A stretch of DNA of 64,000 bases from Ophiura sarsii (lineage: Eukaryota > Echinodermata > Ophiuroidea > Amphilepidida > Ophiuridae). The stretch spans positions 36,556,098-36,620,097 of the forward strand of contig CM069449.1 of the NCBI GenBank assembly GCA_035610835.1, in the 5' to 3' direction. Positions 1-64,000 of this stretch are shown piece by piece. Both the position numbers and the translations under genes were made by a program. Within the stretch, counting starts at the first letter, position 1, and each line of letters opens with the position of its first letter. The notes below the pieces were generated by a model. The model was not told where the DNA came from, ran no database searches, and worked only from the letters and a program-made list of their open reading frames with translations.

Positions 1-298
1 CCCTTTTGTAAAAGATCCCCCAGCTGTTCATCTGTCAGGCTTTTTTGATTACAGAAAACATAGCCAATCTTGCAGTTCCCTTCCCAGGTTGATGCACCAC
101 CGCCCACGTTGAAAGGTTGACACCTATGTTTATATGGCCTAGGCATCAAGTGCCACAGAATGAAGGCAAGGTTGAACAAAGCAGTCCTGCCAATAGTGTT
201 ACTACATGATGGTCTCACAATCAGTGCTTTTCTAAAATCGTTGCAATAGTAGATTGCCTCCTCAGGAAGTTCATCATACTTCTGAACTAAACGGTCAA
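1..298 (-). CDS. Internal coding exon of an unrecognised gene (runs off the left edge)
   Basis: On the minus strand an open frame begins right after a good splice acceptor (pyrimidine-rich TTCTTTTTTAG, AG at 300-299) and stays open to the window edge, about 99 codons. The translation is protein-like: it begins DRLVQKYDELPEEAIYY and later contains GRTALFNLAFILWHLMPRP and GGGASTWEGNCKIGYVF. No ATG opens it, so it is an internal exon. Its phase (two bases complete a codon) matches the one base left by exon 2733-3069, giving a GGA-ATT-GAC junction across a 2434-bp intron. I do not recognise the family and infer no function. The remaining exons lie outside the window to the left. Confidence 0.75.
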
Positions 299-399
299 CT
301 AAAAAAGAAAGAATTGTCAAAATGCAACAATAGAACAGTCAATCTAGACAAATTAAAGGTTTGAAATAAACTTTTTAATTAACACTTGCTAAATTAAAA

Positions 400-745
400 T
401 CAATACTATCAGTTTATGTTCCTAAGAGACAACTCAGATCCTCTTTTAGCTGATGATAGAACTTTCACAGTTTTTGCATCAAGGGAATGGAATAAGCTAC
501 CAGTGTATATTAGACAATCTTCATCTACAAATATATTCAAAAAAGCTCTTAAAACTTATTTGTTCCCCAATTAACCTATTTTTCAATTGTTTGTCATATT
601 GATTTGTACTTTTAAGATTGTACTTTAAGATTGTATTTTTAAGATGCACAGTTTATTCAAAATATGTAGTTTTAAGTTGTAAGCGCTCTGAGCCTTTTGG
701 AAATGGCGCAAAATGCTTTTTTATTGTTCATAAGGAAATTTGTTT
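400..745 (+). mobile_element. 3' end of a non-LTR retrotransposon (CR1/L2-like)
   Basis: The plus-strand frame ending at TAA 572-574 translates to the pattern typical of reverse transcriptase C-termini of CR1/L2/Rex-type LINEs. It reads TFTVFASREWNKLPVYIR, then SSSTNIFKKALKTYLFPN and stop, fitting the known motif R-x-WN-x-LP-x-x-IR ... FK-x-x-LK-x-x-LF. The 3' UTR after it contains a GTAAGCGCTCTGAGC ... GGCGCAAAAT block, which resembles the conserved tail hairpin of these elements. This is a 5'-truncated, dead copy inside an intron and opposite in orientation to the gene. The clade assignment is tentative. Confidence 0.75.
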
Positions 746-1429
746 TTTATTGAATTAATAGCTGAAATTCACGTCACAGAATTTTGCAGGTGGTATATTT
801 TTGCACTCGCAAAACGCAAGGTAGAAAATGCATGTATGAGGTAGCGAGTGTAATTTTGAACCCTGGGTGTGACATTGAAAAATTGAAATGCAACAGAAAT
901 CATTTTTGTTGTATCTAAAAAACTAACAAACAAAAACACCTTAATGTATATCAAAAAAGGATTAAAAAGGAAGCATGGGGAAAATTGCCTCTGCATAAAA
1001 GAGTTGGCTGGGTAGGATGGCCTGCCCATAACTAACTTTTGATGGAAAATATTTTCATTACAGTAGGAAAATCAGCGTGAGGGACATTAAACATTCATAC
1101 ACTCTGCGTACACACCGCGCACGTACATGTAGTACCCAATCAGACTCTTAGATTGCTAAAATACGCGAAGTAGCACGCATTCACTGTTTTTGTTCAGTTG
1201 CACGGTGTGAACTCACAGTGTGTTGCGTAGCACGTTGCGTGTTGGAATGCGTGAACGCCGCGTAGGGTAAGTTTATTTGTCCGATGGGTAAGTTTGCTTT
1301 TAAAAAATCAGTTTAAATTAGAAGGTAAAAGTCATATTTTGCTCCTATATTTTATAGGTTTTATTGGCAAAAATTAAGCAATCTGTTATATTTTTTTCGA
1401 AAAACATAATATGATTATTGTCGTGTATG

Positions 1430-1624
1430 AATTAGATTAATAATTGCGCCTAACTTGTCGCTCGAGAAAATGTACCAAAATAATGCACTTGTGCTGACAT
1501 TGGAGTTGTCCAACTCACTCGCCTGTGGCTCATGAGAGCGGACAACGCCCACATCAGCACGCATGCATTATTTTGGTACATTTTGTCTCGCGTCAAGTAA
1601 TACGCAGTTATTAATCTTTAATTA
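1430..1624. mobile_element. Foldback (miniature inverted-repeat) element
   Basis: The two halves are imperfect reverse complements. AGATTAATAATTGCG on the left pairs with CGCAGTTATTAATCT on the right. Inside these, AAAATGTACCAAAATAATGC pairs with GCATTATTTTGGTACATTTT, and GTTGTCC pairs with GGACAAC near the centre. The arms are about 90 bp and no coding frame is present. Exact ends and target duplication are not resolvable by eye. Confidence 0.7.
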
Positions 1625-2732
1625 ATTACTTTAAATTGAAGTCAGTCACCAGACAGATGGACACAAAATAAATAGATAGGGTGTAAGCCATTCTAATTCC
1701 TTGCATTATATTCAACAGGAAAAAACTTTTCTACCCTTGTCGTGAGGGACAGAAAAACATTCCGAGACTCTTTTTCAGAGACCCCCCCCCCCCTACTTTT
1801 CTGACACATTCTTGGATTTTGTTCTGCCAATATTTTGTTATAGGCAGGTGTTGTGCTTTAAAAATGTTAAAGAAAATGGCGACTATAATTCCTGCATAAT
1901 AGTTGAAGCTTAATCTTATTGACTCCTTTTGATGTCCGTCCCTCACATTAAAAAATATGTGATTTTAATGGCGCAAACTGCACAAAATATGCATGGAAAT
2001 ATTTATTTCATTTTCAATTATTCAATATGACCCTTTCTCTATAATATCATGCATAGTTTTTATCAATTTGGAGAAATCCTAATTTCTCACTAAAATGTTA
2101 CCCAGTTTCACACTCAAGACTTTTAAAATCAAAGTTGGTAAAATCTGATTGAAAAACATCTATTTCTCTTATCATAAGGAATCAGACAAAGTGATGTTTG
2201 ACCTACATACATGTATCTCTGACATTACTTTTTGAATTAAAGCCAAAAGGTCAAATTCCCAGGTTGAATGTACATTGTAGGGCCCATATATAAAATGTAG
2301 TTCAAAAAATCAAAATTCATTAGATTTTGTTCAAAATGGTCTCAAAATGTTGAACCCATGTGACAGACTATACTGTGACAATATGTGGAAAACTGCAAAA
2401 AAAGTTGCACAAAATAAGTGTACACATTAGACTATAAATATAATTAAAGCTCTTTTAAAAAACTCACAAAAATATGAAATATTGATGCACAGAATTATGA
2501 GTGCGTAAATATTGGTCAAAACTGAAAAATGTCCCTCGATTTCTGATGGCTCAGAGCTCGGTACACCATCATGATCCAAGCTGAATTTTACAATTTTTTA
2601 TATAGGCATACTACGTCATACAGCCCGTTTTATAGTCACCTTTCCGAACTCCTTCCGAATTATGGTTTGGCAAGAATCCCACTTTAGATTTAGAAGAGTT
2701 TTAAATGGACGAAGATATACTCATGTACTTAC

Positions 2733-3069
2733 TTCCTTCTTCATCCAAATCTGTTATTCCTGATTGTAAAGACCACTGGTCATTTAGATCAATCTCTATC
2801 TCTTCCATCATTTCAATCAGCAATGACTTGAGCTGATCCCAAGCTTTTGAGTTCCAACGTGTCAGTTGCACAAGTTTTTCTGGTAATCCATCGATGTGCA
2901 ATAGTTGACCTTCTTCTGTCCATTCATCAATTCTGAAAAATTCCCACGCATTCAATACTCTCGCCATGGCTATGGGTTTGTCTTGTTTTTTGTACGTACT
3001 GTACAATAACTTGAATTGTACGGGATATTTTCCGTGACTCTTCTGTATAAACAAAAATGAGACATCCAT
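2733..3069 (-). CDS. Upstream coding exon of the same unrecognised gene
   Basis: This minus-strand exon is open for 112 codons and one base and ends at a consensus donor (GTAAGT at 2732-2727). One start option is the ATG at 3069, with an in-frame TAA shortly upstream. The other is that this is an internal exon beginning at 3042, because TTTTTGTTTATACAG just upstream is a convincing acceptor. Visible peptide includes HGKYPVQFKLLYSTYKKQ, MARVLNAWEFFRIDEW and an acidic stretch LLIEMMEEIEIDLND. Its exit phase fits exon 1-298 exactly, which is the main reason to treat both as one gene. The charged, helix-like composition suggests a soluble intracellular protein (inference). No domain is recognised. 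Confidence 0.72.
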
Positions 3070-3259
3070 GAAGCATTAATTTTTAGTGTGTATGTTACAT
3101 GTACAGATGTGCCTGGGGAAAAAGAGCTACTCATGCTCATTAATCAAGCCTCAAAACGACCCTAAATGGCGTAGTACCTGGTTGCACGCCACTAAATATT
3201 CCTGGCCGGCACGATAGGTGTTGCAAAATAAGATTGGAAAATTGGTACCATCCTTACCT

Positions 3260-3300
3260 TAAACCCCCCCCCCCCAAAAAAAAAATGGAAAATAGCATAG
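3260..3300. repeat. C-run and A-run low-complexity tract
   Basis: A run of C followed by a run of A lies just outside the 3314-4590 repeat complex. It contains no gene. Short open frames over this region are compositional. Confidence 0.7.
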
Positions 3301-3313
3301 ACCTGGTTATTTT

Positions 3314-4590
3314 TTGTAAGGCAAAAAAAAAATGTTTGGTTGTCCTCCAGAGCTTTTCTGGAGTAGGAGCGGGGGGGCGGGGAATTTTGTTTTATTTTTT
3401 TTTATTTTTTTTTTATGATCATTCACAAACTGTATCTCATTTGCTAACAAAAAACACCTGTCTTTTTAACTAAAATATCCTTTTAATTTATGTTTTAATC
3501 AGTAAGGCCAAGTAAAAAATAAAACATGTTTAGCGTCTGGGTTTTTGAAAAATGAGGAGGAGGGGCTTTTTTTTTTCTTCTTTTTTTTGTGGAAAAAAGC
3601 TCTAAATTCCCATATTTAGTGCTATATTTGGCGTATTCGGCGTAGAGATTGATATCTAAAAAAAGGAGGAGGCCTTTTTTATTTTCTATTTTTGAGAAGA
3701 AGGCTCCTCCAGTGATTGAAAAACTCTCTTGAAATGCTTCTATTATACATTTGAAAGCTTTCAGAATAAGTTTCAACTTCTGAAACATCTTTTTTATCAA
3801 GTTATAGCTGAAAGTTTACAAAATAAAAAGAAAATTGAAGAATCTTCAAAAAAGGAGGAGGGTGGGGACGCTAAACATGTATTTTTTTTTATTCGGCCTA
3901 AAAGAGTGTGAATAAACTAAAGTGTTCAATAAACCTTCAAGAAACACTTTATTTAATAAGATCACTTGAAAATATTATGAGAAGAAAAAACTTCACTGAA
4001 TTGCAAAAAAAAGGTGTGGTAATAGTATTCTTTAAAAAAAATATTTTAAAAACTTGTTAAAAATACAAAAAAAATATCAGGCTGCACAAGTCTATTCAAA
4101 TAAAATATCATTTTATTTATGTATTTAATCAGTTAAAAAGTGTGAATAAACTGTTCAATAAACTTTCAAGAATATCACTCAAAAATAGTGTGAGACACTG
4201 AATTTCAAAGGTTAGGTGTAGTAATAATATTCTTCAAAAATATATTTAAAAAAACTTTTTCAAAATAAAAAAAAAGGTCAGGCTGCACAAGTCTATTCAA
4301 CTAAAATATCCTTTTATTGTTTTAATCTGTTACAAAGTGTGAATAAACTGTTTAATAAACTTTCAAGGTAAAATTTAATATCACTCCAAAATAATGTGAA
4401 AGAAAAAAATTTCATTGAGTTTCACTAATTACGTGTGGTAAAACTTTTGTTTAGTAAAAGTAAAAAATCAAAAAAAAATTCAGAAAAAAACTTTTTTTTC
4501 CAAAAAAAAAAAAAAAAGGCGGTACGGCTGCACAAAAAGGGGCGGGCGGTCGAGGACAACCAAAAAATTTGTGTTTGCCTTATGGATGTG
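3314..4590. repeat. AT-rich repeat complex with inverted ends
   Basis: The ends are inverted copies: GTAAGGC ... TTTGGTTGTCCTC near 3317-3352 pairs with GAGGACAACCAAA ... GCCTTA near 4550-4582. A second inverted pair, built on ACATGTTTAGCGTC, sits near 3523-3538 and 3868-3882. The right part holds about three degenerate direct repeats of roughly 200-235 bp, beginning GTGTGAATAAACT near 3906, 4139 and 4337, each with GGCTGCACAAGTCTATTCAA in the first two intervals. Long A and T runs make all open frames here untrustworthy. It is probably a foldback transposon with internal tandem repeats. Confidence 0.5.
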
Positions 4591-5405
4591 CTGTTCAGAT
4601 GCCTTTCTCAACATCCTACCATAAAAAGAGCAATTATTCAAAGAATTTATTGATTTTTTGACCTTTTATTATTTTTCTCTGCTACACTCACAGACATTCT
4701 AGCACTGCAAACATGGCGAAAATGGCAGATATATCGAGGCTGGGCTAGCGCATTATTATAATAATTACAGGGAAGCTAAAAAGGCGAGTTCTGTGGTACA
4801 GTAGAGTTTGTGTGAGTTATACATTGAGTTGTGATTACTGCAGTGGAGTATGTTGGCGTATTCAATTACAACTCATTTTACAACCCGCTCCTCAACTCGC
4901 TTTAAATAAACTCACTCGCCATACTTTTCTTGGAACAAGAGCGTCAATGACGCAGAAACCCATGCTCGATTTATAGTGCAGTTAATGACGGTTCCCTGTA
5001 TTATTCCGAATGTTCTCATATTCTGTTGAATCATTTTCCGATTGTTCATAAAGCCGCAAATTTAAGGTGTATGAGAACGTTCGTTGATCCAATAATGTCA
5101 AAACTCATCTTTGGACCACTCTTAATCTATTCAGGCATGATATCATAATCTATGATGACACATGTATGAGCACTGCATTGTATCATGTAATACTGTTTTC
5201 GCATAAAATGTAGGTTATATGAAGAAAAAAAATGACAAGAGCTCCGCCGTATCCTGGGATTTTTATAGAAGACCCTGGCAGAAACTAACTAAAAAATGAA
5301 AGCCTCTATATAATATCTTCATGCTTAAAGTAATAATGTCTGAAGCTTTATTGATTGCAGATCATCATGGACATGATTTAATTAATGGCTAGATGCATAA
5401 ATAAA
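4591..5405. other. Intergenic stretch, nothing firm
   Basis: There is a short frame with an acceptable start context near 4713, reading MAKMADISRLG then stop, which is too short to call. I see no other coding, RNA or repeat signal. Confidence 0.4.
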
Positions 5406-5409
5406 TTAA

Positions 5410-5802
5410 AGGTATATTCCCACATCTTCTGGCCAAAAAACGCCCTCAATTTATTTCAAAATTCTCTTTTGTACCTGATTGTATTTCATATTGATCAACT
5501 AACATACCCTGAAAAAAGCTAAGATTAATTCGGCCTAATTGCTTCAAAATCATGGATTTGGAATCAAACTTCGGGATCCCAAAGTTTGCGAAATACGCGA
5601 GTTCAACGTGGTGCATATAGGGAAGTACGGTGTCTATGCAGGGCCATGCTGTAAGCGCGTATGACTAAAAATTCCATTTTAACTCATTTAAATACGATTT
5701 GGGGCAAACAATTAGCTTACATTGCACTTCAGTTACACATAATCGTTAATTATAAAGTGTTTTAGCGAAATCTATTTTTTGAAAAAATGTGGTAATATGC
5801 CT
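5410..5802. mobile_element. TTAA-flanked miniature inverted-repeat element
   Basis: TTAA duplications sit at 5406-5409 and 5803-5806. The terminal repeats are AGGTATATTCCCACAT on the left and the reverse complement of AGGCATATTACCACAT on the right. The 393-bp interior has no usable frame. The duplication type points to a piggyBac- or Kolobok-like mobilising enzyme (family knowledge), but none is encoded here. Confidence 0.78.
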
Positions 5803-5844
5803 TTAAGATAATTCAACACTGTTATTTGTTTCATTTGAGGTTAT

Positions 5845-7260
5845 TTAGAATTTGACCTTTAACCCCTTAACCATAAGTCGGACGATGAGGTTACCTTGGA
5901 CACTATTTGATCTTTGACTAAGACCAACACATTTGCTGCATCAATTGTGTTATATTAGGTTGTTTAAAATTTGACCCCTTATGTAACCAAATTTGACCTT
6001 TGCCACCTTAACCATAGGTCAGATGATGAGGTCACCATGGACACTATTTGATCTTTGACTAAGACCAATACATTGGCAGCATCAGTTGTATCATATTAGG
6101 TTGTTTTCAATTTGACCCTTATGTAACCAAATTTGACCTTTGGAAGTTATTTGATCTTGTCTTTGACTTAGACCAGTACATTAGAGATATTACTTCTATC
6201 ATTTAAAGTTGTTTAAAATTTGACCCCTTATCTAACTACATTTGACCTTCTTTGACCTTTGACACCATAACCATAGGTCGGACAAAGAGGTCACCGTGGA
6301 CATTTTTTAATCTTGAACTAAGACCAATACAGTCACAGTATTAGTTTTTGCATTTGAGACTGTTTGAAATTTGACCTTTCAACTTTGACCCCAAATGACC
6401 TCCGATCACAATATCTTTGTGGACACTATTTGATCTTTGACTAAGACTAACACATTTGCAGCATCAATTGTGTTATATTAGGGTGTTTAAAATTTGACCC
6501 CTTATGTAACCAAATTTGACCTTTGCCACCTTAACCATAGGTCAGATGATGAGGTCACCATGGACACTATTTGATCTTTGACTAAGACCAATACATTGGC
6601 AGCATCAGTTGTATCATATTAGGTTGTTTTCAATTTGACCCCTTATGTAACCAAATTTGACCTTTGACCCCTTAACCATAGGTCAGACGATGAGGTCACC
6701 GTGGAAGTTATTTGATCTTGTCTTTGACTTAGACCAGTACATTGGAGATATTACTTCTATCATTTAAAGTTGTTTAAAATTTGACCCCTTATCTAACTAC
6801 ATTTGACCATCTTTGACCTTTGACACCATAACCATAGGTCGGACAAAGAGGTCACCGTGGACATGTTTTAATCTTGAACTAAGACCAATACAGTCACAGT
6901 ATTAGTTTTTGCATTTGAGACTGTTTGAAATTTGACCTTTCAACTTTGACCCCAAATGACCTCCGATCAAAAATTCCTGAACACCCCGAAGGAACCTCTA
7001 CCCAAGGATCCCTCCACCCGACTTTTGTTGAAATCGGTCGAAAACTGTAGACGAAAAAGCGTTTTGATCGTATTTTGAAGATGACCTCGTTTGACCCCTA
7101 GATGACCTTTGACCCCTAATTCATGAACACCCCTATTGTCCCCCTACCCATCGATGATCATATGCGAGTTACAAGAAAATCGGTCAAACAGTATTCGAGA
7201 AGAAGCGTTTTGAAATTGTTGACAGATAGATAGACATATAGACGCATCGGTATGCTAGAA
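5845..7260 (+). repeat. TGACC-rich tandem repeat with direct-repeat (DR1-like) motifs
   Basis: Degenerate repeats are built on TTTGACC and on CCTTAACCATAGGTC, ATGAGGTCACC and TTTGATCTTTGACTAAGACC. A larger block is duplicated with about a 515-bp offset: AACACATTTGCTGCATCAA near 5935 recurs as AACACATTTGCAGCATCAA near 6449. TGACCTTTGACC-type words recur near 6248, 6658, 6814 and 7103. The tail (GAAATCGGTCGAAAA, then GAAAATCGGTCAAACA and AGAAGCGTTTTG, ending in GACAGATAGATAGAC) looks like the 3' end of a dispersed repeat. No coding frame is seen. Confidence 0.75.
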
Positions 7261-8050
7261 ACACATGCAGTCACCTGCATGGGTTAACAAGCATCCTGAT
7301 GATATCAATAGATACTGATCCAAGTTTATCGATAAATTGCGAGTGATTTTGTCGCTATAAGCATGGATTTTTATCATATATTCGAGATCTGTAGAATACT
7401 GCAACTAATTCCTGAACATAGTATGCAACCTGTGCGTACATGTATGTAGCTGACGTTTAATAGCCTTATAATTTAAGGTAAAGAGTGACACAAAAATCGG
7501 GACATTGTACGAAATCGTGACATTGTACGAAATCGTGACAACTCACGATATCGGTTGATTCTATAATCTTCACTACACACTGGGTTACATGGATTTACAT
7601 TGTCAAAACCGGTACCTGTCGCGAACTGACCAAATTTGTCATCTGATTTTATTTTTGTTTAATTCAGTCACAGTTTAAATCACAGGAATAATACCAAAAT
7701 GATATATGTTGCCTGTACAAAACAGTGGTAATGTTTTGTGTTCTGAACCTGGGTTGTGAAATCACATTTTTTGTAAAGTTCATGTAATGATGTGAAATTG
7801 GCATGGCAGCCATGTTAGAATCTGAAACAGCACATTTTAGTTCAAAATTGAATATTTAAACAATAAATTAAACCATAACAATAAATTAAACCCTTGAATG
7901 ATCATGTGATGATATGGACCATTTGGAAACCAATGTTTACAACAATAACATGAACAATTAGCCAAAACAATTGGTCGCTGATTGTCAAGGTACAGGACAG
8001 AAAAATGCATAGGAATTCTTTGTACTGCAGTCTGGGACTGGGTGGAGTGT
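7261..8050. other. Intergenic stretch with a tiny duplication
   Basis: GACATTGTACGAAATCGT occurs twice back to back near 7500-7535. Otherwise I see no gene, RNA or transposon terminus. Overlapping short frames on both strands near 7840-8160 lack exon signals. Confidence 0.45.
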
Positions 8051-8052
8051 TG

Positions 8053-8440
8053 GACCCCGGGGGCACTCAATATTAGCTTACGCACCATGTTCCATCAAAA
8101 AGACCCCCTTTTTTGGCCTGCTGTCACCGAAAAACCGTTGTTTTTACAATCTGTCACACGATGACCCCCATTTTTTCACTTTTTCTCATCAGAAGACCCC
8201 CGATTTCTGGAAGTATTGCTAAAAAGGTGATAATTTTTCAAAATGTTTAAAATTTCGAATAATTGTTGTTAAAAATATGACAATTTTCCCCCAAAAGACC
8301 CTATATTTGAGAGGTTGTCACCGAAAGACCCCTTTTTTGGGCAGTTTGTGACCCCCTTGGTTCCAAGGTGGCTGATGGAGCTTGTACTTCACTTTCATAT
8401 CTGAGTGCCCCCTCCCCCCCCCCCCCCCCCCTTTGACCCA
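8053..8440. mobile_element. Inverted-repeat element with GGGGGCACTCA ends
   Basis: CCGGGGGCACTCA near 8057 pairs with TGAGTGCCCCCTC near 8402. The interior is full of GACCCCC-TTTTTT blocks, and a C-run of about 19 sits at the right end. A GGGGGGCACTC start recurs at 27252. It is non-coding. Confidence 0.55.
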
Positions 8441-8683
8441 GTTCCTTATAAAAAAATGTATACTTTCATATAAATTTTGACTCTTTATTCATAGTTCAAA
8501 AATACAGCACTCAAAATTTTCAAAAAGTGACTTCCTTTAGTCCTGCTTAAACCTGCATCTATGTTAAATAGTACGCTTAAATATTACACCTAGCATGTTC
8601 AAGATGGTGGGCACCTGAAATTGATTTCAAGATCACTGCACAATTTTGAAAATTTTATTTTACTCTATTTCCTTCAATAAAAT

Positions 8684-8828
8684 CCAGGGCCCATATTCAT
8701 AAAACCTCACTAGCTTAGGTGGCAACTATCCCATTGTTTACCTGACAGGTTATCAATGATTAGGACTTTTAGTTTCCAACTAGAGATAGCAAGGTTTTAC
8801 TGGTTTTATGAATATATATGGGCCCTGG
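8684..8828. mobile_element. 145-bp inverted-repeat miniature element
   Basis: The left end CCAGGGCCCATATTCATAAA pairs with the right end TTTATGAATATATATGGGCCCTGG (read in two overlapping parts: TTTATGAATATA and ATATGGGCCCTGG). Terminal repeats are about 23 bp. No clear target duplication is seen and there is no coding content. Confidence 0.7.
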
Positions 8829-9091
8829 TAATGAGAGTCAAGGGTCTGCCCATGTCTGCATTCATAGCAACAAAGCCCGAAATTGTAGGGACTCTGATTA
8901 AAGGGACTACCCATCATTTCGACTGGTAAAAAAAAATCACTAAACATTGCCAGAAGCAAGTACAGAGACATACATGTATGAATCAAAACAAACAAAAATA
9001 TCCCCATCAAATTGCTGAAATTGTGAAGAAAATAGGGTTTTTATCAATTTTGAATTTCGAGGCACTATATAAGCAGTGTTTTTTTCCCTAA

Positions 9092-10165
9092 GGCCATGCG
9101 TTTTGAACTCGCCACCATCCGCGTTGCATCACCAGTTTGAAGAATGTTGACACCAACTGCGACTTAAGTTAGCATAACTTTGCAACTACTACCCCAAATC
9201 TTACAAAAGTATACATTTTTTGGAAAGCTGAAGATGTAAGCAAGCTAATTATGCAAATTTCAATACATCATACAGGGTGACCCAAAAGCTATACAGGGTG
9301 ACACAAAAAATTATGGATCAAAAAAGAGTTAATTAATTTACAGCTCATTTGAGACTTTTGCAGAAGGGAAGTGAACATTGCAGTATTTGTTTGGGTATAG
9401 GATAGGGTAAGCTTGCTGAGGATTAAAAAATAAATTCACTGGTGTTCGGCATATCCGTGAATACAGGGTGGTCCAAAGCATATTAGATTTTTTTTTTTAA
9501 TTAATGCATTTTGAGTTAAAACTTTTTAACACTTACCCATACAGAGGAAATGAGTGCATATTTAGATTCTGCATCAAATTTCCTTTAAGAAAATGTATAC
9601 ATTGACCATAATAGGGTATATAATTAAAATGCTACACCAATTTTTAATTTCCGAGGGCATTCGCATTCATTACTACAGCCGTCAATGTAAAAATTTGTCG
9701 TTCACTTAGTAAAACTTGATATTTGTAAAACTAAACACAATGATACACACTTATAATTACTCAAAACATTTAGCAGGATTGTTCAGCTTTAAATTAAGAC
9801 CAAAATCATGTATATAACCCCTGTAGTTGCTAAGATAGAATGATTTGATTCAAAAATTTGGCACGCAATTTTTTTTCCCCATAGAGTTTGTGTGTAGAAC
9901 TTCGCCCCCCCCCCCTCAACTTCCCCCCCCCCCCCCCTCAACCACCTCGGCTGTTCCCAACTCAATCAACTATATCTCCCCCATTTATTAAGTTAACTGC
10001 TTCATATTTACAGGTTATGTTATGCAATTATTTAGCTTTCAAATAAGTCCAAAACCATGACAATATATTTTTGCGTTCTTGAGTTATCATGAATTGAGTG
10101 GAACACGATTCGGAAAAGCGCAACGACGCCAATGTTTTTGGGTGGCGAGTTCAAAACGCGTGGCC
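9092..10165 (+). mobile_element. 1.07-kb inverted-repeat element, copy 1 (CTAA duplication)
   Basis: The terminal repeats are GGCCATGCGTTTTGAACTCG on the left and the reverse complement of a near-identical sequence on the right (GGCGAGTTCAAAACGCG then TGGCC). The 4-bp direct repeat CTAA sits at 9088-9091 and 10166-10169. Inside are degenerate internal modules, each with a CAGGGTGACCCAAAA-type word (near 9285, 9305 and 9465), and later two or three blocks on the pattern GACCAAAA-CATG. A C-run of 10-15 lies near 9905. No transposase frame is visible. A diverged copy in the same orientation lies at 11868-12927. Confidence 0.75.
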
Positions 10166-10169
10166 CTAA

Positions 10170-11380
10170 AGTTTTTGTTTCATAAGGTGTGGTTTTCTAC
10201 TTAGAAAAGAAATTTAATAGATCTAAAACAAGAAAAAGTTTATATAAATTATAAGAACATAACATTATCTTCACAAATGGTCAAGTACACCATTGAAGTG
10301 CAAAAATCAAGATTTACATTGTACTATAAATAGAAACACTCTCTGACTTAAATTGACTCCGGAGTCAAATAAACTCCAAATGGACAGAATTGTCTCTACT
10401 TCCCACATTTCGTAATTTCTGCGAAAACCTTTGCAGTGGTAAATTAGTATCGGAAAAGTGTCTCTATACATGCAAAAAAACATCTAGTATCGAAAAAAGT
10501 GAAATTTGAAATTCAGGATGATGGGTAGTAGTCCCTTTAACATGATAGCTGAAGAGGTAGTTCCAACTTCCAATAATTGTTACCATGCAGAGCAATGATG
10601 TATGTAGTTTCAAGGATTAAGCTTTAACAATGTTTGGCATCAACTTATTCCACAATCAAAATAAGAACAAGGTCTTCTAAAAAACTGGCCTCGGTGGCTG
10701 CATGATACTTGAACTAAAAATACGCGTACGCTGTTGTAGAAGCATGTATAGATATTCTAGCATGGACTACATGTAAATTGAGTGTAAAATAGGATGCACC
10801 GATACAGTACGAATAGAGCGGCCGCTACAATTAGTTACCTCTACATGGTCTTTCTCAACTTTTCCAGTAGGGAAACCATCTGAGTTTCGTCCATGGTGGT
10901 GTGCGTTAAAAGATCACGTTTTTACTGTTGGGACTTTGCACTTATATAGAACTTGGGCTTCGGTAACGGTCGGTAGAGGTTGTTTTTGTTACGCACCAAT
11001 CAGGCACCAATGCATAAACACACACTCGTTAGACTCCTCGCATGCCAAAACCGCAGGGCCAAAAACAATGTGTTTTCGAACAAATGCCCACAAATGTTAA
11101 TAAAATTATCTAAAAACGATATATTATTATTTAGATTTTACAGAATACTTATCACTGTGTATTTAAAGTGTACTCCACGATACAAATCCCAGTAAAGAAG
11201 GTTCTTATGATTTTCTATGGGCGTTTTTGCTCTCATTATTTCATGATGAAGACTCAGTAAAGTCAACCTCTAATATAGCTCGGCCGAGCCAAAAAACCCA
11301 CATAGCATCCATGGGTGTATTGATTCATTGCTTGATTATCCAATGTCAATTTTTATTTAATAAAATCTGAATCCAGAATA
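10170..11380. other. Intergenic stretch, no firm feature
   Basis: A NotI-like GCGGCCGC sits near 10819. On the minus strand an ATG in a good context (ACCACCATGG at about 10894) opens only 17 codons before a stop. No repeat structure is obvious. Confidence 0.4.
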
Positions 11381-11550
11381 CACTCCAAAGAGAAACCATA
11401 TCAATGTCACTCCAAAAAGAAACCCTATAAATGTTAAGCTATAATGAAAATGTGATGGTTGTTAGAAATGTTAGAATCCACGCCAGGATTCGTACTAAAG
11501 AGAAACCGTATCAGTGTGAATGTTATAGTAAGCTTACTAAAGCTTACCAG
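11381..11550 (+). pseudogene. Degenerate C2H2 zinc-finger relic
   Basis: The plus strand reads HSKEKPYQC then HSKKKPYKC and a stop (about 11381-11436). In a shifted frame it then reads RIHARIRTKEKPYQCEC (about 11472-11523). These match the conserved linker of tandem C2H2 fingers (known form H-TGEKPYxC). Frame breaks and stops between the pieces show that the finger array is dead. No complete finger (C-x2-C ... H-x3-H) survives. It may be a relic of a zinc-finger gene or of a transposon-carried finger. Confidence 0.6.
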
Positions 11551-11867
11551 TACCAGACTTTTGTGGAATTACCGATCGGCATTTTGTGTTTTCGTCTACC
11601 GAATATTCCTTACGTTACACGAGCCTTTCGTTCGTGTAACGGGACAACCGTGTTACGTTCACAAGCTTACTTTAAAATAAGACCAAAATGATGGGTGTGT
11701 GTCACTCTAATATGAAATTATTAAAGTTTGACTAGTGTGATGTCGTTCTCCATAGACTGTGTACACACCGCTTCCGCCACCTCCTCCACCCTTGAAGTTC
11801 CCAAAACAAAGAGACATAGCTTCAATACCTAAGCCCTAACTTAATGAATTTCATACAGTAAATAGGT

Positions 11868-12927
11868 GGCCATGCGTCTTGAACTCGCCACCCTAAGCGT
11901 TACATCACCAGTTTGAAAAATGTTGACACAAACTGAGACTTAAGTTAGCATATCTTTGCAACTACTACCCCAAATCTTACAAAAGTATACATTTTTGGAA
12001 AGCTGAAGATGTAAGCAAGCTAATTATGCATATTTCAATACATCATACAGGGTGACTCTAAAGCTATACAGGGTGACACAAAAAAATATGGATTAAAAAA
12101 GAGTTAATTAATTTACAGCTCATTTAGACTTTTGCAGAGGGGAAGTGGACATTGCAGTATTTGTTTGGGTATAGGATAGGGTAAGCTTGCTGATGATTAA
12201 AAAAATATATTCACTGGTATTCGGCATATCTATGAATACAGGGTGGTCCAAAGCATATTTGATTTTTTTATTTTAAATAATACATTTTGAGCTTAAACTT
12301 TTTAACACTACCCCATACAAAACAAATGAGTGCATATTTGGATTCTGCATCAAATTTCCTTTCAGAAAAGGTATACATTGACTATAATGGGGTATATAAT
12401 TAAAATGCTATATTGTACGTACACCATTTTTTTAATTCCGAGGGCATTCGCATCATTACTACAGCCTTTCAATGTAAAAATTGGTCGTTCACTAAGTAAA
12501 ACTTGATATTTTTAAAACTAAACACAATGATACACACTTACAATTACTCAAAACATTTAGCAGGATTGTTTAGCTTGACCAAAATAATGTATATAACCCC
12601 TACAGTTGCTAAGATATGATGATTTGATTCCTAGTTTGGGCGCGCAATTTTTTTCCCCATAGAGTTTGTGTGTTGCACTTCCACCCCCCCCCCCCCCTCC
12701 TCCACCCTGCCCATTCCGAATGATATGAAGCACAGTGTCATTATTAAAAATGCTATATAGTATTCCCTTTTACAGCAGTGATAGTGTATTTAATTGGCTT
12801 TAAAATGAGACCAAAACCATGAAAATACCTTCTTGCTTGCCAGAGATATCATCAATTGATTCAAGTCGAATTTGGAAAAACGTAACGTCACCACCTTTTT
12901 TGGGTGGCGAGTTCCAGACACATGGCC
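11868..12927 (+). mobile_element. 1.06-kb inverted-repeat element, copy 2
   Basis: This is a diverged direct copy of 9092-10165. It starts GGCCATGCGTCTTGAACTCG and ends with TGGCGAGTTCCAGACACATG then GCC. Internal words agree in order with copy 1: CAACTACTACCCCAAATCTT, the CAGGGTGAC words, GGATAGGGTAAGCTTGCTGA and CCCCATAGAGTTTGTGTGT. The flanks AGGT and AAGT may be a decayed 4-bp duplication. A C-run lies near 12684. Confidence 0.75.
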
Positions 12928-13075
12928 AAGTACATGTTTTAGCTTTTAAAATGACACCAAATTTATGAGTATATCTTATGTGGTTGCAAAGTAACAGTCA
13001 ATTTATTACGAGGCGATCCGAAAAAATGCAACGTCTCCACCTTTTTTATGGTGCCAGTTCAAGATGCATGGCCAT
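12928..13075 (+). repeat. Extra right-end module of the preceding element
   Basis: This segment repeats the last ~140-bp module of 11868-12927 in degraded form. It contains AGCTTTTAAAATGACACCAA, then AAAAATGCAACGTCTCCACC, GTTCAAGATGCATGGCC and an end like the element terminus. It suggests module duplication or a nested second copy. Confidence 0.5.
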
Positions 13076-13806
13076 AAATGTATTTGTCCCTTGAATAATG
13101 TTCAGGTGATGATACTAGTAGTGATGCTAGCCCCACTGTTTCCTCTTTTTTTGATTGTTTTTTTTTTACTAGTGGGTTGTCGTAATAAAGAATTTTTTTT
13201 TTTTAAAAGACTGAAGACGGCGAATGAAAACAGATAACGTTGCAGATTACTGACAACTTTAGACCAACTGAGTTGGGCAGGCATTAACTAGATACAGACC
13301 ATTTAGAAACTAAATTTATTTCAAACCAAATGACAATTTAGCCTAAAAAATGGACACTGAGTTTCATGTGTTCGTGACTCCTTTACTATTCTCTATGGCT
13401 GCCACTGTAGCTGTAGTACACCATGTACTCCAGTCTGAGAGCGAGTGAGTGACTGACAAGTCTTGCTGGGTACTATTGGACCTAGGCTAGACTATTGCTA
13501 ATTTATCATTTGATGAATGATGACTCTTGATGTATTTCAGTTTTCACATATATCACTGTCGACATGTCATCATCCGGGGTCATCCTTTGGTCACGATGGT
13601 TGTTTATATATTCATAACTGTCATGACTGTTGACTTGAGCTGTCTGTTGTGTCTGTAACTGGAATTATTAACGAGGACAGCCAAAATATTCCATTTCCCT
13701 GGCATGCCTGGTAGCGATTTTTTTTTTCGTACTTGAGTTGAGCAACATTTAAAATTGTTAGTATTTTGTGCTAAAACACGGAATAAGTGAAAATAACTTG
13801 ATTTAC
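13076..13806. other. Non-coding sequence, probably intron 1 of the downstream minus-strand gene
   Basis: This lies beyond the donor of exon 13807-14007. T-runs are at 13150 and 13190. I found no second exon that I can defend. Confidence 0.4.
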
Positions 13807-14007
13807 CTGCTCCCCTGCCTGCTCCTTAGTCTCCTCAAGGTTTGAATCTGAGACTGAAGTACGTCTTCTTTGTCTGGCTTCCCTGGCAGTGGAACCGCGG
13901 CCGCGTTTGTCAGATCTGCGTCTGCTCCTAGATCTCGATCTGGATGCTCTACCTTCCCCCACATCACTTAACATGCTTAGCTCATTAGTATCAAATTCAT
14001 CCGCCAT
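13807..14007 (-). CDS. First coding exon, SR-rich N-terminus
   Basis: The minus-strand ATG at 14007 sits in a near-ideal context (CCAAGATGGCGG) and opens 67 codons ending exactly at a donor (CAG then GTAAAT, 13806-13801), phase 0. The protein starts MADEFDTNELSMLSDVGEG, followed by an Arg/Ser dipeptide run (RASRSRSRSRRRSDKRGRG), then basic and acidic segments ending EETKEQAGEQ. An RS run with basic residues suggests a nuclear or RNA-associated protein (inference from composition). I do not recognise the gene. An upstream in-frame ATG at 14031 exists but has a weaker context. The start lies 182 bp from the edge of the 13-kb A/B array. Later exons should lie at lower coordinates and were not found. 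Confidence 0.7.
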
Positions 14008-14168
14008 CTTGGTCGAAACACAATTTGACAATGGCCAGTATGTACACCTGTGTATGTGCTGTAGCAGTTACGATAACACTACGATCGGCCAGGCAATCTG
14101 TTTTTATTGGTAGAGAAAACGGACAACGCGTAGTGAACGAGCTATTGTGCAGTGGGAAAGCGTGGGAA
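14008..14168. promoter_or_regulatory. Possible divergent promoter with CCAAT box
   Basis: This 161-bp interval lies between two oppositely directed ATGs in strong context (minus 14007, plus 14169). It contains an inverted CCAAT box (TTTTATTGGTAG near 14102-14113) and CpG-bearing words such as ACGATCGGCC and ACAACGCGTAGTGAACG. There is no TATA box at a typical position. Shared bidirectional promoters of this size are common in animals. Its use here is inference. Confidence 0.45.
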
Positions 14169-14192
14169 ATGGCGGACTCAAGCAGGGAATAA
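14169..14192 (+). pseudogene. N-terminal open frame cut off by the A/B array
   Basis: GAAATGGCGG is a strong start context. The frame reads MADSSRE and then stops at a TAA formed by the last three bases of the ATAA duplication that borders the array. If this was a host first exon, the insertion truncated it after seven codons, and the rest would be on the far side of 27249. There the sequence is another dispersed repeat, so this cannot be confirmed within the window. It may instead be untranslated leader. Confidence 0.35.
14189..14192. repeat. Left target-site duplication ATAA of the array
   Basis: ATAA directly precedes the first A terminus (GGGTGCATACC). The same four bases follow the last A terminus at 27246-27249. 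Internal A copies are bordered by TTAA instead. Confidence 0.6.
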
Positions 14193-14659
14193 GGGTGCAT
14201 ACCACTATTACGCGCTTACGTGTGTTTCTATGGGAAAGATGCCTCGGGAAAACGGCAATATCTTGAGTTACCTTGCGACTCATTTAATGAAATCTTGGAA
14301 TATTTATTAACACACATAGATCTTACCTGGGTCAAAAACTCAGATGGGGGTGACCGTTTACATTTTTTTATATTTCCCCCTTTATACGGAGTAGTATTTT
14401 TTAACACGAAATTAGACCTTGTAGCCCGTTGTGACCAATGTGTATCCCTCCGCCAATATTTTCAAATAAAACAGTAGATGTATACTCTTTTCATTTGAAT
14501 TATCTCAGGTACACTTCAGTGAACAAATATAGACCAAATTCAATCATTTTGAATGACATATCATGTCAATATTAACCATTCTTTCCGTTATTTAGGAACT
14601 ATATTCGTGATCGCGATCGACGGAAGCTGGGCGTTGGACTGTAATAGTGGTGTGCACCC
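14193..14659 (+). mobile_element. Module A, copy 1 (left edge of array)
   Basis: A has terminal inverted repeats: GGGTGCATACCACTATTAC on the left and GTAATAGTGGTGTGCACCC on the right. From its first base A carries one open frame of about 93 codons (14193-14474). It contains no ATG near its start but has protein-like text such as YLELPCDSFNEILEYLLTH, DLTWVKNSDGGDRLHFF and DLVARCDQCVSLRQYF. It could be a captured exon or chance. No transposase motif is seen. The family is unassigned: 4-bp TTAA/ATAA duplications fit Kolobok-, piggyBac- or Sola-like enzymes only loosely. Confidence 0.82.
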
Positions 14660-14663
14660 TTAA

Positions 14664-15744
14664 AGAGACCCATTTTCATCCAATTTCAGAAATCATTATT
14701 ACATATTAAAGAACAGAAAATTTCAAATTGAATGATAAATTTGTATTCGATTTGGATACTCCGTTTGGTAAATACAACATGTACAAGAAGCTACCTCCCC
14801 ACTTGAAATTCATAAAAACCCTTAATTTTTGTCATATTTTGGGATTCCCAGATATCAATTTTCACTTTTACAACGAAGGCCCGTGTTTCTTGATCTTATT
14901 GAATGTTAAAAGGATGCATGCTTCATCTTTTTGATACACCACTGTTCTATAACATAGCAAAACATGTTCATTCATTTGGTCATGATATACTTGCAATAAT
15001 TGTCCGACCAATATACCGGGGGAAAGGAAGTACATGTGAATGTGAATGCACGAAGAAGCCACACATTATTGGTTAATATTCATGATTTTTAATTAAATCG
15101 TCGTGTAGTCCTACATGTATATACATTTTAGATATCATAAGTATATTTTCAAAACTATTTTATCATTAGATTGCCTACATTTGCCTGACCACTCCACAAA
15201 GTTGTATTGATCAAAACTCTCACGAAATATGTCAGTAGGCCTAAGACCTACAGTTCAAAACGATGTCGATATTTTGATTTCTGGTGCGTTTTGACCCGGT
15301 ATCCCCTATCTCCCCCATACCCCCCCCCCCCCCATGCCCCACATGCCCCACGCCCGTGGAACTGAGTTTCTGAGTCATTATGCTTATAGGATTGTTTTGA
15401 TGTCAATGGATGTTATATGTTTTGTTTGTAAACTCATAAAAAATACTGAGTTTTCACACACAATCTCGCTCACTGGTATCTTTAAATATGATGGTAACAA
15501 ATTGCAATTGTCCGAAATTGCAACGGTCAGGCGCGCACCCGACTGACTTTGCCCGTTTGGCCCGTATTTTGACAATTTCGCACTTTAATGAATGAAAAAG
15601 TCAAATTTAATAATGTCAATGTTGCGATTATTACTTCAAATGTATTTTCAAAATATAAAACTAACATAAAATGCTACACAAACCAAGTTTTGCAACCACA
15701 AAACCCGTAATCGCCTGGTTTTAAAGACTATCTCTGTGCTCCCT
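14664..15744 (+). repeat. Module B, copy 1 (divergent edge copy)
   Basis: B begins AGAGACCCATTTTCATCC and ends TCTCTGTGCTCCCT. Its ends are only weakly inverted (AAAGAGA against AAAGGGA, counting the TTAA). This copy differs from all others at 15001-15045 (GTCCGACCAATA for GTCACCAATA, and GTGAATGTGAATG for GTTCATGTGAATG), as expected for an array edge escaping homogenisation. The C-run is 14. Short open frames inside B do not look like domains, and one crosses the C-run. Confidence 0.85.
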
Positions 15745-15748
15745 TTAA

Positions 15749-16215
15749 GGGTGCATACCACTATTACGCGCTTACGTGTGTTTCTATGGGAAAGATGCCT
15801 CGGGAAAACGGCAATATCTTGAGTTACCTTGCGACTCATTTAATGAAATCTTGGAATATTTATTAACACACATAGATCTTACCTGGGTCAAAAACTCAGA
15901 TGGGGGTGACCGTTTACATTTTTTTATATTTCCCCCTTTATACGGAGTAGTATTTTTTAACACGAAATTAGACCTTGTAGCCCGTTGTGACCAATGTGTA
16001 TCCCTCCGCCAATATTTTCAAATAAAACAGTAGATGTATACTCTTTTCATTTGAATTATCTCAGGTACACTTCAGTGAACAAATATAGACCAAATTCAAT
16101 CATTTTGAATGACATATCATGTCAATATTAACCATTCTTTCCGTTATTTAGGAACTATATTCGTGATCGCGATCGACGGAAGCTGGGCGTTGGACTGTAA
16201 TAGTGGTGTGCACCC
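15749..16215 (+). mobile_element. Module A, copy 2
   Basis: 467 bp, TTAA on both sides (15745-15748 and 16216-16219), same termini and reading frame as copy 1. Confidence 0.82.
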
Positions 16216-16219
16216 TTAA

Positions 16220-17299
16220 AGAGACCCATTTTCATCCAATTTCAGAAATCATTATTACATATTAAAGAACAGAAAATTTCAAATTGAATGATAAATTTGT
16301 ATTCGATTTGGATACTCCGTTTGGTAAATACAACATGTACAAGAAGCTACCTCCCCACTTGAAATTCATAAAAACCCTTAATTTTTGTCATATTTTGGGA
16401 TTCCCAGATATCAATTTTCACTTTTACAACGAAGGCCCGTGTTTCTTGATCTTATTGAATGTTAAAAGGATGCATGCTTCATCTTTTTGATACACCACTG
16501 TTCTATAACATAGCAAAACATGTTCATTCATTTGGTCATGATATACTTGCAATAATTGTCACCAATATACCGGGGGAAAGGAAGTACATGTTCATGTGAA
16601 TGCACGAAGAAGCCACACATTATTGGTTAATATTCATGATTTTTAATTAAATCGTCGTGTAGTCCTACATGTATATACATTTTAGATATCATAAGTATAT
16701 TTTCAAAACTATTTTATCATTAGATTGCCTACATTTGCCTGACCACTCCACAAAGTTGTATTGATCAAAACTCTCACGAAATATGTCAGTAGGCCTAAGA
16801 CCTACAGTTCAAAACGATGTCGATATTTTGATTTCTGGTGCGTTTTGACCCGGTATCCCCTATCTCCCCCATACCCCCCCCCCCCCCCATGCCCCACATG
16901 CCCCACGCCCGTGGAACTGAGTTTCTGAGTCATTATGCTTATAGGATTGTTTTGATGTCAATGGATGTTATATGTTTTGTTTGTAAACTCATAAAAAATA
17001 CTGAGTTTTCACACACAATCTCGCTCACTGGTATCTTTAAATATGATGGTAACAAATTGCAATTGTCCGAAATTGCAACGGTCAGGCGCGCACCCGACTG
17101 ACTTTGCCCGTTTGGCCCGTATTTTGACAATTTCGCACTTTAATGAATGAAAAAGTCAAATTTAATAATGTCAATGTTGCGATTATTACTTCAAATGTAT
17201 TTTCAAAATATAAAACTAACATAAAATGCTACACAAACCAAGTTTTGCAACCACAAAACCCGTAATCGCCTGGTTTTAAAGACTATCTCTGTGCTCCCT
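16220..17299 (+). repeat. Module B, copy 2
   Basis: Consensus-type copy with TTAA on both sides. C-run of 15. Confidence 0.85.
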
Positions 17300-17303
17300 T
17301 TAA

Positions 17304-17770
17304 GGGTGCATACCACTATTACGCGCTTACGTGTGTTTCTATGGGAAAGATGCCTCGGGAAAACGGCAATATCTTGAGTTACCTTGCGACTCATTTAATG
17401 AAATCTTGGAATATTTATTAACACACATAGATCTTACCTGGGTCAAAAACTCAGATGGGGGTGACCGTTTACATTTTTTTATATTTCCCCCTTTATACGG
17501 AGTAGTATTTTTTAACACGAAATTAGACCTTGTAGCCCGTTGTGACCAATGTGTATCCCTCCGCCAATATTTTCAAATAAAACAGTAGATGTATACTCTT
17601 TTCATTTGAATTATCTCAGGTACACTTCAGTGAACAAATATAGACCAAATTCAATCATTTTGAATGACATATCATGTCAATATTAACCATTCTTTCCGTT
17701 ATTTAGGAACTATATTCGTGATCGCGATCGACGGAAGCTGGGCGTTGGACTGTAATAGTGGTGTGCACCC
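17304..17770 (+). mobile_element. Module A, copy 3
   Basis: 467 bp, TTAA at 17300-17303 and 17771-17774. It is followed by three consecutive B modules without A. Confidence 0.82.
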
Positions 17771-17774
17771 TTAA

Positions 17775-18856
17775 AGAGACCCATTTTCATCCAATTTCAG
17801 AAATCATTATTACATATTAAAGAACAGAAAATTTCAAATTGAATGATAAATTTGTATTCGATTTGGATACTCCGTTTGGTAAATACAACATGTACAAGAA
17901 GCTACCTCCCCACTTGAAATTCATAAAAACCCTTAATTTTTGTCATATTTTGGGATTCCCAGATATCAATTTTCACTTTTACAACGAAGGCCCGTGTTTC
18001 TTGATCTTATTGAATGTTAAAAGGATGCATGCTTCATCTTTTTGATACACCACTGTTCTATAACATAGCAAAACATGTTCATTCATTTGGTCATGATATA
18101 CTTGCAATAATTGTCACCAATATACCGGGGGAAAGGAAGTACATGTTCATGTGAATGCACGAAGAAGCCACACATTATTGGTTAATATTCATGATTTTTA
18201 ATTAAATCGTCGTGTAGTCCTACATGTATATACATTTTAGATATCATAAGTATATTTTCAAAACTATTTTATCATTAGATTGCCTACATTTGCCTGACCA
18301 CTCCACAAAGTTGTATTGATCAAAACTCTCACGAAATATGTCAGTAGGCCTAAGACCTACAGTTCAAAACGATGTCGATATTTTGATTTCTGGTGCGTTT
18401 TGACCCGGTATCCCCTATCTCCCCCATACCCCCCCCCCCCCCCCCATGCCCCACATGCCCCACGCCCGTGGAACTGAGTTTCTGAGTCATTATGCTTATA
18501 GGATTGTTTTGATGTCAATGGATGTTATATGTTTTGTTTGTAAACTCATAAAAAATACTGAGTTTTCACACACAATCTCGCTCACTGGTATCTTTAAATA
18601 TGATGGTAACAAATTGCAATTGTCCGAAATTGCAACGGTCAGGCGCGCACCCGACTGACTTTGCCCGTTTGGCCCGTATTTTGACAATTTCGCACTTTAA
18701 TGAATGAAAAAGTCAAATTTAATAATGTCAATGTTGCGATTATTACTTCAAATGTATTTTCAAAATATAAAACTAACATAAAATGCTACACAAACCAAGT
18801 TTTGCAACCACAAAACCCGTAATCGCCTGGTTTTAAAGACTATCTCTGTGCTCCCT
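17775..18856 (+). repeat. Module B, copy 3
   Basis: Joined to B4 without an A. The junction reads CTCCCTTTAAGAGACC, i.e. TTAA with the first A of the next B missing. C-run of 17. Confidence 0.85.
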
Positions 18857-18860
18857 TTAA

Positions 18861-19941
18861 GAGACCCATTTTCATCCAATTTCAGAAATCATTATTACAT
18901 ATTAAAGAACAGAAAATTTCAAATTGAATGATAAATTTGTATTCGATTTGGATACTCCGTTTGGTAAATACAACATGTACAAGAAGCTACCTCCCCACTT
19001 GAAATTCATAAAAACCCTTAATTTTTGTCATATTTTGGGATTCCCAGATATCAATTTTCACTTTTACAACGAAGGCCCGTGTTTCTTGATCTTATTGAAT
19101 GTTAAAAGGATGCATGCTTCATCTTTTTGATACACCACTGTTCTATAACATAGCAAAACATGTTCATTCATTTGGTCATGATATACTTGCAATAATTGTC
19201 ACCAATATACCGGGGGAAAGGAAGTACATGTTCATGTGAATGCACGAAGAAGCCACACATTATTGGTTAATATTCATGATTTTTAATTAAATCGTCGTGT
19301 AGTCCTACATGTATATACATTTTAGATATCATAAGTATATTTTCAAAACTATTTTATCATTAGATTGCCTACATTTGCCTGACCACTCCACAAAGTTGTA
19401 TTGATCAAAACTCTCACGAAATATGTCAATAGGCCTAAGACCTACAGTTCAAAACGATGTCGATATTTTGATTTCTGGTGCGTTTTGACCCGGTATCCCC
19501 TATCTCCCCCATACCCCCCCCCCCCCCCCCATGCCCCACATGCCCCACGCCCGTGGAACTGAGTTTCTGAGTCATTATGCTTATAGGATTGTTTTGATGT
19601 CAATGGATGTTATATGTTTTGTTTGTAAACTCATAAAAAATACTGAGTTTTCACACACAATCTCGCTCACTGGTATCTTTAAATATGATGGTAACAAATT
19701 GCAATTGTCCGAAATTGCAACGGTCAGGCGCGCACCCGACTGACTTTGCCCGTTTGGCCCGTATTTTGACAATTTCGCACTTTAATGAATGAAAAAGTCA
19801 AATTTAATAATGTCAATGTTGCGATTATTACTTCAAATGTATTTTCAAAATATAAAACTAACATAAAATGCTACACAAACCAAGTTTTGCAACCACAAAA
19901 CCCGTAATCGCCTGGTTTTAAAGACTATCTCTGTGCTCCCT
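18861..19941 (+). repeat. Module B, copy 4
   Basis: B-B junctions on both sides, both of the CTCCCTTTAAGAGACC type. It carries a private base change (GTCAATAGG near 19426, others GTCAGTAGG). C-run of 17. Confidence 0.85.
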
Positions 19942-19945
19942 TTAA

Positions 19946-21025
19946 GAGACCCATTTTCATCCAATTTCAGAAATCATTATTACATATTAAAGAACAGAAA
20001 ATTTCAAATTGAATGATAAATTTGTATTCGATTTGGATACTCCGTTTGGTAAATACAACATGTACAAGAAGCTACCTCCCCACTTGAAATTCATAAAAAC
20101 CCTTAATTTTTGTCATATTTTGGGATTCCCAGATATCAATTTTCACTTTTACAACGAAGGCCCGTGTTTCTTGATCTTATTGAATGTTAAAAGGATGCAT
20201 GCTTCATCTTTTTGATACACCACTGTTCTATAACATAGCAAAACATGTTCATTCATTTGGTCATGATATACTTGCAATAATTGTCACCAATATACCGGGG
20301 GAAAGGAAGTACATGTTCATGTGAATGCACGAAGAAGCCACACATTATTGGTTAATATTCATGATTTTTAATTAAATCGTCGTGTAGTCCTACATGTATA
20401 TACATTTTAGATATCATAAGTATATTTTCAAAACTATTTTATCATTAGATTGCCTACATTTGCCTGACCACTCCACAAAGTTGTATTGATCAAAACTCTC
20501 ACGAAATATGTCAGTAGGCCTAAGACCTACAGTTCAAAACGATGTCGATATTTTGATTTCTGGTGCGTTTTGACCCGGTATCCCCTATCTCCCCCATACC
20601 CCCCCCCCCCCCCCATGCCCCACATGCCCCACGCCCGTGGAACTGAGTTTCTGAGTCATTATGCTTATAGGATTGTTTTGATGTCAATGGATGTTATATG
20701 TTTTGTTTGTAAACTCATAAAAAATACTGAGTTTTCACACACAATCTCGCTCACTGGTATCTTTAAATATGATGGTAACAAATTGCAATTGTCCGAAATT
20801 GCAACGGTCAGGCGCGCACCCGACTGACTTTGCCCGTTTGGCCCGTATTTTGACAATTTCGCACTTTAATGAATGAAAAAGTCAAATTTAATAATGTCAA
20901 TGTTGCGATTATTACTTCAAATGTATTTTCAAAATATAAAACTAACATAAAATGCTACACAAACCAAGTTTTGCAACCACAAAACCCGTAATCGCCTGGT
21001 TTTAAAGACTATCTCTGTGCTCCCT
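19946..21025 (+). repeat. Module B, copy 5
   Basis: The left junction lacks A and the right side has TTAA then A copy 4. C-run of 16. Confidence 0.85.
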
Positions 21026-21029
21026 TTAA

Positions 21030-21496
21030 GGGTGCATACCACTATTACGCGCTTACGTGTGTTTCTATGGGAAAGATGCCTCGGGAAAACGGCAATATCT
21101 TGAGTTACCTTGCGACTCATTTAATGAAATCTTGGAATATTTATTAACACACATAGATCTTACCTGGGTCAAAAACTCAGATGGGGGTGACCGTTTACAT
21201 TTTTTTATATTTCCCCCTTTATACGGAGTAGTATTTTTTAACACGAAATTAGACCTTGTAGCCCGTTGTGACCAATGTGTATCCCTCCGCCAATATTTTC
21301 AAATAAAACAGTAGATGTATACTCTTTTCATTTGAATTATCTCAGGTACACTTCAGTGAACAAATATAGACCAAATTCAATCATTTTGAATGACATATCA
21401 TGTCAATATTAACCATTCTTTCCGTTATTTAGGAACTATATTCGTGATCGCGATCGACGGAAGCTGGGCGTTGGACTGTAATAGTGGTGTGCACCC
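21030..21496 (+). mobile_element. Module A, copy 4
   Basis: 467 bp, TTAA at 21026-21029 and 21497-21500. It closes the B-B-B run. Confidence 0.82.
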
Positions 21497-21500
21497 TTAA

Positions 21501-22577
21501 AGAGACCCATTTTCATCCAATTTCAGAAATCATTATTACATATTAAAGAACAGAAAATTTCAAATTGAATGATAAATTTGTATTCGATTTGGATACTCCG
21601 TTTGGTAAATACAACATGTACAAGAAGCTACCTCCCCACTTGAAATTCATAAAAACCCTTAATTTTTGTCATATTTTGGGATTCCCAGATATCAATTTTC
21701 ACTTTTACAACGAAGGCCCGTGTTTCTTGATCTTATTGAATGTTAAAAGGATGCATGCTTCATCTTTTTGATACACCACTGTTCTATAACATAGCAAAAC
21801 ATGTTCATTCATTTGGTCATGATATACTTGCAATAATTGTCACCAATATACCGGGGGAAAGGAAGTACATGTTCATGTGAATGCACGAAGAAGCCACACA
21901 TTATTGGTTAATATTCATGATTTTTAATTAAATCGTCGTGTAGTCCTACATGTATATACATTTTAGATATCATAAGTATATTTTCAAAACTATTTTATCA
22001 TTAGATTGCCTACATTTGCCTGACCACTCCACAAAGTTGTATTGATCAAAACTCTCACGAAATATGTCAGTAGGCCTAAGACCTACAGTTCAAAACGATG
22101 TCGATATTTTGATTTCTGGTGCGTTTTGACCCGGTATCCCCTATCTCCCCCATACCCCCCCCCCCCCATGCCCCACATGCCCCACGCCCGTGGAACTGAG
22201 TTTCTGAGTCATTATGCTTATAGGATTGTTTTGATGTCAATGGATGTTATATGTTTTGTTTGTAAACTCATAAAAAATACTGAGTTTTCACACACAATCT
22301 CGCTCACTGGTATCTTTAAATATGATGGTAACAAATTGCAATTGTCCGAAATTGCAACGGTCAGGCGCGCACCCGACTGACTTTGCCCGTTTGGCCCGTA
22401 TTTTGACAATTTCGCACTTTAATGAATGAAAAAGTCAAATTTAATAATGTCAATGTTGCGATTATTACTTCAAATGTATTTTCAAAATATAAAACTAACA
22501 TAAAATGCTACACAAACCAAGTTTTGCAACCACAAAACCCGTAATCGCCTGGTTTTAAAGACTATCTCTGTGCTCCC
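21501..22577 (+). repeat. Module B, copy 6
   Basis: Joined to B7 by a different A-less junction, CTCCCTTAAAGAGACC (the final T of B is missing). C-run of 13, the shortest in the array. Confidence 0.85.
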
Positions 22578-22581
22578 TTAA

Positions 22582-23662
22582 AGAGACCCATTTTCATCCA
22601 ATTTCAGAAATCATTATTACATATTAAAGAACAGAAAATTTCAAATTGAATGATAAATTTGTATTCGATTTGGATACTCCGTTTGGTAAATACAACATGT
22701 ACAAGAAGCTACCTCCCCACTTGAAATTCATAAAAACCCTTAATTTTTGTCATATTTTGGGATTCCCAGATATCAATTTTCACTTTTACAACGAAGGCCC
22801 GTGTTTCTTGATCTTATTGAATGTTAAAAGGATGCATGCTTCATCTTTTTGATACACCACTGTTCTATAACATAGCAAAACATGTTCATTCATTTGGTCA
22901 TGATATACTTGCAATAATTGTCACCAATATACCGGGGGAAAGGAAGTACATGTTCATGTGAATGCACGAAGAAGCCACACATTATTGGTTAATATTCATG
23001 ATTTTTAATTAAATCGTCGTGTAGTCCTACATGTATATACATTTTAGATATCATAAGTATATTTTCAAAACTATTTTATCATTAGATTGCCTACATTTGC
23101 CTGACCACTCCACAAAGTTGTATTGATCAAAACTCTCACGAAATATGTCAGTAGGCCTAAGACCTACAGTTCAAAACGATGTCGATATTTTGATTTCTGG
23201 TGCGTTTTGACCCGGTATCCCCTATCTCCCCCATACCCCCCCCCCCCCCCCATGCCCCACATGCCCCACGCCCGTGGAACTGAGTTTCTGAGTCATTATG
23301 CTTATAGGATTGTTTTGATGTCAATGGATGTTATATGTTTTGTTTGTAAACTCATAAAAAATACTGAGTTTTCACACACAATCTCGCTCACTGGTATCTT
23401 TAAATATGATGGTAACAAATTGCAATTGTCCGAAATTGCAACGGTCAGGCGCGCACCCGACTGACTTTGCCCGTTTGGCCCGTATTTTGACAATTTCGCA
23501 CTTTAATGAATGAAAAAGTCAAATTTAATAATGTCAATGTTGCGATTATTACTTCAAATGTATTTTCAAAATATAAAACTAACATAAAATGCTACACAAA
23601 CCAAGTTTTGCAACCACAAAACCCGTAATCGCCTGGTTTTAAAGACTATCTCTGTGCTCCCT
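22582..23662 (+). repeat. Module B, copy 7
   Basis: Begins after the variant junction at 22576-22582 and ends at TTAA before A copy 5. C-run of 16. Confidence 0.85.
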
Positions 23663-23666
23663 TTAA

Positions 23667-24133
23667 GGGTGCATACCACTATTACGCGCTTACGTGTGTT
23701 TCTATGGGAAAGATGCCTCGGGAAAACGGCAATATCTTGAGTTACCTTGCGACTCATTTAATGAAATCTTGGAATATTTATTAACACACATAGATCTTAC
23801 CTGGGTCAAAAACTCAGATGGGGGTGACCGTTTACATTTTTTTATATTTCCCCCTTTATACGGAGTAGTATTTTTTAACACGAAATTAGACCTTGTAGCC
23901 CGTTGTGACCAATGTGTATCCCTCCGCCAATATTTTCAAATAAAACAGTAGATGTATACTCTTTTCATTTGAATTATCTCAGGTACACTTCAGTGAACAA
24001 ATATAGACCAAATTCAATCATTTTGAATGACATATCATGTCAATATTAACCATTCTTTCCGTTATTTAGGAACTATATTCGTGATCGCGATCGACGGAAG
24101 CTGGGCGTTGGACTGTAATAGTGGTGTGCACCC
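23667..24133 (+). mobile_element. Module A, copy 5
   Basis: 467 bp, TTAA at 23663-23666 and 24134-24137. It follows the B6-B7 pair. Confidence 0.82.
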
Positions 24134-24137
24134 TTAA

Positions 24138-25217
24138 AGAGACCCATTTTCATCCAATTTCAGAAATCATTATTACATATTAAAGAACAGAAAATTTCAA
24201 ATTGAATGATAAATTTGTATTCGATTTGGATACTCCGTTTGGTAAATACAACATGTACAAGAAGCTACCTCCCCACTTGAAATTCATAAAAACCCTTAAT
24301 TTTTGTCATATTTTGGGATTCCCAGATATCAATTTTCACTTTTACAACGAAGGCCCGTGTTTCTTGATCTTATTGAATGTTAAAAGGATGCATGCTTCAT
24401 CTTTTTGATACACCACTGTTCTATAACATAGCAAAACATGTTCATTCATTTGGTCATGATATACTTGCAATAATTGTCACCAATATACCGGGGGAAAGGA
24501 AGTACATGTTCATGTGAATGCACGAAGAAGCCACACATTATTGGTTAATATTCATGATTTTTAATTAAATCGTCGTGTAGTCCTACATGTATATACATTT
24601 TAGATATCATAAGTATATTTTCAAAACTATTTTATCATTAGATTGCCTACATTTGCCTGACCACTCCACAAAGTTGTATTGATCAAAACTCTCACGAAAT
24701 ATGTCAGTAGGCCTAAGACCTACAGTTCAAAACGATGTCGATATTTTGATTTCTGGTGCGTTTTGACCCGGTATCCCCTATCTCCCCCATACCCCCCCCC
24801 CCCCCCATGCCCCACATGCCCCACGCCCGTGGAACTGAGTTTCTGAGTCATTATGCTTATAGGATTGTTTTGATGTCAATGGATGTTATATGTTTTGTTT
24901 GTAAACTCATAAAAAATACTGAGTTTTCACACACAATCTCGCTCACTGGTATCTTTAAATATGATGGTAACAAATTGCAATTGTCCGAAATTGCAACGGT
25001 CAGGCGCGCACCCGACTGACTTTGCCCGTTTGGCCCGTATTTTGACAATTTCGCACTTTAATGAATGAAAAAGTCAAATTTAATAATGTCAATGTTGCGA
25101 TTATTACTTCAAATGTATTTTCAAAATATAAAACTAACATAAAATGCTACACAAACCAAGTTTTGCAACCACAAAACCCGTAATCGCCTGGTTTTAAAGA
25201 CTATCTCTGTGCTCCCT
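24138..25217 (+). repeat. Module B, copy 8
   Basis: Consensus-type copy between A5 and A6. C-run of 15. Confidence 0.85.
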
Positions 25218-25221
25218 TTAA

Positions 25222-25688
25222 GGGTGCATACCACTATTACGCGCTTACGTGTGTTTCTATGGGAAAGATGCCTCGGGAAAACGGCAATATCTTGAGTTAC
25301 CTTGCGACTCATTTAATGAAATCTTGGAATATTTATTAACACACATAGATCTTACCTGGGTCAAAAACTCAGATGGGGGTGACCGTTTACATTTTTTTAT
25401 ATTTCCCCCTTTATACGGAGTAGTATTTTTTAACACGAAATTAGACCTTGTAGCCCGTTGTGACCAATGTGTATCCCTCCGCCAATATTTTCAAATAAAA
25501 CAGTAGATGTATACTCTTTTCATTTGAATTATCTCAGGTACACTTCAGTGAACAAATATAGACCAAATTCAATCATTTTGAATGACATATCATGTCAATA
25601 TTAACCATTCTTTCCGTTATTTAGGAACTATATTCGTGATCGCGATCGACGGAAGCTGGGCGTTGGACTGTAATAGTGGTGTGCACCC
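25222..25688 (+). mobile_element. Module A, copy 6
   Basis: 467 bp, TTAA at 25218-25221 and 25689-25692. Confidence 0.82.
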
Positions 25689-25692
25689 TTAA

Positions 25693-26774
25693 AGAGACCC
25701 ATTTTCATCCAATTTCAGAAATCATTATTACATATTAAAGAACAGAAAATTTCAAATTGAATGATAAATTTGTATTCGATTTGGATACTCCGTTTGGTAA
25801 ATACAACATGTACAAGAAGCTACCTCCCCACTTGAAATTCATAAAAACCCTTAATTTTTGTCATATTTTGGGATTCCCAGATATCAATTTTCACTTTTAC
25901 AACGAAGGCCCGTGTTTCTTGATCTTATTGAATGTTAAAAGGATGCATGCTTCATCTTTTTGATACACCACTGTTCTATAACATAGCAAAACATGTTCAT
26001 TCATTTGGTCATGATATACTTGCAATAATTGTCACCAATATACCGGGGGAAAGGAAGTACATGTTCATGTGAATGCACGAAGAAGCCACACATTATTGGT
26101 TAATATTCATGATTTTTAATTAAATCGTCGTGTAGTCCTACATGTATATACATTTTAGATATCATAAGTATATTTTCAAAACTATTTTATCATTAGATTG
26201 CCTACATTTGCCTGACCACTCCACAAAGTTGTATTGATCAAAACTCTCACGAAATATGTCAGTAGGCCTAAGACCTACAGTTCAAAACGATGTCGATATT
26301 TTGATTTCTGGTGCGTTTTGACCCGGTATCCCCTATCTCCCCCATACCCCCCCCCCCCCCCCCATGCCCCACATGCCCCACGCCCGTGGAACTGAGTTTC
26401 TGAGTCATTATGCTTATAGGATTGTTTTGATGTCAATGGATGTTATATGTTTTGTTTGTAAACTCATAAAAAATACTGAGTTTTCACACACAATCTCGCT
26501 CACTGGTATCTTTAAATATGATGGTAACAAATTGCAATTGTCCGAAATTGCAACGGTCAGGCGCGCACCCGACTGACTTTGCCCGTTTGGCCCGTATTTT
26601 GACAATTTCGCACTTTAATGAATGAAAAAGTCAAATTTAATAATGTCAATGTTGCGATTATTACTTCAAATGTATTTTCAAAATATAAAACTAACATAAA
26701 ATGCTACACAAACCAAGTTTTGCAACCACAAAACCCGTAATCGCCTGGTTTTAAAGACTATCTCTGTGCTCCCT
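25693..26774 (+). repeat. Module B, copy 9
   Basis: Last B, between A6 and A7. C-run of 17. No B follows A7. Confidence 0.85.
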
Positions 26775-26778
26775 TTAA

Positions 26779-27245
26779 GGGTGCATACCACTATTACGCG
26801 CTTACGTGTGTTTCTATGGGAAAGATGCCTCGGGAAAACGGCAATATCTTGAGTTACCTTGCGACTCATTTAATGAAATCTTGGAATATTTATTAACACA
26901 CATAGATCTTACCTGGGTCAAAAACTCAGATGGGGGTGACCGTTTACATTTTTTTATATTTCCCCCTTTATACGGAGTAGTATTTTTTAACACGAAATTA
27001 GACCTTGTAGCCCGTTGTGACCAATGTGTATCCCTCCGCCAATATTTTCAAATAAAACAGTAGATGTATACTCTTTTCATTTGAATTATCTCAGGTACAC
27101 TTCAGTGAACAAATATAGACCAAATTCAATCATTTTGAATGACATATCATGTCAATATTAACCATTCTTTCCGTTATTTAGGAACTATATTCGTGATCGC
27201 GATCGACGGAAGCTGGGCGTTGGACTGTAATAGTGGTGTGCACCC
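26779..27245 (+). mobile_element. Module A, copy 7 (right edge of array)
   Basis: 467 bp, TTAA on the left (26775-26778). On the right the flank is ATAA (27246-27249), matching the left edge of the whole array. Confidence 0.82.
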
Positions 27246-27261
27246 ATAACCGGGGGGCACT

Positions 27262-27752
27262 CAGGGATTCTATTAATTTTGGGATAGGAAAGTCGTATAC
27301 TAACGCACGTAGCGAAAACGGACCTTTTGCATAAATTATGGTCATCAGCGGAATGTGTCGGTGACCGGCGTTTAACGCGTTTAACAATGTTTAACCAGGT
27401 TTAACGACAGGTTAAACGGCATGTTAGTCAGCATAGGTATGGGGGCGCTATAGATTTACACAGACGACGGTGGCCACGCGAAACCTAAATTTTGAATTCG
27501 TAGTGAATAACACGTAATCGCGCATTTTAAACTATCATTTTGACAAATACATCATAATTAGAAGGATTTTTATCGTTATCCGGGCGATAACTGTTAAAAA
27601 TAATTCAAAATGGTGCACTCTCGTTGCCAAATTGGGTCGTCTGAGAGACGCGTGGCCAGCGTTGCATCGTCTGCTACAATCATCACGCCTGATCGGTATA
27701 GCGCCCTCAATTCTATGCTGACTAAGTTCGATTTAAAAGTGGACCCTATCGG
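27262..27752 (+). repeat. Dispersed repeat, copy 1, with nested inverted repeats
   Basis: This ~490-bp repeat reappears in reverse orientation at 62528-63021. Shared words in order include ATTAATTTTGGGATAGGAAA, CATAATT, GTTTAACCAGGTTTAAC, GACGGTGGCCACGCGAAACC, GAATTCGTAGTGAATAACAC and ACTTAGTCAGCATAGAATTG (reverse strand here). Nested inside is an inverted pair (TTAGTCAGCATAG ... GGGCGCTATA near 27424 against its complement near 27725) and an inner CAGACGA ... TCGTCTG pair (27461 and 27673). It begins only about a dozen bases after the A/B array. Confidence 0.75.
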
Positions 27753-27759
27753 CAAGCTG

Positions 27760-27960
27760 AGAGGCAGACCCCTGGGGCACTCCCATTGAAAAGTGGTATG
27801 GGGATGTGCCGCGGTGAAGACCCTTTTGACCGGGCCTTTTTTGAGGCCTCTCCAGCGCTCATAAAGGGACGCACCATTCGACTTCAGGGGGGGTAGGAGT
27901 TTGGGTCAGGGCAATTTTTTTTTTTTCTGTCTCTTTGCCAGGCAGCTATTTTGTTTGTTT
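27760..27960. repeat. G-rich repeat fragment
   Basis: CTGGGGCACTCCCATTGAAA then GTGGTATGGGG begins near 27771. A G-run (AGGGGGGGTAGG) and a T-run follow near 27890-27925. It resembles the GGGGGCACTC-type ends at 8057. No coding frame. Confidence 0.4.
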
Positions 27961-27973
27961 TTTGAGTCAGTAA

Positions 27974-29228
27974 GGGAGTGTTCAGAAATACCTTGGGGGC
28001 GTGGCCAAACAAGTTTTAAGTTTCAAAGGGGGGGGGACTAAAAAGTTTTACCTATACTCAAGAGGGGGGCCAAAAAAGTTAGATCAAATAGGTGGTCATT
28101 AACGGGAAATATACCAAAAAATGTCTGCGCTATACGAGCAATTTTTAATGAGTATTAACATTTTATAACAAATAAAAGCGATTTCCGCATGCTCCGCGCG
28201 AATCTTTGTAAAAAAACCGGGGTCTCAGTCATTATGGTAGAAATACTGTAAGCATGCGTGACCACGGGTTTTCCGGTTTTCCAGACACCCCCTCGAAACG
28301 AGGATTTCTTCTGAAGCGAATTACACCATAAATGAGGATTTCGCATGGTTTTTCCCCCGAATTTACACCCTAAACAGGTATTTCACAAAAGTGTAGGCCT
28401 ACTTCTAAACAAGTATTGTAAAATTGGAACCCTTTGAGCATCATGTCACTTGCTGGTAGTATGAGGACCTCATACTTTTGACGACTAAATAGCGTGACCG
28501 CTGTCGTCCGACCAGGTCACTTTTTTTTTAGGAGAGAAGGTATGAGGTCCTCAAACTAACTTGCTGGTACGCAAAGTATGCCTATGTAAGTCCTGTTATC
28601 TGCACAATATTAAAAATTGAGTTCAAATTCACGCGTAGCGTGCAAAAATAAGTATTTATCCTGTTGATGATCACTCTTACCAGCAGTGTTCATGTAAAAA
28701 TTGTGGACATGTAAAATCACATCTTGTATAACAAATCCTGCTGTCTGCACGTTGTTTTCACAGAGACGCGCGCGAAGCGTGCAGAAATTAAGTTAACTTG
28801 CTATACAAAATGTAAAAATTGCGTTCAAAATCGCGCTAAAATGTGTATGTATCCTATTAATGATCACTCTTATCAACAGTTCTTAAGCACAAATTGTTGA
28901 CACTGGTAAGTGACATTTTGTATAACAAATCATGATGTTGGCACAATGTTTTTACAAAGATTCGCGCAGAGCATGCATAAATCGCTTTGATTTGTTATAG
29001 AAATGTAACTACTCAGTAAAATTTGCGCGTGGCGCAGAAAATTTTGGTATATTTCCCGTTAATGACCACCTATTTGGTCTAACTTTTTTGACCCCCCCCC
29101 CCCTCTTGAGTAGGTAAAACTTTTTAGTCCCCCCCTTTTTGAAACTTAAAACTTTTTTGGCCACCCCCCCCCCCCGTTTTGGCCAACCCCCCCCCCCCCC
29201 CCCCACCAAGGTATTTCTGAACACTCCC
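27974..29228. mobile_element. 1.26-kb foldback transposon with TAA duplication
   Basis: GGGAGTGTTCAGAAATACCT at the left end pairs with AGGTATTTCTGAACACTCCC at the right end. The arms extend about 150-180 bp (GGTGGTCATTAACGGGAAAT on the left, its complement near 29049-29068). The 3-bp flank TAA sits at 27971-27973 and 29229-29231. A TWA duplication with GGG-starting ends is the pattern of PIF/Harbinger elements (family knowledge). The interior has a duplicated ~200-bp block containing GATCACTCTTA (near 28670 and 28862) and no transposase. C/G runs differ between the arms. Confidence 0.78.
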
Positions 29229-29287
29229 TAATAAGAAAGTTACAACTGGGAGAAGAACCCCTATTTTCTATACAAAGTCTATGGAGC

Positions 29288-29311
29288 GCTAAATAGTGGT
29301 GCATACCCTCA
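29288..29311. repeat. Possible relic of an A-module terminus
   Basis: AAATAGTGGTGCATACCC resembles the right terminus of module A (TAATAGTGGTGTGCACCC), with several differences, followed by TCAA instead of TTAA. Only about 20 bp match, so it may be chance. Confidence 0.25.
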
Positions 29312-29710
29312 ACAAATCCGCAGAGCAAAGCGACTAGTTAAAGACTTGTAGCAGAGCTGGTTTGTTTGTTTTACCTTTTGTTTTAACCCCGAATAAGAGC
29401 AAATTTCTTTGCCGACTTTAATTCGGAATCAGGCGCGTCCATAGACTCACAAAAAGCAGCCTAAACACGTATTTTCAAGTCAAAGTTTTCAAGTGAAATT
29501 TACACCCCTCAACACGTATCCGTAGCGAAATTTGATAACAAAAAAATTGTCCTTTTATTTTTCAGTTTTTCAAGAATGGAGGAAAATCACAAAATTCTAG
29601 TCTTGAAAATCTACCGTATTAAAGTACGTATAAGAGCTCGAAAAATATACCCTTTTACACCAATTTACCGGCAATTTACACGAATTTGATACCGCGGTAA
29701 TCCCAGCACG
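29312..29710. other. Intergenic stretch, nothing firm
   Basis: AT-rich sequence with no exon, RNA or repeat signal that I can support. Confidence 0.4.
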
Positions 29711-29806
29711 ATATTGGCATATTGGCATATTGGCATATTGGTATATTGGTATATTGGTATATTGGCATATTGGCATATTGGCATATTGGTATATTAGCAT
29801 ATTTGG
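29711..29806. repeat. 8-bp microsatellite (GCATATTG)n
   Basis: About 12 units of GCATATTG/GTATATTG in blocks of three variants. The minus-strand frame across it (repeats of Tyr, Gln, Ile, Cys) is a by-product. Confidence 0.85.
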
Positions 29807-29839
29807 CAGATTAAAGACCGTTTAACCTTTGAACCGAAG

Positions 29840-32800
29840 TTAGTCACATAGAGGGCGTGTTTTCTTATGGTTTTTTTTCTTTTAACATTGGCCAAAAAAG
29901 AAAGAAAAAGGACTTAACTTCAATCAATTTTGCTGGCAAACTGAACCCAAAGACATATTTTATGTTGTTAATGATAATGAAGGTTAATAGGTAAAGAATA
30001 TTTTCTGGAAGATACATGAACTTTTACCGGATATTTTTCCACGTAGAGGGCGTGTTTTCTTTCTACATTTGCCAAAAAAAGAAGAAAAAAACGGGACTTA
30101 ACTTCAATCGATTTTGCTGAAAAACTGAACCCAAAGATATATTCTTTTTGGTTAATAATAATGAATCTATATACGTAAAGAATATTTTCTGAAAGATACA
30201 TGAACTTTGCCCGAAGATTTTTCCACGTAGAGGGCGTGTTTTCTCTCTACATTGGCAAAAGTTGAAAGAAAAAGGACTTAACTTCAATCGATTTTTCTGG
30301 CAAACTGAGCCCAAAAATATATTATTTTTTGTTAATAATGATGAATGTTAAAACGTAAAGATTATTGTCTGAAAGATACATGAACTTTGACCGGAGATTT
30401 TTCCACGTAGAAGGCGTGTTTTCTCTCTACATTGGCAAAAAAGAAAGAATAAGGACTCAACTTCAATCAATTTTGGTGGCAAACTGAGCCCAAAGATATA
30501 TTATTTTTTGTTAATAATAATGAATTATAATACGTAATGAATATTTTCTGAAAGAAACATGAACCTTTACCGCAGATTTTTCAACGTAGAGGGCGTGTTT
30601 TCTTTCTACATTGGCAAAAAGAGGAAGAAAAAGGACATAACTTCAATCAATTTTGCTGACAAACTGAGATATATTATTTTTTGTTAATAATAATGAATGA
30701 TAATACGTAAAGAATATTTTCTGAAAGATACATGAACTTTTACCGGAGATTTTCGTCGTAGAGGGCGTGTTTTCTTTCTACATTGGCAAAAAAGATAAAG
30801 AAAATAGACTTAACTTCAATCGATTTTGCTGGCAAACTGAGCCCAAAGATATATTATTTTTTGTTAATAATAATAAATGATAATACGTAAATAATATTTT
30901 CTGAAAGATACATGAACTTTGACCGAAGATTTTTCCACGTAGAGGGCGTGTTTTCTTTCTACATAGGCAAAAAAGAAAGAAAAAGGACATAACTTCAATC
31001 AATTTTGCTGACAAACTGAGCCCAAAGATTTTTTTTTTTTTTGTAAATAATAATGAATGATAATACGTAAAGAATATTTTCTGAAAGAAACATGAACTTT
31101 TACCGGAGATTTTTCAACGTAGAGGGCGTGTTTTCTTTCTACATTGGCAAAAAAGATAAAGAAAATAGACTTAACTTCAATCCATTTTGCTGGCAAACTG
31201 AGCACAAAGATATATTATTTGTTGTTAATAATAATGAATGTTAATCCTTAAAATCAATTTTGCTTGCAAACTGAGCCCAAAGATATGTTATTTTTTGTTA
31301 ATAATAATGAATATTAATACGTAAAGATTATTGTCTGAAAGATACATGAACTTTGACCGAAGATTTTTCCACGTAGAGGGCGTGTTTTCTCTCTACATTG
31401 TCAAAATTTGAAAGAAAAAGGACTTAACTTCAATCGATTTTGCTGGCAAACTGATCCCAAAAATATATTATTTTTTGTTGATAATAATGAATGTTATTAC
31501 GTAAAGATTATTGTCTGAAAGATACATGAACTTTGACCAGAGATTTTTCCACGTAGAGGGCGTGTTTTCTCTCTACATTGTCAAAATTTGAAAGAAAAAG
31601 GACTTAACTTCAATCGATTTTGCTGGCAAACTGAGCACAAAGATATATTATCTTTTGTTAATAATAATGAATGATAATACGTAAAGAATATTTTCTGAAA
31701 GATACATGAACTTTTACCGGAGATTTTTCCACGTAGAGGGCGTGTTTTCTTTCTACATTGGCAAAAAAGAAAAAGAAAAAAAAGTCTTAACTTCAATCGA
31801 TTTCGCTGGCAAACTGAGAACAAAGATATATTCTTTTTTGTTAATAATAATGAATGTTAATACGTAAAGATTATTGTCTGAAAGATACATGAACTTTTAC
31901 CGAAGATTTTCCCCGTAGAGGGCGTGTTTTCTTTCTAGATAAAGAAAATAGACTTAACTTAAATCGATTTTACTGGCAAACTGAGCCCAAATATATATTA
32001 TTTTTTGTTAATAATAATAAATCTATATACGTAAAGAATATTTTCTGAAAGATACATGAACTTTGACAGAAGATTTTTCTACGTAGAGGGCGTGTTTTCT
32101 TTCTACATAGGCAAAAAAGAAAGAAAAAGGACATAACTTCAATCAATTTTGCTGACAAACTGAGCCCAAAGATATGTTATTTTTTGTAAATAATAATGAA
32201 TGATAATACGTAAAGAATATTTTCTGAAAGAAACATGAACTTTTACCGGAGATTTTCCACGTAGAGGGCGTGTTTTCTTTCTACATTGGCAAAAAAGATA
32301 AAGAAAATAGACTTAACTTCAATCCATTTTGCTGGCAAACTGAGCACAAAGATATATTATTTGTTGTTAATAATAATGAATGTTAATACGTAAAGAATAT
32401 TTCCTAAAAGATACATGAACTTTTACCGGAGATTTTCCACGTAGAGGGCGTGTTTTCTTTCTACATTGGCAAAAAAATATAAAGAAAATAGACTTAACTT
32501 CAATCGATTTTGCTGGCAAAATGAGCCCAAAGATATATTATTTTTTGTTAATAATAATAAATCTATATACGTAAAGAATATTTTCTGAAAGATACATGAA
32601 CTTTTACCGAAGATTTGTCCACGCAGACGGCGTGTTTTCTTTCTACATAGGCAAAAAAGAAAGAAAAAGGACTAAAACTTCAATCGATTTTGCTGACAAA
32701 CTGAGCCTAAAGATATAATATTTTTTGTTAATAATAATGAATGATAATCCGTAAAATCAATTTTGGTTGCAAACTGAGCCCAAAGATATGTTATTTTTTG

Positions 32801-34076
32801 TTAATAATAATGAATATTAATACGTAAAGATTATTGTTTGAAAGATACATGAACTTTGACCGAAGATTTTTCCACGTAGAGGGCGTGTTTTCTCTCTACA
32901 TTGTCAAAATTTGAAAGAAAAAGGACTTAACTTCGATCGATTTTGCTGGCAAACTGATCCCAAAAATATATTATTTTTTGTTGATAATAATGAATGTTAA
33001 TACGTAAAGATTATTGTCTGAAAGATACATGAACTTTGACCAGAGATTTTTCCACGTAGAGGGCGTGTTTACTTTCTACATTGGCAAAAAAACAAAAACA
33101 AAATAGACTTAACTTCAATCGATTTCGCTGGCAAACTGAGCACAAAGATATATTATTTTTTGTTAATAATAATGAATGATAATACGTAAAGAATATTTTC
33201 TGAAAGATACATGAACTTTTACCGGAGATTTTTCCACGTAGAGGGCGTGTTTTCTTTCTACATTGGCAAAAAAAAAGAAAAGAAAAAAAGACTTAACTTC
33301 AATCGATTTCGCTGGCAAACTGAGAACAAAGATATATTCTTTTTTGTTAATAATAATGAATGTTAATACGTAAAGATTATTGTTTGAAAGATACATGAAC
33401 TTTTACCGAAGATTTTCCACGTAGAGGGCGTGTTTTCTTTCTACATTGGCAAAAAAATATAAAGAAAATAGACTTAACTTAAATCGATTTTACTGGCAAA
33501 CTGAGCCCAAATATATATTATTTTTTGTTAATAATAATAAATCTATATACGTAAAGAATATTTTCTGAAAGATACATGAACTTTGACAGAAGATTTTTCC
33601 ACGTAGAGGGCGTGTTTTCTTTCTACATGGGCACAAAAGAAAGAAAAAGGACTTAACTTCAATCGATTTTCCTGACAAACTGAGCCCAAAGATATATTAT
33701 TTTTTGTTAATAATAATGAATGTTAATGCGTAAAAAATATTTTCTGAAAAATACATGAACTTTTACCGGAGATTTTTCTACGTAGAGGGCGTGTTTTATT
33801 TATTTCTACATTGGCAAAAAAGAAAGAAAAAGGACTTGACTTCAATCAATTTTGCTGGCAAACTGAGCACAAAGATATATTATTTTTTGTTAATAATAAT
33901 GAATATTAATACGTAAAGATTATTGTCTGAAAGATACATGAACTTTGACCGGAGATTTTCCACGTAGAGGGCGTGTATTTCTACATTTGCAAAAAAAGAA
34001 GAAAAAAAACACCAGGACTTAACTTCAATCGATTTTATTGAAAAACTGAGCCCAAATATATATTCTTTTTTGTTAA
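29840..34076 (+). repeat. ~180-bp satellite array, left block
   Basis: About 23 monomers. Each contains, in order, TACGTAAAGAATATTTTCTG, AAAGATACATGAACTTT, CCGGAGATTTTTCCACGTAG, AGGGCGTGTTTTCTTTCTAC, ATTGGCAAAAAAGAAAGAAA, GGACTTAACTTCAATCGATT, TTGCTGGCAAACTGAGCCCA and TTTTTTGTTAATAATAATGA. Monomers differ by substitutions and small indels. Some multi-monomer segments are duplicated: a variant with GTAAAATCAATTTTGCTTGC recurs at about 31256, 32753, 36953 and 38293. Minus-strand frames through monomers are shadows. Confidence 0.9.
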
Positions 34077-36207
34077 CAGTCTCTGCCTCTAAGGGCGTAC
34101 CATGTGGTGATTCATGGGTCCTCAGATCAACTTTTTAAAAAAACTAGTGATACATTACCATAACATTATACTACTGCCAAATTTTAAAATTCCCAAAAGT
34201 TTTGGTTCGGTCGTAAAAAATCACAGAAATTTTAGGAACAAATCCCAGTAAAATGATTACTACGTTCCCTATAAGTATAACTATGCGCACCATGCACATC
34301 CCAACGAAAGGAAAACATATTTGAAACCTCCAGTTGGGTACACAACAAAAGTGAAACAAAATCATTGGGATCTCGTTGGCGCGTCACATTACGCTGACCT
34401 TGAAACCGTGACGAACAGCGTCCTTAGCAGTTTTCAAGCCCTTATAGTTTGACGCGCCAACGAGATCCCATTACATAAACAAGTTCATATGGAAGAACTC
34501 AGAGCCTTTAATATATTCAAAAGTAAAAATTGTTGGGATCTCGTTGGCGCACGGAGATAATCCAGGTCAAAGGTCAAGTTTTACCATTTTGAGCCATTTT
34601 TGCACCTCCGTAAATCCGTGCGCCATCTTTAAAACACCTTGGAAATGACATCTACTTGTAAAGATGGTTTACCTTGAATAAAAAATGAAGAAACTGGTTT
34701 GGGATCTCAGAGATTTTTTTTTTAATGATTTTTTACAAATTTGCTTAAGAGCAACTTGCACTGCATGCGAGTCAGTAATAGCCCTTTGTGCATTGTCCAA
34801 GTTCATGTAAATCAGTGCGCCAACAAGATCCCATCAACTTTTTGATTTATTTGCTTAGTTTGGCCACCATTCAATAGATACCACTAGAAAAAACTTTGGG
34901 ATTTTGATGGCGGTTAATTCTACATGATCGCAAAGTTGAGGTGTCATCAGCTTTATTCTCGAGCCTTTTTGGGCCATTTATCAGATTATCAGAATATCAG
35001 ATTCCTTTGGTGAATTTTGTCATGTCATATAGGACATTGTTTTTCATGCATTTTGAACCATTCTCAACCCATCAACATTAATCTGTTGCATGATGTTTCA
35101 TAAATTGCATATTATGTCTTCAGAATTCAACAACCCTGTCGAATTCGGAAGACATGACTTACATATTTTGAAATCGACATTACAGACTAACATAGATGTG
35201 TTCGGAATAGTCTAAAATGCATAGAAAACAATGTCCTATATGACATGTCCAAAATTCACCAAAGTAATCTGATATCCTGGGACTTAGTCTGAAATGGCTC
35301 AAAAAGGCTTGAGAATAAAGCTGATGACACCTCAATTTTGCGCTCATTTAGAATTCACCGCCATCAAAATCCCAAAGTTTTTTCTAGTGGTATCTATTGA
35401 ATGGTGGCCAAACTAAGCAAATAAATCAAAAAGTTAATGGGATCTAGTTGGCGCACTGATTTATAAGAGCTTGAACAATGTATGTGGGGCTATTACTGAC
35501 TCGCATGCACTGTAAGTTGACCTTAAGCAAATTTGTAAAAATCGTTTTAAAAAAAAATCTTAAAGATCCCAAGCTGGAATCTTCATTTTTGATTTAAGGT
35601 AAACCATCTTTGCAACTGGAGATCATTTCCAAGGTGTTTTAAAGATGGCGCACAGAGGTACGGAGGTGCAAAAATGGCTCAAAATAGTAACATTTGACCT
35701 TTGACCTTGATTATCTCCCTGCGCCAACGAGATCCCAACAATGTTTCCTTTTGAATTTGTTAAAGGCTCCGAGTTCTTTCATATGCACTTGTTTATTGAA
35801 TGGGATCTTGTTGGCGCATCGAATTATAAGGTCTTGAAACTGCATAAGAGCGCTGTTCGTCAAGGGTTCAAGGTCAGCGTAATATGACACGCCAACGAGA
35901 TCCCAACGATTTTGTTTCACTTTTGTTATGTACCTAACTGGAGGTTTCAAAATATGTTTTCCATTCGTTGGGATGTACGTAGCGCGCATAGATATACTTA
36001 TGGGGAACGTAGTAATCGTTTTACTGGGTTTTTTTCCTGAAATTTCAGTGATTTTTAACGACCGAACCAAAAATGTTAGGAATTTTAAAATTTGGCTATG
36101 ATATAATGGTATGGTAATGTATCACTGATTTTTTTATAAAGTTGATCTGAGGACTCATGAATCACAACACCCCCCCCAAAATGGTACACTATTACAGGCA
36201 GAGACTG
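34077..36207. mobile_element. 2.1-kb hairpin (foldback) element with TTAA duplication, inside the satellite
   Basis: CAGTCTCTGCCT at the left pairs with AGGCAGAGACTG at the right, and TTAA lies at 34073-34076 and 36208-36211. The arms are about 1.05 kb each and meet near 35145-35165 (GAATTC on both sides). Removing it restores an uninterrupted satellite monomer (TTTTTGTTAATAATAATGAA). The word TGGGATCTCGTTGGCGC or its complement occurs about eight times in alternating orientation (near 34367, 34444, 34534, 34809, 35438, 35721, 35800 and 35889), suggesting smaller nested palindromes. The minus-strand frame 35711-36070 repeats WDLVG only because of this word. Confidence 0.82.
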
Positions 36208-36211
36208 TTAA

Positions 36212-39200
36212 TAATAATGAATCTATATACGTAAAGAATATTTTCTGAAAGATACATGAACTTTGATGAAGATTTTTCCACGTAGAGGGCGTGTTTTCTC
36301 TCTACATTGGCAAAAGTTGAAAGAAAAAGGACTTAACTTCAATCGATTTTGCTGGCAAACTGAGCCCAAAGATATATTATGTTTTGTTAATGATAATAAA
36401 TGTTAATACGTAAAAAATATTTTCTGAAAGATACATGAACTTTTACCGGAGATTTTTCAACGTAGAGGGCGTGTTTTCTTTCTACATTGGCAAAAAGAGG
36501 AAGAAAAAGGACATAACTTCAATCCATTTTGCTGGCAAACTGAGCACAAAGATATATTATTTGTTGTTAATAATAATGAATGTTAATACGTAAAGAATAT
36601 TTTCTAAAAGATACATGAACTTTTACCGGAGATTTTCCACGTAGAGGGCGTGTTTTCTTTCTACATTGGCAAAAAAATATAAAGAAAATAGACTTAACTT
36701 CAATCGATTTTGCTGGCAAACTGAGCCCAAAGATATATTATTTTTTGTTAATAATAATAAATCTATATACGTAAAGAATATTTTCTGAAAGATACATGAA
36801 CTTTTACCGAAGATTTTTCCACGCAGACGGCGTGTTTTCTTTCTACATAGGCAAAAAAGAAAGAAAAAGGACTAAAACTTCAATCGATTTTGCTGACAAA
36901 CTGAGCCTAAAGATATAATATTTTTTGTTAATAATAATGAATGATAATCCGTAAAATCAATTTTGCTTGCTAACTGAGCCCAAAGATATGTTATTTTTTG
37001 TTAATAATAATGAATATTAATACGTAAAGATTATTGTCTGAAAGATACATGAACTTTGACTGAAGATTTTTCCACGTAGAGGGCGTGTTTTCTCTCTACA
37101 TTGTCAAAATTTGAAAGAAAGAGGACTTAACTTCAATCGATTTTGCTGGCAAACTGATCCCAAAAATATATTATTTTTTGTTGATAATAATGAATGTTAA
37201 TACGTAAAGATTATTGTCTGAAAGATACATGAACTTTGACCAGAGATTTTTCCACGTAGAGGGCGTGTTTTCTCTCTACATTGTCAAAATTTGAAAGAAA
37301 AAGGACTTAACTTCAATCGATTTTGCTGGCAAACTGAGCACAAAGATATATTATTTTTTGTTAATAATAATGAATGATAATACGTAAAGAATATTTTCTG
37401 AAAGATACATGATCTTTTACCGGAGATTTTTCCACGTAGAGGGCGTGTTTTCTTTCTACATTGGCAAAAAAGAAAAAGAAAAAAAAGACTTAACTTCAAT
37501 CGATTTCGCTGGCAAACTGAGAACAAAGATATATTCTTTTTTGTTAATAATAATGAATGTTAATACGTAAAGATTATTGTCTGAAAGATACATAAACTTT
37601 TACCGAAGATTTTCCACGTAGAGGGCGTGTTTTCTTTCTACATTGGCAAAAAAAGATAAAGAAAATAGACTTAACTTAAATCGATTTTACTGGCAAACTG
37701 AGCCCAAATATATATTATTTTTTGTTAATAATAATAAATCTATATACGTAAAGAATATTTTCTGAAAGATACATGAACTTTGACAGAAGATTTTTCTACG
37801 TAGAGGGCGTGTTTTCTTTCTACATAGGCAAAAAAGGAAAAAGAAAAAGGACATAACTTCAATCAATTTTGCTGACAAACTGAGCCCAAAGATATATTAT
37901 TTGTTGTTAATAATAATGAATGTTAATACGTAAAGAATATTTTCTAAAAGATACATGAACTTTTACCGGAGATTTTCCACGTAGAGGGCGTGTTTTCTTT
38001 CTACATTGGCAAAAAAATATAAAGAAAATAGACTTAACTTCAATCGATTTTGCTGGCAAACTGAGCCCAAAGATATATTATTTTTTGTTAATAATAATAA
38101 ATCTATATACGTAAAGAATATTTTCTGAAAGATACATGAACTTTTACCGAAGATTTTTCCACGCAGACGGCGTGTTTTCTTTCTACATAGGCATAAAAGA
38201 AAGAAAAAGGACTAAAACTTCAATCGATTTTGCTGACAAACTGAGCCTAACGATATAATATTTTTTAGTTAATAATAATGAATGATAATCCGTAAAATCA
38301 ATTTTGCTTGCAAACTGAGCCCAAAGATATGTTATTTTTTGTTAATAATAATGAATATTAATACGTAAAGATTATTGTCTGAAAGATACATGAACTTTGA
38401 CCGAAGATTTTTCCACGTAGAGGGCGTGTTTTCTCTCTACATTGTCAAAATTTGAAAGAAAAAGGACTTAACTTCAATCGATTTTGCTGGCAAACTGATC
38501 CCAAAAATATATTATTTTTTGTTGATAATAATGAATGTTAATACTTAAAGATTATTGTCTGAAAGATACATGAACTTTGACCGAAGATTTTTCCACGTAG
38601 TGGGCGTGTTTTCTCTCTACATTGTCAAAATTTGAAAGAAAAAGGACTTAACTTCAATCGATTTTCCTAACAAACTGAGCCCAAAGATATATTATTTTTT
38701 TGTTAATAATAATGAATGTTAATGCGTAAAAAATATTTTCTGAAAAATACATGAACTTTTACCGGAGATTTTTCCACGTAGAGGGCGTGTTTTATTTCTA
38801 CATTGGCAAAAAAGAAAGAAAAAGGACTTGACTTCAATCAATTTTGCTGGCAAACTGAGCCCAAAGATATATTATTTTTTGTTAATAATAATGAATATTA
38901 ATACGTAAAGATTATTGTCTGAAAGATACATGAACTTTGACCGGAGATTTTCCACGTAGAGGGCGTGTTTTCTTTCTACATTTGCAAAAAAAGAAGAAGA
39001 AAAAAAACAGGACTTAACTTCAATCGATTTTATTGAAAAACTGAGCCCAAATATATATTCTTTTTTGTTAATAATAATGAATCTATATACGTAAAGAATA
39101 TTTTCTGAAAGATACATGAACTTTGATGAAGATTTTTCCACGTAGAGGGCGTGTTTTCTCTCTACATTGGCAAAAGTTGAAAGAAAAAGGACTTAACTTC

Positions 39201-40110
39201 AATCGATTTTGCTGGCAAACTGAGCCCAAAGATATATTATTTTTTGTTAATGATAATAAATGTTAATACGTAAAAAATATTTTCTGAAAGATACATGAAC
39301 TTTTACCGGAGATTTTTCAACGTAGAGGGCGTGTTTTCTTTCTACATTGGCAAAAAGAGGAAGAAAAAGGACATAACTTCAATCAATTTTGCTGACAAAC
39401 TGAGCCCAAAGATATATTATTTTTTGTTAATAATAATGAATGTTAATACGTAAAGAATATTTTCTGAAAGATACATGAACTTTGACAGAAGATTTTTCTA
39501 CGTAGAGGGCGTGTTTTTTTTCTACATTGGCAAAAATGAAAAAGAAAAAAAATAGACTTAACTTCAATCGATTTCGCTGGCAAACTGAGCACAAAGATAT
39601 ATTATTTTTTGTTAATAATAATAAATCTATATACGTAAAGAATATTTTCTGAAAGATACATGAACTTTGACAGAAGATTTTTCTACGTAGAGAGCGTGTT
39701 TTCTTTCTACATAGGCAAAAAAGAAAGAAAAAGGACTTAACTACAAACGTTTTTCCTGACAAACTGAGCCCAAATATATATTATTTTTTGTTAATAATAA
39801 TGAATGTTAATGCGTAAAAAATGTTTTCTGAAAAATACATGAACTTTTACCGGAGATTTTTCCACGTAGAGGGCGTGTTTTATTTCTACATTGGCAAAAA
39901 AGAAAGAAAAAGGACTTGACTTCAATTAATTTTGCTGGCAAACTGAGCCCAAAAATAAATTGTTTTTTGTTAATAATAATGAATGTTAAAACGTAAAGAT
40001 TATTGTCTGATTTACATGAACTTTTACCGGAGATTTGTCCACGTAGAGGGCGTATTGTTTTCTACATTGGCAAAAAAGAAAGAAAAGGGACTTAACTTCA
40101 ATCGATTACG
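36212..40110 (+). repeat. ~180-bp satellite array, right block
   Basis: About 22 further monomers of the same family and orientation as 29840-34076. Segments near 36520-37130, 37890-38440 and 32320-32900 are more alike than neighbouring monomers, indicating segmental duplication within the array. Confidence 0.9.
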
Positions 40111-40120
40111 GTTGTTTTCT

Positions 40121-40398
40121 CAGACGACACTGGACACGGGTGTATTCACGAATATTCAGGTTAAAATATGCGAACGAGGTTACCTGATCAAGTGAATGGG
40201 ACGAACGCTTAACAACGGTTTAATTTCAAAAAATGATACTGACACTGTGGATGGTTAGCCACCCACAGTGGCTTTAGGATGAAATAATTTAGTTCCAACG
40301 TGTGATGAATTTGATGGGGTCATATAAATCAAATCCATTGTTACATTGAAACCAAGGGAAATTCAAAATTAACGGCCGTTCATGTCCACCGTCGTCTG
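40121..40398. mobile_element. hAT-type miniature element, copy 1
   Basis: It starts CAGACGACACTGGACACGG and ends CCACCGTCGTCTG (278 bp). The flanks share GTTTTCT (7 bp), part of the satellite word TTGTTTTCTTTTAAC. A palindrome GGTTAGCC and its surrounds lie near 40255. A near-identical copy is at 44208. Confidence 0.75.
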
Positions 40399-40700
40399 GT
40401 TTTCTTTTAACAGTGGCCAAAAAAAAGAAAAGAAAAGAACTTAACATCAATCGACTTTGCTGGCAAACTGAGCCCAAAGATTTAATTTTTTTTGTAAAAA
40501 AAATGTTGAATCACAATACCTAAAGAATGTTTTCTTAAAAATGCATGAACTTTGACCGGAGATTTTTCCACGTAGAGGGCGCGTTTTCTTTGTACATTGG
40601 CAAAAATAGAAAGAAAAAGGACTTAACTTCAATCGATTTTGCTAGCAAACTGAGCCCAAATATATATTATTTTTTGTTAAAAATATTGAATCACAATAGG
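40399..40700 (+). repeat. Satellite monomers beyond the insertion
   Basis: Nearly two monomers of the ~180-bp family, with variant words (CACAATACCTAAAGAATG). They end near 40700, where a short repeat GGGAATACCGGACAGTAGG begins. Confidence 0.75.
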
Positions 40701-41037
40701 GTACCTGTAGGGAATACCGGACAGTAGGGAATGCCGGACACTTACAGTATATCCAGCCCTGGCTGCCAGCTACACAGCATCAGGGCATAGATAAGCGGAG
40801 CTTACCCGTAAGCTGTAGGATTTCTATGCATCAGGGTTGAAATACCGCCCTCTAACTTGTTTTGTATAGTGTGACGCTGTGAAAAAAATACATTGAGTGA
40901 CAAATCTGGAAGCCAACTACGAAAATCTGTGAAGGCAGGAAAATGTGTACCCTAAAAAAATGGTCTGATGTAAAAATGGAGATTTTAAAGAAGATAATGG
41001 TTGGAAAATAAAATTTGGGCAAAACAAAAGGAGAAAA

Positions 41038-41205
41038 AAGGAAATGACTTAACTTCAATCGATTTTGCTGGCAAACTAAGCTCAAAGATAGATTAATTTT
41101 GTCAATAATATTTAATTTAAATACGTAACGATAATTTTCTGAAAGATATATTAATTTTAACCGAATATTGTTCACGTAGAGGGCGTGTTTTCTCTCTACA
41201 TCCAT
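41038..41205 (+). repeat. Isolated diverged satellite monomer
   Basis: One monomer (GACTTAACTTCAATCGATTT to CACGTAGAGGGCGTGTTTTC), more diverged than those in the arrays. Confidence 0.75.
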
Positions 41206-41454
41206 AGATATCTAAGCGGAGCGTAGATCGGAAACTCCCCAAAAAGAATGAAGCCACGCACCAGCCCTACGCGCCTTGACGCGACCTATCCTTCCCCTGT
41301 TATTTCAGCTCAAGAATAATTCAGCTGGGTACTTTTGTACCCACGCGCCTTGACGCGACCTATTCGTAAGAAAAGTGCGTACGCGTTTAAATTGTGCGGC
41401 GTACTTCCCCACGTCGAGATACGCGACCGTGCCACGGTACAGCGCTCGCTTACA

Positions 41455-41534
41455 ATGCTTCTCTCACAGCCAACATGTTATTATGTCCGCAATTTCCCCA
41501 AATTAGGGATGGTTTGTTCGCGTAAAAGAAAAAG
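41455..41534 (+). CDS. Possible first coding exon ending at a donor
   Basis: An ATG at 41455 opens MLLSQPTCYYVRNFPKLGMV then CSRKRK, and the frame reaches a consensus donor (AAAAAG then GTAAGC at 41535). The same frame is open upstream to 41335. The basic end could be a nuclear signal, but this is only composition. ACGCGCCTTGACGCGACCTA repeats twice upstream (near 41268 and 41344). With no second exon found, it may be chance. Confidence 0.28.
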
Positions 41535-41539
41535 GTAAG

Positions 41540-43405
41540 CCTGCTAATAGCAGTGGTAGTCTATTATAAATGTTCAACACAAAGCTTTTGTTAAAGTTAA
41601 TTTAAAACAATCAGTTTTACAACGTTCAAATTTAATAACACGATGAGTATGCGTCATGTAGGCCTAATCAACCACCAATTTTTGGAATTAGAAAGAGAAT
41701 ATTTTGAATAATGTTCTCGTTTTTGAGCAAATCGGATTGCTAAAATAGTAAGTGTCATTTTCAGACAAAATGTCCTTGTTTTGTTCGAAAAAGGGGTCAC
41801 CCCCCCCCCCCTTTTCTAAAAACATCATTTTGGGGGAATATGAATGTTTTAGAAAAGGTGAATATGATATTGAAAAGGGAAATGTTCTGCAGCGTGTGTC
41901 AAAAAAGGTGTTCCATGAGAATATGAGTTAACAGATTAATTGAAAATACATCCCATGTTTTTGGTAAGCCATTAGTCCGCTATCAAATACACTTTATCCA
42001 ATTGAATTTCACCACCTATATAATTACCGAGATATGATCAATGCAGTAACATGGGTGCGAATGACCACTTTGAACAAGAAAATGACTTTCAACTGAAAAA
42101 TGACTTTGGTGTAACTTGTTTGGGTCCATTTCTTTTTGTGTTGGGAAATTTGCTTTTGTTTTTGTTATTTGCGGTTTGTTCTTTCTATTTGTATCGTTCT
42201 ATATAAATGTTTCGTGTCTTTAAGCACTCTAATAATTGAGTGGATGTGCCTTTTTGTCGCTATTATTACATTATTATTATAGTAGGCGCGGCCTGTTATT
42301 TCGTTTCTATTTAGTCACTCTTTGATCTAGTTTGCCTGCATGTCATTGGCTGTTTTACTAGCGTGATAGTGAAGACAGAAATGATAATACTGTTGTGAAA
42401 AAATGATCAGAAAAAACAACAACTACTTATAGATCAAAAAACTCCTATCATAAAATCAAGATCTAATTCAAAAAGTGTTTAGTTTCAAATAAAATTGAAA
42501 AAACAAAAATACTTCCAAACGATATGAAAATGTTTCTACCCCAATCTAAAAACTCACTTAATATTTTGATTTCAAAAACAATAGGCTTTCAACATCATAA
42601 TGAGGCCAGGTCACGGTTACAAAGGCAGTCCGAAAACGCAGAAGGATGAACTTATTTCTGAGACAGATATAACTTCAAAACAGTTTCAATCTAAATTAGA
42701 CAAAGGAGACAGCTTCTTTTCTGATTAAAACTCGCTCTTTGCGGCGTGATGATACGCAGCCCCTGACAAATAACGCGGAAAAGGTTGCGTATGTGCGTAA
42801 TATTTTTCAGAAGTACGCACGGCTGCGTAAAATGTAAACAAAAACGTTCGGCTTCACTTTACGCACCAAATACGCGGGGAGTTTCCCAGCGCCTTATGCT
42901 GAAAACATACTAAAGTCGCTTTGCGATTTAATCGCTCCTATGACGAGTTTTACGTCATATAAAAAACCCCGATACATCGATCAAGAGATCGCTTGAGTGG
43001 AAACGACCAGTCGCCACCAGTTGACTTCAGTTCAACTCGAAAGATCGGTCGCTCATGACGTAATGAACACCAAACTTTTTCAACCAATGGGGGGAAGTTA
43101 TTTTGTTTCGAAATTAGCATAACCAATCAGCAGCAATTACCCCGGTTTGATGTCGTCTGCGTGTTCGAGAAATATTTGCGGCTACCGGCGATTTAGTAGC
43201 TCGATGCGACTTTTGGTCGCACCGAGATACTTTTGAGCTAGCGAGTACTACGCGACCTGTTGCGACCAGCGACCGGCTAGTATGATTCGAGCATAAGATT
43301 ATTAGTTATTAGGTGAGGTTGGGTCGGATACGGATTATATCTAGTCGAGGATTCTGTATCGGGACGAGGGCGCACGATACAGACTCCGATACAGACTCCT
43401 GTATT
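41540..43405. other. Intergenic stretch, no firm feature
   Basis: A C-run is near 41800. The 42895-43270 part is GC-richer, with repeated words such as CGATC, GGTCGC and TACGTC, and looks promoter-like, but no transcript signals can be tied to it. Confidence 0.4.
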
Positions 43406-44207
43406 ATGGTTGTTTTCTTTTGACATTGGCCAAAACAAAAACAAAAAGGACGTAACTTCAATCGATTTCGCTGGCAAACTGAGCCCGAAGATATATTATA
43501 TTCTGTTTTGTTAATAATATTGAATCTTAATGCGTAAAGATTATTGTCTGAAAGATACATGAACTTTTATCGGAGATTTTCCCATGTAGAGGGCGTGTTT
43601 TATTATAGTTGTTTTCTTTTAACGTTGGCCAAAAGAAAAAGAGAAAAAAGGACGCAACTTCAATCGATTTTACTGGCTAACTGAGCCCAAAGATATATTA
43701 GTTTTTGTTATGTTAATAATAATGAATGATGCGTAAAGATTATTGTCTGAAAGATACATGAACTTTTACCGGAGATTTTTCCACGTAGAGGGCGTGTTTT
43801 CTTTCTACATTGGCAAAAACGAAACAAAAGTATTTTGACTTTAATCAATTTTGCTGGCAAACTGAGCCCAAAGATATATTATTTTTTGTTAATAATAATG
43901 AATGTTAATGTGTAAAGAATATTTTCTGAAAGATATATGATTTTTTACCGGAGATTTTCCCACGTAGAGGGCGTGCTTTATCATGGTTGTTTTCTTTTAA
44001 CAGTTGCCAAAAAAAGAAGAAAAAAAGGACTTAACTTTAATCGACTTTGCTGGCAAACTGAGCCCAAAGATATATTCTTTTTTGTTATAAATATTGAATC
44101 ACAATACCTAAAGAATATTTTCTGAAAAATGCATTAACTTTGACCGGAGATTTTTCCACGTAGAGGGCGTGTTTTCTTTGTACATTGGCAAAAATAGAAA
44201 GAAAAAG
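43406..44207 (+). repeat. Satellite outpost of about four monomers
   Basis: Monomers of the ~180-bp family resume with variant spacers (ATGGTTGTTTTCTTTT before the GGCCAAAA word). They are interrupted on the right by the hAT-type element at 44208. Confidence 0.8.
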
Positions 44208-44491
44208 CAGACGACGCTGGACACGGGCGTATTTACGAATATTCAGGCAAAAATATGCGAACGAGGTTACGTGATCAAGTGAATGGGACGAACGCTTAAC
44301 AACGGTTTAAATTCAAAAAATGATACTGACAATGCGGATGGTTAGCCATCTTCAGTGGTTTTAGGATGAAATAATTTAGTTCCAACGTGTGATGAATTTT
44401 ATTGGGTCATATAGGCCTAATCTAAATTCACTGTTACATTGAAACCAACGGAAATTCAAAATTAACGGCCGTTCGTATCCACCGTCGTCTG
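44208..44491. mobile_element. hAT-type miniature element, copy 2
   Basis: 284 bp from CAGACGACGCTGGACACGGG to CCACCGTCGTCTG, with an exact 8-bp duplication AGAAAAAG on both sides. CAG-starting ends and 8-bp duplications are diagnostic of hAT elements (family knowledge). It is very similar to 40121-40398 (GGACGAACGCTTAACAACGG in both). Confidence 0.85.
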
Positions 44492-44504
44492 AGAAAAAGG
44501 AATT

Positions 44505-44858
44505 TTTTTCGAGTGCCCTCTATTCATGATTTTTTTTAGAAAGTAGATTTTCTTGCAGATTTATATTTTCGATCATAAATCATACATACATTCCAAGTTA
44601 CAGAGCGATACGATTCCTAATTACCTCAAAATCATGGTTTTAGAGTGAATTTAGAGTGAAAATTATAAACTGTCGGAATTCCGACCGTTTATTTTCACTC
44701 TAAAACCATGATTTTGAAGTAATTAAGAATCGTATCGCCCTGTAACTTGGAATGTATGCATGATTTATGATCAGAAATGTAAATCTGCAAGAAAATCTGC
44801 TTTCTATTTTTTTTTTTCGATGTTGAGGGCGTTCCCTGGAAAATCACATAATATACCT
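44505..44858. mobile_element. ~350-bp foldback element
   Basis: Arms of about 150 bp meet at CGGAATTCCG (44674-44683). AAAACCATGATTTTGAAGTA on the right mirrors TACCTCAAAATCATGGTTTT on the left. The right end CACATAATATACCT is followed by TTAA, resembling the 5410-5802 element's AGGTATATT end. The left end looks truncated against the satellite. Confidence 0.75.
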
Positions 44859-44934
44859 TTAAAGGATACATGTAATGATATATTACAAATTTATATTAAT
44901 ACTAAAGACGATGTACATTTAACCATTGAAAAAA

Positions 44935-45225
44935 TAGCAAGACAAAACAAGACAATATATGACAAGATCCGACACGATACAACACGACACGACACTGCAC
45001 GGCATGGCACTGCACGGCACGGCATGGCATGACGGCACGACATGACAGGGACACGCAACACCATGACCTGACATGACATGAAACGACATGACACGCCACG
45101 ACATGAAACGACACGCCACGACATGACATGCCACGACATGCCACGATACGACATTCCACGACATGACCCACCACAACATGACCCACCACAACATGACCTA
45201 CCACGACACGACAAGACAAGACAAG
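44935..45225. repeat. Pentanucleotide microsatellite (GACAC/GACATG variants)
   Basis: About 58 five-base units (GACAC, GGCAC, CCACG, ACATG and similar) keep several frames open on both strands, which explains the overlapping Arg/His/Asp-rich and Cys/Val/Met-rich open frames. It is not coding. Confidence 0.9.
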
Positions 45226-46055
45226 AAAAATGGGACAGAGATAGTTTCTTATGTCACTTGTTTAGAATGATACATGTATACACTTTTAACATGAGTACTT
45301 TCAATGTACAATCATACTATATATTTTATATGTTAATACTTGGAAGTTACAATTTCATCATCAAATAAATCAGTTCCATTTGTTTTTAAAATTGCTTACT
45401 TGATTTGTTTTGTAAAAATAGCTTTTTTCATCTTTGATCTTTGAGTCAATGATAATTTTTAATATCTCAATATCAGGTTTACTTTTGATAGACCTATTTT
45501 GAAACAAATGATACGATACTTTAGTACAGTATAACACATAATTAATCACTACATATTTTATACATGAAACCGCGAATGCGAAATGGTCTTCACCTCATTG
45601 CAAGGGATTTTACCTGATACTAGGTTTTCCCTTTTAAAGGGAATTTTTATTCTTACTCCCCCTTTTATTCTTTTTTTATTCTTCACACCCGGGGTGCTGC
45701 AGCCACCGCAGCACCCCTCCCCCTTCCCCCTCCCTGGATCCGCCGTTGTAAATGACCGTTCGATTCAAAGCAATCTTTGAATCCTGGAAATTCATTTAAT
45801 TAATTCTATGTTTTTATAAACTTGTATTTTGTTAATATCCAACTAAAGCTGACCCCGTCAAAATCACCACGGAAGGGAACGCTGAACATGTGTATTAATT
45901 TATTTGGCCGTAGCTTAAAAATGTTAGGCGATTGTATTAATGTACCACGCGCTGGTTTTATAGATCATAAAATGAGGTAGACAATGAAGATGGGTAGACA
46001 AAACCAAAACACTTTTAGGCTTTAAAGCAGACCGCTTGTGTCAGACACTCGTAAA
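45226..46055. other. Intergenic stretch with a short palindrome
   Basis: GGGGTGCTGC AGCC ACC GCAGCACCCC near 45692-45718 can form a hairpin. Otherwise nothing firm. Confidence 0.4.
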
Positions 46056-46151
46056 ATAAGTTAAAAGTTTAACGGGTTCGCCGTCGGACGAGTTTTAATC
46101 TAGACAGATTAAAACTCGTCCGACGGCGAACCCGTTAAACTTTTAACTTAT
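46056..46151. repeat. Perfect hairpin, 46-bp arms, 4-base loop
   Basis: The left arm starts ATAAGTTAAAAGTTTAACGG and ends AGTTTTAATCT. The loop is AGAC (46102-46105). The right arm is its exact complement, ending at 46151. The arm word CCGACGGCGAACCCGTT resembles CCGACGGCGAACCTGTT near 63787, next to a tRNA-like B box. Confidence 0.92.
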
Positions 46152-47627
46152 ATTAATTTATTATGAATACCAACTCGTAAAATGTTAGGGTAATCCAGAT
46201 TATGGATTGTCCAAATGTAGGCGTTAATTGGGTGTGAAATACTGAAATACTTTTCAATTTGAGCCAGACCACGCTCAGATGTGGCACACACATTTACACG
46301 CTCCGGATTTATTGATCATATCTCTATCTCAGAAAACAAGTTTTCTGCTTTTCAATTGACGCCTAATTTATAGGCTAAACATGGTGTCATGACAGACAGA
46401 TTAGCATGCTTTGTTAACGTCACAAGCGCCGGTTATTTTTTAACAAACTAAAATCGGAAAACAAATTTGTAACAGGGGTTGGTTTTAGAGTACCCTATCA
46501 TTCTTATTCCTCACAGGTATCGAAGGATCGAAGGTATCGTTCTTTAAGAGTCCTCATTGAACACGGCTATTAAATCATGCTAATGTATAAATAGACTAAC
46601 ATTTTTACTAAAGAATGAGAAAAAAACGAGTCTGATTTTCACCGATTTTCGGTCAGAAAACGAAACTTAGGATCCCCCATCCCATTACCAGGCCATGATA
46701 TGTATCATAACATAGCTTACAAAATCAAATAACGCAATGTCTTTATTCATGACTTTATAGCTTTTAGTCTTACTCTTCGTATAGCCTAAGCCCTATAATA
46801 AGGCTAGTACATAGTAATTTAACTTAAAAGTATTATCTATTACTAGAAAGAGTAAGACTTTTCATGATGGTTTAAACATATCATGATGATGTGACATGCC
46901 ATCCATCTAAAGCTATGACATTGTCTGATGACAGTTGCAGCCAATCACTGCTAGTGCAATGATTTTTAGAAAAAATCAATTTATCAAAATATAGTCCCCT
47001 ATTAATATTATACGTTAATTTGTGACAGATGGATGATTAAATTTATTTTAATTATGAAAAAAAACATGAAGTCATGATAGTTTTAATTTGAATTGTTGCT
47101 TTGACTTGTCTTGCTGCAGGCTTACAAGAAAATGTTTATGATAATAAAACTTAATTTCTATAGTCATTACAAATTTCAAAACAAATATTTGTCGATCATC
47201 AGGAAATATTACTATAATTATGTTTGCATTATTCAAATAATACCACCCAGTTTGTTAATTTCATAACTTGGGTTTAGTTTCATTGATTCACTTATGCAAT
47301 TCAAGTCCATATGAGACTGAGTGGTAATATTTCCATTCAGAACAATAAAACAGTTATGCTAAATTTCATGAAAAAACAACAATTTTGAACTGTTTGGGAA
47401 TTTAAAAAAGGTGCCCCACTCCCACTTCAATATAATGCACACACCACTGAAATCAATCCTCGCAGTATTTATTGTTTATTACATTTTTAATGAGCTCCCT
47501 TGCTCATAACCTTTCTCCCCACCTCATGCCCCCCCCCCCCCCTCCATGAGGTCGGGAAAAAGTAGCAGAGAGGAAAAGAAAATCCACTCGACCCGCGAAA
47601 TATCAACATGTTACAAGTTAATTATAA
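46152..47627. other. Intergenic stretch, no firm feature
   Basis: AT-rich. A small inverted pair (AGTCTTACTCTT near 46768 and AAGAGTAAGACT near 46849) and a C-run near 47530 are the only structures noted. Confidence 0.4.
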
Positions 47628-47631
47628 TTAA

Positions 47632-47987
47632 AGGTAGATGACCCGATCACATTTTCGTAACACAGAATTATTTCAAACATACGGAGATTTTCATATCATA
47701 TGAAAGCTCGTATTTTTCTCATCATCATACTGAAATTTGACGGCCTAAATCGGTATAATTACGGAGAAATCGATGAAATAACGTCGAATTACCGCGAATG
47801 ATGGTAACCACCGATATAGTTTGTGTACTACTCAATGGGTACAGTTCACAGCATCTTGTGCGTCTAAAATAAGAACCATAAGAGCTATGCAACTCAAACT
47901 TTGGAACACGACTTTTTTAAGGATGACCTTTCATGTAGAATAGAAAACTTCAAGTTGAAAATCGGAATGTGATCGGGTCATCTACCT
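47632..47987. mobile_element. TTAA-flanked miniature element, copy 1
   Basis: The terminal repeats are AGGTAGATGACCCGATCACA on the left and the complement of AGGTAGATGACCCGATCACA on the right. TTAA sits at 47628-47631 and 47988-47991. The 356-bp interior shares GAGCTATGCAACTCAAACTT and AAGGATGACCTTTCATGTA with 53335-53693. Confidence 0.85.
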
Positions 47988-47991
47988 TTAA

Positions 47992-48414
47992 GTCACTTGC
48001 ATTGCCCTTTTGTAAAGTAACGTCCCCGGTAACGACACTACGAGGGGGAGGGGCTCCAAGTCATGACATTTGGTCTCCCCTCCCCCAAGTCAGCGCAACC
48101 CCCACTTTATTTTGTCCCAAACACTCTTGAACATTTTGGGGGATAAAACTAGCTTAATTGGTCGGAAATGTCTAAATCAGTGCAAATTCAGGCAAGTTAC
48201 ACACATTTAAAATATTTCTGCGCATAAAAAGTCTGTTCCATCAAATACTCCCTCTTAAATAAAAGGCTGGTCTACACTTACTCCCTCATAAATAAAAGAC
48301 TGTTACATCAAATAAATTTACTCCCTCTGAAATAAAGGAAGGGGTAAGTTTATTTCATGGAATAGCAGATAAAAGTGTGTCAGTGTGTCAGATAAAGTAT
48401 GTCAGGTTACGGAA
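47992..48414. other. Intergenic stretch with a short local repeat
   Basis: ACTCCCTC-AAATAAAAG words recur three times near 48247-48335. No gene. Confidence 0.4.
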
Positions 48415-48560
48415 ACCCTTTTTTGCTTATAAGTGAGGGATGGTGTTTCTAACATAGGCCTATGCTATAATATTCAGGACCATACAATTAAGATATTTTT
48501 CAAAATGGCGATTTGAAATTATTGTAAGGTAGCACCCCCCGGATTTTGACGGCTTACCCT
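48415..48560 (+). repeat. Segment shared with the cargo of the 57244 element
   Basis: TTGCTTATAAGTGAGGGATG, TTTCTAACATAGGCCTATGC and TATAATATTCAGGACCATAC occur here and at 57744-57830. The match resumes at 49145-49215, with about 600 bp of other repeats between. Confidence 0.7.
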
Positions 48561-48699
48561 ACCCCCGGCAGGGGCGTCAGAAGGGGGTGTGCATTGGGTG
48601 CGGGTTTTTTTTTTTTTTTTTTAAAAGGTAAAAATGGCGTTTTTCTTAGTTTCAAATTTCAATGATAGTATAACTACTCATAAAACATTGACTACAGTG

Positions 48700-48775
48700 C
48701 TTTTTGGACTGCAACATTTTGTGTCCGTGCGAATTTTTTTGACTCCACCCCCCCCCCCCCCCCCCCCCCCACTCC
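48700..48775. repeat. Long C-run
   Basis: More than 20 C in a row end at about 48770, beside the left end of the hAT-like element at 48776. Confidence 0.8.
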
Positions 48776-48987
48776 CAGCCGCGTAGCCAGCCCAGCCACT
48801 CCGAGGGGGCAAGATCCCCATAGATCCCCATAACGGTCCCTATTTCAAAGAAACCAGGTCAAAAAACGGCTGATTTAACATGATTTTCCGCCCTTTTCGT
48901 CCCCATTTTGCCAATTTTTTAACCTCCGGGGGGGCAGTTCGCCCCACCCGCCCCCCCCCCCCCCACCCCCCACTCGCTACGCTACTG
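48776..48987. mobile_element. Short CGTAGC-ended hAT-like element, copy 1
   Basis: It starts CAGCCGCGTAGCCAGCCCAG and ends CTCGCTACGCTACTG. It is nearly identical to 49537-49740. Flanks CCCACTCC and CCCCCTCC differ by one base, so the duplication is probable but not clean because of C-rich context. Confidence 0.75.
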
Positions 48988-49144
48988 CCCCCTCCCCCAC
49001 TTACGTGAAATTCACGAGGTGACTGACTTGGAAAAAATTTGGGGCAACCTTTTACGAAAAAAACACCTAGCTACGCCACTGCTTCCGGTAAAAAATCGTG
49101 AAAACGCACCCCCCTTGGGCAAAAGCTGCTGACGGCCCTGCCCG

Positions 49145-49235
49145 GGTTAGGTAACACCCTCAATTTGTTTTCGTCAAAATGAGCGCAGCAGGGGATGTAA
49201 AAGCGTTCACCTATAATACGCCTGTGATGGAGTAA
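49145..49235 (+). repeat. Second part of the shared segment, with a short open frame
   Basis: ACACCCTCAATTTGTTTTCG and TCAAAATGAGCGCA match 57925-57955. An ATG at 49179 opens 18 codons (MSAAGDVKAFTYNTPVME) before a stop. In the transposon copy the frame is shifted and stops earlier. It could be a former host first exon (inference). Confidence 0.45.
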
Positions 49236-49536
49236 AGGGAGCTTTATTTTATTTAGTTGTAGTTAAGTGGTTACACCTGGTTTCCACTTTCCAGACATTA
49301 AAATTGGGTGGTTATTCTTTAGATTCTTTAGAGTTTATAATTAGAGGTTTTATTGTCAAGTTGAGGGTGGGGTTAAAGAGGTAATTATTGGTGATGGGTT
49401 TTATATTGCTTAACAATAGGTGGTGGCACTTAAGCAGTAAGTATAGGCAGTATTTTCTTTGCAAAACAGCAAACACATTTCCATATTATTTAACGTGTAA
49501 AAAGGATACATGTCTCATGAAACCAATGTGTTATAC

Positions 49537-49740
49537 CAGCCGCGTAGCCAGCCCAGCCACTCCGAGGGGGCAAGATCCCCATAGATCCCCATAACGGTCC
49601 CTATTTCAAAGAAACAAGGTCAAAAAACGGTTGATTTAACATGATTTTCCGCCCTTTTCGTCTCCATTTTGCCAATTTTTTCGCCTCCGGGGGGGGGGCA
49701 GTTCGCCCCACCCGCCCCCCCCCCTCTCGCTACGCTACTG
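49537..49740. mobile_element. Short CGTAGC-ended hAT-like element, copy 2, exact 8-bp duplication
   Basis: 204 bp, same ends as 48776-48987, flanked by TGTTATAC on both sides (49529-49536 and 49741-49748). An 8-bp duplication with CAG ends supports hAT mobilisation. Confidence 0.88.
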
Positions 49741-49748
49741 TGTTATAC

Positions 49749-51204
49749 AGTTTTCGTGGTTAACGTGTAAATAGCAGTAATAAAAACTGTGTGTAAAGAA
49801 AGCGAAATCTTCGACTGCACATTTTTTTAAATGGTTACATGGTTGTGATATTCAGATGCCCCATACATTTATCTATCCCTTTCGTTAATGATTTTATTTA
49901 CTTCATATAATCATCCTTTTATAGTACTTATAATAAACCATCTTGACATTTAGCCAGTTTTTCATGTAGGGGAAGTGATGACCCAACGGTTAATATAGGC
50001 CTACACATTATAAGGAGTATAATAAAATTCATAAATCATGATATTCCGTCATTGCAAATATCTTTACAGACATAATTCAAAATATAATAAAAATGTAATA
50101 TAATACCGAGGTTTTAAACCATTCTAAAGTAATTACATGTCATATTGTAATCATTCAAAAGCTGTATAAGACCCAAAATGCCCCAGAATGTCTAAGATAG
50201 AAAGAATGTGAATTATTTTATTTTCTATTCACATTTCAATACCGAGTCATGTTTTATTGACACTAACAACTAATTTTCAAAATGAATTTTTGATTAAGTT
50301 ATTTGCAGAGGTGGACCAGTTGCCCCATAGGCCTACCCCTTTGGACCACTTGCCCCAACAAAACTCAGCACTTTATCGAGATGAAACATTATTCAAACAC
50401 GCCTGTGACGTCTAAAACATCTCAGAAAAAAGGAAAAACTGCATTTTTGTTTTTTAGAAGGAAAAACTGCATTTTTGTTTTTTAGCCATTGCACATTTTT
50501 CTGTAGCCAGCGAGTATCTTCGAATTCGCAATTATACGGCGTTCGGGTCCTACAAGTAGATGTAGACGAGTGTTTTCAGATAAAATAACTTTGTTATTTG
50601 CAAATTCATAAACTAATAACTCTACCAAATGAATATCTGTGATAATGATTGAAGCATTCTATAAATGATAATATTGGTCGCAAATCCGAACCACTAATAT
50701 CCCAATAGCAACATGCGCCATTTTCATGATTTTACGATCATTACAATCACAACCTATATGGTTTTAATCATATTTCGGCAGTGGCGTCGCTAGAGGGGGT
50801 GTGGGGTGTGTGGGTGTGAGGGGGAGGGGTGGGGCAGGCGAGGGGGGGGGGGGGGGAGTCGCCAATATTGTATTGACGTCGTGTCGGTTGTGAGTTTGTC
50901 ACTGACGGTTCATTTGCTACAGGAATCATGGAATCATTATGGTCAAAAGTACACAGACATGACAGATCTTTGCTACAAGCTTGTTTAGAGTCAAAATGAT
51001 CGTGCCAAAAATAGGTGTTAAAGTTGAAACATTTCGCGCGCGAAAGTATACTTTTACATCAAACATGATCTAAACCCATCTTCCTAAAGCGCCCATTATC
51101 TGTTAATATTCCATCAGTTACTCAAGGAGGTGGCTTCCAAGATCTGGAGAATATTACATGTGTAAATACCCTAAAGTTGCAATTTGAATGTAGAAGGTAA
51201 GGAT
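49749..51204. other. Intergenic stretch with a G-rich tract
   Basis: A CAGTGGCGTCGCTAG end near 50779 leads into a G-rich tract (50798-50860) with a run of about 15 G. GGACCAGTTGCCCCATAG near 50315 recurs in related form near 51280 and 63260. No gene. Confidence 0.45.
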
Positions 51205-51305
51205 ATATGTCAAGTTTTAATAAGTCGTACTGTTCAAAAGAAAGCAGTATGCCCATACAATTACAAAATCCTTCATTTCGGACCAGTTGCCCCATATTCC
51301 CCTGA
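51205..51305 (+). repeat. Dispersed repeat piece, copy 1
   Basis: AAAAGAAAGCAGTATGCCCA followed by GGACCAGTTGCCCCATATTC matches, in reverse orientation, 63250-63355. The encoded strings share QKKAV-P-YK, but DNA similarity explains this equally well. Confidence 0.6.
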
Positions 51306-52574
51306 TTTTTTGATGGGTCGTTCTTTTAAAGCGGCCAACAAAATCATGATAAGAGTGAAAGCCTATTTATTAAGAAGTTCATACTTTTAGTCCAGTAAAC
51401 CAAATACAAATACATGGGTTGTTCTTTTAAATAGAAGCGGCCAACGGAATTTATAGCGGCCAACAAAATCATAACGGGCCAACGAAATTATGATAAATTA
51501 TATATTATGAATGAACTGAGTGATTACAACAAATCAAACTGGTGACTCTCTATACAATCGTCAGATGACAAAAATAATAAAACAAAAATAAATATCTGGA
51601 GGTCATTGACATCGAGAGAGCTTGACAACAAACTCTGAAGAGTTGGAGAGAAGGTGTCTGTCACGCGACACTTAAAGATTGGAGTCCAAAATCTGTGAAT
51701 CTATACTAGAGTAATTTAACGGTTTATGGTCATGTTGTAAACAACGATCTCCAACACCTATACACTTAACTACTTAACCGCTTTAGAATAAAAATTAAAC
51801 CTTAAATTGAAAGTCATGGTTGTAAAATTATTTTGTTTACGTAACGTATTGACTGTGGCCGGCTACTGCCAAAGCCAAGCGCTTAATAATTTTATTGCCC
51901 GCTGTTTACAAATTAGGCGACAAAAAACCCAGCTGATTTAAAAAAAAAAATTCACTTCAGAATTCAAGATGAACATTAACAATTATTATTGTTGTTTCTA
52001 CTCACAAAAACATAGCAAAACTTGATTAAAACAATACCATCGTTATTTATTGAACCTTTTCTTAAAAAGGCGCTCTCTATGTAAATATGGTTCGCATTAT
52101 TTATCAAGCATGCTGCAGTGTCTACGGTAAAATGCTGGTTGCGGCTCAATTTTTGAATAAATGTTTTGCGGCACGTTTTGTTGTAAAAAGGGGTCAAACT
52201 CGCTAGTAATAATAGGGTCGCTAGTCTGTCATAAGGGTCACTAGAATATCCGTAAATTTACGGACTCCGTAAAGTGAAATGTCGTATTTTCTGCGTAATT
52301 ATACGGATTTTATTATGCTAATTAGCGTGATTACAATCATCAACATTGGCCCAAATATCTGCACATAATATATATAGTTCATCTAAGTAAACACTGTTAT
52401 TCCACCAACAACCATGTAAAGATGTCAAACTCATGTTTATGCTCTATTTATTTTACGGAATGAACAATATTGTCTGGAAATGTGTATGTATATTTTAACA
52501 CTAAAAAGGTCCAGAAAACGTTTATGAAGCCATCTTGTTGAAACTGAATAATACCAAATGCAAAAAAAAATTAA
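51306..52574. other. Intergenic stretch with small repeats
   Basis: GCGGCCAACAAAATCAT recurs at 51332 and 51452, with a variant at 51433. A minus-strand 73-codon frame at 51976-52197 has no exon support. Confidence 0.4.
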
Positions 52575-52940
52575 ATCTTAAAAACCAAGAACCGAGTCTC
52601 GAAAACCAAAAACCGAGTCTTAAAATTCAAAAACCGAGTCTTAACATTCAAAAACCGAGTCTCGAAAACCAAAATCCGAGTCCTAAAAACCAAAAACCGA
52701 GTCTCGAAAACCAAAAAACCGAGTCTTAAAATTCAAAAACCGAGTCTCGAAAACCAAAAACCGAGTCTCGAAAACCAAAAACTGAGTCTTAAAATTCAAA
52801 AACCGAGTCTCGACAACCAAAAACCGAGTCTTAACATTCAAAAACCGAGTCTCGAAAACCAAAAACCGAGTCTCGAAAACCAAAAAACGAGTCTCGAAAA
52901 CCAAAAACCGAGTCTTAAAAACCAAAAACCGAGTCTCGAA
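52575..52940 (-). repeat. 21-bp minisatellite, locus 1
   Basis: About 17 units of AAAACCAAAAACCGAGTCTCG and variants with TTAAAATTC. Because the unit is close to 21 bp, the complementary strand is open and repeats VFETRFL. It is a by-product, not a protein. The same unit in the opposite orientation occupies 56036-56717. Confidence 0.88.
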
Positions 52941-53036
52941 AAAAAGAAGAAAAAAAAAAATCGAGTTTCGATACAGGGTCTGTTTTTTCAGGTAATATGA
53001 TTTATAAGAGCAATTAGCGTTTTTAATGGTCCCTTA

Positions 53037-53300
53037 ACCATGCTTAACCCTAACCCTGTCGGCCACTTTTTCAGATTTGTTTTCCCCACGGCGAAGTGAC
53101 CCAAAAATATAGCCGCGACCTGCTGGATTTGAACCACACAAGGCATTGGGATTTTCCAGTATACCACGAGTGTCAAGGCTACTTGGCGCAGTATGCTGCA
53201 CCATATAGGCTGGGCCAGAATTTCTTCGAAAAACTTCCACACCGGGTTACAAACAGGCTGGTTCATTGGATTCTGTTGGATTTGGCAGTGTTAGGGTTGT
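53037..53300 (-). mobile_element. tRNA-derived SINE, copy 1
   Basis: Read on the minus strand it contains a TGGTATACTGG word (A-box region) and GGTTCAAATCC (B box, 53124-53134), then GGTCGCGGC and GGGTCACTTCGCC. It ends in AGGGTTAGGGTTAAG, a telomere-like tail. It resembles 53694-53970 throughout. It has no coding capacity, and the overlapping frames are shadows. Confidence 0.7.
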
Positions 53301-53334
53301 AGAAACCAAAATTAGAAGAAAAAATGCTTGTTAA

Positions 53335-53693
53335 AGGTGTATGTTCCGATCACGTTTTTGGGGCTATGATTTTTTTTTTCACATCAAGATATTTTGATAT
53401 CAGAAGAATCCCCATATTTTTCTCATTATGTCTGTCAAATCTAAGGGGCCAGAACTGTTCCATTTAAATTATAGGCGAAAATGCAGTGGTGAATTACTGC
53501 CAAAGGTGGTTAACCACCAGCCAGTTTGTGTAGGACTCAATGGGCAAATGTTTTGTGACCTTGTGCTTTTAAAAATAGAACCATTGGAGCTATGCAACTC
53601 AAACTTTGGAATGTGACAATTTTAAGGATGACCTTTCATGTAAAATAGAAAACATCAAGTTGAAAATCGGGCCAGCAATCGGATCATCTACCT
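53335..53693. mobile_element. TTAA-flanked miniature element, copy 2
   Basis: TTAA sits at 53331-53334 and 53694-53697. The ends are AGGTGTATGTTCCGATCACG and CGGATCATCTACCT. The interior matches 47632-47987 (GAGCTATGCAACTCAAACTT, AAGGATGACCTTTCATGTA) but is more diverged. It lies between two SINE copies and its right TTAA overlaps the SINE tail. Confidence 0.8.
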
Positions 53694-53970
53694 TTAACCC
53701 TAACCCTGCCGGCTATACTGTTTTTCAGACTTGTTTTTCCCGCGCGAGAAGTGACCCAAAATATCGCCGCGACCACCAGGGATTTGAACCACGGACCTCC
53801 GGCACAAAGGGCATGGGATTGTCCTGTACACCACAGTACTGGTGTTAAAGCTACTTGCATGACTTGTGCAGTATGGGCCATAATTTCTTTGCAACACTTC
53901 AACACCAGTTTATAAAAACAGGCTGGCTCATTGAATTCATTCTTGTTGGATTTGGCAGTGTTGGGGTTAT
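53694..53970 (-). mobile_element. tRNA-derived SINE, copy 2
   Basis: On the minus strand: ACTGTGGTGTACAGGACAAT, then GGTTCAAATCCCTGGTGGTC (B box at 53781-53791), GCGGCGATATTTTGGGTCAC and the tail GCAGGGTTAGGGTTA. It is better preserved than copy 1 around the boxes. A C-run (53983-54007) follows on the plus strand. Confidence 0.75.
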
Positions 53971-54009
53971 GTATAGCACCGCCCCCCCCCCCCCCCCCCC
54001 CCCCCCCAT

Positions 54010-56035
54010 TCCGACTAACTTTGGCATAGCAAAGGAAAATGCAACCATTTATAAAATAATACCATAATAAGATACAATATTACACAAAGAAAAATGTAAA
54101 TATATTCAAGGTCATTTTTATTCATTTTGATATCCAGTCATAACATGCATCCAACTTGGTAACATCACATTTAAATGCACTATACTTGCATAATTTAATA
54201 ATAACATACAGGATGAGTAAAAACCACTTTAGTCAAAATAAAATATATTTCTTATCAAGATAAAATGGCAACCAGTGCTGGAAACAAAAGCGGCATTTAC
54301 CGTATTACCCCTAATAAGCGCCCAGTAATTTTGGGTGAGCGGTTATTTGTTACATAATTCCTGCCATTAATTTTGTTCAGGTTGTGGAATTAAACGATTT
54401 TGAATAGCAGGTTTATACAGAGAATCAAAGTACATTTTGGTGTTTTTAACTTTCAAATGTTTCAAAAGTTTTTAACTTTCAAATGTTTTTAAATGTTTTT
54501 AAAAAGGATTAAAATCCTTTTTAATTGTGTGATATGTGAATCGTCTCTCAAATTCATGGTTATTTTTGTTACAGTTAGTTGTCTTTATTCCAAATAAAAT
54601 AACTTTTCAACTTTTAGGGTGGGCGGTAAAAAATTCTACTTTTCGAAGTCATTTAGAAACATAGAGATGGGCACTTATTATGGCATCTGGGCATGTACGG
54701 CAGTTGCTATTTACACAATTTTTGTAATGATTGTGGTGTTATCACATCGTCATGGTATATTCATCTTGTCGTCAGGCTTATTTTGAGATATCGAGCAAAA
54801 TAGCTTTGTATACAATATGAAGCAACAAACAAATTGAGAATATTTGTTTCTCAATATTTTAAAAAGTGCATTTCACATTAAAACATGTAATAAGTATCAC
54901 TGAAAAGATTGTTTAAGATTCTGCAAATCTAATCATTGTCTTCAAAATTATACAAGATGTATCCTTAGATGTAATGCATCGATACCATGGTATACAACAG
55001 TAAACTAAATCATACTATTTTAGGCATTTTCTTTTTTAACCAAGCGTCTAACTCTAAGGTTTGTTTAAAAAAATAAGGATTAGGCGCTTTATTTGTTTAT
55101 TTAAAAAAACACTTATTAGAGCAACATGGCCCTTACTAGTGATTACACTTTGTTCCCATTACATAGTTTTTATTTCATGGTTGTTCTGAGGGCAGTGGCG
55201 TAACCAGCTTTTGGAAACTGGGGGGGAGGGGGGGGGGGGGGGCACGACCATATTATAGTTGTACCGACGAAAGGCATGATTTACCGACAATTTTGTTTAC
55301 AGACTCAATTTTTTGTTGTTGAAAACGTGCAAAAAAATACAAAAAAATCCATCAGCAGCTGAAATCTTGATAAGTGGGGGGTGGGGGGTAGCGATAGTTT
55401 GTCCACGAAACCGACCCAAAAAATGCAAACCTACCGATTAAGTGGCCTAACAATTGAATAACATTGTGGAGTACCAAGCATTAAGCAACAGTGAACTGAA
55501 GAGGATGGTCTAATTCTAGACAGTTTAAGTGCAAGGTTATAAGAAATGATGATAATTACATTTAAGTACACAACAATAGCCGCACTTACTTATGAGCTAT
55601 CATATAATTAGCTTCATGCAGATAATCTTGTGGGATTGGGTTTGCCATTAGGGCCTACTTTTTATTTTGATTGTTGACACAGGTGTGTATATGGCCTAAA
55701 AGCCCTAAAATGCTCTTCAAATTGCTTTCTGTACTACAAATCATTGACCCTGTTTCTTAACAAATCATACAAGAATATAATCCATCTCTCTTTAAAAACC
55801 AGATGTTGATTCAAATCCAACTTTCTGATGAAAGTGAAGTGTACAGATGCCTCATCAACCTAGAAACATATTGTTAATTGGGGCATGGACTATCACATCA
55901 GTCTGATAAATCAATGGTTGGGGAAGATTCCAGGGAATATTCACTTCAGATGATTCAATTAGTTCAGATGATTCAATTGTTTATTTTGAGGATTTTTTTT
56001 CTTCTTTTCTTTTTGAGAACTTTTTTCTTCTTCTT
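54010..56035. other. Intergenic stretch, with a G-run and one transposon-like end
   Basis: GCAGTGGCGTAACCAGC near 55194 resembles the CAGTGGCGTAGC hAT-like ends and is followed by a G-run (55221-55242), but no right end was found. TACCGTATTACCCCTAATAA near 54299 looks like a repeat start. No exon. Confidence 0.4.
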
Positions 56036-56717
56036 GGTTTTCGAGACTCGGTTTTCAATTATCGAAACTCGGTTTTTAATTATCGAAACTCGGTTTGTAA
56101 TTATCGAAACTCGGTTTTTGGTTATCGAGACTCGGTTTTTAATTATCGAACTCAGTTTTTTGGTTTTTAAGACTCGGTTTTTAATTATCGAAACTCAGTT
56201 TTTGGTTTTCGAGACTCGGTTTTTAATTATCGAAACTCAGTTTTTGGTTTTAAAGACTCGGTTTTTAATTATCGAAACTCGGTTTTTGGTTTTCGAGACT
56301 CGGTTTATGGTTTTGAGACTCGGTTTTTGGTTTTCGAGACTCGTTTTTTGGTTTTTAAGACTCGGTTTTTGGTTTTTAAGACTCGGCTTTTGGTTTTCGA
56401 GAATCGGTTTTTGGTTTTTAAGACTCGTTTTTTGGTTTTCGAGACTCGGTTTTTGGTTTTTAAGACTCAGTTTTTGGTTTTCGAGACTCGGTTTTTGGTT
56501 TTCGAGACTCGGTTTTTTGGTTTTCGAGACTCGGTTTTTGGTTTTCGAGACTCGGTTTTTGGTTTTCGAGACTCGGTTTTTGGTTTATAAGACTCGGTTT
56601 TTGGTTTTCGAGACTCGGTTTTCGGTTTTTGGTTTTTAAGACTCGGTTTTTGGTTTTCGAGACTCGGAAATTGTGACTCGAAACTCGAAAATTTAGACTC
56701 GAGACTCAATACTCGAT
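56036..56717 (+). repeat. 21-bp minisatellite, locus 2 (inverted relative to locus 1)
   Basis: About 31 units of GGTTTTCGAGACTCGGTTTTT, with AATTATCGAAACTCGG variants at the start and degenerate units at the end. A plus-strand frame (55878-56639) runs through as repeats of (V/I)(F/I)ETRFL. The uniform repeat and lack of a context make coding unlikely. Confidence 0.9.
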
Positions 56718-57241
56718 GAAAAGTAACACACCAGAAAAACGTTCCTGATGTTGTTATAAAGCTTGAATAAACATTGAAACAAATTCGCGCAAAGCGCTCA
56801 AATAATGGCTATTTTAACTCTAAAAAGCTCCTTAGTCATCATGTTTTAAGCTTAAATAATGTACGCGTACAAACTTTCAGTATTTTAAACTAAAATGGTC
56901 CAGAAAAACGTTCGTTAAGCCATGTTTCTTTTGAGGGGGATCGTCCCCACCGTGACAAGTTTGGGGGCGTTCCCCCTTCCCCGTCCCGCTTGCGCAGTCT
57001 ATGATCGTTACCTTCCACCTTAATTGTCTTCCTTTTTATTTTTTACTATTTTGCCATGTTAACAGCCATTGTATGAGTTACAGTGTTTTGCCAAACAAAT
57101 AGAATGCAATGTATTTTTTACTCTTTTGTCATGTTAACAGCCATTGTATGAGTTACAGTGTTTTGCCAAATAAATATAATTCAATGTTTTTTGGCAAAAC
57201 ACTGTAACTCAACACATTTGATTGTATCCTCAAAATAATCA
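56718..57241. other. Intergenic stretch with a small tandem duplication
   Basis: GTTAACAGCCATTGTATGAG and the adjacent TTACAGTGTTTTGCCAAA occur twice (near 57058 and 57130), with an inverted trace near 57190. TGGTCCAGAAAAACGTTC near 56896 resembles AGGTCCAGAAAACGTTTA near 52507. Confidence 0.5.
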
Positions 57242-57243
57242 TA

Positions 57244-58282
57244 CAGGGTGTCTCAAAAAAAACCGCGCACGTGTTTACCCAACTTATTGACTATGAACTT
57301 CTAGAACTTGGTGTAACAATTGTATACATATTGATAGACTATTAAACGCTTAGCTTTCATATGCCGTTTATTTCATCTGATTTGGTTTTGTCAATCTTGA
57401 GATATAACCAATTAACTAAAGCTACCTAAAATCGACGTTGTGCCACTTTACAGTTTGCAATAAATAGAAAGGGTTACTCCGGAGAGAGGGCGGGGGGTTA
57501 CCACTCCTAAAAAAATCCAATCCGAAATGCAGAGTATGTCTATTTGGGTACCATGGTAGGGCCTATAGCTAGAGGATCACTCTATCCATACATACCAAAA
57601 CAAGTACAAACATCCCACGCACGACGTCACAATGACGTCACCAAACATGGCCGACCTCAAAATCCCGCCGTATTCGCTGGACACTGAAGGCCAAAATAGA
57701 AATCTTCGCCAAATAAGTTCCAAATATCGGAATTTCACCCGGTTTTTGCTTATAAGTGATGGAAATGGTGTTTCTAACATAGGCCTATGCTATAATATTC
57801 AGGACCATACAATTAAAATATTTTTTCAAAATGGCGATTAAAAAAAATTGTATAAGTGGCAACCACGGACGTTGACGGCTTACTATCGGACGTTGACGGC
57901 TTACTCTACCCCGGCTAAGGTAGCACCCTCAATTTGTTTTCGTCAAAATGAGCGCAAGGGATGTAAAAGCGTTCACCTAGACGCCCTAGGTCACTGTTCT
58001 TTACGTTTTAGCGCAATCGACGACCATCTCCCTTAGGAGGATGAGGATATTAATGCTTATCTTAAGCATTCTTTCTGTAAAAGTGGCACAACGTCGATTT
58101 TAGTTAGCTTTAGTTAATTGATCATATCTCAGGAATGACAAAACTAAATTACAAGAAATAAATAGCATGAAGGCTAAGTGTTTAGTCTATTAATATGTAT
58201 ACAATTGTTACACCAAATTCTAGAAGTTCATGGTCAATAAGTTGGGTAAACACGTGCACGGGTTTTTTTTTGAGACACCCTG
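57244..58282. mobile_element. TA-flanked inverted-repeat transposon with host-like cargo
   Basis: Ends CAGGGTGTCTCAAAAAAAA and its complement are flanked by TA (57242-57243, 58283-58284). The arms are about 205 bp (57244-57451 and 58078-58282). TA duplication suggests Tc1/mariner-type mobilisation, but no transposase is present. The ~625-bp cargo includes ACGACGTCACAATGACGTCA (two CRE-like sites) followed by AACATGGCCGACC and a frame starting MADLKIPPYSLDTEGQNRNL. It also includes blocks shared with 48415-48560 and 49145-49215. Confidence 0.82.
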
Positions 58283-58510
58283 TATAATATGTAAATATAA
58301 TTAATTTGTAGAAAAGTACAAAACTACCCCGTATACCGGGCCTGCATATTCATGTTTTCATTACAACTGAATAATTTCACAAATATAAAAAAATGCATTC
58401 ATGTAAACTTTTAATTTTTTTAAAGCTTAGTTTCTTAATGACAATTTTGAAGTTACAATGTTTTGCCCAAAAAAAAGGGCCGCAGTCTCGGCAACCAAAG
58501 GACAGGACAG

Positions 58511-58796
58511 CTGCATACTATGGGCGGCCAAAGGGGTCAAAATGGTCTAAGAAAGGTGACTAGAAAATGGAGAAAGGTCTCAGTAATTTAGAGAAATGTG
58601 ACTAGAAAATGGAGAAAGGTCTCAGTAATTCAGAGAAAGGTGTCTAGAATCGAGAAACGTCTCTGTAATTTAGAGAACGGTGTCTAGAATTGAGAAAGGT
58701 CTCAGTAATTTAGAGAAAGGTGACTAGAAAATTACTGAGACCTTTCTCCATTTTAGACCATTTTGACCCCTTTAGCCGCCCATAGCATACTGCATT
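58511..58796. repeat. Foldback with internal 44-bp tandem repeats
   Basis: GCATACTATGGGCGGCCAAA then GGGGTCAAAATGGTCTA on the left pairs with TAGACCATTTTGACCCCTTT then AGCCGCCCATAGCATAC on the right. Between them lie about five units on GAGAAAGGTCTCAGTAATTT and GAGAAAGGTGACTAGAAAAT. Confidence 0.78.
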
Positions 58797-58829
58797 TACA
58801 GAGACACATACATGTAGCTCCACCCACAG

Positions 58830-59172
58830 TTGATAGAAGGTATCGGCAACCAATGACAAAACACCTACATTTCCAGGGACACAAGCCCCGCCCACACTTG
58901 TCCACTTTTACATGCTTTTAGGTATCAGCAACCGCGGCGCGGGTATCAGCAACCAATGGCAAGACAACACTGCACCTACATATAGCTACAGAAATGGACA
59001 ACTTCATTATTTCGACACATACAACGCAGGCTACATTCGTTTTATCAGCCTCTTCTAATCAACAATAACTTGCAGTTTATTTATGTTTTGATTTCGAGGA
59101 TGCTCTATAACGTAGTATTACCAGAGAGATGTTATATTACACCTCCCTGGTATTACAATCTGCACTAAATAC
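58830..59172 (+). promoter_or_regulatory. Possible promoter or leader upstream of exon 59173
   Basis: GGTATC(G/A)GCAACCAATG words recur at about 58840 and 58943 (a partial one at 58920), each with a CCAAT box. GCCCCGCCCAC near 58885 is GC-box-like. The run ends at the ATG at 59173. Function is inferred from motifs only. Confidence 0.3.
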
Positions 59173-59223
59173 ATGTCTACATCTGCAAAGGACAAGAAGA
59201 AGACATGGGCCGTAATCCTGTAT
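59173..59223 (+). CDS. Possible first coding exon (17 codons)
   Basis: An ATG opens MSTSAKDKKKTWAVILY and the frame meets a consensus donor (TAT then GTAAGT at 59224), phase 0. A lysine-rich start followed by a hydrophobic stretch could lead into a membrane segment in the next exon, which was not found. The length is short, so this rests on the donor and the upstream CCAAT/GC motifs. Confidence 0.35.
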
Positions 59224-59518
59224 GTAAGTATTAAATTAAAATGTTATTTTTTGTATCTGTTAATGCATTAATTACCGGTATTCTCTATGTAAAGGCCAAG
59301 TAACAAAAATAAAATAATAACGTGTTTCTCGAACTTTGTGAGGGCGGCGGCCCTTACTATTTGTTATTTTTGGATTTTTTTGTTATTTTTCAGAAACCAA
59401 ATTACAGGCTTTTTTTTGTGCAAGAATTGTTTCAATATTCGTATCACTATGTGCCAACGAGTGTTTCTCGCGTCTTTTTTTTAATTGAAATATAGTTGAA
59501 AATGATGATGGACACACT

Positions 59519-59740
59519 CAGTGGCGTAGCCAGGTTTTTCTCAGTGGGGGGGCAAAGGGGGGGCCGGGAGTTTTGGTGGGGGGCAACAACCAAATTGAGG
59601 ATTGAATTTCCTTGTGTTGTGAATAGGTTAGTCCCAAATTATTTCAACTGACATTTCCCACAGGGGGGGCAACAGGGGGGGCAGAGAACCCCACAGGGGG
59701 GGCAGCTGCCCCCCCTTGCCCCCCCTTGGCTACGCCACTG
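59519..59740. mobile_element. CAGTGGCGTAGC-ended hAT-like element, exact 8-bp duplication
   Basis: 222 bp from CAGTGGCGTAGCCAG to TTGGCTACGCCACTG, flanked on both sides by GACACACT (59511-59518, 59741-59748). The interior is G-rich, with GGGGGGGCA repeats. Minus-strand frames over it are compositional. Confidence 0.9.
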
Positions 59741-59748
59741 GACACACT

Positions 59749-60308
59749 CACATACAACAAAGACGGGTATGAATTTTTGAAAATAACAAATAACAAAAAT
59801 ATTGGAGCAGCGTCTAAAATCGGTGCGGGCGGGGACGTGAAATACGTAATTTTTCTAATATGTATTATTCTACAACTATTAAGAAAGTTTAGCAATCTCA
59901 TTGGTTCTCAGAGAAATCGGCGTAGAACAACTCCGCCTGCGGCGTCGTTGCGGCGTACGGTCTAAAAACAATACCTTTATTCTCTAATTATTATGATGCA
60001 TTGTATTTTATCGCTATAATGTTGTATATTTATTCACATTTGAGCGGTGCTATTTTGTATGCTTAATTTCATTGTTTGTACATGTATGTGATCGTTTCGA
60101 TGTTTACATGCTGTTTTCCGGTTTTCCGGTTTATTTATTTAAAAATTTTCAATATTAAGTTCGTTGTTTTGAAATCCACTTTGAAATATTTTAACCTTTC
60201 ATTACAATTTAGATCATGAAAATCGGACTTTTTAAACTGAAGAGATTGTATAAGGGATTGTGATTTCAGTTTCACCCTTTCGGCAAAGTGTGTAATATCG
60301 ATATGATC
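59749..60308. other. Intergenic stretch, no firm feature
   Basis: An open frame extends from 59726 across the hAT-like end to 59965 (Arg-rich end). It has no exon signals and overlaps a transposon terminus, so it is not called. Confidence 0.4.
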
Positions 60309-60310
60309 TA

Positions 60311-60659
60311 CCCAGCAAACACAACATTGTTTTATAAATGTTGTTTAAACATTGGCCAACACATCATGAGAATGTTATTTGAAAATGTTTATATGACGTT
60401 AAAATGTATGGTTAGGATTTGGTCGGGCAAACATTTTAGAAAACATTTAACAATGTTTTACAAATGTTTTTCCAACATTTTTTTCAGTATGTTCACCAAA
60501 ATGTTAAATAAATGTTTTTAAAACATTGGCAAAAATTTTTTTTGAAAATGTTTTCCCGACTTAATCCTAACCATACATTTTTACGTCATATAAACATTTT
60601 CAAATAACATTCTCATGATGTTTAGGCAACATTAATAAAACATTTTTGTGTTTGCTGGG
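60311..60659. mobile_element. TA-flanked foldback element (CCCAGCAAACAC ends)
   Basis: CCCAGCAAACACAACATTGT on the left mirrors AATGTTTTATTAATGTTGCC... on the right, with the terminal word GTGTTTGCTGGG. TA lies on both sides (60309-60310, 60660-60661). The arms are about 130 bp and include CATCATGAGAATGTTATTTG and TAAAATGTATGGTTAGGATT. Non-coding. Confidence 0.82.
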
Positions 60660-60819
60660 TACTTGCCATTAAAGTATGAAATAGTACATGATGTGGATCG
60701 AATCATTTATCAAAATTTATAAATATGAAATCCATACTGTTACAAAACCAATATAATCAAGGTCAGTGCGCATGCGTGAAATTGACCTGATATAACCCAC
60801 GTGGGTCACATTTTAATAA

Positions 60820-61260
60820 CATTGGCATAATGTCTGACAAACATTATAAAAAACAATTTCATCAGAAAATATTATTTGAACATTTGCACAATGTGACATG
60901 ACAATCGTGTCAACAATGTTTGCTTACGATGTTTTAAAAACAATTTCAATATCAGATTTTCATAACATTTCCACTCCACAATGTTTTGAAAACATTAGGA
61001 AAACAATATAATATCCGAAATGGTTTAAGTAATATCTTTGAAACGTTTGCAGTAGATAACAGTTAATGTTAAAAAAATGTTATAAAATAATTGTTTACGA
61101 TATTATTTAGAAATGTACGTCAAACATTCTGTAAATGTTTGATGAAAAGTTATCAATTGATAGGTAATGTCTTTAGAAAATCATTGTATGCAAACATTTC
61201 AGCAACATTTAAAAAAATGTTTAACGAACATTAGCAAACAAATGTTTTTCTAAATGTAAT
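60820..61260. repeat. Degenerate AACATT/AATGTT-rich repeat
   Basis: Scattered AACATTT and AATGTTT words like those inside 60311-60659 continue without clear ends. It is probably an older relative. 61261-61798 beyond it shows nothing. Confidence 0.5.
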
Positions 61261-61798
61261 AGTCACTTCCATCGCATCAATTTATGTTTAGTGATATTAT
61301 TAATATTAAATTGTTTCATTCTGTCATTAATTATACCTCATGCTTTATTATATTATTACGAATCCTTGTGGCATTTGTATTTTTGGAACATTTGTTTATC
61401 ACGTTTCCACGATGTGGTTAATCCCTTTGAGTTTCAAAGTCAACCTGCAGCAGACAGATAGTATATTGATGTGTAAAGCTTTTATTCCTTGCGTGAGTGA
61501 TAAAGTGTTTTATTGAAATTCATGTGTACTATCAATGGGGATATATTGTCAATTGTAGGCCATTCAGACTTAATCCTAATCCATGCAATTGGTTCTTTTA
61601 TTGTGCTCTTTGAAGTCCACTTGTGTCCCATTCAATTGTCTGGTCTGCCAATTTACACCTTTAAGACAGTGACCATCTCTTACACAAGACTAGTTTTCAG
61701 GTTATATATGTTTACAATGTATATTATAACTGATGGTGATTGATATGTATGTGGCAGAGATTAGGCCCAAATACCATGCGCATAATGAGAGATTCTAA

Positions 61799-62350
61799 CA
61801 GGGGTATTTCCCCGGCCCCCCAACTCAACACAAAAGTTGGTAACCATGACTGTTCTTCATTTTTTCAAAGTACCCCTTTGCAATGATTTTTCAACAATGT
61901 TACCCCCCTTTTTTGGCAAAAACGAGGACAAAATTGGAGTGAAAATACCCCCTTTTTTTGGCTTTTCAATTACTATAATTTCAAACACCCCTTTTCAAAG
62001 ACACTTTATACATACATTAAGTAGATAAAAATGTGTTGCTCCCAATAGTAATAGTAGGCGTTTATGGTAATTTGTTATAAACTAGTGTACCCCAAGTGGT
62101 GTATTTGGGTTGTTAACATATTCTATCAAATGATTAAATCCATACTGTGATGTTTTTAGTTTTTTCCTCTTCCTAAAATACCCCTTTTTTCGAATTTCGC
62201 GGAGACTAATTCATGAAATACCCCCTATTTTCATGATTTCGCTGTCACTAAGTGTCAGCGCTGACAATCGAAAATATACCCCTTTTCCGCGATTTTTAGA
62301 ACAGTCATGGTTACCAACTTTTGTGTTGAGTTGGGGGGCCGGGGGTATTT
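61799..62350. mobile_element. Inverted-repeat element with ~52-bp near-perfect ends
   Basis: GGCCCCCCAACTCAACACAA then AAGTTGGTAACCATGACTGT on the left (61814-61853) is mirrored by ACAGTCATGGTTACCAACTT then TTGTGTTGAGTTGGGGGGCC on the right (62301-62340). The interior is built of ACCCCTTTTTT blocks like those at 8053-8440. No transposase. Confidence 0.8.
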
Positions 62351-62527
62351 CACATAAATCTGCCCATTGTTGAGATTTGGTTCAGTATAGCGCACTCTAT
62401 CAAACCTTCACCCGGAAGTTACCAATCATTCGTTGTGAATGAATATTCAGTCACGACTCACGACTGACTATTCATGACCTCACACCATGTGATCGTCGCG
62501 ATCCGGCCAGGGGTATGCCACTGAGCT

Positions 62528-63021
62528 GGCCGATCGGGTCCACTTTTAAATTGAACTTAGTCAGCATAGAATTGGTGGCGCTGTTCTACCGATAAGGCGT
62601 AATTGTAGCAGACGACGCGACGCTGGCCACGCGTCTCTCAGACGACCCAATAGGCCTATCATATGGCAACGGGAGTGCACCAATTTGAATTATTTTTAAC
62701 AGTCATCGCCCGTTAACGATAAAAATTCTTCTAATTATGATGAATTTGTCAAAATGATAAGTTAAATATTCGCGATTACGTGTTATTCACTACGAATTCA
62801 AAATGTAGGTTTCGCGTGGCCACCGTCGTCTGTGTAAATCTACAGCGCCCCAAAACCTATGCTGACTAACAATTCCGTTAAACCTGGTTAAACATTGTTA
62901 AACGCCGGTCACGGACGCATTCCGGACGATTACCATAATTTATTCAAATATGCAAAAGGGTCCGTTTTCGCTACGTACGTTAGTATAGGACTTTCCTATC
63001 CCAAAATTAATAGTATCCCTG
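62528..63021 (-). repeat. Dispersed repeat, copy 2 (inverted relative to 27262-27752)
   Basis: It contains ACGTGTTATTCACTACGAAT, GGTTTCGCGTGGCCACCGTC, CTGGTTAAACATTGTTAAAC, GTCCGTTTTCGCTACGTACG and TTCCTATCCCAAAATTAATA in reverse-complement order to copy 1. Divergence is moderate, with small indels. Confidence 0.78.
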
Positions 63022-63249
63022 ATCCGGCGTTCTTCCTAACTGATCTGATTACAATATTCATACAATGCAAATAACGCTAGCCCTCCTCTGTCACTGCCAG
63101 ACGCTGACACTAGTATACTAGTCTCAGGCCAGACGAAGCCATCCACAATTTAAAATTCGTATTTTGTTCTATACGGAAATTAATTTCAAATAACCAATTC
63201 TGAATGTTTCGTGTCATATAAGAACTAAATTCTGCCATCATCAAAGCAT

Positions 63250-63355
63250 CAATAGGGAATATGGGGCAAGTGGTCCAAAATGAACGTGTTTTTTTATAAT
63301 GGCATGGGTGTACTGCTTTCTTTTGTCCGGTACGACTTCTGTTAAAGTTTGACAT
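63250..63355 (-). repeat. Dispersed repeat piece, copy 2
   Basis: GAATATGGGGCAAGTGGTCC and ACTGCTTTCTTTTGTCCG are the reverse complement of the 51205-51305 piece. ACAGGGTGAGTCAAAATAGT follows at 63357 and resembles other CAGGGTG transposon ends in the window. The 102-codon minus-strand frame here is not supported as a gene. Confidence 0.6.
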
Positions 63356-63659
63356 ACAGGGTGAGTCAAAATAGTCAGGTCCCGATTTCACCGATTTTTT
63401 AAACCAGTTGAAATTCAAAAATGAATATATTTAATGATTTGCCTAGCAAGGTGGCATTACTACATGTAGCTATAACCTTAATTTTATTTCATTCAAATTG
63501 GTTATTCGAAACGGGAGATAGGCCTATGATCTTTTTTCTAAATTCTGTGAAATGAAACCTGTTCCAACTTGTCTAAGGGATCCCTATGAATGTTAACGTT
63601 TACCGCGCGCCATTTGAATAAGTCAATCAAAGGCGTGTTGGTACTCACGGCAATTACAA

Positions 63660-63830
63660 TAGGAAAAGAAATTCTATTGTCTTTGCGGTTAAGTTTTCAA
63701 TAGTTTTCGTGCAATCAGAGGAAATCAACAGATCCTGGGTTCGATTCCCGGGCGAGATCGTTTTCCCATTATTGTCTCTTTTCTACCCCGACGGCGAACC
63801 TGTTTAAAATATTTATAATTTGTTTAATAC
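63660..63830 (+). mobile_element. tRNA-related SINE fragment
   Basis: GGGTTCGATTCCCGGGC (63739-63755) is a canonical tRNA T-loop/B-box sequence. GCGGTTAAGTT near 63686 could be a degraded A box, about 50 bp upstream, but the cloverleaf cannot be completed, so this is not an intact tRNA gene. CCGACGGCGAACCTGTT follows near 63787 and resembles the arm of the 46056 hairpin. Confidence 0.45.
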
Positions 63831-64000
63831 CCGTCGTATATGCCTATTATTTCTATGTTATACAGTGTGTTGTGTTGTATACCACCACCAAACTTGGAAC
63901 ACTTTGGATTACGCGTCTTTTCGTAAATATGTTGTAAATCTGGCGTGGAATATGATATTGTCGTGAAAACATCACCAGGTATGAAGAAGTATTTCTACTC
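63831..64000. other. Right edge, nothing firm
   Basis: AT-rich sequence without a supported feature. Confidence 0.4.

Follow-up and report, generated by a model that had tools for sequence, protein, structure and literature searches.

A 13-kb A/B array of Ophiura sarsii is a further member of the KolobokP class of composite-like DNA transposons

The closest described relatives of the array analysed here are the composite-like KolobokP DNA transposons, published in 2022 by Kojima and Bao (PMC9587614). According to that paper, an internal region (INT) is flanked by long terminal direct repeats (LTDRs) of ~450 or ~660 bp, which have short terminal inverted repeats (TIRs) of their own and 5'-RR...YY-3' termini, insertion is marked by 3-5 bp duplications, and no strong target preference is reported. 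Solo LTDRs, monomers and (LTDR-INT)n-LTDR multimers with outer target duplications are described, as are INT-INT junctions with a small one-sided loss and a longer form that encodes a DDD/E transposase and, on the opposite strand, a His-Me nuclease (PMC9587614). The same paper discusses the pseudo-compound transposons and translocatable units of bacterial IS26, and the Kolobok T2-MITEs of Xenopus carry internal tandem repeats (PMC6004289).

Layout of the array and comparison with described systems

The window, that is the whole stretch of 64,000 nucleotides that was analysed, contains a block of 13 kb whose order, read base by base, is A B A B A BBB A BB A B A B A. It consists of seven A modules (467 bp each, with no substitution among them) and nine B modules (~1,080 bp each):

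14189..14192, + strand: left target-site duplication ATAA
14193..14659, + strand: A1, LTDR-like module, 467 bp, 19-bp terminal inverted repeats
14664..15744, + strand: B1, internal region, 1081 bp; 2 substitutions and a 2-bp insertion relative to most other B
15749..16215, + strand: A2
16220..17299, + strand: B2
17304..17770, + strand: A3
17775..18856, + strand: B3
18857..18859, + strand: B3/B4 junction CCCTTTAAGAG, no A; readable as a 5-bp loss from the right flank only
18860..19941, + strand: B4, one private substitution
19942..19944, + strand: B4/B5 junction CCCTTTAAGAG, same scar type as B3/B4
19945..21025, + strand: B5
21030..21496, + strand: A4
21030..24133, + strand: A-BB-A segment, 3104 bp, with a stand-alone counterpart on contig C6
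21501..22578, + strand: B6, poly-C tract of 13 bases, the shortest among the nine B
22579..22581, + strand: B6/B7 junction CCCTTAAAGAG, no A; readable as a 5-bp loss from the left flank only
22582..23662, + strand: B7
23667..24133, + strand: A5
24138..25217, + strand: B8
25222..25688, + strand: A6
25693..26774, + strand: B9
26779..27245, + strand: A7, right outer end
27246..27249, + strand: right target-site duplication ATAA

The original prediction had the array begin and end at inverted-repeat termini of A, with ATAA outside on both sides, and its coordinates proved exact: both outer limits coincide with A termini. It had also placed TTAA around the internal A copies and proposed an A(BA)n order with some A missing; TTAA indeed stands 5' of A2 to A7 (6/6) and 3' of A1 to A6 (6/6), and three junctions join B to B without A (18856/18860, 19941/19945 and 22578/22582). 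The A copies lie in direct orientation on either side of B, with GG...CC termini and inverted repeats of 19 bp with one mismatch, and the largest ORF in B does not exceed 113 aa. A Pfam search of three ORFs of the window found no match, an Rfam search of the window returned 0 matches, and a search of a plasmid collection gave no match either.

The block is a further member of the published KolobokP class, not a new kind of element. An internal region lies between long direct repeats with short TIRs of their own; A, at 467 bp, belongs with the ~450-bp class; the termini are GG...CC, with 4-bp duplications in 26/29 composites and 14/15 solo A copies; solo LTDRs and multimers are present, with outer duplications; 93 of the 100 B-B junctions listed lack exactly 5 bp on one side; and one unit of a longer relative, X (L073), has matches to PF20700 and PF05551 on opposite strands. 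What sets the O. sarsii element apart is that its duplications are TTAA or close to TTAA and that one array extends over 46.6 kb and contains no fewer than 32 internal units, a size that finds no mention in the accessible text of PMC9587614. In almost all junctions listed, moreover, the scar measures exactly 5 bp, and a scarred dimer recurs at more than one site.

Transposons of the piggyBac type make strict TTAA duplications and excise precisely. The O. sarsii element has TTAA duplications as well, but differs in its GG...CC termini (a contrast drawn from PMC9587614), its mostly imprecise scars and a partner transposase that matches PF20700. piggyBac was rejected, as 17 of the 26 matching composite duplications are not TTAA and precise B-B junctions amount to three of the 100 listed, plus two read at C18. 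As in IS26, in the account of PMC9587614, whatever lies between two copies of a small mobile end element becomes mobile, and adjacent units have one such copy in common, whereas the O. sarsii system is eukaryotic and of Kolobok type, with 4-bp duplications and an A that itself contains no gene. It resembles the Xenopus T2-MITEs in its TTAA target, RR termini and tandem repeats on a transposon; their repeats, however, lie inside one MITE, whereas complete end elements here alternate with an internal region (PMC6004289).

Paired target duplications and related loci in the genome

The original prediction called such arrays unusual. This view is not supported, and the pattern is not peculiar to the window locus: the assembly contains 938 occurrences of the A right end (23 bp, up to 2 mismatches), 493 of the exact B left end (21 bp) and 195 B-B junctions with intact flanks, there are other blocks in the genome (one of ~46 kb), and the class had been published in 2022 (PMC9587614). 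The longest array checked through, on contig C5, measures 46,644 bp, with CTAA at each end, 32 exact B starts along its length and one gap of 3,046 bp. Among the 37 exact B left ends on C1-C3, 24 come after an exact A right end, nine after B and four after neither, and the orientation of A is the same within each array read unit by unit. An array at C3:44.94 Mb (L116), with seven B-B junctions, has no A end at the expected left position. At ten single B-B places a simple A-BB-A layout was sought and both ends were found in 0/10; five of these places gave no match to A or B with either of the two probes set where A was expected. A 57-kb pair on C19 was rejected as a single array, with one of three interior probes matching A or B, and the single interior probe of a 5.2-kb pair on C10 was unlike A, B, X and the C6 element.

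The array represents one insertion, defined by its ATAA duplication and the A ends that adjoin it, and solo A copies, A-B-A monomers and longer A...A arrays have inserted elsewhere with 4-bp duplications of their own. An exact 4-bp duplication flanks 26 of the 29 A-bounded composites with both ends read, 17 of these duplications being other than TTAA (many composites were read at their ends and for spacing, not in the interior, and arrays ending in B escape this count because composites were found via A ends); 100,000 shuffles gave a mean of 6.7 and a maximum of 16 matches of 29. Solo A copies have an exact 4-bp duplication in 14/15 cases; flanks are unequal in three of 29 composites and one of 15 solo copies. 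The set of 29 and 15 was drawn from ten loci and from those among the 100 listed of the 938 A right ends, on condition that both outer A ends were read, with flanks of minus-strand loci stated as on the plus strand. A locus was excluded if its A was truncated, one end was absent, its neighbours were inverted, a different element was present or a flank was unread (the excluded loci include C705, C6:22.28 Mb, C1:63.4, C1:66.7, C1:69.6, C1:82.7, C1:109.7, C1:140.9, C2:2.3, C2:6.1, C2:21.7, C2:29.6, C2:50.05, C2:65.0, C2:67.5, C2:68.8, C2:82.2, C3:44.9 and about nine loci on C2-C4 without flanks read).

A genome-wide search for VTAA-flanked A ends found 60 right and 57 left ends, which form 39 pairs, all concordant (39/39), 16 of them spanning more than 600 bp; ends without a partner (18/57 left, 21/60 right) are to be read in the light of a pairing that is blind to partners bearing other flanks. 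Since the A...A architecture with locus-specific 4-bp duplications recurs, a chance origin is excluded. The check proposed originally, a search for solo A, A-B-A and longer arrays that each have a target duplication, was thus positive (14/15, 26/29 and 39/39), and 26/29 composites and 39/39 pairs support the reading under which A-B-A, as a composite transposon, duplicated its target once on insertion and was multiplied afterwards, or else travelled in amplified form. An empty site sought in this assembly with 30-base joined flanks (up to 3 mismatches) gave 0 matches.

The longer internal region X, of which one unit was read (L073), is flanked by the same A as in the window. It matches PF20700 (transposase, E 3.9e-26) and, on the opposite strand, PF05551 (His-Me endonuclease, E 8.3e-10), both above cut-off; the transposase frame is split over two overlapping ORFs, of which the second had no match in Pfam. 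A PDB sequence search with the His-Me ORF returned one weak match, ORF57, taken for chance, and blastn gave none at E 0.1, whether A and B were compared with X or X with the window. An A...A element at C3:46.55 Mb (interior unread), flanked by TTGA/TTGA, has an A-to-A spacing of 4,773 bp that also recurs in the X array. Because X and the window elements have A ends in common, we infer that X encodes the enzyme that would move A.

Origin and growth of the arrays

Very probably, the block is a nonautonomous multimeric KolobokP-type composite DNA transposon, with A as LTDR and B as INT, in which an A...A unit inserted, the array lengthened in place and single A copies were later lost. A transposase acting in trans would have inserted the A...A unit, probably a short one, at a TTAA-like site; homologous exchange between A copies would have lengthened the array in place; and single A copies would have been lost later, in most cases together with 5 bp of the flank on one side, to leave B-B. 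Any A...A interval, B-B dimers included, probably stays mobile. The data favour insertion of a short unit followed by expansion in place, with the evidence for growth coming from loci other than the window. Growth in place predicts private variants common to all units, and in the 11-locus sample these are seen at three older loci: C12a has three fixed in A and four in B, C6a two and four, and C1:83.75 one and four, together with a private 1-bp deletion at both A-B junctions. Within this sample the window array has no private variant common to all its units. Variants are partly private at C12b, at C18 and at C17, a locus with 0.95% divergence between its two B copies, and a multimer may therefore have been inserted at these loci. 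Nested insertion, with A entering TTAA beside another A, was rejected as the mode of growth, since exact A-A adjacency is rare (nine places at four loci, a lower bound because the search pattern requires exact A ends) and none of the adjacencies found has a TTAA spacer.

An ordinary satellite B that received many insertions of A, acting as a TTAA-targeting MITE, is extremely improbable. A does insert alone, internal A copies sit in TTAA and for some B-B pieces A is absent at the expected distance, but composite flanks are locus-specific duplications around the whole A...A block and often not TTAA, the common B-B forms CCCTTTAAGAG and CCCTTAAAGAG differ from the pre-insertion site given by the A flanks, CCCTTTAAAGAG, the orientation of A is uniform in each array read, and 33/37 B left ends on C1-C3 come after A or B. 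A classical satellite with an inserted MITE was rejected because the arrays, located via their A ends, are bounded as wholes by a target duplication. Hardly more credible is an assembly artefact with the repeat collapsed or expanded: contig C705 breaks within such an array and the assembly is the sole basis of the analysis, so that the exact copy number in the window is that of the assembly, yet the details are specific and agree with one another, from ends and duplications to unit variants (a poly-C of 13-17, three scars and private substitutions), and the flanks are clean in arrays of differing length. A weightier rival, though still an unlikely one, is that the whole 13-kb array moved as one pre-amplified unit without expansion on site. 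A-BB-A with an excision scar is present at two, perhaps three, sites: the stand-alone copy on C6 (outer flanks TTAA/TTTA) measures 3,105 bp against 3,104 in the window, one poly-C base apart, and C705 carries the scarred form as far as the contig reaches (1,893 bp). Multi-B units are thus probably mobile, and not all multi-B structure need arise in place; subfamily III, to which the window belongs, is almost without divergence between loci, so nothing forbids transposition. Against this, the unit order of the window was found at no second locus among those read, the three older loci have private variants in every unit, and scar type and poly-C length are each common, so that A-BB-A may have arisen independently.

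That arrays grow when excised circles (A+B, or solo A with a 5-bp flank) integrate, and not by unequal crossing over, is a less probable but real contender, and circles are a possibility raised by Kojima and Bao (PMC9587614). Among the 100 B-B junctions listed of 195, 93 lack exactly 5 bp on one side only, TTTAA in 58 and TTAAA in 35 (the search pattern requires intact flanks, and losses beyond these are invisible). The same 5 bp serve as A-A spacers: the sole A-A junction of many copies has TTTAA in all six copies of one array, and the junction at C2:50.05 Mb has TTAAA, with one substitution in the adjoining A end. These one-sided losses with a matching spacer are possibly new and hint at a circular intermediate. 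However, the A-A junctions come from very few independent loci, three others have TAA, TTTTAA and TCAA, homologous exchange accounts equally well for identical units, A-TTTAA-A could also arise if the internal region bounded by CCCTT repeats were deleted, and short-homology deletion could yield the B-B forms. A search for A-5bp-A with 2 mismatches gave 281 places (100 listed), swamped by B-A junctions because the right end of B is there one base from that of A.

Bacterial IS3 and IS256 move by copy-out-paste-in, to which a circle keeping 5 bp of one flank may be likened. With considerable doubt, the mirror-image B-B scars and A-A spacers might be reciprocal products, A or A...A leaving as a circle that keeps 5 bp, and the nuclease might act on A-A-type or A-B junctions and drive array growth, as a eukaryotic counterpart of the IS26 translocatable unit. 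Endonucleases of the I-PpoI type leave a 4-base overhang. An A-TTAA-A junction would form a perfect palindrome, GCACCC-TTAA-GGGTGC, whose four central bases are those that such enzymes leave as overhang. An I-PpoI-like site in the A-B unit was no better than in shuffled sequence; abutted A ends with TTAA gave 11/15 matches, which 55 of 5,000 shuffles of the same length reached (89 with TTAA kept), a weak result given that several substrates were tried.

Read as a multimeric KolobokP-type transposon, the array as a whole occupies one insertion, since its target duplications are paired, and it shows a DNA transposon founding satellite-like arrays of tens of kilobases. Whether multimers grow via unequal exchange or circles is left open in PMC9587614, and this genome is suited to deciding the question, as it holds hundreds of near-identical units in the form of monomers, multimers, solo ends and excision scars. 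If the symmetry of the scars holds, the mode of growth would be readable from junctions in long reads.

Structure and class of the window array

Base-by-base reading of the array bore out the original prediction on its A/B order, exact A termini, outer ATAA and inner TTAA. A is a 467-bp end module and B an internal region of about 1,080 bp.

14189–27249, all modules in one direction: A/B array, A B A B A BBB A BB A B A B A

Module A starts with GGGTGCATACCACTATTAC, which recurs inverted at its other end (1 mismatch in 19). The seven A copies show no differences. Among the nine B copies there are three substitutions, the first copy carries a 2-bp insertion, and a poly-C tract ranges from 13 to 17 bases. 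The outermost bases of the array are exact A ends, adjoined by ATAA on the left and on the right, while the remaining A flanks are all TTAA (12/12). The biggest ORFs (112–113 aa, TTG starts) are located in three B copies, and the single one tested had no Pfam match.

The right end of B, TGTGCTCCC (TGTGCGCCC in other subfamilies), is one base apart from that of A, TGTGCACCC; at 15730–15748 and other B-A junctions it is followed by TTTAA and then A. B looks as though it ended in a relic of A, unlike X, a longer internal region found between A copies. Further tandem repeats were noticed in the window:

5849–6892: 141-bp unit in tandem
29875–34076 and 36206–40107: long tandem arrays, ~180-bp unit, recurrent 73-bp partial unit
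52581–52942 and 56034–56707: two 21-bp-unit arrays, mutually inverted, ~87% identity, ~3 kb apart

The A/B family has in common with KolobokP, as described by Kojima and Bao (2022; PMC9587614), long terminal direct repeats (LTDRs) of ~450 bp, short terminal inverted repeats, RR...YY ends, an internal region (INT), solo repeats, (LTDR-INT)n-LTDR multimers with target duplications, and INT-INT junctions with a small one-sided loss; with X included, it also shares a longer form carrying a transposase and an opposite-strand His-Me nuclease (PMC9587614). In the library searched, nothing on KolobokP by name turned up beyond this paper and, for long terminal direct repeats with multimers, no second case by title among the ten listed of 48 matches, where the same paper came first. 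The array is, judging by the features that the two share, a nonautonomous family of this already published kind.

Target duplications and internal regions across the genome

Further loci read in the assembly (1.57 Gb, 748 contigs) showed solo A, A-B-A and longer arrays with 4-bp duplications of their own.

Example loci and their duplications (contig, with position in Mb where given)
C5: A-B-A, TTAA
C7: A-B-A, TTGA
C17: A(BA)2, CTAA
C12b: A-B-A-BB-A (element direction), ATAA
C18: A-BB-A-BB-A-B-A, TTAA
C1:84.17, C1:109.82, C1:153.86: TCAA
C1:86.12, C1:92.05, C1:157.78, C2:39.34: TTGA

At loci with both outer A ends read, the 4-bp flanks were identical in 26 of 29 composites, which supports the predicted reading of the array as a composite A...A transposon, and in 14 of 15 solo A. 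The identical flanks were other than TTAA at 17 of the composites and 8 of the solo A. With partners shuffled, matches averaged 6.7 of the 29 composites (at most 16) and 3.9 of the 15 solo A (at most 11). Unequal flanks were TTAA/TTTA (C6b), TTGA/TTAA (C1:27.86) and TTAA/TCAA (C3:41.73) among composites and TGAA/TTAA (L075) for solo A. These loci were found via A ends, so the sample is silent on the frequency of arrays ending in B.

A ~38-kb array at C1:47.90–47.94 Mb (flanks TTTA/TTTA, six A-A junctions) shows a longer unit repeated in its A-to-A spacings. The single X unit read from it measures 4,293 bp (stretch L073, 1019–5311) and had nothing in common with A or B by blastn. On the element strand, a transposase frame is split across two ORFs that overlap (265 and 433 aa), the first matching PF20700 (Mutator-like transposase, E 3.9e-26); near the far end, a 137-aa ORF on the opposite strand matches PF05551 (zinc-binding loop of homing endonucleases, E 8.3e-10). 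An A...A element at C3:46.55 Mb, with TTGA on both sides, has a spacing of 4,773 that recurs in this array (ends and spacing read). Given the shared A ends, X is the likely source of enzyme for A-bounded elements.

On C6, an element of 3.7 kb whose ends are TTAAGGGGGCTGTCAAGTGTC...GACACTTGACAGCCCCCTTAA (C6:22278001–22288000, 572–4300 of the stretch) lies exactly in the TTAA between A and B, and its end sequence recurs after the last A of the stretch, so that the amplified array appears to carry a further TTAA-type element inside it. A related element with end GGGTGCACACCACTATTAC and a different interior (stretch L047, 1500–2820) contains a further A-like MITE, GGGTATACACCACC...GGTGGTGTGTACCC.

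Genome-wide, 60 right and 57 left A ends are flanked by VTAA (A, C or G, then TAA). The nearest same-strand ends within 70 kb form 39 pairs (0.08 expected by chance), and the first duplication base agrees in 39/39; shuffles gave a mean of 25.2 and reached 39 in 0 of 100,000. Partnerless ends numbered 18 left and 21 right, the pairing being blind to partners with other flanks or altered ends. Of the pairs, 23 are solo-sized (424–476 bp). The 16 longer ones comprise four monomers of around 2,010 bp, three pairs of 869–1,183 bp, and others of 2.6, 5.2, 10.1, 13.1 (the window), 18.6, 21.0, 21.3, 46.6 and 57.4 kb. The 46.6-kb pair (C5:43.50–43.55 Mb, CTAA/CTAA) is array throughout its length, with 32 exact B starts spaced ~1,070 (B-B) or ~1,540 (B-A-B) and a single gap of 3,046. 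The 57.4-kb pair was rejected as one array because only one of three interior probes was B; the other two matched none of A, B, X or the C6 element. Nor did the sole interior probe of the 5.2-kb pair (C10:12818541–12823709, CTAA both sides; L136), possibly a third cargo. The 21.3-kb pair had other DNA at its sole probe and B-B junctions close by. At C9:1987503–2033848, two B-rich arrays lie near each other in opposite orientation; the 21-kb minus-strand array has ATAA at both ends, and of the plus-strand array the left ATAA end alone was seen.

Scars at B-B and A-A junctions

The A flanks imply the site CCCTTTAAAGAG. A search blind to scars with larger losses gave 195 flank-intact B-B junctions; among 100 listed, falling in 30 loci, 58 read CCCTTAAAGAG, 35 CCCTTTAAGAG, 3 were precise and 4 other, and both common kinds occurred together at 8 loci. 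Read as losses, the common kinds each lack 5 bp: left-side TTTAA or right-side TTAAA. Kojima and Bao report one-sided losses ranging from 1 to 5 bp and suggest a circular intermediate (PMC9587614). The missing bases are those found as A-A spacers: TTTAA in 6/6 copies in the C1:47.9 array, and TTAAA at C2:50.05, where the adjoining A end carries one substitution; spacers at three other loci are TAA, TTTTAA and TCAA. The symmetry is suggestive, with very few independent A-A events behind it; both common B-B forms are also what short-homology deletions would produce.

Array ends, growth and movement

Some arrays may end in B rather than A. The array at C3:44.941–44.951 Mb (L115, L116), whose seven B-B junctions all carry one type of scar, has on one side an A with a duplication-like outer flank, TTAT; on the other, the expected stretch was read and held no A end. 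When ten single B-B places were probed at the distances of A-BB-A ends, 5 had no A or B in either probe. C1–C3 have full lists of exact A right ends and exact B left ends; of the 37 B left ends there, 24 lie immediately after an A right end, 9 after another B and 4 after neither. INT-LTDR and solo INT insertions are reported by Kojima and Bao, who explain them by a lost LTDR (PMC9587614).

At three older loci of an 11-locus sample, all units share private variants absent from the other loci: C12a (3 across its four A copies and 4 across its three B copies), C6a (2 in A, 4 in B) and C1:83.75 (1 in A, 4 in B, with an identical private 1-bp deletion at both internal A-B junctions). Exact A-A neighbours occur at 9 places in 4 loci, none with a TTAA spacer; since A inserting beside A would make such neighbours, their rarity, like the private variants, argues for growth in place. 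Against a purely in-place account stand the partly private variants of C17 (8 in A, 8 in B, its two B copies 0.95% apart) and of B in C12b and C18, together with the recurring A-BB-A. The window segment 21030–24133 is such an A-BB-A, its B-B scar being of the left-loss kind and its poly-C 13 bases long; a stand-alone copy at C6 differs by one poly-C base, and contig C705 matches it to that contig's limit. The two-B unit has probably moved between sites, the sharing resting on scar and poly-C length because this young subfamily is near-identical in background. This assembly holds no empty allele of the insertion. Judged from one assembly, the window array may have arisen by either route, in-place growth or arrival of an amplified unit. 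The genome provides a clean, large sample for the question of how KolobokP multimers form.
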